Assembly (NCBI GenBank): GCA_914767715.1
Contig: OU612067.1
Span: 31,656,162 to 31,720,161, forward strand
Direction of reading: 5' to 3'
Origin: Membranipora membranacea
Taxonomy: Eukaryota > Bryozoa > Gymnolaemata > Cheilostomatida > Membraniporidae
DNA length: 64,000 nt
Shown: piece after piece, positions 1-64,000 of the stretch
Position numbering within the stretch: position 1 is the stretch's first letter
How the letters are laid out: the number at the start of each line of letters is the position of its first letter
Translations under genes and position numbers: made by a program
Notes under the pieces: generated by a model
The model's input: only the letters and a program-made list of their open reading frames with translations
The model's database searches: none
Told to the model about the DNA's origin: nothing

Positions 1-577
1 TTTGTATCATATCTTACTCACCATATTTTATTCTTTCATGTGAGCAATTTCCAGCTTTAGGATCTAAATGTTGAGGAAGTTATGGTTTCTCAAACTTTCA
101 AGGTGATCACCTTCGATTGGACAGCGGGCAATTCTTGTGGGACGTCACAACGCATCATGCTTATTATGATATACATGTACTAATAGATCGGATGAGGATC
201 AAAATGAGGGATTTGCAGGGTCTCGAACCCTGGTCCGAATGGCCCAGCAGGCAACTACGCTATGAGTGATCTATATTGTCTACTGTCTCACAGAGCTGGA
301 CCTAGTGATGCCATGGTAGCGGCGTTTCCTGCTGGTATAACAGACCCGGGTTCGACTCCCACCTCAATCTGAATTTTGATCATCATCTAATCTGTGGAAT
401 TATTAGTATAATAAGTTATAATAAGTATGACGCGTTGTGACGTCCCACAAGTATTGCCCTGCCTGCTGATTGACTGCCGCCACCTTGAAAGTTTGAGAGA
501 CCATAACTTTCTCAATATTTGAATTCTACAGCTGGAAATCGCTCACATGATAGAATTAAATATGGAGAATGAAATGT
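1..577. mobile_element. Foldback (long inverted repeat) element with tRNA-like arms
   Basis: The first ~160 bases reappear as reverse complement at about 425-577. Shared blocks include the CATGTGAGC...TTTCCAGCT stretch, CTCAAACTTTCAAGGTG, and CTTGTGGGACGTCACAACGC. Inside the arms lie two divergent tRNA-like B boxes: GGTTCGACTCC on + near 349-359 and GGTTCGAGACC on - near 219-231. Each is followed by a TTTTGATC-like run, so the inverted symmetry continues almost to the centre. No transposase is present, so it is non-autonomous. The left edge may lie outside the window. Confidence 0.75.
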
Positions 578-1457
578 GATAAAAAATAGCAGCATCAAAG
601 TAAGTCTTCAAGCTAACAAGTTGGTACTTACATACTGTACTTACATGTACTTACCAGCTCACTGGATTCAGGAAGAAGAAGAGACAGTATATGCTTCATC
701 AGCTCATGTTGAAATGATTGAGAGTTGCTACTCACCAAATGATAAAACTCAACCGGCTGTGAAATAATATAAATTGCAATTAGCAAAATTTAAGCTTCGA
801 CAATTACATTGAGTGAGGAACAGGAATGAGATCGTACCCCGGAAGGAGACGGAGAGAAAATTACTGACGAGCATTGCTTCTATCTAATGACTGCACTTAT
901 CGGAGTTTAATTATCTTGCCGCAAGTTACTATGGTTAGCTATAACTGAGTCAATTTACAGGCAAAATAAATTATTTATCGGAACATTTACTGAACTTCAA
1001 AAATAAAACAACGTACCTACTCACCTCATTTGGTTGACTCAGTGATATTATTGTGTCTAGTGTATTGTACATGCGTGAACCAGGCTTTAACCACCACTTA
1101 GTGACAGGGGTACCTAATATACTCAGATTCTCGGGGAAAAGAACTTTCCATTTCTCTTCTTCATCTAAAATATGTCAAATTGTCAAAACGTGAGCTACAT
1201 ACCTGTGATAAGATCATGGTCAAGTGCCTTCAGCATTTAAATTTAAAGGATTGGAGAACGAACTCATCATGCACACACTACTCCTAAGACAATGTTCACA
1301 ACCGGTTGATCAGTTTTGGACAGTATTTGATACCAAGTTTTACATATGCTTTTGAGACTAGAGGTACCAGTGAACAGATTAAGTATGGTACTGGATGTAT
1401 TGGTAAGTATTGGAAATTTGATTTGATTATCCCCAATTATATCGGTTTGATAAATTA
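578..1457. other. Intergenic, no gene recognised
   Basis: AT-rich sequence with only short random reading frames. It lies 3' of the minus-strand gene at 1458-2524. I see no repeat array or RNA gene here. Confidence 0.5.
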
Positions 1458-2524
1458 CTAAGTTATGATTTTTTTGGCGTATATGACAAGGTCTGACAAA
1501 GATTCGGGAGTTTTCCTCTCACCTGACCAATGAGTGTGAGGTGAGCTCTTCAGTAATTCTGCAATATTAGACTTCTCTTTATTGTGAGTGAGGTTCAATC
1601 CTGACTGTGCTACACAACTAGATATCAACTCATCTATGGTCTGTGTCACATTACTTAACTGTGGTGCTCTGAATATAATAAATTAGTATGTAGAAAAAAT
1701 GTCGTTGGTATTGCGTAAACATGTAATAAAAATGGAATGGCTCGAAAGCCTTGGTTCTAGTTAATGTTCAAAGTCATGTGGAGTAGTGGAACCATGAAGT
1801 CTGCAGAGGTAGGATATCAATGTTACTCGTGACACGATACTTGTCTGACACATGATGGGTACATCTAGACTGAGCCAAACCCAGTGATTTAGCAGTTGAG
1901 AACTTAAATGTTCATTTAAAACCAAACCATCGCAATATTAATAGTTCAAGGTAAGCTACACCATACTCACTGGGATCCTTCATACGCAAGTATTTTCTGT
2001 AGATGCTGAGCTATGAACAGTTGTCTAAGTAGATCTAAGGTCCCTGTGTACCCAGTATCGGGCTGGTAGGACAACTCCGATATGTGAATATAACGCTTAC
2101 ACGTTTTCACAGATTTTGTGTCACCCTGTAAGAAGAAATTAAATCTATTGATAAAATAAGATATTCCTATATGGGCATAGGAAAAAGGAGCTGAAACAGG
2201 CTTATCTTGAAAACTGCTTGTTATGGAATAAGATTCGTTTTGGTTTAGCGCCAGAAACATCAAAAAGCATGGGGACAGGGTTTGCCTCTCTTTATAGTCC
2301 CTAGGGACAATCACTCCCTGCCAAGGACTTGTTTATGCAGTAGTACACACCTGATTGTTATCTCTATACAATGCACTGTGTATGATCTGTTGTACAGCTT
2401 GTGGTTTGCTGAGTTGTACAGCGTAGCACCCTCTCTCAAACTTGATCTCTTTCGGACACACATCGGCATCTTGGAAGGCTTTGTTTAATATCTCGATGTT
2501 CTTTAAAGAGCAAACTAATCGCAT
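1458..2524 (-). CDS. Unidentified protein, three coding exons
   Basis: Three minus-strand exons join in phase: 2524-2351 (58 codons from a real ATG), 2125-1971 and 1668-1458 (stop). Donors are CAG|gtgtgt and CCCA|gtgagt. Acceptors are ttcttacag and attcag. The product is about 179 residues, hydrophilic, with no signal peptide or membrane span. It has a Cys-containing N-terminal part (VCSLKN, FERGCYAVQL) and a Lys-rich C-terminus ending YAKKIIT. I do not recognise the family. The first exon may not be the true start: an upstream exon is possible, although no good acceptor precedes the ATG. A tRNA-derived SINE lies about 27 bases upstream of that ATG. The splice phases fit perfectly, which supports a real gene. 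Confidence 0.55.
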
Positions 2525-2550
2525 TTTATACGAGGTAGTTAAGGCATAGT

Positions 2551-2796
2551 AAATGTAATGTAATGTAAATCACTTTTTTATTTAGCTGCTCTCCAGCAAT
2601 CTTTACATGAATATAAGATAGATACATATACATATTCAATTTAGCGCACTCCTGTACAAGGTAGGAGTGGGCAAGCTAGGCTATTGTCCAGAGAGCTCAC
2701 CTCCTTCAGCAGCATGGGTAGTGACCGGGATTCGAACCAGCAACTCTCAGATTGAGATGCTCGAATCCTAACCACTACGCCACCCTGCCTGCCCTA
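2551..2796 (-). mobile_element. tRNA-derived SINE with (TTACA)n tail
   Basis: Read on the minus strand, the head at about 2790-2715 is a tRNA-like pol III promoter: A box GGCGTAGTGGTTAGG and B box GGTTCGAATCC. A ~140-bp unrelated body follows and ends in a short TTACA repeat (2568-2551). Head, body and simple-repeat tail in that order are the classic SINE layout. It is probably not a functional tRNA gene, because of the appended body and tail. Confidence 0.75.
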
Positions 2797-3730
2797 CAGT
2801 ACAAGCATAAGTAAAATACTGAACCTAGCTTATTAGTAATACTTGTCAGTTTAATAATGTATTGATCCAATGAGAAAAAGGTACAAAATATTTCCTAGTG
2901 AAAATTACCTACCTCAAAACACCAGCACAAGGACAGACAAGTTCAAGTTTTATTTATCAAGTTTGTATTAAAAACATCAGTATACCTCCAATGATTATAT
3001 CTCCGCTATAGATATCATGAGACATTTAGGTAGGTACACTTCAAAGAGTGAAGATGCACAGATGTGGGAAGTTTTTATAACAGTTCTACCACTTGTGGTT
3101 TTCAGTCATTGAGGGGAGATCATGGGTGGCTGGCTGCCAAGGAATCACTACATCACAACCCTATTGTCTTGCAATCATACCTACCGAGGATGGGACAGAA
3201 TAATTTCTGTCTTCTCGCCATCCATTGAATTCCACATTCTCTTGAGATAGTATACCATTATTATCTATCATTTAATCCTAATCCGTATTTTTATGACCTA
3301 CCTCACAATAGCTTGGGCCATGCCTGATAGTGAATTACATTATGATTGATTGATTTTATTACTATCACTAACTGTAAAAGTTGTTTGAAAGAGGTTGCTG
3401 GTACACATACTCTGCTAAAAGTTGGTTGCTGAGGTTAATACTGCTCACCATCCAACTCGCCGAAAGTGGACAGGACTGAGCCTTATGTGGGCATATTTAT
3501 ATGCCTATCCTGACCCCCTTTCCAAAAAAACTTATTTTCACACATAATGTTATGTATGTGTTGTAAGTCTGTCTTGACAAGCTTCTTTGGTAAATATAAT
3601 ATTGAACATGGATTGGAATTTTAAGATTTAATGACACTGCTGGTCCTGGGCATTGGCCTAATAGGCCCCTCTGAAAACTGCATATAACAATTCTTCTACT
3701 ATCACATAGGAAATATTGGTAAGCATGGAG
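2797..3730. other. Intergenic, no gene recognised
   Basis: No reading frame, RNA gene or clear repeat is recognisable. The right end merges into the AGTA-rich tandem array. Confidence 0.45.
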
Positions 3731-4060
3731 TAGTAAGTAAGTAGAGTTGTACTAGTAAGTAAGTAAGTAGAGTTGTACTAGTAAGTAAGTGAGTAGAGTT
3801 GTACTAGTAAGTAAGTAAGTAGAGTTGTGCTAGTAAGTAAGTAAGTAGAGTTGTACTAGTAAGTAAGTAAGTAGAGTTGTACTAGTAAGTAAGTAGAGTT
3901 GTACTAGTAAGTAAGTAAGTAGAGTTGTACTAGTAAGTAAGTAAGTAGAGTTGTACTAGTAAGCATAGGACTGCCGCACCAAGCCCAAAATCAGGAACTG
4001 CGGCAGTCCTATGCTAGTAAGTAAGTAAGTAGAGTTGTACTACACTAGTAAGTAAGTAGA
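3731..4060. repeat. Tandem array, (AGTA)n + GAGTTGTACT units
   Basis: About a dozen units made of 2-4 AGTA tetramers followed by GAGTTGTACT, giving unit lengths of ~18-26 bp that differ by 4 bp steps. The array is interrupted at 3962-4015 by a separate hairpin insertion. Confidence 0.9.
3962..4015. mobile_element. 54-bp hairpin insertion inside tandem array
   Basis: Perfect 17-bp inverted repeats (AGCATAGGACTGCCGCA and its complement) flank a 20-bp loop. AGTA lies on both sides and could be a 4-bp target duplication, or simply the host array. Confidence 0.7.
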
Positions 4061-4081
4061 CTAGAGTATCAGTTGAGTAGT

Positions 4082-4309
4082 TCATACATTTTCTTCTACT
4101 TTACCACCATCAGCTAACCCATCGCTTATCAGACTCCTTTTATTAGCTTGCCTACAGAGATAATGAGCACTTGATGATTTGTCTGAGTTTCTCTGGACTC
4201 TAAATGGAAATGAACATTGAGAAGCAGAGTTGTCATGAACACTTATATGTGCTACTAATTTCTTCTGAATCAAATCCATGCCGGAAGTGAAAACTGGAAT
4301 AGATGGCAT
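4082..4309 (-). CDS. Small hypothetical ORF or terminal exon
   Basis: An open frame of 75 codons from an ATG to a TGA, Ser-rich and hydrophilic. A good acceptor (ttttgatag) lies just upstream on the minus strand near 4321, so it could be the last exon of a gene instead. It sits about 200 bp from the start of LPCAT in divergent orientation. No family recognised; it may be chance. Confidence 0.2.
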   Translation of the reverse strand: MPSIPVFTSGMDLIQKKLVAHISVHDNSASQCSFPFRVQRNSDKSSSAHYLCRQANKRSLISDGLADGGKVEENV

Positions 4310-4511
4310 AGTTTCTATCAAAAGATTTTATTGTCATTGGTATTTTCGAAACTTTTAAGTGGCATCCAGAGCTACTTGGAGATGAGTCACACAAATGAGG
4401 ATTTTGTCTATTCAAGAGGATCAGTACTAACTTAGTCATCCTGTTTTGGGGTGACCATGGACTGACTTTTAAACAACGTATTACAAACACGTACTTCTCT
4501 TCTGCACCAAT

Positions 4512-7500
4512 ATGCCACCCTCATTAGAGAGGGAGGACTCTCTTGCCAGAAAGCCAGTGATAAATCCCTTCAAATTTGAAGTCAAGCTGCCATGGTACAG
4601 AAAATTGCAGGTGAGTGAGTCTAGTGAGTGATGTGGTAGGAAACTGTCAAGCATTGATATATGATATCACATTATTGAGTCATGGACATCTGAGTCTTAC
4701 AGGTAGATGTTAAACTCATTAGGCCCACGGCCACTACTGAAATAATAAAATAAACCAGTGGAGTAGGTGCTCAGTCACTGAAAGTGAGTGAAAAGTACAA
4801 CTGACCTCGAATTTGACCTGGTACTACGCAGTTAACTCCCCAGATTCACATTTTGGCACAACAACAGGGAGTATCTCTATTGTTTTAGTTTAACAGCATT
4901 TAACTCTTTTTGGTAAGTTACATAACATAACATGAGTCCCAGGAAGAAATCATTTTTAAGCTGCATCTGCTCGTCTTACTCTTACCTATCGATTTGATAC
5001 GGCCTTCGCGCCATCATGTTACGATCATAATGATATGTGACTCCATCACCAAATGCCGCTGTTGATTATTGCTTTGGAAAATGATGTGATATGTCATTCA
5101 GGCTGATGCTGGGAGGCTAGGGGTCGTTCAACATAAAACTACCACTCAAAATCACCATCCGATCGCTCTTAGCTGAATGCTCGATTATAGGATACTTGTA
5201 TGCATGTTATACTTTCCTTTCAGATGGCGATTATGTCAGTTACCATTGCGCCTCTGAGACTAATACTAATGGTTTTATGTCTGTGTATTGCATGGATATT
5301 TGCCTCGATAGTCCTCGCCGGAATCAGCAAGGAAAAATTAGCAACAGTGCCGATCACAGGCTGGAGAAAGTAAGTAAAGGTCACAAAATCTTACATGATT
5401 GGGCTGGGGAAACAAAGAAAACAGGCTTTGCCTAACCATTATTATTCAAATTTGCACTTTTGGACAAAAGTAAGATGTAGTGCTACACTTACATGTACAG
5501 AACCTTCGGGGTATAAGCTCCGATTGAGGCATGGGCACCTAATTGTCCCTGTCTGAGCAAAGGGAAATCTGATTTGATTGAGGATAGATGTTTCACTTCG
5601 CTTTGTCCAAATTGAGCAAAATCAACACCGTCTCTTTTTACAGGAGACTGATGAGCGTCGTAACACTCTTCAGTCGTTGTGTGTTTTTCTTTGGTTCATT
5701 TGTCTGGATAAAGCGGGTGGGTGAGCCCGCCCCCGTCTCTGAGGCTCCTATCTGGATTATCGCTCCACATGTATCGTTCACTGATGTAGTCCTTTTGCCT
5801 ATGTACACCTACCCATCTATCATCTGTAAAGTGCAGCTCACGCAGCTCTTAATCTTCGGAAGTATGTCATAGCGCCATCCGCTGCTAATTCACTTTGCGT
5901 TCAAATTTCATAGCCGCCTGTTCACTTATCATTTACTGTTAGTTCACGATTTACCGCTGATGCATCCTGTCATTCTACACAAACTCTATATCATTTACTC
6001 ATCAGCTTTTGTATCTTACTCTTAAAATTAGTAGCCTGTGAAAGTGAGATTTATTTTCATCACAGCCTCGATCACTTCCCACAATACACAGATATTTGAA
6101 AAAGAAGGGGGTAGATTCAATAACCTTTGATCCTGTATCAAGTTCTCTGCTATTACATGTTTTGAGTAACTGCACCAAGCACCCATCTTGCTGAACCCCT
6201 ATGTAATTAAAATGAGCCCCAACACAAAAGTGGCAGAGTATTATATCATCCCTATAATTATTATTCTAAAACCATATTCACTTTGTTCTTAATTACAGAG
6301 TTTTTGTTCACTGATGTTCGGCTATTCAATTCACAGTTCGGTTCATATTGTTCATGTTAATTCTTTCAGAAATTTGCGACGGAAGTCACAGCTAATGTGC
6401 CAAGCAGCTTATTGGGTTTTCGGCTTCAGCTGGAAGATCATTGGTGAACAGGCTGACCAAACAGAAGCATCAGTGTTTATTTTTGCCCCCCACTCCACCC
6501 TGATCGACGCCGGGGCTATAATATTGCTCAACTGCGTTCCATATGCTGTTACTAGAGAAGAAAATAACAAAATACCGCTCATAGGAAGTATGTCTAACAT
6601 GAATTCTGTACGAGAGTACTAAGCTACCGAAATCCCCCCATTCAACAATTGCTTTAGATGCCCCCTCCCCCGCCCTCAGTATGAGTTTGAAACACACAAC
6701 TATGCTATCCTCATTTGCTAGTTAGGCCTGAACCTACTGCCCATATCAGCGCAGATGAATTTCACATATTGCTCATGTACTGAATCAGCATAACAAATTT
6801 TATTCTTTTTAAATATTTGAGCCCCACTATTTCAACTTCTGACATTCAATGGACTCTATTAATTGTTTCCCATATGTTTGACCATGTTTTCCCCTTTTTC
6901 TGCAGAGTTGATGAAACTTGCGCAGCCAGTGTATGTGTATAGAGAAGACAGGGACTCTCGACAAAAGACAATCGCTGAGTTAAAGAGACGAGCGCAGACC
7001 GGAGGACTGTGGCCTCAGTTCCTCATCTTTCCAGAAGGAACTACGACTAACAGAAAAGCTCTGATAACATTTAAGGCTGGAGCCTTCATACCAGGCATGC
7101 CTGTGCAGCCAGTTGTACTGAGATATCCGGATGAATGGGTCAGTTTAAACACTAAGCTTACTTCTCAGTCGCCATAATAGTATGTGACATCCTCATCAGG
7201 GTCCCCAGGCTGTACTTCTTCTTCTCTGTTTGTTAGTTTTGATTACAATATTTTCTATTTGTTTTACACCACACTGATATCTTGTTATGACTTGCAGTGA
7301 ACAAAAAATGTACTAGAAATCTTCTTAACTGGTTTGGAATATCTTTCCAGTGACCAAGAAGATGTAATAAGAAAGTTCTCCAAAAGGACCTCGAAATTGA
7401 CCCCCTTAAGTCATGATTCAGGATATCTTTTTTCCGAAAGGGTACATTGCTAAGTTTAATCTACTCATTCCATGGTTTGCATGATATGATGAGTGACTCC

Positions 7501-10500
7501 AACTTAACAGCCTCAGATATGTTTTACACTTTATCAGGGATGTGGTTTACCCAAAACTATCGCTATCTGCAAAGTGTGCATCCATTCTTTTATCCACCGA
7601 GATAATGTTTATTATATAAATACATGTGAATGTTGTGAACGACACCCATAGTGATTGTTGTGAGCACACTTAACGGACAATAGCCTGTACCTGGCTTACT
7701 TGCTTATCTCTGTATTGTTTGTTTTGTCTACCTGACAGGATTCAGTGACATGGACTTGGGAGGGACCAGGTGCTCCTTTACTACTATGGATGTGTTTGTG
7801 TAAACTATGGACTACATTAGAAGTAGAATTCCTCCCCGTTTATACACCAAATGAAGAAGAAAAGAAAGATCCGTATCTGTACGCTGAGAATGTTAGAAAT
7901 GTTATGGCTAGAGCCCTTGATGTGAGTACATTGTCATAGTTTTATTTAAAACAGAAGCACCGGTGTGGGTAATTTAAGGGACTCCTTTATAGGGAATGGA
8001 AAGGAATGGAACGATAGCACAGTGCAAGCTTGAATTGATTTTTATAGATTTATCAGCAATTTAGTCAAGTCACTTTCAAGTTTTAGCAGACAATTCAAGA
8101 TTTCGGTAAAAAAAGGGCTTACATTATAGGAGTTGGTCATTGCATAACACAGCATTTTACACAATTTACATGAATGTGTCTTATTCATTTAAATTTCTCA
8201 TCTTTAGCGAAAGGTTTTGAAGATATTGATGTATATTAGCAAACCACAGAAAGCCATAGATACTGCATGACTTTCATATCAAATTAGGAGTTGTCAGCTT
8301 AATGTCAAGGAAATAATAACTCCCAAATATTCATTGTGACAATCTAATCCTTTCCACTGCAGATTCCAACAACAGATCACACATTTGAGGACTGTAGATT
8401 GATGCTGTATGCAAAGAAAACAAACCTCAAGATGGGAGACGCCCTCATAGAGTTCAGGAAAATGCAACGGAGGCTCGGGTGAGAAAAGTTACGATTAATT
8501 GAGCATTTAGAGGCAGAGTTTGGTTCGATCTAAAGTCTCATGGTTACCATTTGGTAATTCAGTTAAGATTTTAGATTATGTAAGTTTATATTGTGGCATC
8601 TTCTTATGGGAACCATGACCGCTGTGAGAAATGGGTCGCATTTCTAGTTACGGAATATCTGACTTGTTGCATTTTGAGTAACCATCTTTATGTATGCAAT
8701 TGTAAATTATGATGATATAAACTGATTAATTAAAAAAAAAAGAAATTTTATATATAATGTTAGAAATGATCAAAATTCCCAATGGCTGAATGTTGCAGAA
8801 ATATTTTTTTTTGCCTTGTCAAAGTGTGATATCAAGGGATTAAGACAATTATATACCTCAAATATCATACATTTAGGTGTGATGCTAAAGAACCTGGCGG
8901 TCTATTGTATTGTAGCTTATTAACATTGGTCTATTTATGTATTTGCCAGGCTTGACTTTGACACCGTTCACAAGTTGTTAGATAGATTTAGTGCAATGTC
9001 AGAGCTGAATGACAACGGCGGACAGGTTGATATCGAGACTTTCGCCAAATATCTGAGACTGCCAATAACTGACACTCTTCAACAGTTGTTTAACATGTAT
9101 GATACGGTAAGTGAAAGTATTCTGTATGCAAAGGGAAACATAAAGGGTTGTTCTTCATTTCATGGCTCTGCAGCTGAAGTAACGAAACAACCCAACAGGT
9201 TAATTTGCTGGTTGAAACGACGGATTATTATCGTGCTTAAAAATCGTCTATTAAGCAGGTAGCAAACAACTCAAAAATTCATATGACATTAAGACAAACA
9301 GGGGCATAGAACAGCACTTTGGATTGACGTTAAAAGTCATTTATTAGGGTCTTGTCTTAGTGATTGTCAGCTAACATCAGTGATGATAACCAAACAAACA
9401 GAGATGTAACCACCGACCGACCGGTTCAATGTTTATATTTCAGGATGGCTCAGGGCACATAGACTTTAGAGAATATGTAATCGGTATGTCTATGATATCT
9501 GAGCCTGCTGGGAGCGACGAGACGGTCCAGCTCGCCTTTAAACTCTTTGATAAAGATAACAAGGTAGGAATGGTTTACTTTGGGTACAGGTTTGCTGAGG
9601 CTTCAGACTTTTTTTATTTGATTTGATATTTTGATGTGATTTTCTTATCATGATTTGTTTAAATTCATACGGACATCAAGAGGGATGATATTCCAATTAT
9701 TCGATGGTATAGCAGTATGAAATGAGAAAGAACTCTCTTTATAGATTTGATCATTGTTCATGAGAAGTTGTATTGAAAATATAAATCTAAGATCACAACA
9801 TAGATGATCTGACACGGAGACATCATTCATATCCCTGGTAAGATAATAGACGGTGTTTTTATACCTTTTCATCTGGATCCTAACTTCCCCTTGTGTTTTA
9901 ACAGGGTTATGTAACTAGAGAAGAATTCACTGAACTGCTCACTGATACTTTAGATGCTCAGGAAAGTGAAGCTAAATCACTCTTTGATAAAGTAGATTCT
10001 TCACAGTCAGGAAAACTTACTTTTGGTAAGAGATAGTTATGATTTTCCTATCAGTCTGCGATAACCCGGTACATGAATTAATAATATGGCGTGGATTTTA
10101 TATAAAAGTGACACTTTGACACTGGTACTGGTACTGGTACTGGTACTCTGTGATAGGCTAAAGGACAAGCCTAAATATTATATATACTGTGTTTGTCCAT
10201 AATCAAAAGCCCTTATAACCAGTAGACAACTCCCTAAATGTGACCAGCAGAATACTGACATGAAATAAAGCAATTAGGCGACAAGACATTGTTCATGGTA
10301 GTAGTAATGCGGAGTATGAAATAAAAAAAAGCAATTTTGTGATTTTTTCTTCAAGATGTCTGATGTAATAAATGTTTTTTACACTTTATAGCTGACTTTA
10401 AAAGCTATGCTGGTAAGATGCCAGAATACGCCTCTTTATTCACCACATATCACAAACTAAAGGAGTCAGGCAGCTCTGGAGGAGGTTTATTTACTGATCC

Positions 10501-10576
10501 TCTCGACGAGGAGTCTCCCTCTCCGAATAACGGTGATGATGTCACATCGGAATCTGAGGATAAGAAAACTAAATAG
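4512..10576 (+). CDS. Lysophosphatidylcholine acyltransferase, LPCAT2-like
   Basis: Reacylates lysophospholipids with acyl-CoA (Lands cycle) at the ER or on lipid droplets. Exons: 4512-4610, 5224-5369, one of 5644-5861 or 6370-6587, 6906-7138, 7739-7921, 8363-8478, 8950-9106, 9444-9563, 9905-10025, 10392-10576. All join in phase to 525 aa, the usual LPCAT1/2/4 length. A membrane segment lies at about residues 40-68 and acyltransferase motif I (HxxxxD) near 123-128. FPEGT is at 196-200, followed by the family block TFKAGAFIPGMPVQPVVLRY. Two canonical EF-hand loops follow (383-394 DTDGSGHIDFRE; 420-431 DKDNKGYVTREE), and a third is degenerate. The C-terminus KKTK fits a KKxx ER-retrieval signal. 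It resembles vertebrate LPCAT2 more than LPCAT1 (APHST, PLIG). Oddity: the motif I exon is duplicated. Function follows from the family; isoform use is inferred. Confidence 0.93.
5644..5861 (+). other. LPCAT alternative exon 3a (motif I variant APHVSFTD)
   Basis: 218 bp, acceptor ttttacag, donor GGAA|gtatgt. It enters needing one base of a codon and leaves after one base, exactly like exon 3b. It encodes 72 full codons with motif I as HVSFTD, keeping the catalytic His and Asp. Downstream it reads ICKVQLTQLLIFG, where 3b and known LPCAT2 proteins have a conserved Arg-Glu-Asn/PLIG block, so it is the diverged copy. It is fully open, which argues against an inert relic. Confidence 0.8.
6370..6587 (+). 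other. LPCAT alternative exon 3b (canonical motif I APHSTLID)
   Basis: 218 bp, acceptor ttctttcag, donor GGAA|gtatgt, the same length and phases as exon 3a located 508 bp upstream. It encodes HSTLID and then VPYAVTREENNKIPLIG, close to the LPCAT2 family pattern, so it is probably the constitutive or ancestral form. Including both exons would shift the frame (218 is not a multiple of 3). Confidence 0.85.
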
Positions 10577-11477
10577 GACAATGCGGTCCAGTACAACCAT
10601 ATCACTGAGCAATATAATCTATCTAATGAGGCACCGGTTTTACCTAATGTCATGTGCTAACCACCTGTGATTTAGATGTTGTGTGTTAACTTGTCTCCGA
10701 CAGCCCTCATCCATCCCCAACCCTCCTTCAGGGACCAGTTATTCCTCACCTAGTCCTCACTTATTATACTAAACAATAACTACCGGTACTTATGGAATTG
10801 TTCAATAACACAGCTACTGGACCTCAAGTTCGCCAGGCTTGTCACAACAGGCTTTCCACAGAATGATATCTGTACTTTTAAGTTGATAAAATTTTGCTCA
10901 ATTTTGCGCTTGTGTTATCTGTCAAGATTCGAAATGAGACTGAGTCTCTTCAATATTTTGTGATAGACTGACATTGGAGCTCCAAGTCACCTTGAGTTAT
11001 TGCACAATTTTTTTGTCACAAGTTTTGATCGATGCCATTTTCTTGTTTAAGTTCCCAGATCTGTTTTCCAGTATTTCGTATGTAATTAATTTGTTTTAGT
11101 TCCAATTTTTCTTTTTTTTACTTACAACCCCAAAGTATTGTTTGTTGTATCCGATCTTCACTAATTTCTGGTCATTCAGCATATCTAAATCTGAACAGAT
11201 TTTATAGTATAGAATCCTAAGTTTGTAGTGTAAGTCATTATTTATGAAACTTGAGTTTTAGTTTTTTTTATGCGAATCTCACTTCAACTCAACAAGGATT
11301 GACAATGTAAATGACACAAATCACACTATGAATAATAGCGTTTGTAATTCTTTGACGAGCCCATCGGTCCATTACCCAACCGATACCTGACTGGCCAAAA
11401 TACCAGTCCAGTCATATTTAATGAGACTGAACTGGTACCTGTACAACCACTGACGTACATTAACTGTTACCTGGCAG
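10577..11477. other. LPCAT 3' flank / probable 3' UTR
   Basis: AT-rich, no reading frame, lying directly after the LPCAT stop codon. A weak (CTGGTA)n microsatellite lies just upstream, in the last intron near 10117-10145. Confidence 0.4.
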
Positions 11478-11733
11478 GTCCATTACTTGTCCGGCCCGTT
11501 ACTTGTCAGGCCCGTTACTTGTCAGACCCGTTACTTGTCAGGCCCTTTACTTGTCAGGCCTGTTACTTGTCAGGCCTGTTACTTGTCAGGCCCTTTACTT
11601 GTCAGACCCGTTACTTGTCAGACCCGTTACTTGTCAGGCCTGTTACTTGTCAGGCCTGTTACTTGTCAGGCCTGTTACTTGTCAGGCCTGTTACTTGTCA
11701 GGCCCGTTACTTGTGAGGCCCGTTCCTTGACCG
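11478..11733. repeat. 16-bp minisatellite, ~16 copies
   Basis: Units of GTTACTTGTCAGGCCC with point variants in the GCCC/GCCT/GACC positions. Because 16 is not a multiple of 3 and the unit lacks stops, all three plus frames stay open. The apparent ORFs here are artefacts of the repeat. Confidence 0.95.
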
Positions 11734-12819
11734 GCCTTTTTTCTTACTGCGCCCCTCCCAGGGGAAAAGTGTAATAGCAAGGCTGTAGTTGTATCAATTG
11801 CGATACAGTTTCTCAGGACTCAACTTGGATATTGTTGTGTTCCTCTCTTTGCTTGGGTAATAATTATTGTGGTAATGCAACTACCTGTCTCTCTTTTTTG
11901 CGTCTTCTGCTTCTGGTGTTTATTTACCAATTGAGCTACAAATGTAATAATACAATGAGAGAATGAATTGTGTCTGATATCAACCATAAGTGAACATACC
12001 GCCCAAACAAATATATGGAACATCAATAAGATCAGCAACTCAACAACTCACAGAGGAGATTAATCAAAAAGCTACCACAACCTAAATGTTCGGCCGAGTC
12101 GATCAGTAAACAGCATATTGGTTGATGTGATCTGACGGTATTAATATTCTGAATTTCATGATGTGTGAACACACACTCATAATACCCTCTGAGTACCTCC
12201 ATTTCAGTGGCATCTGATCTCCTCAGTCCAATAGCATTCCAACGGTCTCGAGACCATTGGAACGTTATTGGAGTTATTGCAGCATACTTATTAAGCAATA
12301 GAGACCAGCTGTAGCCGCCACATATCCTAATCCAAATAAAAAAATAAAGATAATGGTTTTTTCAAAAGTATAAAACACTTATGATGGGGAGTGTTGGAAT
12401 CGAGTCTCAAAGAACTTAGCAGGACATAACAATTGTTAGAATTGGTTTTAAGTGTGTATATTGGAGCTAGATAATAGCGACTGAATAATATATTAACAAA
12501 GATACCAATTGATATTAGGTAGATGTATAAAAAGGCATTATACGATTGACAAAAAGTATTGACATATTCCACCACCACCAATGTAACATAACAGAAATTG
12601 TTGTTATGACATAATATATAAAAGGCTGGCGACAGGCCGCCTAGAATAAGAGTTCTTTTAAATTCAGGTCAGCTGTATTTAACCATGTATTTCAACAATA
12701 ATCATGGCACTGAGGAGTGTGTTGCTACATAGTTGTATTAGGCCGCTGTAGACATAGAGAGAAAGTGAGCACAAAGTAAGAAAACCTTAGACCACTGGTT
12801 CTAACCACCTCCATATTGG
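11734..12819. other. Intergenic, contains a 44-bp palindrome
   Basis: No gene recognised. At 12228-12271 an imperfect palindrome is centred on GGTCTCGAGACC with CCAATA..TTATTGG ends. The rest is AT-rich, lying between the convergent 3' ends of LPCAT and the ankyrin gene. Confidence 0.5.
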
Positions 12820-15800
12820 TCAGTGTGTGGTTGGACCTGAACTTGGACGCTGCTGCATAGCCGTAAATGTGTGGGGAAAAGGAAATCTTGCAGTGTTGAT
12901 ATAATGATCATTATTATACTCATGAATATTACTGGTACTTATATTTCTACGAGGGCGTGGCCTTGGCCGATGGTTATCAGACAATGATAAGACAGCAAGA
13001 CTTAACCCACTATCTGTAGGTTCAGTCGTGTTAATCATCGTCCCAGCAGCAATTGCTGAATCTGGCTGGCCAGGAGTAAAAGTATCTTCATCAACAAAAC
13101 TTTGCGCTGTTTTGGTCGGAAATGAGTCGGCCGATGAATGTTGCAAAGGAATAACTGTAGTTCTTTCCACATTTTCAGATTGGTCTGTGTCACAACTCTG
13201 TAGCGAATTTGGCTCTGCGAATGAGTTTCCAAAAACAGAGGATAGAGAATAACCTGTAACAGAAACATAATATACTGTATAATGAATGCTTTAAATGTAG
13301 CTGATTGTAGTGAGTTTGAAGAGTATATTTACCTAAATTTTTAGTCATGTAGAACACTAGTTCGTTGTAAGCACTCTCATAGTCTCTATTAACTGTCCGA
13401 CTTTAAAAAAATAAATGTTTGATGGCTCCAACAGAAGGCCCTTAAGTCGGAGGTGATAGTTGGCGTGCAAATTTCCTACCCAAGGTATTATCAAGATTCC
13501 ATATATACACCCATTTCAGGCATTGATATGAATTCAGTGATTTATATGATTCAGTGATTGATATGATTCAGTGATGAATATATATCAGTGATTTCAGGTG
13601 TACCACAACACAAAGTCATATCTAAAGATAAGTCCTGATGTGAATGCATATAATTGGATTTAAATCATATTTTTTGTGAAGACAAAGAGAAATGTGGATC
13701 CCCATAATGGTCAATGGCCTCATGGTGTCAGGGGGGGGGGGAGGGGGGCATCTGACTTATATTACCTTTTTTGTTTCATGTAGATGCAGACTTCAATGTA
13801 TCCTATATTTGGTGTCTTCTGGGCTGGGATAACTTGATTGATGATGTGGTTTTGGGGCGAGTTAGAGATGTAGGGAAAGAAAAACATAATATCCCAAAAC
13901 AGCATTTACTTCAGCCTTAAATCTCCACTTACCACTTTCCAATCTGCTTGCCTCTACCTTAGCTGGTCCAATGAGTGAGAGTCCATCTTGTGACTGTGAT
14001 GCTATAACACAACAAACAATGGGTCAACATGTTGATATATATACTTTTATTGGCAGCCAAAGTCGTCTCATTCGAAATGTTTTGCACTCAGTGCCAGAAA
14101 TTTTTTTTTAAAACAAAAAAATGAGAAACAGAAAGGAAATAATATCATCAATGATGTTGGTCAAGTCGATAATATATGGTTGAATAGTAAAGTTTTGAAT
14201 GAACTGAACTTCTCTTTAGATCTCAAATGTAATGGTAAAGAATTGTATGTAGCAGAAACTTTGTATCTTAGATTGTCAGTATGATATAAAAGTAATAATT
14301 TTTCAGTATGATGAAAAATTTAGCGCTTCGCCATTGATAAACTGCAGGTTATCAAGAATCATGGATAATATACTTGCTATAGTTAAGACAGAGGATTACA
14401 ATCAGCCTCACCTCAGTTGTTAGAGGCTCATTATCACTAGTTTCATGATGTCCTTCAACTTCACATGCATCGTAAGGCAATCACTCAAGTAAGTTACCTA
14501 CCTGATGTTTTCATCGATTGGAAGATGTCAAGTTGTTTGCTCATGTCGCCCAGCTTTTTCTGAGTCTCAATATTATCTTGTCTCAACTTTTTTATCTCAC
14601 TTTCTTTACCTGCAAAGGTTAAAATACTAAATTTCGAGTTTCAAACTGATTAGACATGGGGCAAGCTTCCATGGATGGATGGATGGATTTATTACTATCA
14701 TAGACAAAAATTTGTCACGAAATACGTTGTTAATACTGACAAGAAAGAAAAACATGGAAAAATCAGATCTCTGTTGTATAAAAAGATTTTTAGAATAGTA
14801 TATTATTAAGTGTATGTATGAGATGTCTTAAAAAGCTGTCTCTACCCCATGTACCCCGATATTTAACGGTGCGGTAGCGACCTGAGGGGCATTTAGTTAG
14901 AAAGTCATTGATAAAGTGCTCTTCATCGTGTATGTATCGTAGTCCAAGTGTCTTGATCTGGTTGGCCACCAGAGCATCTATATCGGGGTGCTCAATCCCT
15001 AACTTGGCGGCATCTTTAAATATTTTGCGTAAGGACTTCTTGTCGCTTGCATGGATGCTTGTAAAAAAGTATGGGGAGACAGTAAGTGATGAGGGATACA
15101 ATAAAACTCTTGAATAACATATGAGAAAGGGGCTTTGAGCTATAGTATAAAAAATTTTTCACAATATACATGCGTTGAGATGCAGTAGTCACTATGGATT
15201 GCACATGATCATGATAGCGGAGTTTATCGTCAACAGTAACACCAAGGTATTTTACTTTGTCACAAAAATCAACTTCCGTGCCGTTAAGGATAAGAGTAGG
15301 GGTAATGGGCCTAACAAGCTGAGTAGAAAACATCATTTCTTGAGTCTTGGAGGCGTTTAACAATAGGCTTAAATCACAACATTGCTTTGAAATTCTACTA
15401 ATCTCATCAAGATAGGCACTAAGATCTGATTGATTTGATATGCATCCAATTATACAGGTGTCGGCTGCGTATTTAATGACAGTTATATTGCTCAAGTCTG
15501 AGGTAATCCTATTGGTATATATTAAAAACAAAAGTGGAGATAAACAGCATGTCAAACTTATTTTCAAAGGTTTATAAGTTGGGTGGTTTGAGTAAAAATA
15601 TTTTGGGACAATAAACTCGCTGAATTTCAATATTTTCCAGGACAATCTTACCCTACAGTATGAAGGTTGTCATTGGAATTTGGGTTCTGTTATTTTGCCG
15701 ATTAAAAATTCAGTTATCATTTGGTTTGGCTAATTTTTCTATGATACCTGCATAAAAATTGGATTCATCCTGTCTTGTAAACCTTTCTGACTACAGTTTT

Positions 15801-17809
15801 ACAAAATGTAATAAGAAATAACATATACCACCAAAGTATCATTACGTGATAATGTTGACTCAAATCTGTTTTGTAGTTTGCTCAATCTTTGTATAAACAT
15901 TTTCTCGGTCTCAGCCTGCTTCCTCTTCAGCTCTGCAACCTCATCATCCTTGTCTGAGGGAAGAATCACAAAAAAACCGTCTGTCATATGCTTTCCAATT
16001 ATAACATTGCATATCACAAAGCATGTACACACTATCAACAGTATAAGATCATTTCTCATAGTATCGCTAATCTGGATAAAGTCTGGCAGCCCGTGGCGGT
16101 TACCTTTGGTATGTTGAGTATGTGCAAGCAACTCCTCATTTGTATACTGTAGCTTTTGCATTGTCTTTTCCAATTTAGATTTCATCTGGGAAAGTTGAGT
16201 GTCCTTTTCTAAAATTAAATAATTTACTGATGTGCTGCACCAGAAATATGCACACAAATGTTACCAACAATGTCAATGGTTTCCGTTGCAAATTCGGCTG
16301 TAGAAGAAAATTATTATTTTTTGTAAAGGAAGAAAGTACTAGCTAGAGTATAGACTCTCTAGTTGCAGGGTGACCCAATATGAGCTGCTATCAATTATCG
16401 CTAGCTTTGGTGGGAATAACTGCATACAAATAATAGCGAGGTCAACTAAGTATTCTCATAGTTTTCCCTATATCAAGTTAATGTGTAGAGGCATACTTGT
16501 CCTCCTGCGACTGCTTCACTCAACTGGGCGACACACACTGTTAAAGAAACATTAAAAACAATATTGACTAGGAAACCCCATAGCTCTGGGAAATCCTCAT
16601 GATATAGTAGACATAAAGCAATGGCCGACATGCGCTGTGAAAGAAAATTGATTTATAGTATTCAATGGGAAAACCTATTGATCATGGTTATTCCTTAAAT
16701 TCCCTTTCTTTACCCATATTAACTATGGGATTGGGATTACATCATAGGAAAGTAAGATTTTATCATGTGATCAGTGTGAGCCAATGGATAACCAGTTGAT
16801 AATCTGTATTGGCCAATGAGATGGCAGTCCTTCAAGTGTTTTCCTGGTATTTCGGAAAACCAGGCAATCCGTAATAAGCGATACATTTTACTGCACTGAG
16901 CTGTGTATGGGATATAAAATTGGCAAAAGTCGACATGTGGAAGAAAATTGATTATAAAAAATGAAGTTAAAATTCCATAAATATTAGCTCTCAACGTTGA
17001 ATGCAATTTTGCACTGATTATTAACGATCAATTTTCATGTCACTGTCTAATTATTGATGTTTAGTAAGAAACAGAAGATTGGGCTGCCCTTAAAGAGGAA
17101 CAAAAGATCCCTATATCCTCGTACTGAGAATGTGATACATCCTAGAAAACTAGAATGCATCCTAGATGTCAGGCCATAAAACTGTGTGTGCAGCAAGCTG
17201 CCAAGACTGAAACTGGCACTAATTAGCCATGGCAATTACACTTTGATCGTAGGCCGAGAACTTTGTTAAGATTTGCAGATGGAGAGGACAACCAGAATGT
17301 CACGCAATTTTAAACCACCACAGAAATGACTAAATCTACTAACCTATATAAGCGATATTGAGTCGTTGTTGAAGTAGCGAAGATTCAGATGGAAATCCAT
17401 TTTTTGCTGCTAATGCTGCTGCTGTATACCCATTGCTATCAAAAGTCGACAGCAGCTGAACTTGTTGCCAGGCAGCTAGATGGCTAAGTAATTCATTGCA
17501 AGCCTCTATTTTCCCATAGAACGCTGCAGTATGTAAAGGAGTGTAATCCCAATTGGCTATCGCTTCAGAGCATTTATATTGAGGAAGTGATGCTAAGATT
17601 CTTTTGATGAGTTCTTCATGCCCAAGACGGGCCATCGTATGTAGTGCACTATCACCATTTTTCCCTTTAACTTTACTCAGCAACATGACAATATCCTCAG
17701 CCTTGACATTTCTCAGTAGGAAAGCTAGGTCATCTGTATCAACAACGCTTTGAAGCTCACATTCAGCGTAAACCCTCAATATCTTCTTTAGACGTTCTAT
17801 CGACGACAT
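12820..17809 (-). CDS. Ankyrin-repeat / coiled-coil protein
   Basis: Six minus-strand exons give 429 aa: 17809-17344 (ATG), 16208-16104, 15953-15846, 14609-14502, 14001-13933, 13253-12820 (TGA). Every intron is in phase 1 with good GT..AG sites, so exons 2-5 are symmetric. Residues ~51-72, 87-108 and 125-146 are ankyrin repeats (SALHTMARLGHEELIKRIL; TPLHTAAFYGKIEACNELL). Residues ~156-263 are charged heptad-like coiled coil (LSQMKSKLEKTMQKLQ; EVAELKRKQAETEKMF). The last exon is a disordered Ser/Thr-rich tail with an RPRPRPRRN basic patch. No membrane span is seen in the spliced product. I cannot assign an orthologue; a scaffold role is the most the domains allow. A possible 5' UTR exon may splice in just upstream (ttacag near 17830). 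Intron 3 holds a LINE remnant. Confidence 0.75.
14673..15600 (-). mobile_element. Degenerate non-LTR retrotransposon (LINE) 3' part
   Basis: The minus strand encodes reverse-transcriptase motifs (LSPLLFLIYTN; YAADTCIIG in place of YADD; VKYLGVTVDDKLRY). The conserved LINE tail (KKSLRKIFKDAAKLGI) follows in a different frame after a shift near 15100. The 3' end runs into a short (ATCC/ATGG)n repeat at 14673-14690, typical of LINE 3' tails. The YADD change and the frameshift mean it is dead. It lies wholly inside intron 3 of the ankyrin gene, in the same orientation. Confidence 0.85.
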
Positions 17810-19682
17810 GATTGATTGATTGTATTACTCCTGTAATATGGAAAGTGTGAGTTAATAATTAAGCTGGTCACAGTGCTCAGCAATCAAAAAGTTGTTGATA
17901 TCAGAACATTGTTTTGATGCCAAGAATGAAGGTCGTTGAAATTGATACATTTGGGTTCTGAGCGGTCTAATCACAGCAACACTGAGTATCACCACTCACC
18001 TATAACTTACAAGGATGTTGAGAAGGACTTAGGCTTATGTCATCAAACCTCATAGAGGGTTACCTTGACTTATGTGTTCAGGTCACCAGCAACAGCCCAT
18101 TACATTTAGGCTTTTACTTTCCTCTTGCAAAGTGCTCACAAACAACTGGAACTTTCAGTATAAACTCCTAGTTTCACTTTAATAACAAGGAAGTGGAGCA
18201 AGTCAGTTGAAACTATTTTATATCAATAGAATCCATTCATAATTGTTGTAGGACGGTGTCCAGCTCCCTCAAGCTATGAGCACCATACTTGCCAAGTCTC
18301 CCGATTTAGGCGTCACCCTCCAGATTTTTACACCCACCTCCCACTTTTTGTAAATCTCACTATTTCCTCCAGATTTTAGAGAAAACAGTCAAATCGCAAT
18401 TTTTTGATAGTTTTCCAAGCACATGTTGTTGTTGACTAGTTACAACAAAGGTCTTTGCACACAAAATTGAAAGCAATTATCAGATTTAACAATCCTAACA
18501 AATTTACCTGTTTTATTAAGATAACTCACAACACTGACAGTCATTGGTCACAATATAAAGTAGCTAGTCAAGTGCATAGCTTTAGTTTTCATTTCCTTTC
18601 AGATCACACATTTTTTAGTACTGTCTACTCAAGTTAAATTTAAGTGAAGGAAAATAGAAACCTAACAATTCCAAAGGTAGGTCCACTACAATTAAACAAA
18701 GCTCGGACCAAAGACTTTGAAACATATTTAATGTTAGTCAAACAAAAATATAGTACCTTATCTGGATTCTCACTGTCTGTGACTGAGCACATTTTCGGAT
18801 CTTGATGATGCATGATGGGCACTGCCACTTGTAGCCTGTCTTGACAGGCAAAGGCCCCTGGGACTTACATGCCTCTACTTTGCCAATGGGGTGTTTGATA
18901 CTGGACATTGACAATGTAAAGGTATGCATGTAAGAGTCCCAGGGGCCCATGGATTGATTGTAATTGTTTAAAGTGTATTTCACCTCAGTTTGATATTTTA
19001 GTACTAGTACAAACATGAAATTATATGGGGTCAAATATACCTTTTTAGCCCTTCCTAGTGGCTGGAAACGCTCTCAGAGCTTCTGCAGACGGGGCTCTGC
19101 CCCGTACCCCGTTAGGGGGCTCGCACCGCCCCCAAACCCCCAGGTGGGTGACTCGGGTGCTTCGCTCCCTCAAAGCACCATGTTGTGTTGCAGTATCGCC
19201 TTAAAATGGAATCTCTCTATTTTGTATTTAGATTACTTGGCAAGGATGATGAGCACATTCACAGTAGCTCTCAACTGTGTATGGAATACAAGTTTTTACA
19301 TTTTATTTTTACACGGCTACCTTTTTTTTTGTTGGGCATCAGGCCAAGAAATTGGAGTAACGCCAAACATTGTGCGACTCTATTTAGTATAATATTAGCA
19401 TGGAATAATATTATGTTTTGCACAATGAAAAAGTATATTACAACAACCAATAGCTTTCAAGCCTGTGCATAAAGGCAAACTTCAACTTCAACACATGCAA
19501 AGGTTGTGATTACAAAAATAGATTAAGAATAACTTTTTAGGGATTTGACAGAACAAGGCAGATCTAAAAACTGGTTTGATTAACCTTATTAATGAGCTTT
19601 TACTGGTATATACATTTCAGATGCAAAGTGGACTAGATTCAAAACAAAATGAAGACATATTTAGACGGTTCTTGAAGCTTCT
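17810..19682. other. Intergenic with a hairpin and a GC-rich block
   Basis: No confident gene. It holds the hairpin at 18853-18947 and an unusually GC-rich stretch at about 19080-19165. A possible minus-strand exon near 18840-18762 (acceptor aagacag, donor ATAAG|gtac) is open in more than one frame, so I do not call it. Confidence 0.4.
18853..18947. repeat. ~95-bp inverted-repeat hairpin
   Basis: GGCCCCTGGGACTTACATGC pairs with GCATGTAAGAGTCCCAGGGGCC across a ~50-bp loop. Probably a miniature inverted-repeat element. No coding capacity. Confidence 0.65.
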
Positions 19683-19982
19683 TTATAAAAGCGTTGCATT
19701 AAGCTGTTGATCCCAAAGATCAAGGCTTTTCTCGTCCTTTCTTTTGTGGTAGTTTCTGCTGAGGGTCGCATTGAGCCTCAGTCGGTTTATCATAAACTCA
19801 GAGTTCTCACTGAATATGTCATATTTGCCTATCAGGTTATAATGGACATGACATGGTAGAGAGAGGTGACTCTGTGGTCTACAGTGTATGTCCATTGCTA
19901 CAGCTGCATGTCTATTGCCAATATTAGATGGGTCTTTGATATTTTTACCTATTGGGATATTGTACTCGCTCAAAGTCGACAC
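19683..19982 (-). CDS. Unidentified open frame, probable exon
   Basis: About 99 codons end in TAA, with protein-like composition (RHAAVAMDIHC; MINRLRLNATLSRNYHKRKD) and no ATG at the left end, so it would be an internal-to-terminal exon or a transposon remnant. Splice sites are uncertain and I do not recognise the family. Confidence 0.25.
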   Translation of the reverse strand: MSTLSEYNIPIGKNIKDPSNIGNRHAAVAMDIHCRPQSHLSLPCHVHYNLIGKYDIFSENSEFMINRLRLNATLSRNYHKRKDEKSLDLWDQQLNATLL

Positions 19983-20287
19983 GTCATGAAAAAAAATTAA
20001 CGGATCAAAATCTTGGCAACAAAATCAGTTTCAAAATCTATTACGACAAAATAGTATACATTGAATCAGAGACAAAATCCTGTCAAGTTAAAAAACTCAC
20101 AGCCTGTGAATCTTCTGATTTCTCCACTGGATATAAATATGTTGCTTTCTTCCCCCAGCATTCTATAAAGCAGTGTCCGTATTCCACCTAAACAGGTATC
20201 CTAATCGATGAATGTTTTACGGGGCTTTGCGAAATATTGAGAGCCTTTTTTGGTTACTTTTTGTAAAATGAAATAAGCAGTATTGAA

Positions 20288-20765
20288 ATAGACAGTTTTC
20301 TGAGCTCTGATTTAGGCCTCAGTTCGGAGTTTTCCTCTCTCCAGTTTGGTACTTTTAACCCACGCCGCATAGGAAAAACATGCTAAATAGAGGGTTATCT
20401 TGATAACCGCTTATAATAGGATGAAACTATTTTTGATTCAGAATCTGCAGCATTGAAAACTCATATAGATGTAGTTTGGGAAATCATTTTAGTATTTGGA
20501 TAGTCAATTATAGCATTTTCTGCCTGTTTTGCGGACAGTTTGGCAGAATTTTTCATGAGTTTCGTCACTAATAATAAAGATTTATCAACATTCAAGCATC
20601 GAATGATGACTCTGAATCAAAAATCATTTTTATCCTAACATAAGCAGTTTTCAAGATAACCCTCTTTCAGCAGGTTTTTCCTATGCGGCGTGGGTTAAAA
20701 GTACCAAACTGGAGAGAGGACAACTCCGAATTGAGGCATAAATAAGAGCTCAGAAAACTGTCTAT
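20288..20765. mobile_element. TIR MITE, family A copy 1 (478 bp)
   Basis: The ends are ATAGACAGTTTTCTGAGCTC and its complement, with ~190-bp inverted arms that also share CCCACGCCGCATAGGAAAAA. The same sequence occurs at 32079-32592 and 40557-40907. No transposase, so it is a non-autonomous element. Confidence 0.9.
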
Positions 20766-21735
20766 AGAAGTAATGGTTGCAGGGATATGCTTAGGTGAAG
20801 GAAATTTTTTTGCAAAAGTGAAACAAGATTACAGTGTTATAAGTCTCTCACCATTCACTTCATTGTAACCGTAAGCTCTTAATTGGATTGCAGGTGGAAA
20901 ACTTCTTTCAATGCATGGGAACCTAGTTATTGCAGTGGCAAACAGAAGCTTAGCTAAGCTGGCTTCAAAATATTCAAAAATCAGTGAACAGCCAGCATGA
21001 AAAGACTAAGCTGAGCTCGCATTTGGTTTTGAAAATAAAATATTATCAAAGTTTACATATTGAGAGAATGTTCGTCTTACTCCCAAAATGATTGGGGGTG
21101 CAAAATCATGGGCTGAGAGGTGATGGTTAATATTTCACCCTCAACCTCACTTTTCATGATAAGAATATATCTCCATTACTACATGATATAAAGCTGGATA
21201 TGAACTTTTTTTTCTTTTTTATTAATTAGGTTGTTTTGAGAGCCAATGATGTTATCATAGATTGCATATGAATGTGGTATTTCACAGCTGTTGCACAAAA
21301 ATCGATACCAGTAGACTGCGCATAAAAATTAGTGTGAGTTGTGCATGAATAGCAGAGACAAAGTTACCATGGTTTCAAACATATCTGTATTTGGGCATCA
21401 GGTCACTTTATCAATTCATAAATCAGAACACATTACATCCAAGACACTAGTGTGACAGAAAAATGTGAAGTGCTTGCTATAACGGCGATACTTAGTTGTG
21501 AAATTGTGAAAGAAGTTTTTTGTTGTTGATTTAAAAATTTTGTTTAAAATATAATGCTGGTCAATGCTTATAATGATAATTGTGCCAGGTGCAAAACTTT
21601 TGCATAAAAACTAGTACTCATGCCCCAATTCCAATTCAGACGAACATTTAATTCAGAAAGATGTGCATATGTGGTTTAAATTTCTAATCACTCAGTGCTG
21701 CGCAATGAATGGATACTCAGGGTCCAGCAACTCAC
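20766..21735. other. No gene recognised
   Basis: AT-rich sequence without convincing reading frames, lying downstream (minus strand) of the exon at 21736-21990. It is probably intron or intergenic. Confidence 0.4.
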
Positions 21736-21990
21736 TGGCGTCTGAAATCCAGCTGTATTGTTGAACTGAGATATTCTTTCACTGGCCAGGCTGTTCTGGT
21801 CCATTGTGTTATCTTCTGCTATTCGCCCTTCTGCCACTGCATGTTGAAGCAGTAAGACTGTTTCCTCCAATTGACCATCATGATATTCACCTGTTGATTG
21901 GTGATCTTGTGCAGACACCGGCGTAACAGACGTTTGTACAGCTGATACACATTGTGTGTGACGAGCCGGAAAGCTGCTACCTCCAACCAT
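21736..21990 (-). CDS. Unidentified exon with ATG start
   Basis: An ATG at 21990 opens 85 codons to a donor at CGCCA|gtgagt. The sequence is Ser/Thr/Gln-rich with one helix-like stretch (LEETVLLLQHAVAEGRI). It could be the first coding exon of a gene whose later exons I cannot place, or part of the gene represented by the exons at 22200-23199. The phases at the upstream junction do not fit directly. Family unknown. Confidence 0.35.
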
Positions 21991-22199
21991 CCTGCTAGGT
22001 AGTGATTCTAGATCTTACGCGCCGGGGTAATAGAAAATTGATTGTATAAACTAAAACTCCCACTCAGTCAAAGAAGCAGAGGTTTGTAACAACACTCAAT
22101 AATAAAAGGAAGTTCAAGTTCCGCTTAAAAAATAACAGCTGAATATGCCAAGATAAATCATTATTATTTCTAGTATGAATTTCACATATGCTTACCTAC

Positions 22200-23199
22200 C
22201 GGTGACCCAATGCTTTGAGTCATCTCTTGCTCACCCTCTGATGTCAGCTCATCAAATGAGTCAAATTCACCATCAGACATTAAATCCGAGTCAGTTCCAA
22301 GTTCCTCATACACTTCTATTGTGCGCTGATGCTATTGAATATAGAATCATATAACATGATATAATCATAGACTTCATATTAATATTTTTGTAGAACATAA
22401 TGGGAAAAAGCTAAATCGACGAAAACACACTGGAACATTGAAAACTAATATCATATTTTTACACTTCTTTGGCAAAGAATAGTTTGAGCAAATTGCATCA
22501 AAATAATAAATGTTTACAGGTTAGGTTATCCTGTTCTGGTTCACATCATGAGCCGTTAGCCTGTTAGTGCGGTTTTCACAGGTATAGCAAACCTTAATTA
22601 ATGGCTGAAGGATTAAGAATTTGACTTCAAGTTTACGTTAAAGGGATAGTAAACTTCTGATCTCTGTTTGGCAGTCAATGGAGGATAGAAAATTGTATGT
22701 GCATACATAAACATAAACTGCTTGCTTGTGAATTGAAAAAAAGCTGATTTTGTGAGCAGTTGTGTGCTCCTACCTCTTGGTTATTGTTTCAGCTGTACAG
22801 ATACTCAGAATACGCATGTGCAATTATTATGACCTCTGGACTTTAGCTTGTTATTTTCTAACTCCCCATCTTTACACTTTTATTACCATAAGTATTCTAT
22901 TTGAGGGAGCTTAGATAGATTTTAAGGATTTCACAATGAATTTAAGGTATTCAATGGTCCTATAGATTTGTCTCAAAACCTCATACTTATACAAACCTGA
23001 TAAGCAGGGTCTTGAGCTCTTCTGAGTGTGTTTCCTATATTATTGCAAGTCTGCCCAGAAATATTTGGGATACGTTTATTTATTCCTCCAACAAATGTGG
23101 AGCCTTCTCCTTCATTGTGGTTAGATCCTAGCATGGGATTGGAAGTCAGTTTCTGTTCTTTTTCTAGAGATCGGGGTAAATCCTCATTATTATCTTCCA
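22200..23199 (-). CDS. Unidentified acidic protein, two exons of a partial gene
   Basis: Exon 23199-22997 (acceptor ttttgcag, donor TATCAG|gtttgt) joins in phase 0 to exon 22331-22200 (acceptor caatag, donor CACCG|gtaggt). The encoded segment is hydrophilic and acidic (VYEELGTDSDLMSDGEF, then DELTSEGEQEM), probably disordered. Both ends continue into unplaced exons, and no family is recognised. The intron contains a half copy of a TTAA palindromic element (from ~22640). Confidence 0.4.
22638..22900. mobile_element. Half copy of the TTAA palindromic element
   Basis: The sequence starting TTAAAGGGATAGTAAACTTC matches one arm of the palindrome at 39496-40179, including AGCTGATTTTGTGAGCAG and TTTACACTTTTATTACCATA. 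The second arm is absent, and so is a ~100-bp inner block of the arm. Confidence 0.8.
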
Positions 23200-23530
23200 C
23201 TGCAAAAGATGATATTGAATTTGTTGACGCTGCTACAAAGTCGAACAGACTTCAAATTTTGTTGTATTCATATAGAATTAAAATCCAAAAAAATGGGTTC
23301 TAAATTATTCTAAATATATTTTCAATTATTCTAGAAAAAAGTTCTTGGTCGCTGGTAATTAAAATTCTGAAGATAAGGTCCAGCCATAGAATTAATAAAA
23401 CAACTAGACAGGACACTATATGGAACATAAGCATTAATGTACTGAGGCATTTAATAATTGCGGGCGACGTAACAACATTGGAAGGTGTAGAAGCAATGAT
23501 GCTATCATTGATTTAGTGTCCATAATCCAT

Positions 23531-25511
23531 AGGCCAGAAGCAGCTATAGCATAAGTTGTTATGGCACGGACAATATTTGATGGCAGGATACTGATCACGT
23601 TTTATATTTCATTGATGTATGTTCTGTAAAATCCACCGGGTGTACCCAGTTGTAGTGGTCATTTATTTAGAAATTAAAAGGTGTTTTGTTTTGGCATTAT
23701 ATGTGTGGGGAAATAACTCCTATTCGGTGTAATCTAACTAATCTAATCATCAGGGAATTCCAGGTTGAAATTGCATTGTGAGATTTTGTTGACATGGCAA
23801 TGAATTCACCAAGTAAACTTGTAGAGAAGTCTGCTCGTATCAGACCAGCACAAATTGAAAAAATTCAATTGAATTATGTCAAACTTTTTGTGGGACTAGT
23901 ATGATATTGTATGGTCTTAAGACCACTGTCTTTGGGCAATTACAAACAACATTTTATGAGGTTTCAATTGCCTCTTATGTCATTTTTCAGCTGGATATCT
24001 TTTGCATAACACATGAGCAAAGAGTTCAATGAGTGCCTCACTTTTCAGAAAGAAACCCAACTGTCAGAGTCTGAAAAACTTAGATATGCCAGCTTCGCAT
24101 TCTTTCCTAACTTGCTAATGACATGATATGGGGATATGCGGTAGCGCTGTCTCTCACCAACCACCTCATGCAATGATAAAACATAGACAATGTAGAACCC
24201 AGGACTATAGTCTTGACTTGTGCCAACTGCATCAAACTCTTGACTTCCCACTAATAACATATCTATAGTGTGAATATTTGGGATATGCAGGAGTGCTGCG
24301 GCTGACCTCTTCAACTGGGTACACACTATTTTCCTACATCAAATTTGTCTCACGCTATCATGTTTTGAGCAGTTTTACGTCTAGGCTGCTTTTTGTCTTG
24401 TTCTCGTTGAGATGTAGTGCTGTCGATGGCCACCTTTTATAATGATGTGATAGAATATATTGTTAAAATCATACATATAGTCGTGTTTCCTGCTGACCAT
24501 ATTAATCACTTAACATTTCACTTACCTAACCGATTGTGAAGAAAATTGCAGGTATGCTGCCGCGCTGACACTGACATGATTGCTGCAACAGGATACACTC
24601 TCAATTTTTGATTCAGCACGTTGTTCTGCCCTAGATATACCCTTGTTTTAAACTCGTAACATTTCACTTCTTATTAGCGATTGTGAGAAAAATTGCGATA
24701 TGCTGCCGCGCTGCCGATCTTCCGCTGACATGATTGCTATGACTGGGTCCATTTGCCTGCATTCCGAGTGGCTCCCGATCCACTGGTCACGTCGCGGTGT
24801 GACCAGTGAATCGGGAGCAACAGGCATGCAGGTAATTGGATCAAACTTGTTCTAGGTTACACCCTTATTTCTTTATATTCAGCACATTGTTATACCCTTG
24901 AAACACCTTTTATTTAAACTCTTATTATTTCACTCATTAAAAGCAATTTTTAGAAGAAATGAGGATATGCTGCCGCGCTGCCGCTGACATGATTGCTACA
25001 ACTGGGTACACCCTTAATTTTGGATTCAGCACGTTGTTCCACCCAAGAAACACACTTTATTAAATTCTTAACATTTCACTTATTATATGCAGTTTTGAGA
25101 AATATTGCGGATATGCTGCCGCAAGACAGTATCATACTAACCTCATAAAGATCTGACATTATACTTATTGAAATTTTCAAATTTGTCCTGATCTAACACA
25201 AGCAGACTTCTGCAAGTTTACTTGGTAAATAAATTGGCAAGTCAACAAAATCCCCACAATGCAGTTTCAACCTGGAATGCCCTGAAGATTAGATTAGTAA
25301 GATTACACAGAATAGGAGTTATGTCCCCACACATATAATGCAAAAACAAAACACCTTTTAATTTCTAAATATGACCACTACAACTGGGAACACCCGGTGA
25401 ATTTTACAGAAGAAACATCAGTGAAGTATAATATGCGATCAGTTTCCTGCCATCAAAAATTGTCCGTGCCATTATTTGATAGAGCAGTTACAGCTAGGCT
25501 GCTTCTTGCCT
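23531..25511. mobile_element. 2-kb long-TIR element, family B copy 1
   Basis: The ends read AGGCCAGAAGCAGC and its near complement, with inverted arms about 400 bp long (shared CACCGGGTGTACCCAGTTGT and TTAAAAGGTGTTTTG). The core carries repeated CTGCCGCGCTGCCGCTGACATG blocks at irregular spacing, and a palindrome around 24768-24821. A minus-strand open frame at 24045-24326 (partly present in copy 2) has no recognisable function. No transposase seen. Other copies: 34766-36626 and, inverted, from 63102 past the window end. Confidence 0.85.
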
Positions 25512-27643
25512 ACCAGGTTTTGATCGGATTTTGAGTTTGAAAATTATTAAAGATTAAGCAGCTTGTCTTGAACAGTTTGATACTAATACTAATAAAAAAA
25601 AGAAGAAGAAATATCATCAAGTTAATAACAAGATGCTGCTGATTCTAAAGCAATTTTCAATTTCATAAATTCGACCATAATTGATCGAGTTTTGAACAGA
25701 GATGAACAAAAAACCTGGATTAAGTCTATGGGTCCAGCTTTGTGTCAGAAGAGGGTATCGGATGAATTTTCAAAAAGGGAAAATACCTCATAGCTGCTTA
25801 ACCCTGTTGCTGGTTGACTACATTCAAGCGTATTTAGGGTAGTTTAACTCTCTTACTTGATGAGTCCAAAGAGACTTGAGGTAAAGGTGGTGGAGGCCTC
25901 CTGGTTCCAGTCTGTTTTTTCGGTTGTTCGCATATAACCGAAATTGGGCGGACTGGGGTGGGCGGGGCGAGGTACTCCTGTGTAAAAAAAACAGAATTTT
26001 TCGATTATTCATGTGCTAATGGCGAAAGAAGATTTACAGTTGTATGACATTTTGAATACACACATCGCTTTGTGTTTTCAAAAATGCTTCACTCTTTCAT
26101 CCTGTGAAAGATGGTGATTCGTGATCAAATTTTAACAACTGTGTAGGTCAGAGATAATTGATTGTGACTTCAATTTCAGAATTGTCACATTATGGCCAAA
26201 ATAGTTGCAGAAAAAAGTTGGAAAAATCAAGAAGAGAAATCAACGAGATAAGTGTATAATCGTGACATCATGCTGTAAATCACAACATCTGATCACTTCA
26301 TTTGATACTACGCCCTGATTTTGTCAACCATCTTATTTTGCAAAAGATTTGCCTGTTGGGTGAGAAATCTGATTTGGCGTTCAATTTAGAATTAAATTAG
26401 TATTTAGAGCTACATAGATATCAGAGTGCACAAACTCCCAGACAGCAGTTCAAGCTTGAAACAGGACTGTTTACTGATCGACAATCAAAGGAAGTTTGGG
26501 ATCGCAATGTCAAGGAAAAAAGTATCGTCATTTGCCAATCAATCAAGTACAGCACCAGGGGGACTTCTCATGTCACAAAACCAGTATGTAAATAGTACAG
26601 TACAGTAGAGTCAGGTAGCTCTAATCAAGATGTATATAATGATGTTGACTACATTTTAATTAATTTGCTCTGAAGTGAACTGAAGTGAACTGAACTGGCG
26701 AACTTATCTTACTGTTTGAGTCAGAGGTGTCCGGAGGTAGTGCTGGGAGTGGCCTTGCTCGCTCTCCCTGGCCCTGCTATTCCTTCATCAGCATAGTTGT
26801 AACCATTGAGTATATCGATTGTTAAAGGAGCTGTTAAAGATCAAACCAATACAGATTGACATTAAATTCTTATTTCTTCAGGTTGAGAGCCCAGCATACT
26901 GTATACTAAACTGTACCGTACCATACCATACAAGGGCATGGTAATATTTTGCCAAATCAAAGTTCACATAATGTTGGGTCGGTTGAGAGCCCTAGGGGAA
27001 TTCTGAGAATCACATTAAGAACTAGAGAATGACTAAGAGTGACATAAAATAGCTCAAGATATGGTGAGGACAGACTGAGGAATATCATTATGTTCAGCAT
27101 TTGAATAATAATGCCGGATACTGTTTAACTGAGTTGGTCCTACCAGGAAAGAGTGAAATAGTGAACCAAGAAATTACCTTTCACATTAGGTATTGGAAGA
27201 GAGATGCCTTGATCACCAATGTTTCTAGAGGGAGCCTCCAAGTCTTGAAGAGGCTTTTCTTCCGTGATTTTGTTATGCTGATACCGAACTTCAATATGTC
27301 AAAAAGAATGCCAATTGTTATTGTTTTTTATATTATACAAGAAATGCTTGTGCTAAAGACATCTAAAAAATCAACTTTCCACACACCTACACACAAAATG
27401 CATCTTCCAATTTCATTTAAATCATGGTCGTAGTAAATATGATATGCTGCACTGAACCCTGTATTTGGAAAGTTACAATTAGCTTCCTTTTCACAATCTA
27501 AGAGCTCTTGCATAGATCATTGACACTGAAAGCTTAAGTTAGGTTGACTGTTGACTGAGCTAGCATATCACAAAGAAAAATAGATGATTTTTCTCTGTGA
27601 TATTTACAATGTTCAATACAAGTTCAGTTCAGTACGGGGGAAC
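25512..27643. other. Non-coding part of inverted-duplication arm
   Basis: No gene recognised. An open frame of ~110 codons at 27101-27433 also exists in the other arm (61491-61114), but the arms share near-identical DNA, so this alone is not evidence of coding. Confidence 0.4.
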
Positions 27644-27922
27644 TCAGAACTTCGACTGTCTGTATGTCATACATGTACACCAATATTGCCAATACTCACT
27701 TTTGTAACGCCTATACTTGTTCTTTTCTTGCCCTTTCATGATTACACAGGATGAGAACTTCTGATGAGAGCGTTTATACACTGAGTGTAAGATCAGTCCA
27801 CTAACTAATGCAACAAATACGGCAAGAAATGTAGCCAATGTTGTGTATTTCAGATTTTTCACATCATTGCTTGTGTCTGCCTCATCAGCAAGGGGGATTC
27901 TTTTGATAGGTTGTCCAGACGT
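27644..27922 (-). pseudogene. Duplicated terminal exon of class C receptor-like gene
   Basis: Encodes the same segment as 60701-60985: IKRIPLADEADTS, a membrane span (TTLATFLAVFVALVSGLIL) and a Lys/Arg-rich juxtamembrane tail, with the gtgagt donor kept. It lacks 6 bp (two residues, Ala-Ser) relative to the other copy. It begins exactly at the duplication breakpoint, so the ligand-binding exons are missing and this is a truncated copy. Confidence 0.8.
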
Positions 27923-28719
27923 CATGTCAACCTGTATATTATACTCTGCCTTTCTCAATCAAAATGAAAGCTTTGCAAAAAAATAGTTTGTAGCTTCAGT
28001 ATCAAGAGGTGTAAGAATTGACTAAATTGCTTTTCGCTCATAAAATTACAACAATACTTTCACCGTTCACCGTTGAAGCTCTTGAAAAAGTATTTGGCAC
28101 CTGTACAGTTTGATCTTTTAGTGTGGCTTGGCTTGGGAATATCCTTGCTGATATGTACGTAGCTTAGCTCCTGCGTGATACAAAATGCCACAATTGGCCG
28201 CAAAAGCTTGCCCATTAGGCCTCACTGGCAAAAAAAGGCTGCAGGTTGACTGACCACAGCTGACTTAGACTATATAATAATATGATATTTTGCCACAACT
28301 CACAGTAAGACCCAAAACTTTTTGGATGCATTTGATAATATTGATACTGGAATGACCTGATGTCCATTAGCTACAGAGGCGAAATGAGCATAGCACAATA
28401 TCAGGCAACATAGAATCATGTCTCGTGGCCTTAAATCTATCTACCTGTAGAACCCCGATGATTTGTCTTTCAACGAGGCACAACATGGTGGATAGACTGA
28501 TTGTTAGTTTGGGGATTCGGAAAGACTATTTGAGATATTTAAGCCTTGACCACACTGTTGCATATTTCTCAAACACATTAGCTATCCGGATGGGGTCAGC
28601 GACCAGATTAGCCCCCCTGTATAATTGGAACAAATCAATTCCATGACTAGTGGGTTGACAGCGTAAACCTACGAGTGTCATTGATCAAATGATAACATGA
28701 AACTGATAATTTGGAAATT
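27923..28719. other. Spacer between duplicated segments
   Basis: No match to the receptor exons and no gene recognised. If the two homologous segments on either side come from one event, this replaced about 6.4 kb of the corresponding right-hand block. Confidence 0.4.
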
Positions 28720-29769
28720 TAACAAGCCTGTTGTAAGTTTGTCTGAAAACATACAAACATCTGCGATATTTGTCAATTTCATATAATAATTGTGAGCTTT
28801 TGTTATTCACCATTTTCATGTCGCTGTTCTTACAACTTAATCCAAATACATAATGTCACAGACAGGCTAAAATGCACTCTATGGAAATGAGCAGAAGGAA
28901 CTTTGATCTCATCAGTTTTCTATTTACAAATCATGACTCAACGAGTTGAATGATGAATATTTTTGAATCTATGAGACACAAATAACATCTCAAATATAGA
29001 TGCTCTCTGCCTTAGTCAGTACCTTAGGGGACGTGTTGAGCCTCAAAGGTAGAGATTAGCACTGAGTTATAGGACTGTTTGAGCATTTCCGTCTTTAGCT
29101 TTGCTGGACTGCCTACGTATGATTCGCTGACATGTAATATGCTGACCTGTGATTCGCTGATGCGTTCACTCAGAGAACCCCTCCGCAGTTATCTCATCAA
29201 ACTCGTCAGCCTCGCTGACTGAGGCGGAGTTGATATTGACATGACATGATGTGATGTGATGTTTAGCGACGAAGCCTCATTCACCTCTTCATTATTTCCA
29301 GGACTGTAGTAAAATGAAATAGCCCCTTTGGATAGTTTAAGGGCACACAGCGAAATTAATAGAAAAGATTTTGGTGTTGACCGTAAGGAATATTATAGCT
29401 TTGCATATGGTGACCAAGAAAATGTTCTGGTAACTGCTTGAAAATATTGGGAGCAGTGTAGACCGTTACTTACAATAAAAAAGTGTGAAAGTGAGAAAAT
29501 TATCTGGAAGGGCCGATCCCAATTTCAAAATCACACGCGATATGATATGTGATATGTTAAATCAGTGTAGCACAGGAGCGCACTAGTCCTTGACATTTTT
29601 GCTTGGTTGGCCATGTCCCTGATTCTTCTCATGAAAACGAGCGAGCTACCCCTCTTGTACAGACTTTTGGCCTTCAGATAACTCAGGAGGAGGATCTCGG
29701 GCTATGGTTGACCGTGATCCAGGAAATGTGACTTCATAAGATCCAGTGGTAAGCTTATATTATATATAC

Positions 29770-30962
29770 TTTTTTTATTCTGTCTCTGCCGTTATGGTTA
29801 AGAAATATTGGTTTTGTAGAGCTAAAAAGTTACTAGTGATATAAGAGTCTGCACATTATAAAATATTATCTTTTGAAGAAAATGGAGTTTAAAAATTTCA
29901 CACATTGTGCTCTAAAGCATTGTCTCCGTAGCTCTATCCTACATTTGATATTACAGTAGCGCCCTGATGGAAGTGTAGCTAGGGCTTATATTGGCTCATT
30001 GTCTGTTGCATACATACGAAGACAACGGTTCTTAAAAACTCTGGTAAAAACCTCGCACAGAGATGGGATTTCACAGTCAGCTAAAAAGCTAGCGGTTGAT
30101 ATAACATCATTAATGTAGTTGCGACATGTTTTGGTTATATGGCCAAATAATGTACATAGATGATAAATAAAAACACATTCACTGAAAGTATACCGTAATC
30201 CCTCACCTATAAGTCACCGGACTTATAAGTGAATCACCCCCCTCAGAAAAAATAAAAATGCTCCAGCTATAAGACACCCCACAGCTATAAGACACCCCAC
30301 CGCTCTAAGACACTCACTACACTACACTCACTACAAATGAACTAAGTAGTTTTGGGAAAAAAGCTGCCCTCAGTGGGTTTCGAAATCACAACTCCATGTT
30401 TACAAGTCGAACGCTCTACCACTGAGCTATTTATCTTCGGTGATTGTAAGAGGTTTTGGTCCAAACTAAATATAATAATGCTTCAAATGATAGTCGCGTC
30501 TATATACTACTCTCTTAATAGCCGCCTTCACTTATACGTCGCGCGATCTATAGGTGAGGGATTACGGTAGTAACATCGCATTCTGATTGGTTTAGAAATA
30601 CCAAGAGAGGACAACTTCTTCATAATAAAAAGGCGCTTACTAGCTTTCTTGATTACTGCCTCAGAATGTGCCTTAAAGCTCAACTTGTGGTCAACAGTGG
30701 TACCTAAATATACAAATGACTCGACCTGCTCAACTACTGTGTCATTGATTACCAGGGGATCACATGCACGGTTGTCTCTCATGTTGGTAAATATGAGTTC
30801 CTTAGTCTTAGAGACATTGAGGAGCAGATCTTGCGAGCTGAACCAGCTGGTTAGACATTCTGCTGCAGCAGGTAATGTAGATGGTACATTAGGATAGCAT
30901 AGCTCTAGTAAGATTGTATCATCTGCATATTTGATAAGGTGATAGTTACCCATCGATGGCAC
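29770..30962 (-). mobile_element. 5'-truncated LINE inserted in the FYCO1 pseudogene
   Basis: Encodes reverse-transcriptase blocks YADDTILL, LLLNVSKTKELIF, VYLGTTVDHKLSF and KKASKRLFIMKKL, then the LINE C-terminus near 30180-29980 (CEIPSLCEVFTRVFKNRCLRMY). It splits the exon 20 copy between GGCACTGTGCCA (30962 side) and the continuation near 29760. It is itself cut by the TIR element at 30191-30569. It is a different subfamily from the LINE at 14.7 kb. Confidence 0.85.
30191..30569. mobile_element. TIR element carrying a tRNA-like insert
   Basis: The ends are TACCGTAATCCCTCACCTATA and its complement, ~379 bp apart, flanked by TA. The interior (about 30433-30367, minus strand) has a tRNA-like A box (TAGCTCAGTGGTAGAGC), a CTTGTAA anticodon-like loop resembling tRNA-Thr(TGT), and a degenerate B box. 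Direct imperfect repeats CAGCTATAAGACACCCCA lie near the left end. It sits inside the LINE. Confidence 0.8.
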
Positions 30963-32078
30963 AGTGCCAATAGAGGATTGTCTAAATAAGTAATCTGGGA
31001 AATGAGAGTCAAAAGTTAAATCCATCACAAGGTCTAGTTAAGCAAATAGATATTTCAAAAATTTCTACCAAAAGTTTTCTTTCAAAATCTTTAGCCTTCC
31101 TCGCTTATAATTTACAAATAACATCATTTACCAAATCTGTCTAACTTCCTGCTTGTATATGACTCAGTGAAGGGGGAAATTAATGTGTCTCGTTATTGAG
31201 CATAAAAAAAAATAGCATTTCTAAGAAACAAGATACAATCTGAAAAAAGCCCAAGATTTTCAATAGCACTAATGGCTCTGAATAGAAAAGTTGAGTAAAG
31301 GAAGTCTTAGTGCAAAATAAAGAATGTGAAAATATATAATGTTTCGCACTCAGCACTCATCACTCTCCTGTGATGTAACATCAGAAGTATTTATAGTGAA
31401 GCCCAGTTTCTACTGTTGATCTTGACGGGCAGTAAGACCGAGTCCGTATCATTATGACTAGTGATGCTAGAACTATTCACACTATCCTCCCTCCCGAAAA
31501 GTCTACAGTGGTGCTAAAATCCAAACAGCGATACAATGATTAAAGATAAGATAATAAAACTCATATGTAGAGCAGTTTTTCTCCAGATTGATATTGACAA
31601 GTAATACAGTCGAGGAAAATTCACAGATCAAAATTCCCAATTCAGATTTTCAATAGGACTGATGGCTCTAAATAGAAAAGTTGAGTAAAGGAAGTCTAGG
31701 AAAATTTACAGATCAAAATTCCCATTTCAGATTTTCAATAGGACTGATGGCTCTGGATAGAAAAGTTGAGTAAAGGAAGTCTTAGTGCAAAAAAAAGAAT
31801 GTGAAAATATATAATGTTCAGCACTCAGCACTCATCACTCTCCTGTGATGTAACATCAGAAGTATTTGTAGTGAAGCCCAGTTTCTACTGTTGATCTTGA
31901 CGGGCAGTAAGACCGAGTCCGTATCATCATGACAAGTGATGCTAGAACTATCCACACTATCCCCCCTCCCGAAAAATCTACAGTGGTGCTAAAACCCAAA
32001 CAGCAATACAATGATTAAAGATAAGATAATAAAACTCATATGCAGAGCAGTTTTTCTCCAGATTTATATTGACAAGTA

Positions 32079-32592
32079 ATAGACAGTTTTCTGAGCTCTT
32101 ATTTATGCCTCAATTCGGAGTTGTCCTCTCACCAGTGTGGTACTTTTAACCCACGCCGCATAGGAAAAACCTGCTGAAAGAGGGTTGTCTCGAAAACCGC
32201 TTATGATCGGATAAAAATGATTTTTGATTCAGAATCTGCACCATTGAAAACCCTGTGAGCCAGGGTTTCCAAATCATTGGAGGCTTGAATGTTGATAAAT
32301 CTTAATGTTAGTGACGAAACTCATGAAAAACTCTGCCAAATTGTCCGCAAAACAGGCAGAAAATGCTTTAATTGACTATCCAATTACTGAAATTATTTCC
32401 CAAACTCTGTCAGTATGAGTTTTCAATGTTGCAGATTCTGAATCAACAACAATTTTTATCCTATTATAAGCGGTTTTCAAGATAACCCTCTTTTCAGCAT
32501 GTTTTTTCTGTGCGGCGTGGGTTAAAAGTACCAAACTGGAGAGAGGACAACTCCGAATTGAGGCCTAAATCAGAGCTCAGAAAACTGTCTAT
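32079..32592. mobile_element. TIR MITE, family A copy 2 (514 bp)
   Basis: Same ATAGACAG...CTGTCTAT ends and long inverted arms as the copy at 20288-20765. It abuts the end of the FYCO1 pseudogene. Confidence 0.9.
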
Positions 32593-34765
32593 ACAGTCGA
32601 GGAATCTAGGAAAATTTACAGATCAAAATCCCCATTTTTCCATTTTCACATAGTTACTGATAGGTAAAATAATTGTAATAATAATAATGTTAATTCTATT
32701 AATAATCATAACTATTATTGTCAAGTATATGGTGTCAACTTATAATTAATCACCAATATATTGTTACGACCGGCTCTATAATGCAATTTTTATGGCTATT
32801 TTGTTCAAGTTTTGTAACCGGAAATTGAAAATACCTTAAGGAACGCCTACTTGATTTTATCCCAAAATCAAAACTTCCGAAGAATGAAAACAGAATACAA
32901 CAGCAGCCAAACCTTTTTGATTTCGTCCCAAACCAAAAACTTCCAAAGAAGGCGTATAATATTGGCACTGGTGACAGCAGCTAAAGACACAACAGCAGCC
33001 AAATCATTGTTGCTATTATCCCAAAAGCAAAACTTGTCTGGGAGTTTCAAGCTTGTCCCAACAATGAACTTCATTGGTCCCAAACACCCTGGTTTTTATA
33101 AATTTGAAATTATGATTGGAAGTTGCCCACTCATTTATATTGAAATTAGTGGTCACATGTGTAAACCAAAAACTGCGCATCACAAACCCACCGTAGAGGG
33201 GGCGCATTTGTATATGCTCCCAATAAAATGATAGGGCTATGGTTGACCTTTATAAAACCTTCATCAAAACTTGAGTAAATTTTCCAGCAGCTAAAGCAGG
33301 ATTTGACATCCAGAGTCTCACACATCAGATGCTGGAGAGTGCAGGGCCATGCAGAGTGTGTAAACTGGATCGCAAACACTGTTTAAAATCACCTTACAAC
33401 TGCAGTTCCTCATCGATTGGTGGTATTTCTATAAGTAGAGGCCAGAGTTGCGACAGGTAAACTTTATTTATTTAGTGCCGTGCAATAAATTCTTGAGACT
33501 GAGAGTGTGTGTGAGGAAGTAACATTCATAACACTCACACTGCGAGAACTTCTACTCAGTACTTTACTAAGTGGTAAGTACTATACTGTTAATGAGATAT
33601 GCTATACCAAGAAGCACTCTCTGCTAGCAAGGAGTAACACTAACAGTTTGCTTGCTGCTAGTAGGCCTACTCACTGTGTGCCAGTTATGACTAGTAGTAA
33701 GCACTTCACAAGCAGTAGAGTAGAGCTCGCACTACCTTTTAGTACTGCTTGGGGAGTTGCACCTCTCCAGTACCATCTGACAATCATTCTTTAATGTAGA
33801 TAAAGTAAATGAACACCCTCACGTCCGAATGAATGCGTACCTTGATGAGTTAAATTTCCAGCACCAGCGTCTGCTGTGACTTGAGAACGGTTCCCTCGTA
33901 TGTCATTTAACTGTTCTGGTCAGCAGCAATTTGGACAAATGAACAGCTCTTGGATAGACCATAGACAGGATGTATAGACCCAGGGCCAATCCGTGGTTTA
34001 GACCTAGTGGCTAACTTGTTTCAACTTGGAATCTCTACTCCTATGATATGAAGGTTTTTGATAACGACCAAGTATCAACTCACTCACATGGTCATGCTAC
34101 AAGGACTAGGTTATGCATAATATCGGTCTCCTACTATTGCGTACTAACAAGGTGTTAAGCATAAACTTAGAATTAATTAATCTTGACATAATACTATATG
34201 GTGCGTTAGCATTGAGGCAGTGAGTGAGCTGCATTATATTGTGGGTGATGTTACGGCATTGAAGTGTGTCATAAGTACAAAAAATTATCCTGTTCTTAAC
34301 AGGCACTAAAAACAGCGCTGGCGACGGATGTTGTAAGACATGTGGCAGGTGCTGTTTCAGCCATCTCTTACAGCCTATAATGCATTGTAGTTTGATGTTA
34401 ACTTTCGCCTGGAAATAATTAAAGAAAAAATAACATCAAATTGATAATTGTAATGTAAATCAATTTTCAAACACAAAACCCGATCAAAAATGGTCGAGGA
34501 AATATGTCATTTGGTGCGAGCCTCTTTGGTTCCGGTAGATACCCTTGAATATATCACCCGGGCTACTTGATATGGTACCCTATCTTAGGTTGACTTGATT
34601 TTGCACCACCGTGGTCATTGTGTTTATTAGGGTGATGAGCTCAGAGAGTGTTGGTACGTAAAGATGTGAACCAAAGGGATGGAAAAGGCTATATTGCTTC
34701 CTTACACTAACCTTTTTGATCTGAGCTACCGATGCTTAAATCTTAAAATTCCTTGCTTCTGAATT
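32593..34765. other. Intergenic, no gene recognised
   Basis: About 32850-33070 has three imperfect ~65-bp repeats (TTTTGATTTCGTCCCAAACC-type) that keep a frame open by chance. No RNA gene or conserved protein seen. Confidence 0.45.
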
Positions 34766-36626
34766 AGGCCAGAAGCAGCTTTAGCATAAGTTGTTATGGC
34801 ACGAACAATATTTGATGGCAGGATACTGATCATGTTTTATATTTCATTGCTGTATGTTCTGTAAAATTCACCGGGTGTACCCAGTTGTAGTGGTCATATT
34901 TAGAAATTAAAAGGTGTTTTGTTTTGGCACTATATGTGTGGGGAAATAACTCCTATTCTTAGTAATCTAACTAATCTAATCATCATGGAATTCCAGGTTG
35001 AAATTGCATTGTGGGATTTTGTTGACATGGCAATTAATTCACCAAGTAAACTTATAGAGAAGTCTGCTCGTATCAGACCAGCACAAATTGAAAGAATTCA
35101 ATTGAATTATGTCAAACTTCTTATGGGACTAGTATGATATTGTATGGTCTTAAGACCACTGTCTTTGGGCAAACAATATTTTTTGATGTTTCAATTGCCT
35201 CTTATGTCATTTTTCGGCGGGATATCTTTTGCATAACACATGAGCAAAGAGTTCAATGAGTGCCTCACTTTTCAGAAAGAAACCCAACTGTGGTTGTGCT
35301 GTCTCTCACCAACCACCTCATCCAATGATAAAACATATACAATGTAGAACCCAGGACTATAGTCTTAACTTGTGCCAACTGCATCAAACTCTTGACTTCC
35401 CACTAATAACATATCGATAGTGTGAATATTTGGGATATGCAGTAGTGCTGTGGCTGACCCCTTCAACTGGGTACACACTTTTTTCCTACATCAAATTTGT
35501 CTCACGCTATCATGCTTTGAGCAGTTTTACGTCTAGGCTGCTTTTTGTCTTGTTCTCGTTGAGATGTAGTGCTGTCGCTGACCACTTTTTTATAATGATG
35601 TGATAGAATATATTGTTAAAATCATACATACAGTCGTGTTTCCTGCTGACCATATTCATCACTTAACATTTCACTTACCTAACCGATTGTGAAGAAAGTT
35701 GCAGGTATGCTGCCGCGCTGCCGCTGACATGATTGCTACAACAGGATACACTCTCAATTTTGGATTCAGCACGTTCTTCTACCCTAGATATACCCTTGTT
35801 TTACACTCGTAAAATTTCACTTTTTATTAGTGATTGTGAGAAAAATTGCGATATGCTGCAGCGCTGCTGATGATCTTCTGACATGATTGCTACGACTGGG
35901 TCCATTTGCCTGCATTCCGAGTGGATCGGGAGCAACAGGCATGCAGGCAATCGGATCTAACTTGTTCTAGGTTACACCCTTATTTCTTTATATTCAGCAC
36001 ATTGTTATACCCTTGAAACACCTTTTATTTAAACTCTTATTATTTCACTCATTAAAAGCAATTTTTAGAAGAAATGAGGATATGCTGCCGCGCTGCCGCT
36101 GACATGATTGCTACAACTGGGTACACCCTTAATTTTGGATTCAGCACGTTGTTCCACCCAAGAAACACGCTTTATTAAATTCTTAACATTTCACTTATTA
36201 TATGCAGTTTTGAGAAATATTGCGGATATGCTGCCGCAAGACAGTATCATACTAACCTCATAAAGATCTGACATTATACTTATTGAAATTTTTAAATTTG
36301 TCCTGATCTAACACAAGCAGACTTCTGCAAGTTTACTTGGTAAATAAATTAGCAAGTCAACAAAATCCCCACAATGCAGTTTCAACCTGGTATTCCCTGA
36401 AGATTAGATTAGTAAGATTACACAGAATAGGAGTTATGTCCCCACACATATAATGCAAAAACAAAACACCTTTTAATTTCTAAATATGACCACTACAACT
36501 GGGTACACCCGGTGAATTTTACAGAAGAAACATCAATGAAGTATAATATGCGATCAGTTTCCTGCCATCAAAAATTGTCCGTGCCATTATTTTATAGAGC
36601 AGTTACAGCTAGGCTGCTTCTGGCCT
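34766..36626. mobile_element. 2-kb long-TIR element, family B copy 2 (1861 bp)
   Basis: Same orientation as copy 1 at 23531. The AGGCCAGAAGCAGC ends are complete at both sides. Compared with copies 1 and 3 it lacks the central palindrome and a ~60-bp piece near 35292. It ends 154 bp before the FYCO1 start codon. Confidence 0.9.
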
Positions 36627-36775
36627 AAATGATACCATTGACCTGTTGGGATTCTTATTTATTTATTTCTCCTCCCAGATGTCACAAGATCTCAGTTATG
36701 CAATTTATATATTTATCGCTTTAATTCTCTTTAGCTTTCTGAGGATTACCAGCTGTTACTGAGTGACAGAAGAAA

Positions 36776-36829
36776 ATGCTATGGCTTCTAATACAGGACT
36801 GTCGACGAAACCAACTATTCAATCCATAG
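36776..36829 (+). promoter_or_regulatory. Overlapping upstream ORF at the FYCO1 start
   Basis: An ATG five bases before the FYCO1 ATG opens an 18-codon frame in another phase, which ends in TAG inside exon 1. If the transcript starts upstream, it would compete with the main start. Confidence 0.45.
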
Positions 36830-39800
36830 TTGATGATGTAAAAGGTAAAGTTCACACTGCTCTACACAATAATTTCTCTTTTAAAAGTGTCAGCTCTTGA
36901 TATCTTAATGCCCAATTTATCGGGCCAGTATAGCTTTCGCTTCAAATTTGGATCAGGCTCTATCTCGCATTAAAAAGTTAGTTGAATTTACAAAGGCTGT
37001 TTTATTTAATAATCTGTGATTGTGGGCCATGCAAAATGGATATATCTTGATACTAAGGGGATAACCAAACACCGGTGTCTTAGAACACATACCATTCTCT
37101 TACTGTGACAGATATGCTGAAATAGGCCTGAAATCTGCTTATGAAGTGATACTGACTGTGATGTTTCAAGAATATTCATCAATCTGCAGGCCCTACCTAT
37201 AATTTTGCACAGGACTTATAGAAATTGTTTGAGATATACTGTTTGCAGCAAGTGACTTGACATTATAGATGTTTCAGTTGTTACACAGCAACACAAATTA
37301 AGTAAAATAACTTCTTTGTTTATAGTCAGCGTTGTGTATATGATCGTTTTCAGATTGTGTAGAGAAGTTGAAAGGTGAATTTAATGACTTCGGTAAGCCA
37401 GTTAATGACGACGATAAAACCTTACAGAGGTTCTGTGTGAAGCTGGAATTTCTTCTTCGTCATGAGCAGATTGGTGAGTTGATGTGAAAATGTAACCCAT
37501 GACTTACTTGACTTATGTTGCAGAACTCCTAGTGGGATATTGTGCCAGAATTGCCTTCTCCTTCCATCAATCCCGATCTCTCGCCAGCCTCCGCCTATGA
37601 CTTGAACTTGACTTGTAACCCATAATGGATCTTTATCGCACTCTCAGGTTCATGAGGTAAATTAAAACTGAGCTACATAGATAGGTCATATCATTTGATC
37701 TCTTAGAATTATTAACATGAATCAATGTCTCAGTGTATTTACTAATTCATATATGACACAACGAAAAATATGTTCTTAAAACTCATCTAGATCATACTTT
37801 GATTAATCTACAAAACCTCTAGGAATGTGAAGAGTCGAACATCAGCTCGTTTTAGACGGGGATGACAAGTCGGCTTTGTATTTAGCTAAGCTGCCTGCCC
37901 GCTGCTATCAACCTACATAGAATCACCAGCACCCTTAGACCAAACACAAAAAGCTTGTGATTAAATAAATAAAATGTATTGATCAATGTAGGTAGTCCTA
38001 TACACCTGTTAAAGGAGTCAGTTGCAATTGTCATCAAAGTTTTCCGATTTACCCCAGAGAGATATATTTATGGGCATTCCCAATAATCTGTTTGTTGCGT
38101 GTAGGATTTAAGTATAAACTTGATGCTGGAAATCTGAATAGGCCTGCCACAGTGCATATTGGATGTTCAGGTCCTTGCCTGCCTTTAAACTGCATGACAT
38201 GAGGCTGAGTCATATTTCTATATACCAGTAGCTTTTCAAATTTTTATGGAAATTGATGATCATAATGAGACTCTTGGCACAAAACAATTTACATAATGTT
38301 GTTCCAGTGATTGGTTTGGCTGCTGACCAATACGAGGTACCATTGCACTCAGCATGGATCATTCCTACAAGCACATACTGAAGTAATGGCCATCATACTA
38401 ACTCACTGCAACTGTAAATAATGGCTTGATCCTTACAGAGGCTGATGATCAGATATATTTCAACCACCAATGGGACCAACCAAACTTTGCCAACCTATTA
38501 TGGCAACGCGGTTGTAATATTCTAAAACAATGTATTTCATATGTCAGTCAAAATTGAATATTTATCTACTTATAGAAAAGAGCAGCTTTCTCGGTGGTAG
38601 GAAAGATTACTGGAACTATTTCATAGAAGGTTTGAATTCAGTGAAGGGAGTAACAGATGGATTGAAGTTTGTGAAAGCTCACAGTGAGGTATGCAACATG
38701 TTTGATAGCCCTAGTGGCCTCTGTTAATTATTTATTAAACTTTGTGAGGTTTATGCAATACCATGCTAGCTTTAGGAACTCAGGCTAGCTAGAGGACATT
38801 GTTATCACTTTGTATTATCTTCTTGTTTTATCTCTAAAGTAGTAGGTATAGATAGTGGAAAGTTAGCCGGTATATTGTATCAGTAAAGATAGCCGGCTTG
38901 TATCTTGTATTTTCTGTGATATCGAGTAGGTGTTGACCTGAGCATTCCTTGTTGAGTTTGATAGTGATGGCCATAAGTACATTGTCAATGTTTTGATATC
39001 AGTGACTTTCCAACCTTTAGGGCAGCACTTGTTCACACTTTTTCATTATATTGGTGAAAACTTGTGGAAAGCTTTTCTTGTCAAATGAGTGCACATACAG
39101 CTTATTGATTTGAGCCAATACTGGCATTGCTTTCCATATGCAGCTGCTATAATTCAAAGGTTCTGTCACACTATTTTGATAAAAGGTCAAAAATATGATC
39201 TACTGACCAGCGTCCAAAAGCCTAAATATTGGTCTCAGGATCTGTTGTGACCAGTGTTAGTGATTGTTGTGATGTATACACCATCAGCCGCTTCACCCAT
39301 AGTCTAGGACTATAATGCGAATTCTACTTCATCGATAGTTGTCACTCCTTGAAATGGGTTCTCGGGCAGTTCCTCCTGCAAAATTATATTTTTCAATTAC
39401 AAACATTTTGAGTCACCATCACTTTCCTTTCCACACAAGCAAATGATGTCGACTTGTGATAAGATCTTTCCCACATATTTTTTTATCAGTTGGCCTTAAA
39501 GGGATAATACACTTCTGATCTCTGTTTGGCAGCCAATGGAGCACAGAAAAATGTAAGTACATACATAAACTCCTTACTTGTAATTCAAAACCCCTTGTTC
39601 TGCTCAAAAGTGCATTCTAAATTGTAGTTGTGCATCTCCAACAAGAAATAAGACAACTAACAGAATTGCTTGTGAACTGAAAAAAGCTGATTTTGTGAGC
39701 AGTTGTGTGCTCCTACCTCTTGGTTAGTGTCTCAATTATACAGATACTCATGAGTACGCATGTGCAATAATGATGACCTTTGGACTTTAGCTTGTTTTTT

Positions 39801-42800
39801 TCTAACAGCCCAGCTTTACACTTTTATTACCATATCCGGTTATGGTAATAAAAGTGTAAAGCTGGGCTGTTAGAAAAAAACAAGCTAAAGTCCAAAGGTC
39901 ATCATTATTGCACATGCGTACTCATGAGTATCTGTATAATTGAAACACTGACCAAGAGGTAGGAGCACACAACTGCTCACAAAATCAGCTTTTTTCAGTT
40001 CACAAGCGATTCTGTTAGTTGTCTTATCTCTTGTTGGAGATGCACAACTACAATTTAGAATGCACATATGAGCAGAACAAGGGGTTTTGAATTACAAGTA
40101 AGGAGTTTATGTATGTACTTACATTTTTCTGTGCTCCATTGGCTGCCAAACAGAGATCAGAAGTGTATTATCCCGTTAAATGACTAGGATAGTGGACCAA
40201 CAGTGGGTTTACTATCACTTACTCAATACGAAAATTATCACTGTATCACTTGATAAAGGTTTAGATACAAAAACCATTTAATGATGATACTCCGCACTTT
40301 CACCACCACTAACACCTAGTACTCCTATACGCTGTCTTATATTTCCTTGTATTATAATGACAGTTGAAGACCAACTCAGGACGAGGTCGAGGATTTATAC
40401 GATTCTGTCTCATGTATCAGAGATTAGCTGACTGCCTACAGCTCTGTATATCTAACACCAAACTTACCAGGTATACAGGTATCCCCTCTATAGTCTGAAT
40501 ACACTGATATACAATCAAACAAACAGTATATCAAGTAGCAGACACTAGTGTTTATAATAGACAGTTTTCTGAGCTCTAACTTGAGCCGCCAGTCCTCTCT
40601 CTAGTTTGGTACTTTTAACCCACACAGGATAGGCAAAAGGAGCTGAAAAGGGGGTTATCTGGAAAACCGCTTATAATAGGATAAAAATGATTCTTGATTC
40701 AGAAGCTGCACCATTGAAAACTTATAGGGACATAGTTTGGGAAATAACTTTGGTATTCGGATAGTCATTTATATCAATTTCTGCCTGTTTTTCATGGAAT
40801 TTTTCATGAATCTTATCACTAAAATTGAGATTTATCAAGCCCCCAATCATTTGGAAACCCTCTCCCTCCAACTGGAGGCTCAAATTAGAGCTCAGGAAAC
40901 TTTCTATAAGGCATTTTGTTTAGTATCAAGCGGTAGAGCAGGAACCGCTAGGGGGGAACCAGAAATTCTCTCTCTCATTATAGCTTGTGATAGTGAGCAC
41001 ATTATGTATCAATATTTACACATTGGGAAACGAAATGACACACAATAAGACAGATGATTACTTATTGAATCTAATCGACACACAACTTCCTAGTCTTCAC
41101 ATCGTACTCATACTTTGATGAGAAGAGAGCGTGGCAACTAGGAAGTGCTCATGTCAAAAAGGACATCCTCTTAGTCCATGAGACTAATGATGCCATATAC
41201 GACATGCATCCTTTCTGGATTATAGACTTGTGAGGAGGACTGAGATTTTTCACCAATTTGGCTGTTAAAGTTCCTTTCGGTAGATAGCCTACCTCATCAC
41301 TTAATATGTCTGAATACTACAATTTGAGCTCTTAACACCCTAAGGGAGTAAATTTTGACCGGAGTCAAGTTCTGCTTGTTCAGGGGTAGCCTTATGTTAA
41401 TTTTCACAAATTTTAAGGTGAAGGTTTATATGCTTAGTAATGTGGTAGGGAAAATTTCAGCAGCCTTAAAGACTACCCAAAGACCAAAGCATGTTATAAT
41501 CAGGCAGTTACTTATGACAAAGTGTTGTCAGATTTGCATGGTAAACAAATTCAATGCTTTACGAGTAACTGCCTGACTATAACATGCAGTGGTCTTTGGC
41601 TAGTCTCTAAACTCAGCTATTTCAAGCCTTTGTGAATAAGGCACAGTGCTCCTGCTGTGAATAAGGCACAGTGCCCCTGCTGTGAATAAGGCACAGTGCT
41701 CCTGCTGTGAATACTTTACTGCTCTATGTTATAGTCAGTGGTACAGATCTGGGTCTGTGTGGAGAAACGGCACACAGTCTGCATATCTCATCAGCTCACT
41801 CTATGATCTCAATGATATCACATTCGATCTCGGAGCTCACGGATATGACCTCGATAATGGATGGCCGACATTCTCCAGGTTTGTCTGTCTAAGTTTTAGA
41901 AGGAAATGACTACATAGATAGGAATCTAGTGTAGTGTACGTAAATTTAAGGAAGTTTAAAGATATTTTGCTGAGATTTACTTGACAGTCAATAGCATAGA
42001 CCTATGTGGAGGAAGCAAAAATATTTCGTTTGCGTGACCATCATATTTGTTGTTATACAAATTTTAAGGCTATCGACAAACTAAAACAAGCGGAAAAGGA
42101 AAGCAAGGAGACAAATTTCTTATTGTAGTAAACTGAGATTTTTGTCTCTCCTATGGATAGTTGTTGTTTGTGAGCAGCGTGCATACAAAATATCATATTA
42201 TTGTAGGTCAGAAGCTGGTCTGAGTGGACAGAGATGGAATTTATCTATGAGTCGATCATCAAGTATATCAAGCCTCAACCATTCTGGGCTGGCTGCAGCA
42301 GTATGTGTTCCCTGACTGTTTTATGAGACTATTGTTAATCCAACTTTCGGCCTCAAATCTTTCCAATTAAATTGTACACTTTGCTAAAAGCCAATCCAGT
42401 GAATCTCAAAACATAGCAATAATGACACTGATATTTTACTATCCAGATCATACAGAACATCAAATTGATTTTTGTACGATTGAGGTTGTAAATTTGTAGC
42501 AAATGCCCTGCTATGTTTGAGAGCTCATATTGCCACTGCTATTATTACTTGCAGGGCTCGCCGTGGATGAGCTCGTCATTTGTGGATAGTCAAATAGTAC
42601 ATGAGGAATCTACATCAGAGGAGCATTACGGGACGTGTCACTCTTTAGCAGACCCCGACCCTAACCAGTCTGAGGATATAGATCAGGTGGATCATAAGGC
42701 TGAATTATCTGTCCTGAAGGATGAGAATTTACTGCTCAAGGTGAATAAAAAATAATGCCTTTTCTTGTAACATGCAACAACAACTTCTGCAATGCAATTT

Positions 42801-45800
42801 AACCACTTCTTTTTGGTATTATTTGTGATGTTGGAGTCGGAAATCTCATCAAAAATCACAGTTAAGATAATGATAAGAATTTTTATACATGTAAGCCTAA
42901 AAAAGTAAAACTTTTCCGGCGATTCTTCTCTACTGTTTACTGTCGTCCCTTTGATAGCAGCGATACAAACACGTTTTACTCTTTGATCCATAAACTTTTT
43001 CTAATTGTGACTATTTTGTAGACTGAGAAAAATGCACTAAATGAGCAAGTTGCTGACTTAGGGACCAAAATATTCACATTGACCTCTTCAGAGTCTCACA
43101 AACAGTCACAGATAAGTGAAATGGAGAAGAGGTTAATGGATTTGGAGCAGAGGAACAGTCAGTTAGTGGAGAATCTGCAGCAGCTAGCTCAGGATAAGTC
43201 CAGCACTGCATCCAGTCAGATAGATAACCTTACCAAGGTGAGTCTGTATGCATTGTTATGTTATTGTACAGTTTAAGTTATGCAGCCAATATATTGCCTG
43301 TGATAGGATTTTTTGATCCCAATGACCAAATACAGTCAACATATATGCTCGAATAATAGAACAATCATATCAAGAAAATTATGTGAGCCTGGCAATAATG
43401 ATAAGAAGATCCTGATAATTCTGGTTTTTTAAAATGCAAATATCCATACCCTTTTTTGTCTTGTGGCTCTATATGTGTCCTCTCATGAAGCCAATATGTT
43501 GCCTTTGATAAGATCGCTCCCCAACAAACCAAATACAGGCCACATATATGCTAGAATAACAGGACAATCATATCAAGAAAATTATGTAGGCGTGACAAAA
43601 AATATGGAAAATCCTGATAATTCCCGTTCCTACACTACGAATATCCATAATAGTTTCCTGTTGCGCTCTATCTGGCTTATCAGGACTTACTCTAATCTAA
43701 TCTAATAGAGTACCCCACAAACTAAATTACGATTAAAATTCCTTGCCTCTTTAGGTGAACCATTCAGTGTAGCTGCTATCGTTTTATTTTCGCTTAAAAT
43801 ATCTGATTATGTATAATACTGTCAATGGCCTATTAGTAAACAATCCTAAAGCAGAATTGACAAGTGCAGGTTGCCATGTATAATCTCAAAGAGCTCAATA
43901 AGTTACACAACCTCGTATGTTCTCAAGATGCTGACAAAATCTCTGAAATTTTAAGTTTTTTATGAAAGTTAAAAAGCACTTTTTTATTCCAATTTCACCC
44001 CAACAATTCTAGAATTTTTATTGATTTTTAATTTATGACTGGTTTGGTGCACACAAGGTCTCTTTGGTTGCCTTAGTGAGTGAGAGCTTTACAATGATAT
44101 ACTAAATGTATAGTTGTCATGCAAGGATAGTAAACATACTTCCTGAAAATAGTCCCTCTCAACTGTGAATGGCGAATGATTTATTGATAATCTTGTGACC
44201 ATTTAATAAAAATTCTCAATCAAGATTACTGATCAATCAACACTGTATCTTATCGCTTAGCAAATTTTCACCACTGTCATCTATTTTTACCATTTCTTGA
44301 TATGACACAGATTCAGGAGTTGATGACAAAGTTGAGTGTAAGTGAGTCCACTAACTCCGCCTCACAGAGAGAAGTTGATAGACTGAGTATGACTAACACA
44401 CATCTAGAAACTGAGATAGATAAACTACAGCAGCTAACAAATGAACAAGGGGAGAAAATAACCCATCTCAATTATGATAAATCAAACCTTGGTGAGTTAG
44501 CGTTCTAGTAGTCATAATGTTACCTCACATAGGCTATTTTTCCTTTGGTCTTTAGCATATCACTTGGATATTGTTATGGAGCCAAAATAAATGATCAGTT
44601 TAATGTTATGCAGCCTTGACTAGTCTGCCTGCCTTGATAGCAAGATGCATGGGTTCGATCCCCACTCAGGACCAGATACTTTTGTCCAATTTATGCTATA
44701 GAACACAGTTTGTATCATAGTGACATCACAGAGAACAAGGTTACTCTGAAACAAGTGTAAACAAAGATGCTAAAACACTTTCGGACATCTCTTTTACATG
44801 TAACAAAATAAATGTTGGTGGTCACATATGTGGGTCAGTGTGTAGTCATCATCATCCATAAACTAAACATTAATGGAATAACAATATCTAATATTTCTCA
44901 GCATTGTAAACCCTCCAGTAAAAACTGTGTATCTGTATTTTAGAGGATAATCTGGCAACAATCGCAAACTCTCTGATGGAAAAAAGTCAGCTTATTGAGA
45001 AGATTACAGAATCACATAATAATGAGAAGTCGCAGCTTCTAGACGAAAAACAATCCCTCCACACAACTCATGTACAACTCGAGTCTGAGCACCGCGCTCT
45101 TCAAACTGAATTCACAGCAGTGACTCAAAACTTGAATAGACTCAAGTCAGCTAATGTAGAACTCGAGTTGACCCAGACAAATGCAGCTGATCTCTCAAAA
45201 TGTCTTGATTCTCAGATACAATCCATACAGACAAAATACCAAGAGACCCTACATAATAACACACAGCTCACTCAGGAGTTAGAAGTCCTACGAACTAACC
45301 ATAATATAAAATTAGCAGAATTAGAAAATGGAAAGCATAATATGGAAACAACGCTTACAACCCAGCTTGATGCCTCACAAACAAAACTGTCCGATTCTGA
45401 ATCTGAATTATCCGTCCTCCGCCAACAACTCAAAAGCACTCAGGAAGCCGGGCGGCGATCGGCAACTGAGAATGAGAGATTGAAGTCTGACCTTTGGTCT
45501 CGAGACAGCCAAATATGCACACTGCAGGAAAAGGTGACATCGCAAGAGACTTTATGTAACCAGGTGCTAGGTCAACTTTCTGAGTTACAAACAACTCAGT
45601 CATCTTTACAGCAAGAGCATGAGACATTGAAACATCATCACGCTTCCCAACAGACTGCCAATGCTCAGCTACAAGAAGAAAAAGCTGAGCTTGCCCACAA
45701 CCTGAAGGGAGCAACAGATTCGCTCAAATGGGCAATCGAAAGCGCGGCAGAGCTGAACGCCATCATGGTGGCTGACACAGCTACACGAACCGAGCAGGAT

Positions 45801-48800
45801 GAAAAATTAGAGCGTCAAAACACGTCCATATTAGAGTTAAAAGATCTCATTTTGAGCTTAGAAGACAAACACAGCTTAGTGATGGTAGAAATAGAGACTT
45901 TGAGATCTTCACTAGAGGAGTCAGAGCATGATTATACTGTGGTTAGAGGAAAGCATGATTTACAGCTCAAACAGAACGCTGAGCTAGAGAAGCAGCTGGT
46001 TAATATCCATACATCACATGAGAGTCTGGAACATTCCAAACAAGAGCTGGAGGAATGTTACGAGGAACTCAAAACTAATTACCAGGTGAGTCATTATAGG
46101 TGGGGGCGTTTTGTGAACACTCGGGGGTTCAAACACAAAACCTGGCTACTTCGGATTGAGTTCACTTTGCATATTTCTGCTCTGTGTTTTACTTTTGTTT
46201 TTTGATCTGCACTTGACAGAAATTCAAGCTGAACAAACCAGGGGATTATATATAGTTTGACAATACACCCCTGATTGATGTCGAACTGCTACTGCTTATT
46301 GGATTATCTCTTAAATCGTCACAGTCAGTTTCTGCTGTAATTTCTCATTTTTCAAGTCCTCAATTTAGTCCAGCATAGGATGAAGGTGACCCAGTGTTTG
46401 CCATCAGAGCCCATATTTCCTGCAGGAAATGATACTAAGAAGGTTATTTCTATCGAAAAGACACTAAATGTTTGGTCGAGCCCTATATTTTGCATCATCC
46501 AGGCTAGCTCTAAGTGCACTTTTTTCATTAACAGAAACTTGATGCTCCACATGTACTCTAATCAATGCGTTATCAATCAATTCAATCCATCTAAATTCAT
46601 TATTTGAACCTTGTATAATTATATGACAACCATCGTCACACTCCCACCTCACAGCATGATTTTATTCTCCTCACCACTCGCTCCAGGCCCTGGAGGAGGA
46701 GAGAGAAGTACAGACAGTTGGACTGAGTGAGATAGAGCTGGAGTTATCTACACTACGAGAGGAACATCAAACACTACAGGAGACATTACTATCAGATCTC
46801 AATGAGCAGCAACAAGGAACGCTGAGGGTAAGATCTTATTTAGCCTTTGTTTTCTAAATGAGTTCATGTTAGGCTAATCTTACATTTCTAGCTATGAAAT
46901 TTTGGCCTATTCCTATGTAAGAAATAATTATTTGGATATTTATTAATGATGACTGCCCACTGGTCATTAGAAACTGTAGCAGGGATATCTCTTGGGGATA
47001 TTTAAGTTGGAGGGGTGCGATCTGTGATGTAATCATGTTTTTCTATCAAGCAATCATGCATGAACACTGTCATGTCAAAATTTTGCTCCAGTCTGAGAAT
47101 CCCGCGTCAGCATCTAACCTACCTGGTGAGGCACTGTTGGAGGAATAGGGAATAAGGCTCTCTTGCAATTCTGTCTGTTTTCAAATAAATGGTCAAGTTC
47201 TGGCTAGCTCTCCATGACATTGCATTGAGAGTTCTCTGTATTTGTCAGCATTGTGCATACAGTTACCTACTTTTTGCAGATATCCATGGAGTATGACCGT
47301 CTGAACGCAACAAACTCGGACTTACAGGCTGAGGTCAATAAAGCTAACCAGGCTCACAGACTGGCCAATCAGGAAAGAGAAGATCTACTCTTCAAATTAG
47401 AGCAGGAGGAGAAAACCAAACAGTCCATCAGCTCAGATTTGGTTCAGGTACAAGGGGCAGACAATTCCTTCGATTTATTCATAAAGTGGAGTTATGTTTC
47501 TCAGTTGCGCTGAGAAAAGATGAGAGTCCATGAGGTGATCAATAATAGAGAAATTCTCTTATAAGTGAAGGCATTGATCATCATACTAAGAAACCACGTT
47601 GACTTACGAGCCTATTCTGCACGGTCTTTGTTATTCAAAATCTTTGTCCAGTTTAAATTTGGCTTATGAGTATTTGTAGGTGATCAAATTGTTAATTTGA
47701 AATAAAAATTACATCGAAGGCAATAGGTGAACATACATTTGGTTGGAAGTTTCACTCATGTTGCTGCACATATTTGTCAAGTTTATAAATGTGTATATAT
47801 AGGTGACAGAGGAGATCACAGAGTTAAGATCTACACTAAAATCACTCAAGTCCGAGGAGTTGGAGAGAAGTAAAGAACTGAATGAAGTGCAGAGTCGCCT
47901 GGAGTCGACCAAACTGGAGCTGGGTAACAGACAGACAGTGATGGAGCAGCAGCTTGGTGCTCTCAGGTTCCAGCTCAGCTCTCAGCAGATGGAGGCTGAT
48001 CTCGCACTGCAGGTCGGTATGAGGTTGTGGTAGTCACTGTCATGGTCACCAATGAACTTCGTTAGATTAGTTTAAATCTGGTGTATTGCCAGTTATTTGG
48101 GCCAACTACCACAAATCCATTCACTCTATAAGTTACCAATGAACAGATATGTTTATAGGTGCTTAGTGACTTTGCTACGTTGTACCAATCGATTGTTCCT
48201 CTCAATAATAGCTTATACCATCAATGAAAATATTTACAGGGATATAGGGAGCAGCAGATGGAGGTTGCCACAATGGGACAGACTATATCCACACAGGAGA
48301 GGATAATAGCTGCTATAGAGATACAGCTAGATAGTCTACAAGATGAGAGACAGCTGGAGACAACTACTCACAAACAACTGGTATGTATAAATACTACATA
48401 ATTTGATTGCCAATGATGATGATGATGATGATGATGGATCCGTTCCTGTCTTATGGTAAGCCGGGGAGGGGGAGTAATTCCAAATGGAAAAAAAATCATT
48501 AATTATCAACAATCAACAATAATGAATTCTTCCGATACCGTTTTATTTATTGAATTTTTTTGATAGGTTATTTTACAGTTTGCATACATCATGATAATTG
48601 TGTATGAAATTATGATGATTCTATGTAGGGTATCAATGTTATAAACAGTTTGTTATCACTCAAATGTTAGATGATGACATAATTCATGTACCCACTTGTT
48701 AGCCTTGTCCATGTGACAAGGCTACCTGCTTGTACTGTGAACTACAACAGGCACTTCCTCAGTTTGAGAGCTCTATACAGCCTAGTCTCGTTCCAGTAGA

Positions 48801-51800
48801 ATGCCACATGAATTAAGAAAGATAAAGTAACAAAAACTGCATTGTGCGCAGATATAAATTAGGAAAAATCTGGATGACAATGGGAAACTTGATGGCCAGA
48901 TGATCCATCAGTTGAGTAGGTAAATTCATCCGTGTTTCAGTTTTGATCACTTTGCACGTAACACAGAGGTTCCGTTGGGGTTCTCGTTACAGTGTGTGAA
49001 CACTCACTCATTGTAGTTTTGTGTATGTTGTAAGACTGGGGCCAGAACTTGTTCTTAAACTGATTATATTTGCAGCAAGAGGAATTAATAAAACTTCTAG
49101 ATGAGAAGGAGGCAGAGCTAATCGAGCTGACAGATGAACTGGATGGTGTAAGTGACAGCTGGTAGTTCTGTTGTTGTATCACGAGTGCACTCACCTGTTC
49201 GCAAGCTGAGAGCAACTTGCACCACAAATAACAAGGCACCAATAATCTAATATATGTTAGCTGCTTCAATATCGTAATCCTTTTAGTTGGCTGTATCAAT
49301 TTGTCCTTCACCCTAAAGGCTTCCTATCAGATTTTATTCTCATCCTTTGTACGGGCAGATGTAAGGACATGTGTTTTGATTGCAGTTTACTTTGGAATCA
49401 CGTAGCGCCACTCAACGAGTTCAATCTGATGTATTTATTATAATAATAATGAAGCCCTACTACTGAAATAGTGTCACAGGTCTGGAATACTGATTTTTCT
49501 GTTGCTCAGATTGAATAGGCCCCCTTACTGCAATGTCGCAGGTATTTTCTCATCGTTTAGGCAGAATGGTTCAAGTATTTTTGATTTTTTTTTAGTACCG
49601 TAATCAGTTTGCTGCCGTGACTGATGCTAACGAATCACTGACCGAGTCGATAATACAGATCAAGCTAAACAATACAGAACATCAGGCTAAGAATGAGAAC
49701 GAGTTACACCAGCTGAGAGAAGACAATAATATACTCAAGAAACGCCTCGTCAAGCTCATCAAGTTAGTTGGATATCCAATTCAACTTTTCTTAGAGATAG
49801 TTATTAGATCGGGATCTTAGTTTGTGTTGTGCAGGATATTCTATGTCCCTGGTCTCATATCTGATTGTTAGCTTGTGACTCAAATTTCATAAAAGCTCAC
49901 ATATTAAAAAGGCTAGTTGTAAATGGATACTATCAAATGAGAAACATTTGACTTAATTTACTTCATCCCCACATCCTCCCTCATTCTCTCAATTGTTTAC
50001 TCTCCTTATGATGAAACATTCCAGCCTTTTCAAATGGTTTTATGTTTACTTCAACTGTTCTGGGTTTGAAATATTTATTAGACCCGGGATCTTTGTCTGT
50101 GTATTGGTGGATATACTGCGTCCCCGTTCTCATATCTGTCGGTTGGCTTGAGATTCAAATTCCATCAAGCTCACTTATTAAAATGGCGGCGTATACAACT
50201 GACTATATACTCTTTTTCTCAGTTCTCTTCTTAGACAAGTTGTAAATGGATACTGTCAAATGAGTAATATAAGATTTAATTCATCTGCGAGGCGTTTCTC
50301 TCATTGTTTTACAATCATTTACTCTCCTGATGATTAAATATTCCAGCCTCACCATAAATATAGTTGACTTGTTTTTTATTGCTCTAACTTTTTTTAGGGA
50401 TAAGGACAGTCTATGGCAGACGACCGACGCTCTGATATTCAAACAGAAGAAGCTGACAGCTGTGAAATGGATGGATGACAGTAATGTGTATAATTGTATG
50501 GGATGTAGGGCCACATTCTCTCTCCTACTCAGAAAGGTATGACATCATCCGTCTGTCGCCTGGCTAACACCTTGATCCCCTTTGCACCCTCCAAGATTAA
50601 ATAATGAGAACTTAGCATACCCGTAGACACATCGGTATAAAAAATAATTACGTTGTCAGTAGGTTTTCATGTATTGTGGAGATCATTGAAAGAATTATTC
50701 AATCACTAAGGTTTATTCCCGACACAGAATCATTTAGTAACTAAGGTTTATTCCCGACACAGCATCATTTAGTAACTAAGGTTTATTCCCGACACAGCAT
50801 CATTTGATGAGTTTTTTAGTGTTATCAAGTCTATGGCTCATTCTCAACGCTGCTAAAAAAAGGAAAGAAAATTTTAATCTGTATATTTGCCTCGGTTCCT
50901 CGGTTTTTTGACATATTCAAGCTGATGTGGTAAAATCTGTACTGCGCATGAGTTCAATTATCTTATCCTTATTCTTGGATTGCTGTTTGGTTTGTAGCAC
51001 CACTGTAGACTTTGCGGTCGTATTTTCTGCTGGCAATGTTCCAACAACTGGCTGGATACAACGGCCAGCAGTAAGAAGTCCAGGGCGTGTAACCAGTGTT
51101 TTATAGGTGGGTGTGTATTTTTAGATGCGACCGCATCAATCTAAAGCAGATGAATTGGGTACGCAGCTCATTTTTAATCTTGGCAGATATCCGAACCCAA
51201 CCGCTCTAGAGCAAAAGACGCTTTTATGCTTTTATAGCTGAAAACCTGAGCAAAGTTTACTACTCTGTGTTTCACAGTTGAACCAACGCTATCCGTCATC
51301 TGGCCTTCCGACAGTGTCAAAACATTGTGCAAGAAATGATATTGAATTATAAAGTTTTATGCTGGCCCAGCTGTCCATGATGTGATTGTTGATTCTTTTC
51401 ATCTGATATTTTGCAAAAATTTTCAGTGAATGCATTGAACAGCACTTGGTATTGTTTTCTTTTTGGATAGAACAAAGCCAAGTAATGCCGGATAGCGTGA
51501 ATAGTTCTAGCATTACTAGTGATGGTGATGCGGACTCGGTCTCATTGCCCGTCGAGATAAACAGTAGAAACTGGGCTACAAATAATACTGATGTTTTATC
51601 ACCAGAGAGTGGTGAGTATTGACTGATACACATTCCTTATTCATTATATTGCACTCAGACTTCCTTTATTTGTCTCTCTATTCATAGGCATCAGATCAGT
51701 TCTATTGAAAATTTTGGTGCCTTATCAGATTGCATCTTGGTTCTTAATAATATAATTTGTCTAATGCTCAATAAGGGGACACATTTATTTTCCCCTCCCG

Positions 51801-54038
51801 AATTAACAAGCAGGAAGTGTGACAGAGTTTTATGTGGATGATATTTATTTGCTAAATTAGAAGGGAGGAGGCTAAAGATTTTGAAACAAATCATTTTGGG
51901 AATAATTTTTTTATTCATAGGCATGTTGTGAAGGATTTAACTTTTGACTCTCATTTCCCAGATAACTCATCTAGACAATCGTCTATTGGCACTGCGCCAA
52001 GTAAGCTTTCCACTGAATCTAATGATGTCACGTCTCCTGGATCAAGGTCAAGCTTAGCCCGAGATCCTCTTCCCGAGTCATCTGAAGGCCAGAAGTCAGT
52101 AAAAGACCCTGAGAATGCAGACGAGTCTCCCCCTAGTGTGTTTGAAGTAAGTACCGATAAACTTGAAGTAATGCTAGCCTCCTCTATATCATGAGGAGAA
52201 ATAGGGCCTGGGTCGAGCTAAAATGTAAAATGCAGATGAATTCCCAGGGGCTGGAGATGCACTGCAGCACTGTTTTTTACTATTTGGCACTCCTTTGCTG
52301 TACCGTGTTAAGGTCTCAAAGATTAAACAATAAACTTACAAAAATGACACCACATACATTGCAACGATGGTGCATGTGATTTTAGAACTTGAGATTAGCC
52401 AATCTAGACAATCTGCATATGTTTGATTCACATCAGAACTCCTGTGTGGTGCCGACACATAATTGCTCTGATTGTTAGTTATGAGTGGACTGCATTTCTC
52501 CCACAATATCCTGCAGTTGCCTGAGAACATTTTGTTGGGTACTGCATGATCACAATCAACGCCATATCCTGTCAAGTTCTTATGCTGGGAGTACGCTGAA
52601 ACTGAAGTCTTTTTATTAAAACGGGAGTTTACTTTTCATTGCAGAGTCCTGGTATTAACACAGAGGAGAATGAGGCTCCGTTGCTGAATATCGCATCACT
52701 TCCTGTCAAAATAAACTCAGCTGACGCTGACGAGTTTGATGAGATAACTGAAGAAGAGGTAGCGCGTTCTCTAAGCGAATCACACGTCAGCGAATTAAAC
52801 GTCAGTGAATCACATGTTAGCAGTGCAGCAAAGCTAAAGATAGAAATGCTCAAAACGTCCTTTAACTCAGTGCTTAGCTCTACTCATACAATGGGAGAAG
52901 ATTTAGTCACAGAGCCGTTGGGGATTGAGATGTCATACACTGTCTGTGTTATAGTCGACAAACAAGATACTCCCTTATCTTGGAGGCTCAACTCCTTGCC
53001 TAAGGTAATGAATAACTACACAGTTTTATTTGAGATGTCATTCGAGATTCCAAATATTTCATCATACAGCTAGTGTAGATTTTCCAATTCATCATTCAAC
53101 TCGTATCGGTTTTCCAATTCATCATTCAACTCGTTTAGATTTTCCAATTCATCATTCAACTCGTTTAGGTTTTCCATTTCATCATTCAACTCGTTTAGAT
53201 TTTCCAATTCATCATTCAACTCGTTTAGGTTTTCCATTTCATCATTCAACTCGTTTAGATTTTCCAATTCATCATTCAACTCGTTTGGATTTTCAAAATT
53301 CCTATGGATGTGGGTTTCCTAATTCAAAAAACCTTACTTCCGGACGCTCAACAAGTATTCAATGTGCCTTATGGCAGGTTTGCGTCATGATTTGTAATCA
53401 GAACTTAGATCTATAACATTGTCTGCTGCTTTGTCTCCAGGGAATTCACTTTAGCCTGAGGTACCAGACTGAGGATTCTAACGCTGAGCGGGCTGAGGTG
53501 CTTATACCGGAGTGTAGGTGCAATTCTCACAAACAGGAAGTTAAAGGAGAAATGATAAGCCACAATACTGGTTTATATATATTTAGCTTCTCCAATAAAA
53601 CCAGCAAGTAAGCTTTTATGCAGAAATCATCATGTAGTATTATCCCCCTCTCACTTGGAATTTGACTAAACAATACACACTAGACAAGACACTATATTCA
53701 GCTGAAGTGGGGCACTCAATTGTGGGTGACGTAGCCACACAATTGAGGGTGACATAGCCACACAATTGAATGCCACTATGTCACCTATACTTAGTGCCTC
53801 AGAGCCCTAATGCTAATAGTCCATATAGTTTCCTGTCTAAATTTATTATTTAGTCAATGGTTAAAATCAAAGTAAAATGAAATATGAATTTTAGTAGTAA
53901 CATAAAGTGCAAACGTGAGTTTTCACTGTGTACTGTTTGTCCACTCTTTATTTTATTGAGTATTGTATATTTGTGTTTTGCAGGTCAATCGAAATGAGTT
54001 ATAATATCGGCAACAAAACTTCAGATCTTGATTTATGA
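36781..54038 (+). CDS. FYCO1: FYVE and coiled-coil domain autophagy adaptor FYCO1
   Basis: Adaptor linking PI3P/Rab7/LC3-positive vesicles to kinesin for plus-end transport. Exons: 36781-36844, 37354-37473, 38576-38688, 40364-40470, 41735-41878, 42207-42300, 42555-42740, 43022-43237, 44311-44491, 44944-46085, 46687-46827, 47280-47447, 47803-48012, 48240-48380, 49076-49147, 49596-49762, 50398-50536, 50998-51106, 51471-51611, 51962-52146, 52645-53004, 53441-53607, 53984-54038. All phases match; 1473 aa, near human FYCO1 length. RUN domain ~15-195 (GGRKDYWNYF; MYQRLADCLQ; DLGAHGYDLDNGWPTF), coiled coil ~250-1085, FYVE ~1108-1172 with WMDD, RKHHCRLCGRIFC and RACNQC. LIR core FDEI is at 1311-1314 in DEFDEITEEEV. 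The GOLD domain is C-terminal (VKGEMISHNTGLYIFSFSN). The start follows a short overlapping uORF. Confidence 0.95.
39496..40179. mobile_element. Near-perfect palindromic TTAA element (339-bp arms)
   Basis: Arms 39496-39834 and 39841-40179 are reverse complements with few mismatches around a 6-bp centre (TCCGGT). Both ends are TTAA next to (A/C)GGGATAATACAC, which fits TTAA-targeting (piggyBac-type) MITEs. It lies in FYCO1 intron 3. Half of the same sequence is at 22638. No coding capacity; transcription through it would give a long hairpin. Confidence 0.92.
40557..40907. mobile_element. TIR MITE, family A copy 3 (shorter, 351 bp)
   Basis: Left end ATAGACAGTTTTCTGAGCTC, right end GAGCTCAGGAAACTTTCTAT. 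The right arm is deleted and diverged relative to copies 1 and 2. Located in FYCO1 intron 4. Confidence 0.85.
41471..41605. mobile_element. 135-bp hairpin MITE in FYCO1 intron 4
   Basis: About 42-bp arms: the left starts GACTACCCAAAGACCA and reaches CAGGCAGTTACT, and the right is the complement with a few mismatches. The ~50-bp loop has no coding capacity. Confidence 0.85.
41631..41712. repeat. 25-bp tandem repeat, 3.3 copies
   Basis: TGTGAATAAGGCACAGTGCT plus CCTGC repeated three times, with a partial fourth. It ends 23 bp before FYCO1 exon 5. Confidence 0.9.
43283..43655. repeat. ~195-bp imperfect tandem duplication in FYCO1 intron 8
   Basis: The two halves share GCCAATAT.TTGCC, CATATATGCT.GAATAA and ACAATCATATCAAGAAAATT at a ~200-bp offset. 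Confidence 0.75.
44620..44680 (+). repeat. tRNA-like fragment (SINE remnant)
   Basis: GGGTTCGATCCCC near 44651-44663 is a good B box, and the upstream sequence only loosely resembles an A box. Probably a SINE head fragment in FYCO1 intron 9, not a tRNA gene. Confidence 0.35.
48415..48440. repeat. (GAT)n microsatellite
   Basis: Run of seven or more GAT units in FYCO1 intron 14. Confidence 0.9.
49786..50300. repeat. Tandem duplication in FYCO1 intron 16
   Basis: Blocks such as CGGGATCTT.GT.TGTGT, GTCTCATATCTGATTGTTAG-like and TTGTAAATGGATACT.TCAAA recur ~290 bp later with moderate divergence. The open frame at 50042-50245 falls in it and has no other support. Confidence 0.7.
50702..50812. repeat. 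35-bp tandem repeat, 3 copies
   Basis: ACTAAGGTTTATTCCCGACA followed by CAGCATCATTTAGTA, three times, in FYCO1 intron 17. Confidence 0.9.
53074..53290. repeat. 30-bp minisatellite with 60-bp higher-order unit
   Basis: Seven 30-bp units of TTTTCCAATTCATCATTCAA + CTCGTTTAGA. From the third unit, AATTC/TAGA and ATTTC/TAGG variants alternate, so the array repeats every 60 bp. It lies in FYCO1 intron 21. The unit has no stops in one minus frame (NELNDELENL repeats), which is a by-product of its length. Confidence 0.93.
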
Positions 54039-55863
54039 GGCTCTTCATAAAGACTAGAATGTAAGAAGCTATAGGAACAGTCTCAAAAAGTCTGTGACGT
54101 TATGTTATTGAATTAAGTTGTAAGAACATTGTGAAGCGTAAATAACTTTAGAAAGGCTCACAATTAGTATGTGAAGTGGAGACATTCTGCAAATGGAGAA
54201 AAATGTTGGTAAAGGAAAAGTTTTTTAGACAAACTAACAAAAGGCTTATCCAACTATTTCAGATATCACGCAAATACTGATGGTTATAATTTAATTTAAA
54301 TTATTTGATTTGGCATCAATTTTGTAATCGCTTCCTGTGTAGACATAAAGTTTTGCACTTGACAATCATTTCTATTGGCTTTGTGATAACCTTAGGATCT
54401 GGCATATATTGGTCAGAAGGGCATTTCTGGCTAATGTGGGCCTGTGTCATTTCACCGCAAATATGTAATATGATAAACTGTGTTGCACATAGATAGTATT
54501 TCAGTCCTAGGTTCATTAAGATGAGTTCCCAATCATTGGTGCTATGTTATTGGCTTTTTGAAGTATTCCACATTAATTAAACATCTCAAAAGCCTTTCTA
54601 TATCCTAACACCCAGTCTACCCACGCCTTGTGGTGCCTCATTCACACATGTTCTACAGAGAACTTAAACAAAGACATATTGCTTCATGTTGCCTGTTTCT
54701 GTGCTATGCTTATTTTGCCTCTGTGGCAAATGGATATCAGGTTATTTCGGTAGCAAATCAGTAAATGCATCTGAACAGCTGTGAAGTGACCTACTGATGG
54801 TTGTGGCTAAACCACATATTATATAATGTGTCAATTAAATAACTCCAACAGCACCATTTGGAGGACGATGAATTAACTCCTTGGTCTAACCTACAAGTTG
54901 TTGGAGGAATGAATTTGAGATGATTTTCATAGTTAATCAAATGGTATTGTATAAAACATAGAAACATTGTAGTGGTCGCTGGAATGCCTGAATATTAGAT
55001 TTGTAGCTTACAGTCTATGTGCTTAGAGTTTAGACTATAGACACACAATAATGGAGCCTTAGATTCTTATATAAAACATGATGACCAAATACGCCGGCAG
55101 TATGTATACCAATGTTCACCAGGAAAAAAAACCACATCGAATGGATTAGGAAAACATATCAGACCCTGTGCAAACAAATGGCTATTCATGTAGGATCATA
55201 TTTCTTATCACCAATTTTCTATTCCTACTGCTGTGCGGTTTTATAACTTGATTTGAAGACACTGGCCATCATATCATCCACATCATATGTAAATGAACAA
55301 TCTTTAATCTTAGGACATACTTTCAGTATTGATGCAATGATGATGATGCCTCGCCTCCCCTCGCCTCCCCTCGCCTTCCCTCCCCTCCCCTCCCTTTTGA
55401 GCGTTCCGTGGCTCTTGAGGAAGAGGTACGGCTTCCAGAGAAAATTTAGATGGTTAGTAAAGTATCTATAGAGTCACATGTCATGATCTGTTTCTGTTAC
55501 ATGCCTATTGTATGGTATTATTGGTTATGTGGGGAGGGGAGAAACATTCACTGAAATCTCATAAATAAATTGATCACACTATCATTTGCAGCAGAAACCT
55601 TTAGAACTACCCCCACCCTAGCGGTTAGAGATCATCCTAAAACATCCCTCCCCTTGAGATAAAGGCCCAGCAGTTTGGCATTAACAGCTGGTAAAGACTG
55701 ATTAGAACATATCTGGTCCACCATAAAATCCACTAACTAATGATGGAATCAACCAGTATATCTACTCATCTATACAATTTCACAAGTAAATGACTGATCT
55801 CACCGGATGATAAAGTCACTTTCTTATAACCAGCAAAAGAACAACGGCTTGCGGACAAATTCA
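54039..55863. other. FYCO1 3' flank and intergenic
   Basis: Probable 3' UTR to about 54240, supported by similarity to the pseudogene. The rest has no gene. A pyrimidine-rich CTCGCCTCCC repeat lies at ~55350-55395. Confidence 0.5.
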
Positions 55864-56099
55864 ACACCAACAAATATCTACTCCTGCACTGACTGGGTAG
55901 GGGTTGGAGTGGGCATATTCACTGAGGTAAAAGATCTCCAAAACACGAACCAAAATGTTTCTATTCAACTATCTGAAACATCTACTGTTTTTTAATCAGA
56001 AATGCTTGCCATAGCCACTGCTGCAACTATGCTCTTGCAATGTGGTTTTAAAAAGCTTTCCGTTATATCTGATAGCATGTTAGAGCTACAATCACTTTG
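55864..56099 (+). pseudogene. Degenerate RNase H-domain fragment (retroelement)
   Basis: Reads in one frame: IYSCTDWVGVGVGIF, then a stop where EMLAIATAATMLL follows, then KKLSVISDSMLELQSL. The spacing of Asp, Glu and the SDS motif fits the RNase H domain of LINE-type elements. The internal TAA and the lack of neighbouring RT make it a relic. Confidence 0.55.
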
Positions 56100-57137
56100 A
56101 AATCCAACAACAAGAACCAAGACCTAACTAGTCTGTATTAAAAGCATAAACCCAGTGGCCCGAACTAATTTGTGCCCGGATATTGCTTGGGACTTAAACG
56201 AACGATTAATATCCTTACATGGTAACAAAAGTGGGAAAATGTACATTTCATGTTTGCACCTTAACAACCCCGGCATGTCGTTAGTATTTTCATTTTGATG
56301 TTGATGAGTGCATGTGGGCATTGGGTGTAAAGATCATAAATCTTTCAAGGCTCTAAATAGACAGACTGTACCCTCACAAATGGTTTGATGTACATATACA
56401 TGTTTCTATCTTAGTCTACCGTCATTTTGTGAAGGTTATTTCGAAGTTGGTAAGTCATCTGCAGTGGAGTTATGTGATTCTCATGTATACAGAAGACAAT
56501 TACGGAATTGAGATGTCTGGCTTGATCAAAGCACAACTGAAGGTTTGATGTGTCCAGCTTCACTATTTACCTTTGTATAGATAAGTTTTTTGCTCATACT
56601 GAGCGATGGCGTATATATGTATCGATGAATTTTTGTATCTGCATTCACTATCTTAGTCAGATGTTTTCCCTGAATTGTGAAAATACGAAAAAATTAAATT
56701 TGAGGGAACACAAACACTGACTTAATCTGATGAAAAAGAATCTTTTGAGTATACCAATTTCAATATCTATGTATGTTTGATGATGAGAGTACGCGTAGAG
56801 AATTGGTTTTTGAATGCACTAGTCATAAATGAATTCAAAAGTTTTGGATGGATACCAGATGTAAATATCGCTGATGGGGCAGCTTGAGCTTTGGCATGGA
56901 ATGTTCTAAAGCAAAAGATAGCAGAACCTAAGTAAGGATTGAGATCTGACAATGTTATAAGATTTGGTCTTGTACACAAACACCAACATAATGTTGAGTA
57001 CCACTGTTCCAACCAGAAGAATAACCATGTGCAGTGAAATGTGCCTCGTATCATTCTGATTGGCTATCATTCCCACTGAAATGAGTCACTGCTCATGGTC
57101 AAACTTGCCAAGGCTTAATATACACATTCCTATACAG
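56100..57137. other. Intergenic, with a possible antisense receptor fragment
   Basis: On the minus strand near 57040-56915 an open stretch reads LLVGTVVLNIMLVFVYKT then SYNIVRSQSLLRFCYLLL before a stop. This pattern is reminiscent of the first membrane span of class C receptors. Too short and broken to call a gene. Confidence 0.3.
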
Positions 57138-60100
57138 AGTGTAGGAGTATGTATTGGATTAGAAGTGAGGGTTCAGCTAGGACAAAGGGAGAAGTTTAAT
57201 GATATCTTCTATGACATTCGGCAGAGTGAGGCAACTGGTGTCATCTATCTTGGTGACATGATCCACCGTAAGAAAAATATTATACTTGTATTTGCTGTTG
57301 GTCTGTATTCAGTGATCTATAACAAGATAATCCTCAAATAAACCAATCACTACCTCTTTCTCTACCAGAAATATTGAATTTCCTATTTCCATGTTTGATT
57401 TCTTATTTCTTGTACTAAAAGGTATATCTTGTGCAACTTTTTTGATATTTGTGAGCTATCTGGCAGAGTTTGTTTTAACTATCCTGAGCTACAATGTTTA
57501 TTGGTTATATTTTAGTAACGTCTATTCTCGAGCTTTACAAAAGCAGTTCTGGGTTTGAGGGCCGAACTAAAACCTTCCTGGCGTCCTCACAAACCATTGT
57601 CCTGGAAAGTATGCTTCACCAGGTAAAAAACCAACCAGGTCACCTCAATCTCAAACTACTGTCTGTTGAGCGACTAGCAGGCAGTGGGAACCAATCGCTA
57701 TCCGCTACTCGACAATTCCTGTACAGGTCCCTGGTTGGTGCTGTAGCCATGAATTCATTTTCACCAAAGTGGTACAACAATCTGTTCAACAAAACCGGAT
57801 ACAAATTCAAACCCCATAACTCGAATACGGATTCTGACGCCTCACTTAAGAGAATTACGGAAAGTGTGCGACGCCTTGCCACATTGCAGTTGTTGCCACA
57901 CCTAAGTGATGATAGGTTGGCCTTTACAACACCATACCAGAGTTTGTTGAACTGTTCTTCCAGATCAAATGTTTCGACAGGTTTGACAGCACTCTACTTT
58001 AATAGAGACCGGCAAATCTCACTTCTTTCTGACTACAAAGCTGTTTTTGCCCTGAACCAATTCCAACGTGGAGTTCAACAGGCAAAGGTAAGTGTTCATT
58101 TAATGTTAAATACAAACTCAGTGGAGCTTGTAACGTTAGTAATATTAAAGAAGAGGTTTACACCCGAGAGTGCTGGGAGCTGAAACAATGGGAATGGGAA
58201 CTCACAACTCCTGCGGCACCAATCACCTGGCAGTGTATCGCAAGCGCGCTAACCGGTCGCGCCATCTCACCATTCACAAAAAAATGGTTTGATGGCGCTA
58301 ATTAGCATGCCCACTATTCACTACTCAGAGTTGAGTTCTCTCGTTCCATGGCTCATTCTTCTCCACCATTGCCACCCTATGCAGATTACGTGTTACGGTT
58401 GTTGGCCTTACATGGCCCATCGCTGGTACCCCATTGCAGTGAATAGCAAGCGAGCTCACCGATTGCGCCTTCTCACCATCCCCAAAAAATGGGTTGATGC
58501 CGCTAATTAGCAAGATATTAATGTTTTGCTACAACCATGTATGAATAAATATGAATAATTATTCATGTCATCTAGTCTGAAATCTTGTATTGCTAGCAAT
58601 ATTCCATCTTTTTTGCAGCAGCTTGCAGTTGTTGAACTGGAAGATGGAAACATGATCAAATACCAGTTTCATACAGAGGTGGAATCCCCTTCAGAATCAC
58701 GGTGTGTAGAGAACTGTGTTAATTGTGCCGAACCTGAAGAGCCCAAAGGCTACATGTTTATCCCAGGAGAAGACAAAAGGGTGATATTGGGTGCGTAACT
58801 GTGCAGTTAAATTTTCCTTGCTTTTATTGTCAAATAGATAAGGGCTGGGTCCATTAATAAATGCGCATTTGCAATCACATTCATTTGCATACCCATTGCG
58901 GAATTCAAATGGAATGGAAATACGTGTTTGGGTTTGCTATTAAATGGAAATTGCAGATTACTTGGCTCATGAATGCAAATACGAACGGAAATGGCAGGTT
59001 TCTTGGCTCATAAATGCAAATGTTAATGGAAATGGCAAAATTCTTGGCTCATGAATGCAACTGCTCAAGAATGAAGCATATTTGGGCCAATGTAGTGGTT
59101 CAGCAAGGATAACTTTATATCTTATCTTCTTATAAAGGCAAATGAGCCAAGTCGATCAAAGTAAATGCGAATGCTCGAGAAATGTGCAAACTGGTACGGA
59201 TACAAATGCAGATGCACATGGAAATGGGAATGGCAAAATCTAGCTTCACAAATGCAAATGCGAATTAAATGCTGTGAAGTTTGCTTGTTACGAATGCACA
59301 ACTAATGCGGAAGTGTCGGAAGGGTTCATGACCCAGATGACTTTACAGCATGCTCTGCGAATGTGACAACCAAAGGATATCTCAATATGCAAGCATTCAT
59401 TCTTGGAAGGAGACATTTCAATAACATGACTGGAATGAACTTAAGCGCTTTGTTTGTCGACAGCTGTTCATCCGTTCAAAGCACACTGCTACATTTGGTT
59501 GACATTTGGGGGAAAAAAAACCACACGATACCGTTGAGGAATGTTCCTCTTATCATAAGAGATGATCTCAGTTCAGTAACTCTACTGCTTCACGACCGCC
59601 TAAATCACCTTAACATCTCGCACATTTCTACCGGCAACACAAGTCATTGGTTGGATAACATTAACCACTACCCGAAACTTCTACGACCAACAAAATCGAA
59701 CACACAATCTGTGCCAGTGGTACTGCAAACCTGCAAGGACTTAAATGTGACAGCAGTCGTGCTGCTATATTCTAACACTCCCTATGGAAAGTCTGCTGCA
59801 GAAATATTTCGTTGCTCGGCAGCAGCTTACCATGTCTGCGCACAAGAGGAAATCATATTAGAAGAGAATTCCACAACAATTGAGCAGGTTGGTCATTGAC
59901 TGGCTACTGAGAGATCCTTCCCCAGGGTGTTCATTCTATTTGCCGATGAACCAATTAGTAAGATATTAGTAAACATGATTGCTTCTAAAGATGTACTATG
60001 GACGGAGACTGGTTGCATCCTCATTACTGACTCGGACTTACCTTCGCTTCTAGACTGTGATCATATCTCTAAGTTTTTAGGCTCTATGAAGGTACATACA

Positions 60101-60929
60101 AATTTACCGAACCTGGAGAGTTTGAGTTCTGACACATCCAGTTTTGAGTCAACAGAGAGTTTCAGCAATTTCTGGTATGCACAGTTTTGGCAGCAGTATG
60201 AACAGTGTTACCTTTCACCTGAGCGTATGAGCGGTATGCCCCTCTCATTTTCACTGCCTTTTCCTAAAAGATGTGAGAAAACGCGTGACCTCACCTTTTC
60301 ATCCAAAGGCAATTGCAATGACATCAGCGCAGTGATAAACAGTCCAACAGTGAAGACAACATATTACTCATGGAACATCTTTGCAAATGTCATTTCGAAT
60401 ATACCAAAAATAACAGTGCCAACAGTTCTAGCAAACAGGACAGTATTATTTCAGAAATTAATTCGTGACAAGCTGAGTGTTTTTGATCCGTTGACCCACC
60501 AAGGACTTTCAGTCACCTACAGCATATTGAACCTAAACAATTTCAACGACCAGAGTAAGCCGCGATACACTGAAATTTACAAGGTACTGCCAACTTCAAT
60601 GACCATGCTGAAAGTACATGATCCTATCTACTACAGACATGGTGATGTAGACAACTTCTTTCAATCCAGCTGCTCGCCTCTAGACTGTCCCTGTCCCTTC
60701 ACGTCTGGACAACCTATCAAAAGAATCCCCCTTGCTGATGAGGCAGACACAAGCGCTAGCAATGATGTGAAAAATCTGAAATACACAACATTGGCTACAT
60801 TTCTTGGCGTATTTGTTGCATTAGTTAGTGGACTGATCTTACACTCAGTGTATAAACGCTCTCATCAGAAGTTCTCATCCTGTGTAATCATGAAAGGGCA
60901 AGAAAAGAACAAGTATAGGCGTTACAAAA
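57138..60929 (+). CDS. Class C GPCR-like receptor, extracellular part and first TM (partial)
   Basis: Exons 57138-57267, 57516-58087, 58619-58794 and 59314-60929 join in phase (donors CACC|gtaaga, AAAG|gtaagt, GGTGC|gtaact, AAAA|gtgagt). The third acceptor is weak. VILGAVGRVHDPDDF and the following helix match the start of a Venus-flytrap domain, and VLLYSNTPYGKSAAEIF and RVFILFADEP match its core. CVENCVNCAEPEEPKGYMFI before it may end a preceding flytrap repeat. A membrane span (TTLATFLGVFVALVSGLIL) follows, then a basic tail and a splice donor. The 5' exons are not placed, and the next exons (7TM or a kinase/cyclase) lie outside the window. One in-frame TGA at 59897-59899 interrupts the flytrap, so the gene may be a pseudogene or use read-through. 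Ligand unknown. Confidence 0.65.
58860..59265. repeat. Degenerate ~40-bp tandem repeat in receptor intron
   Basis: Repeated TTCTTGGCTCATGAATGCAA and AATGGAAATGGCAAAAT blocks, several imperfect copies, between receptor exons 3 and 4. Confidence 0.75.
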
Positions 60930-63900
60930 GTGAGTATTGGCAATATTGGTGTACATGTATGACATACAGACAGTCGAAGTTCTGAGTTCCCCCGTACTGA
61001 ACTGAACTTGTATTGAACATTGTAAATATCACAGAGAAAAATCATCTATTTTTCTTTGTGATATGCTAGCTCAGTCAACAGTCAACCTAACTTAAGCTTT
61101 CAGTGTCAATGATCTATGCAAGAGCTCTTAGATTGTGAAAGGAAGCTAATTGTAACTTTCCAAATACAGAGTTCAGTGAAATGGGAACATGCATTTTGTG
61201 TGTAGGTGTGGGGAAAGTTGATTTTTCAGATGTCTTTAGCACAAGCATCTCTTGTATAATATAAAAAACAATAACAATTGGCATTCTTTTTGACATATTG
61301 AAGTTCGGTATCAGCATAACAAAATCACGGAAGAAAAGCCTCTTCAAGACTTGGAGGCTCCCTCTAGAAACATTGGTGATTAAGGCATCTCTCTTCCAAT
61401 ACCTAATGTGAAAGGTAATTTCTTGGTTCACTATTTCACTCTTTCCTGGTAGGACCAACTCAGTTAAACAGTATCCGGCATTATTATTCAAATGCTGAAG
61501 ATAATGATATTCCTCAGTCTGTCCTCACCATATCTTGAGCTATTTTATGTCACTCTTAGTCATTCTCTAGTTCTTAATGTGATTCTCAGAATTCCCCTAG
61601 GGCTCTCAACCGACCCAACATTATGTGAACTTTGATTTGGCAAAATATTACCATGCCCTTGTATGGTATGGTACGGTACAGTTTAGTATACAGTATGCTG
61701 GGCTCTCAACCTGAAGAAATAAGAATTTAATGTCAATCTGTATTGGTTTGATCTTTAACAGCTCTTTTAACAATTGATATACTCAATGGTTACAACTATG
61801 CTGATGAAGAAATAGCAGGGCCAGGGAGAGCGAGCAAGGCCACTCCCAGCACTTCCTCCGGACACCTCTGACTCAAACAGTAAGATAAGTTCGCCAGTTC
61901 AGTTCACTTCAGTTCACTTCAGTTCAGAGCAAATTAATTAAAAAGTAGTCAACATCATTATATACATCTTGATTAGAGCTACCTGACTCTACTGTACTGT
62001 ACTATTTACATACTGGTTTTGTGACATGAGAAGTCCCCCTGGTGCTGTACTTGATTGATTGGCAAATGACGATACTTTTTTCCTTGACATTGCGATCCCA
62101 AACCTCCTTTGATTGTCGATCAGTAAACAGTCCTGTTTCAAGCTTTAACTGCTGTCTGGGAGTTTGTGCACTCTGATATCTATGTAGCTCTAAATTCTAA
62201 TTTAATTCTAAATTGAACGCCAAATCAGATTTCTCACCCAACAGGCAAATCTTTTGCAAAATAAGATGGCTGACAAAATCAGGGCGTAGTATCAAATGAA
62301 GTGATCAGATGTTGTGATTTACAGCATGATGTCACGATTATACACTTATCTCGTTGATTTCTCTTCTTGATTTTTCCAACTTTTTCCTGTAACTATTTTG
62401 GCCATAATGTGACAATTCTGAGATTGAAGTCACAATCAATTATCTCTGACCTACACAGTTGTTAAAATTTGATCACGAATCACCATCTTTCACAGGATAA
62501 AGGAGTGAAGCATTTTTGAAAACACATAGCGATGTGTGTATTCAAAATGTCGTACAACTGTAAATCTTCTTTTGCCATTAGCACATGAATAATCGAAAAA
62601 TTCTGTTTTTTTTACACAGGAGTACCTCGCCCCGCCCACCCCAATCCGACCAATTTCGATCATGTGCGAACAACCGAAAAAACAGACTGGAACGAAGGAG
62701 GCCTCCACCACCTTTACCTCAAGTCTCTTTGGACTCATCAAGTAAGAGAGTGAAACTACCCTAAATACGCTTGAATGTAGTCAACCAGCAACAGGGTCAA
62801 GCAGCTATGAGGTATTGGTCTGGAATAATGGTTGAGTTGTTTTCCCTTTTTGAAAATTCATCCGATACCCTCTTCTGACACAAAGCTGGACCCATAGACC
62901 TAATCCAGGTTCTTTGTTCATAACTCGATCAATTTTGGTCGAATTTATGAAATTGAAAATTGCTTTAAAATCAGAAGCATCTTGTTATTAACTTGATGAT
63001 ATTTCTTCTTCTTTTTTTTATTAGTATTAGTATCAAACTGTTCAAGACAAGCTGTTTAATCTATAATAATTTTCAAACTCAAAATCCGATCAAAACCTGG
63101 TAGGCCAGAAGCAGCCTAGCTGTAACTGCTCTATAAAATAATGGCACGGACAATTTTTGATGGCAGGAAACTGATCGCATATTATACTTCATTGATGTTT
63201 CTTCTGTAAAATTCACCGGGTGTACCCAGTTGTAGTGGTCATATTTAGAAATTAAAAGGTGTTTTGTTTTTGCATTATATGTGTGGGGACATAACTCCTA
63301 TTCTGTGTAATCTGTAATTCCAGGTTGAAACTGCATTGTGGGGATTTTGTTGACTTGCCAATTTATTTACCAAGTAAACTTGCAGAAGTCTGCTTGTGTT
63401 AGATCAGGGCAAATTTGAAAATTTCAATAAGTATAATGTCAGATCTTTATGAGGTTAGTATGATACTGTCTTGCGGCAGCATATCCGCAATATTTCTCAA
63501 AACTGCATATAATAAGTGAAATGTTAAGAATTCAATAAAGCGTGTTTCTTGGGTGGAACAACGTGCTGAATCCAAATTTAAGGGTGTACCCAGTTGTAGC
63601 AATCATGTCAGCGGCAGCGCGGCAGAATATCCTCATTTTTTCTAAAAATTGCTTGTAATGAGTGAAATAATAAGAGTTTAAATAAAAGGTGTTTCAAGGG
63701 TATAACAATGTGCTGAATATAAAGAAATAAGGGTGTAACCTAGAACAAGTTAGATCCAATTGCCTGCATGCCTGTTGCTACCGATCCACTGGTCACGCCA
63801 CGGCGTAACCAGTGGATCGGAAGCCACTCGGAATGCAGGCAAATGGACCCAGTCGTAGCAATCATGTCAGAAGATCATCAGCAGCACTGCAGCATATCGC

Positions 63901-64000
63901 AATTTTTCTCACAATCGCTAATAATAAGTGAAATTTTACGAGTGTAAAACAAGGGTATATCTAGGGTAGAAGAACGTGCTGAATCCAAAATTGGGAGTGT
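60701..64000. repeat. Right arm of large inverted duplication
   Basis: Reverse complement of 24595-27922, still homologous at the window edge. It begins inside the receptor's last visible exon. It differs from the left arm by small indels, for example a ~38-bp gap near 61175 and 6 bp in the receptor exon. It contains family B TIR element copy 3 from 63102. Confidence 0.9.
63102..64000. mobile_element. 2-kb long-TIR element, family B copy 3 (partial, inverted)
   Basis: Starts AGGCCAGAAGCAGC and runs off the window. It holds the GATCCACTGGTCACG-type palindrome around 63780-63830. The flank AAAACCTGGT is shared with copy 1, so it was duplicated with the arm rather than inserted separately. Confidence 0.85.

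Follow-up and report, generated by a model that had tools for sequence, protein, structure and literature searches.

A candidate pair of mutually exclusive exons carrying catalytic motif 1 in an LPCAT-like acyltransferase gene of Membranipora membranacea

The window, by which we mean the whole stretch of DNA that was analysed, covers 64,000 nucleotides of the genome of the bryozoan Membranipora membranacea (contig OU612067.1), and its G+C content is 36–40% in 4-kb steps. It contains an LPCAT-like acyltransferase gene, modelled from the sequence, with GT-AG at every intron. The parts of this gene are as follows:

4512-10576, plus strand: LPCAT-like acyltransferase gene of 11 exons, from the ATG at 4512 to a stop codon ending at 10576
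4512..4610, plus strand: coding exon 1, 99 nt, beginning with ATG and ending at a CAG/gtgagt donor; the true transcript start may lie further 5′
5224..5369, plus strand: coding exon 2, 146 nt, phase 2 exit
5644..5861, plus strand: exon 3a, 218 nt, with a predicted membrane-facing segment, HVSFTD (motif 1) and a basic residue at the position of PlsC K105
5862..6369, plus strand: intron between 3a and 3b, 508 nt, U2-type GT-AG at both ends
6370..6587, plus strand: exon 3b, 218 nt, the presumed alternative of 3a, with HSTLID (motif 1) and R at the position of PlsC K105
6906..7138, plus strand: exon 4, the downstream partner common to 3a and 3b, with FPEGTTTNR (motif 3)
7739..7921, plus strand: exon 5
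8363..8478, plus strand: exon 6
8950..9106, plus strand: exon 7, start of the EF-hand region
9444..9563, plus strand: exon 8, EF hands
9905..10025, plus strand: exon 9, EF hands
10392..10576, plus strand: exon 10, ending with the stop codon (protein C-terminus ...EDKKTK)

Two proteins can be read from this model, isoform A with exon 3a and isoform B with exon 3b. In a Pfam search, each contains the acyltransferase domain PF01553 above its cut-off as well as C-terminal EF hands, the latter matched by PF00036 in three stretches and by PF13499 in two. Motif 1 is HVSFTD in isoform A and HSTLID in isoform B, both of the form HxxxxD; motif 3 is FPEGTTT and motif 4 PGMPVQP, with the spacing of the family. 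The order of PF01553 and C-terminal EF hands is what we take to be the LPCAT1/2 arrangement, and the ...EDKKTK terminus fits the KKxx pattern of an ER-retrieval signal. EF hands are also carried by the human LPCAT1, LPCAT2, and LPCAT4 proteins. The vertebrate enzymes LPCAT1, LPCAT2, and LPCAT4 (LPLAT8, 9, and 10) share with the predicted protein a PlsC-type domain in which motifs 1–4 have the same order and close spacing, as well as an N-terminal hydrophobic helix. Judging from its domain order, from general features of the family and from a review (PMC8753187), the predicted gene is taken to be an LPCAT1/2-type (AGPAT-family) EF-hand acyltransferase. A pattern search gave 1 match in viral contigs and 24 in the genomes of bacteria and archaea, and tblastn confirmed none of them as a relative.

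The remainder of the window is varied. An array of 26-bp tandem repeats (AGTAAGTAAGTAGAGTTGTACTAGTA; 3732-4057) ends roughly 0.5 kb before the LPCAT start codon. A 54-bp insert breaks this array, and its two 17-bp ends (3962-3978 and 3999-4015) form an exact inverted repeat of which each arm is found once in the window. Two inverted copies of a segment of more than 3 kb (24595-27922 and 60701-64000) are about 95–98% identical, and ORFs within the two copies (27068-27430 on the plus strand, 61117-61524 on the minus strand) encode nearly the same peptide, with no Pfam match. The 684 bp at 39496-40179 match their own reverse complement at 97.7% and thus form a near-perfect palindrome, while positions 1-585 do so at 73%. 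Because the window holds several long and near-identical inverted duplications, the genome would seem to be repeat-rich; none of the interspersed repeats found inside the window at E≤1e-10 touches the LPCAT-like gene, and Rfam yields nothing at gathering score over the whole window. Reverse-transcriptase-like ORF fragments lie on the minus strand at 15019-15669 (RVT_1, 37.5 bits) and at 30531-31037 (RVT_1, 16.5 bits, below the cut-off), and ankyrin repeats on the same strand at 17342-17824 (Ank_2, 55 bits). On the plus strand, an ANF_receptor ligand-binding domain (59306-59896, 48.6 bits), likely part of a receptor gene, is followed by a long ORF without Pfam match (59900-60982), and a coiled-coil-like stretch of 427 residues free of stops (44922-46202) has sub-threshold Pfam matches only. 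Introns and the presence of EF-hand LPCAT, ANF-receptor and ankyrin genes give the window the look of animal DNA.

Exons 3a and 3b are both 218 bp in length, are entered after the second codon base and have identical phases. They also have in common the 11-nt donor string GGAA/gtatgtc, and among the ten donors of the gene these two alone read gtatgt; each scores 5.3 with a donor matrix, which is lower than seven of the other eight. Recomputation gave the same exon coordinates, lengths, AG/GT sites, phases, and shared donor as the original prediction, and placed the neighbouring boundaries where it had put them, with exon 2 ending at 5369 and exon 4 starting at 6906. In the gene model the pair is flanked by exons 1-2 upstream and exons 4-10 downstream, so that 3a and 3b are neighbouring internal exons. 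Either one alone leaves an open frame of 525 amino acids. When the two are joined, a stop appears 8 codons past the 3a-3b junction codon, and when both are skipped, within 13 codons of exon 2; the frame break foreseen for both cases is therefore real and leads to an early stop each time. The stops in the three frames number 4/0/6 in 3a and 4/0/4 in 3b, the sole open frame being the one used. Frame arithmetic had also been taken to mean that only one of the exons can enter any mRNA, but what it bars is a full-length protein with both or neither, not the splicing itself. Given that reads joining both exons have been reported in 18 human clusters with incompatible frames (PMC5740500), “one per mRNA” must therefore be reworded as “one per protein.”

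Both exons do encode HxxxxD, as had been claimed, although not in exactly matching context: the motif is shifted by one residue, its histidine falling at position 124 of isoform A but at 123 of isoform B. The best alignment of the two peptides has one gap on each side, so their equal length of 218 nt goes with one-residue indels that offset each other. Without gaps, identity amounts to just 73 of 218 nucleotides and 8 of 74 residues, and is so low that a tandem duplication, if that is the origin, must be old. With gaps, 73 columns hold 17 identities and 34 positive pairs (about 23% identity), a score reached by none of 5000 residue shuffles of 3a (z about 9). Within the window, tblastn with low-complexity and composition corrections off finds 3b with 3a as query at E=2.2e-4 (next best 0.6) and 3a with 3b at E=2.2e-4 (next best 2.9).

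The pair was also placed among all comparable segments by a WebScipio-like scan, which looks for similar length, compatible splice sites and frame, and an alignment score of at least 15% of the self score, the default given in PMC3228551. On both strands of the 64 kb there are 517 candidates, that is, stop-free AG...GT segments within 20 amino acids of the exon length, 3a, 3b and their overlaps included. The 3a/3b pair scores 16.4% with gap penalties of -11/-1 and 17.0% with the published -10/-2, just above the threshold of 15%, while the best unrelated candidate reaches -2.1% against 3b and -1.1% against 3a. Apart from overlaps of 3b itself, no candidate scores above 0 against 3b except 3a and variants that overlap 3a. 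When each of the remaining seven internal exons was used as query, no candidate in the gene scored higher than 1.5%. According to the same source, 90 of 16,180 non-exclusive exons of the fly X chromosome have these features (PMC3228551). On these alignments, 3a and 3b are judged to be homologous. Exon 3 has no further copy: within 4611-7138, HxxxxD stands in a sensible context in 3a and 3b only, and tblastn finds no further copies of LPCAT exons in the 64-kb window.

Do both exons behave as coding sequence? A codon table derived from the remaining exons of the gene gives the frame used +0.04 (3a) and +0.08 (3b) per codon; the frames not used fall between -0.29 and -0.58, and the mean for intron segments is -0.48 (SD 0.15). 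Of 20,000 random 216-nt segments drawn from the joined introns, 95 are stop-free in the frame read. The acyltransferase profile responds to both: together with the rest of the domain, PF01553 rises to 57.6 bits when 3a is added and to 52.5 when 3b is added, and all eight control peptides put in the place of exon 3 (two reversed, six shuffled) stay below these values, at 36.8–42.3 bits. The full isoforms score 56.0 (A) and 49.4 (B), and the fragment lacking exon 3 scores 35.9. Taken alone, neither the 3a nor the 3b peptide matches Pfam at E≤0.1. Three NCBIfam profiles, all below cut-off, divide the isoforms differently, TIGR00530 (49.6 vs. 42.1) and NF052553 (49.7 vs. 37.9) scoring higher with A, and NF052552 (50.3 vs. 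31.4) with B.

The single solved relative of the acyltransferase core at E≤1 is Thermotoga maritima PlsC (5KYM), a bacterial LPA acyltransferase without EF hands, in which the arginine of EGTR corresponds to T in the LPCAT-like gene. The core matches it at E 0.00012 with 3b and at 0.067 with 3a. PlsC residues H84, D89, and K105, the last of which is a residue of importance, align to H, D, and K in 3a and to H, D, and R in 3b. From the histidine of motif 1 to the glutamate of motif 3 there are 74 residues in isoform A and 75 in isoform B; the corresponding spacings in human LPCAT1, 2, and 4, derived from a table in the family review, are 73, 74, and 74 (PMC8753187). The two exons differ in character, mean hydrophobicity being 0.96 in 3a and 0.20 in 3b, and the hydrophobic stretch that precedes motif 1 is the stronger one in 3a. 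A REEN..IPLIG stretch is present in 3b and absent from 3a, and around motif 1 it is 3b that resembles LPCAT more. By these predictions, both 3a and 3b look functional.

How could a cell be kept from using both? Splice-site incompatibility, branch-point proximity, and a frame shift leading to decay are named as routes to exclusion in PMC5740500. U12-type sites were considered and rejected as the cause here, as 3a, 3b, and the neighbouring exons are all of the U2-type GT-AG class. Too short an intron between the exons was also rejected, since it is 508 nt long and the limit is a few tens of nucleotides. Because both of these explanations fail, exclusion, if it occurs, must come from regulated donor choice together with the removal of out-of-frame mRNAs. 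No docking/selector pairing was conspicuous, the duplex energies of three intron pairs lying within 1.5 SD of 30 shuffles each, and counts of splicing-factor motifs in the introns around 3a and 3b show nothing distinctive. A possible stem of 9 bp would place 3b in a loop, with the likely branch point of this exon covered:

6351..6359, plus strand: left arm of the stem, TTCATGTTA, overlapping the likely branch-point sequence of 3b
6595..6603, plus strand: right arm of the stem, TAACATGAA, 7 nt past the 3b donor junction

It is the longest such stem among nine exons tested, and stems of 9 Watson-Crick pairs arise in 33 of 2000 dinucleotide shuffles. When G-U pairs are allowed it becomes unremarkable, as a 10-bp stem then appears in 162 of 2000 shuffles, around exon 2 as well and in 11 of 72 cross pairs. 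Over 5200-7138 the number of helices of at least 10 bp is mildly raised, at 6 against 2.4 expected, with 4 of 200 shuffles having as many. As a control of exon choice, the 9-bp stem may be considered a weak lead.

The layout of mutually exclusive exons, with a swap of the active-site motif, thus draws support from the structure of the gene, the homology of the two exons, their coding signal, and the way both fit the acyltransferase profile. Could the same pair have arisen or be used otherwise? It is quite unlikely that 3a is a relic, used in the past but by now silent or almost silent, which would leave 3b as the sole working exon. The greater likeness of 3b to LPCAT around motif 1 and its better match to PlsC agree with such a history, but the duplication is old at about 23% identity and a relic of such age should have decayed, whereas 3a keeps its open frame, intact splice sites, coding-like codons, and an intact HxxxxD, and scores above 3b with both Pfam and TIGR00530. 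That 3a belongs instead to an alternative terminal exon, either a first one with its own promoter or a last one with premature polyadenylation, seems very unlikely. There is an in-frame ATG at 5588 that is open into 3a, an ATTAAA lies at 6206 in the 3a-3b intron, and the exon-pair method is misled most often by terminal exons (PMC3228551); yet 3a combines a good acceptor (ctctttttacag) with an in-phase donor identical to that of 3b, a combination that neither kind of terminal use would need, and termination after 3a would cost the protein motif 3.

The immediate stops obtained with both exons and with neither could also make the pair mainly a switch of productivity, in which inclusion of both or neither yields mRNA targeted for decay and lowers the level of enzymes that themselves differ little. 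The 508-nt intron would permit 3a to be joined to 3b, and reads joining both exons occur commonly where the frames of a cluster are incompatible (PMC5740500), but a poison exon requires neither an intact active site nor homology, and both 3a and 3b keep the signature of the fold; we hold this reading to be highly improbable. That the assembly is in error here, or that a second LPCAT copy was collapsed into this gene and gave it a foreign exon, is the least credible of all: although several long near-identical inverted duplications are present in the window, they leave the LPCAT-like gene untouched, no second gene surrounds 3a, and no other copy of an LPCAT exon occurs within the 64 kb. We therefore favour, with good confidence, an old tandem exon duplication whose copies are predicted to be used as mutually exclusive exons, which would swap motif 1 along with the membrane-facing segment that precedes it and a portion of the presumed acyl tunnel. 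What speaks most against this reading is a pair score barely over the published threshold and the poorer PlsC match of isoform A; the failure of either exon peptide by itself to match Pfam, the REEN..IPLIG stretch missing from 3a, and the lack of a conspicuous docking/selector pairing also count against it.

Such an arrangement has well-known counterparts. In Dscam, in muscle myosin heavy chain and in the human set of PMC5740500, neighbouring homologous internal exons are likewise equal in length, phase, and splice-site type, and in tandem-duplicated mutually exclusive exons generally one is likewise needed per product and the frame breaks when both are joined. The 3a/3b pair, predicted from genomic sequence, is more diverged than most pairs found by the threshold method. 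A further parallel is ketohexokinase (KHK), in which the swapped exon of an enzyme carries a catalytic residue conserved in both forms (PMC9741552); KHK is however an unrelated enzyme, and the 3a/3b swap covers the catalytic His-Asp motif together with its membrane-facing flank. Swaps that include catalytic residues are an instructive kind of exon pair, even if the idea is not new given KHK.

Within the family itself, no mutually exclusive or alternative motif-1 exons of LPCAT1, LPCAT2 or LPCAT4 were found in open-access papers, among the matches listed. Alternative splicing is mentioned in one paper for Lpcat3, an MBOAT enzyme. The Drosophila LPCAT CG32699 is a single invertebrate LPCAT1/2 orthologue with LPCAT activity, and the main text of the paper describing it makes no mention of splice isoforms (PMC4293825). 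With the KHK precedent (PMC9741552) and no LPCAT1/2 case among the open papers listed, the kind is known and the member apparently new; an LPCAT gene with swappable motif-1 exons appears, provisionally, to be a novelty. Vertebrate LPCAT diversity, by contrast, comes from separate genes, whereas here two versions of the motif-1 exon lie inside one gene.

The proposed mechanism is as follows. The cell would choose 3a or 3b and thereby make isoform A or B, the choice probably being made by splicing factors acting on two equally weak donors, and mRNAs with both exons or neither would be removed by nonsense-mediated decay. The swap would alter the segment that faces the membrane as well as some of the acyl tunnel, and two lysophospholipid acyltransferases differing in acyl-CoA or lysolipid preference could arise from one gene. 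Exon 3 covers motif 1 with the sequence on either side of it and includes the position of PlsC K105. PlsC itself measures acyl-chain length with hydrophobic “ruler” tunnels and is anchored through a two-helix motif at its N-terminus (PMC8753187). Because exon 3 contains the motif 1 region, and given these parallels with PlsC, an effect on acyl-CoA or lysolipid preference or on seating in the membrane is likely.

The further proposal, that the gene yields two functionally distinct enzymes and that the acyl-chain or lysolipid preference in membrane remodelling is governed by splicing according to tissue or stage, is a tentative one that we regard as possible rather than probable. As of a 2021 review, no structure had been solved for the mammalian members of this enzyme family (PMC8753187). 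If the reading of the pair is true, 3a and 3b would isolate the contribution of the motif-1 segment and the acyl tunnel while the rest of the protein stays constant, and would provide a natural pair of isoforms for mapping how the context of motif 1 affects substrate choice. If transcripts confirm it, splicing within one gene can set substrate choice in phospholipid remodelling and, on the two-enzyme reading, would fill in this animal the role that is taken by separate LPCAT genes in vertebrates.
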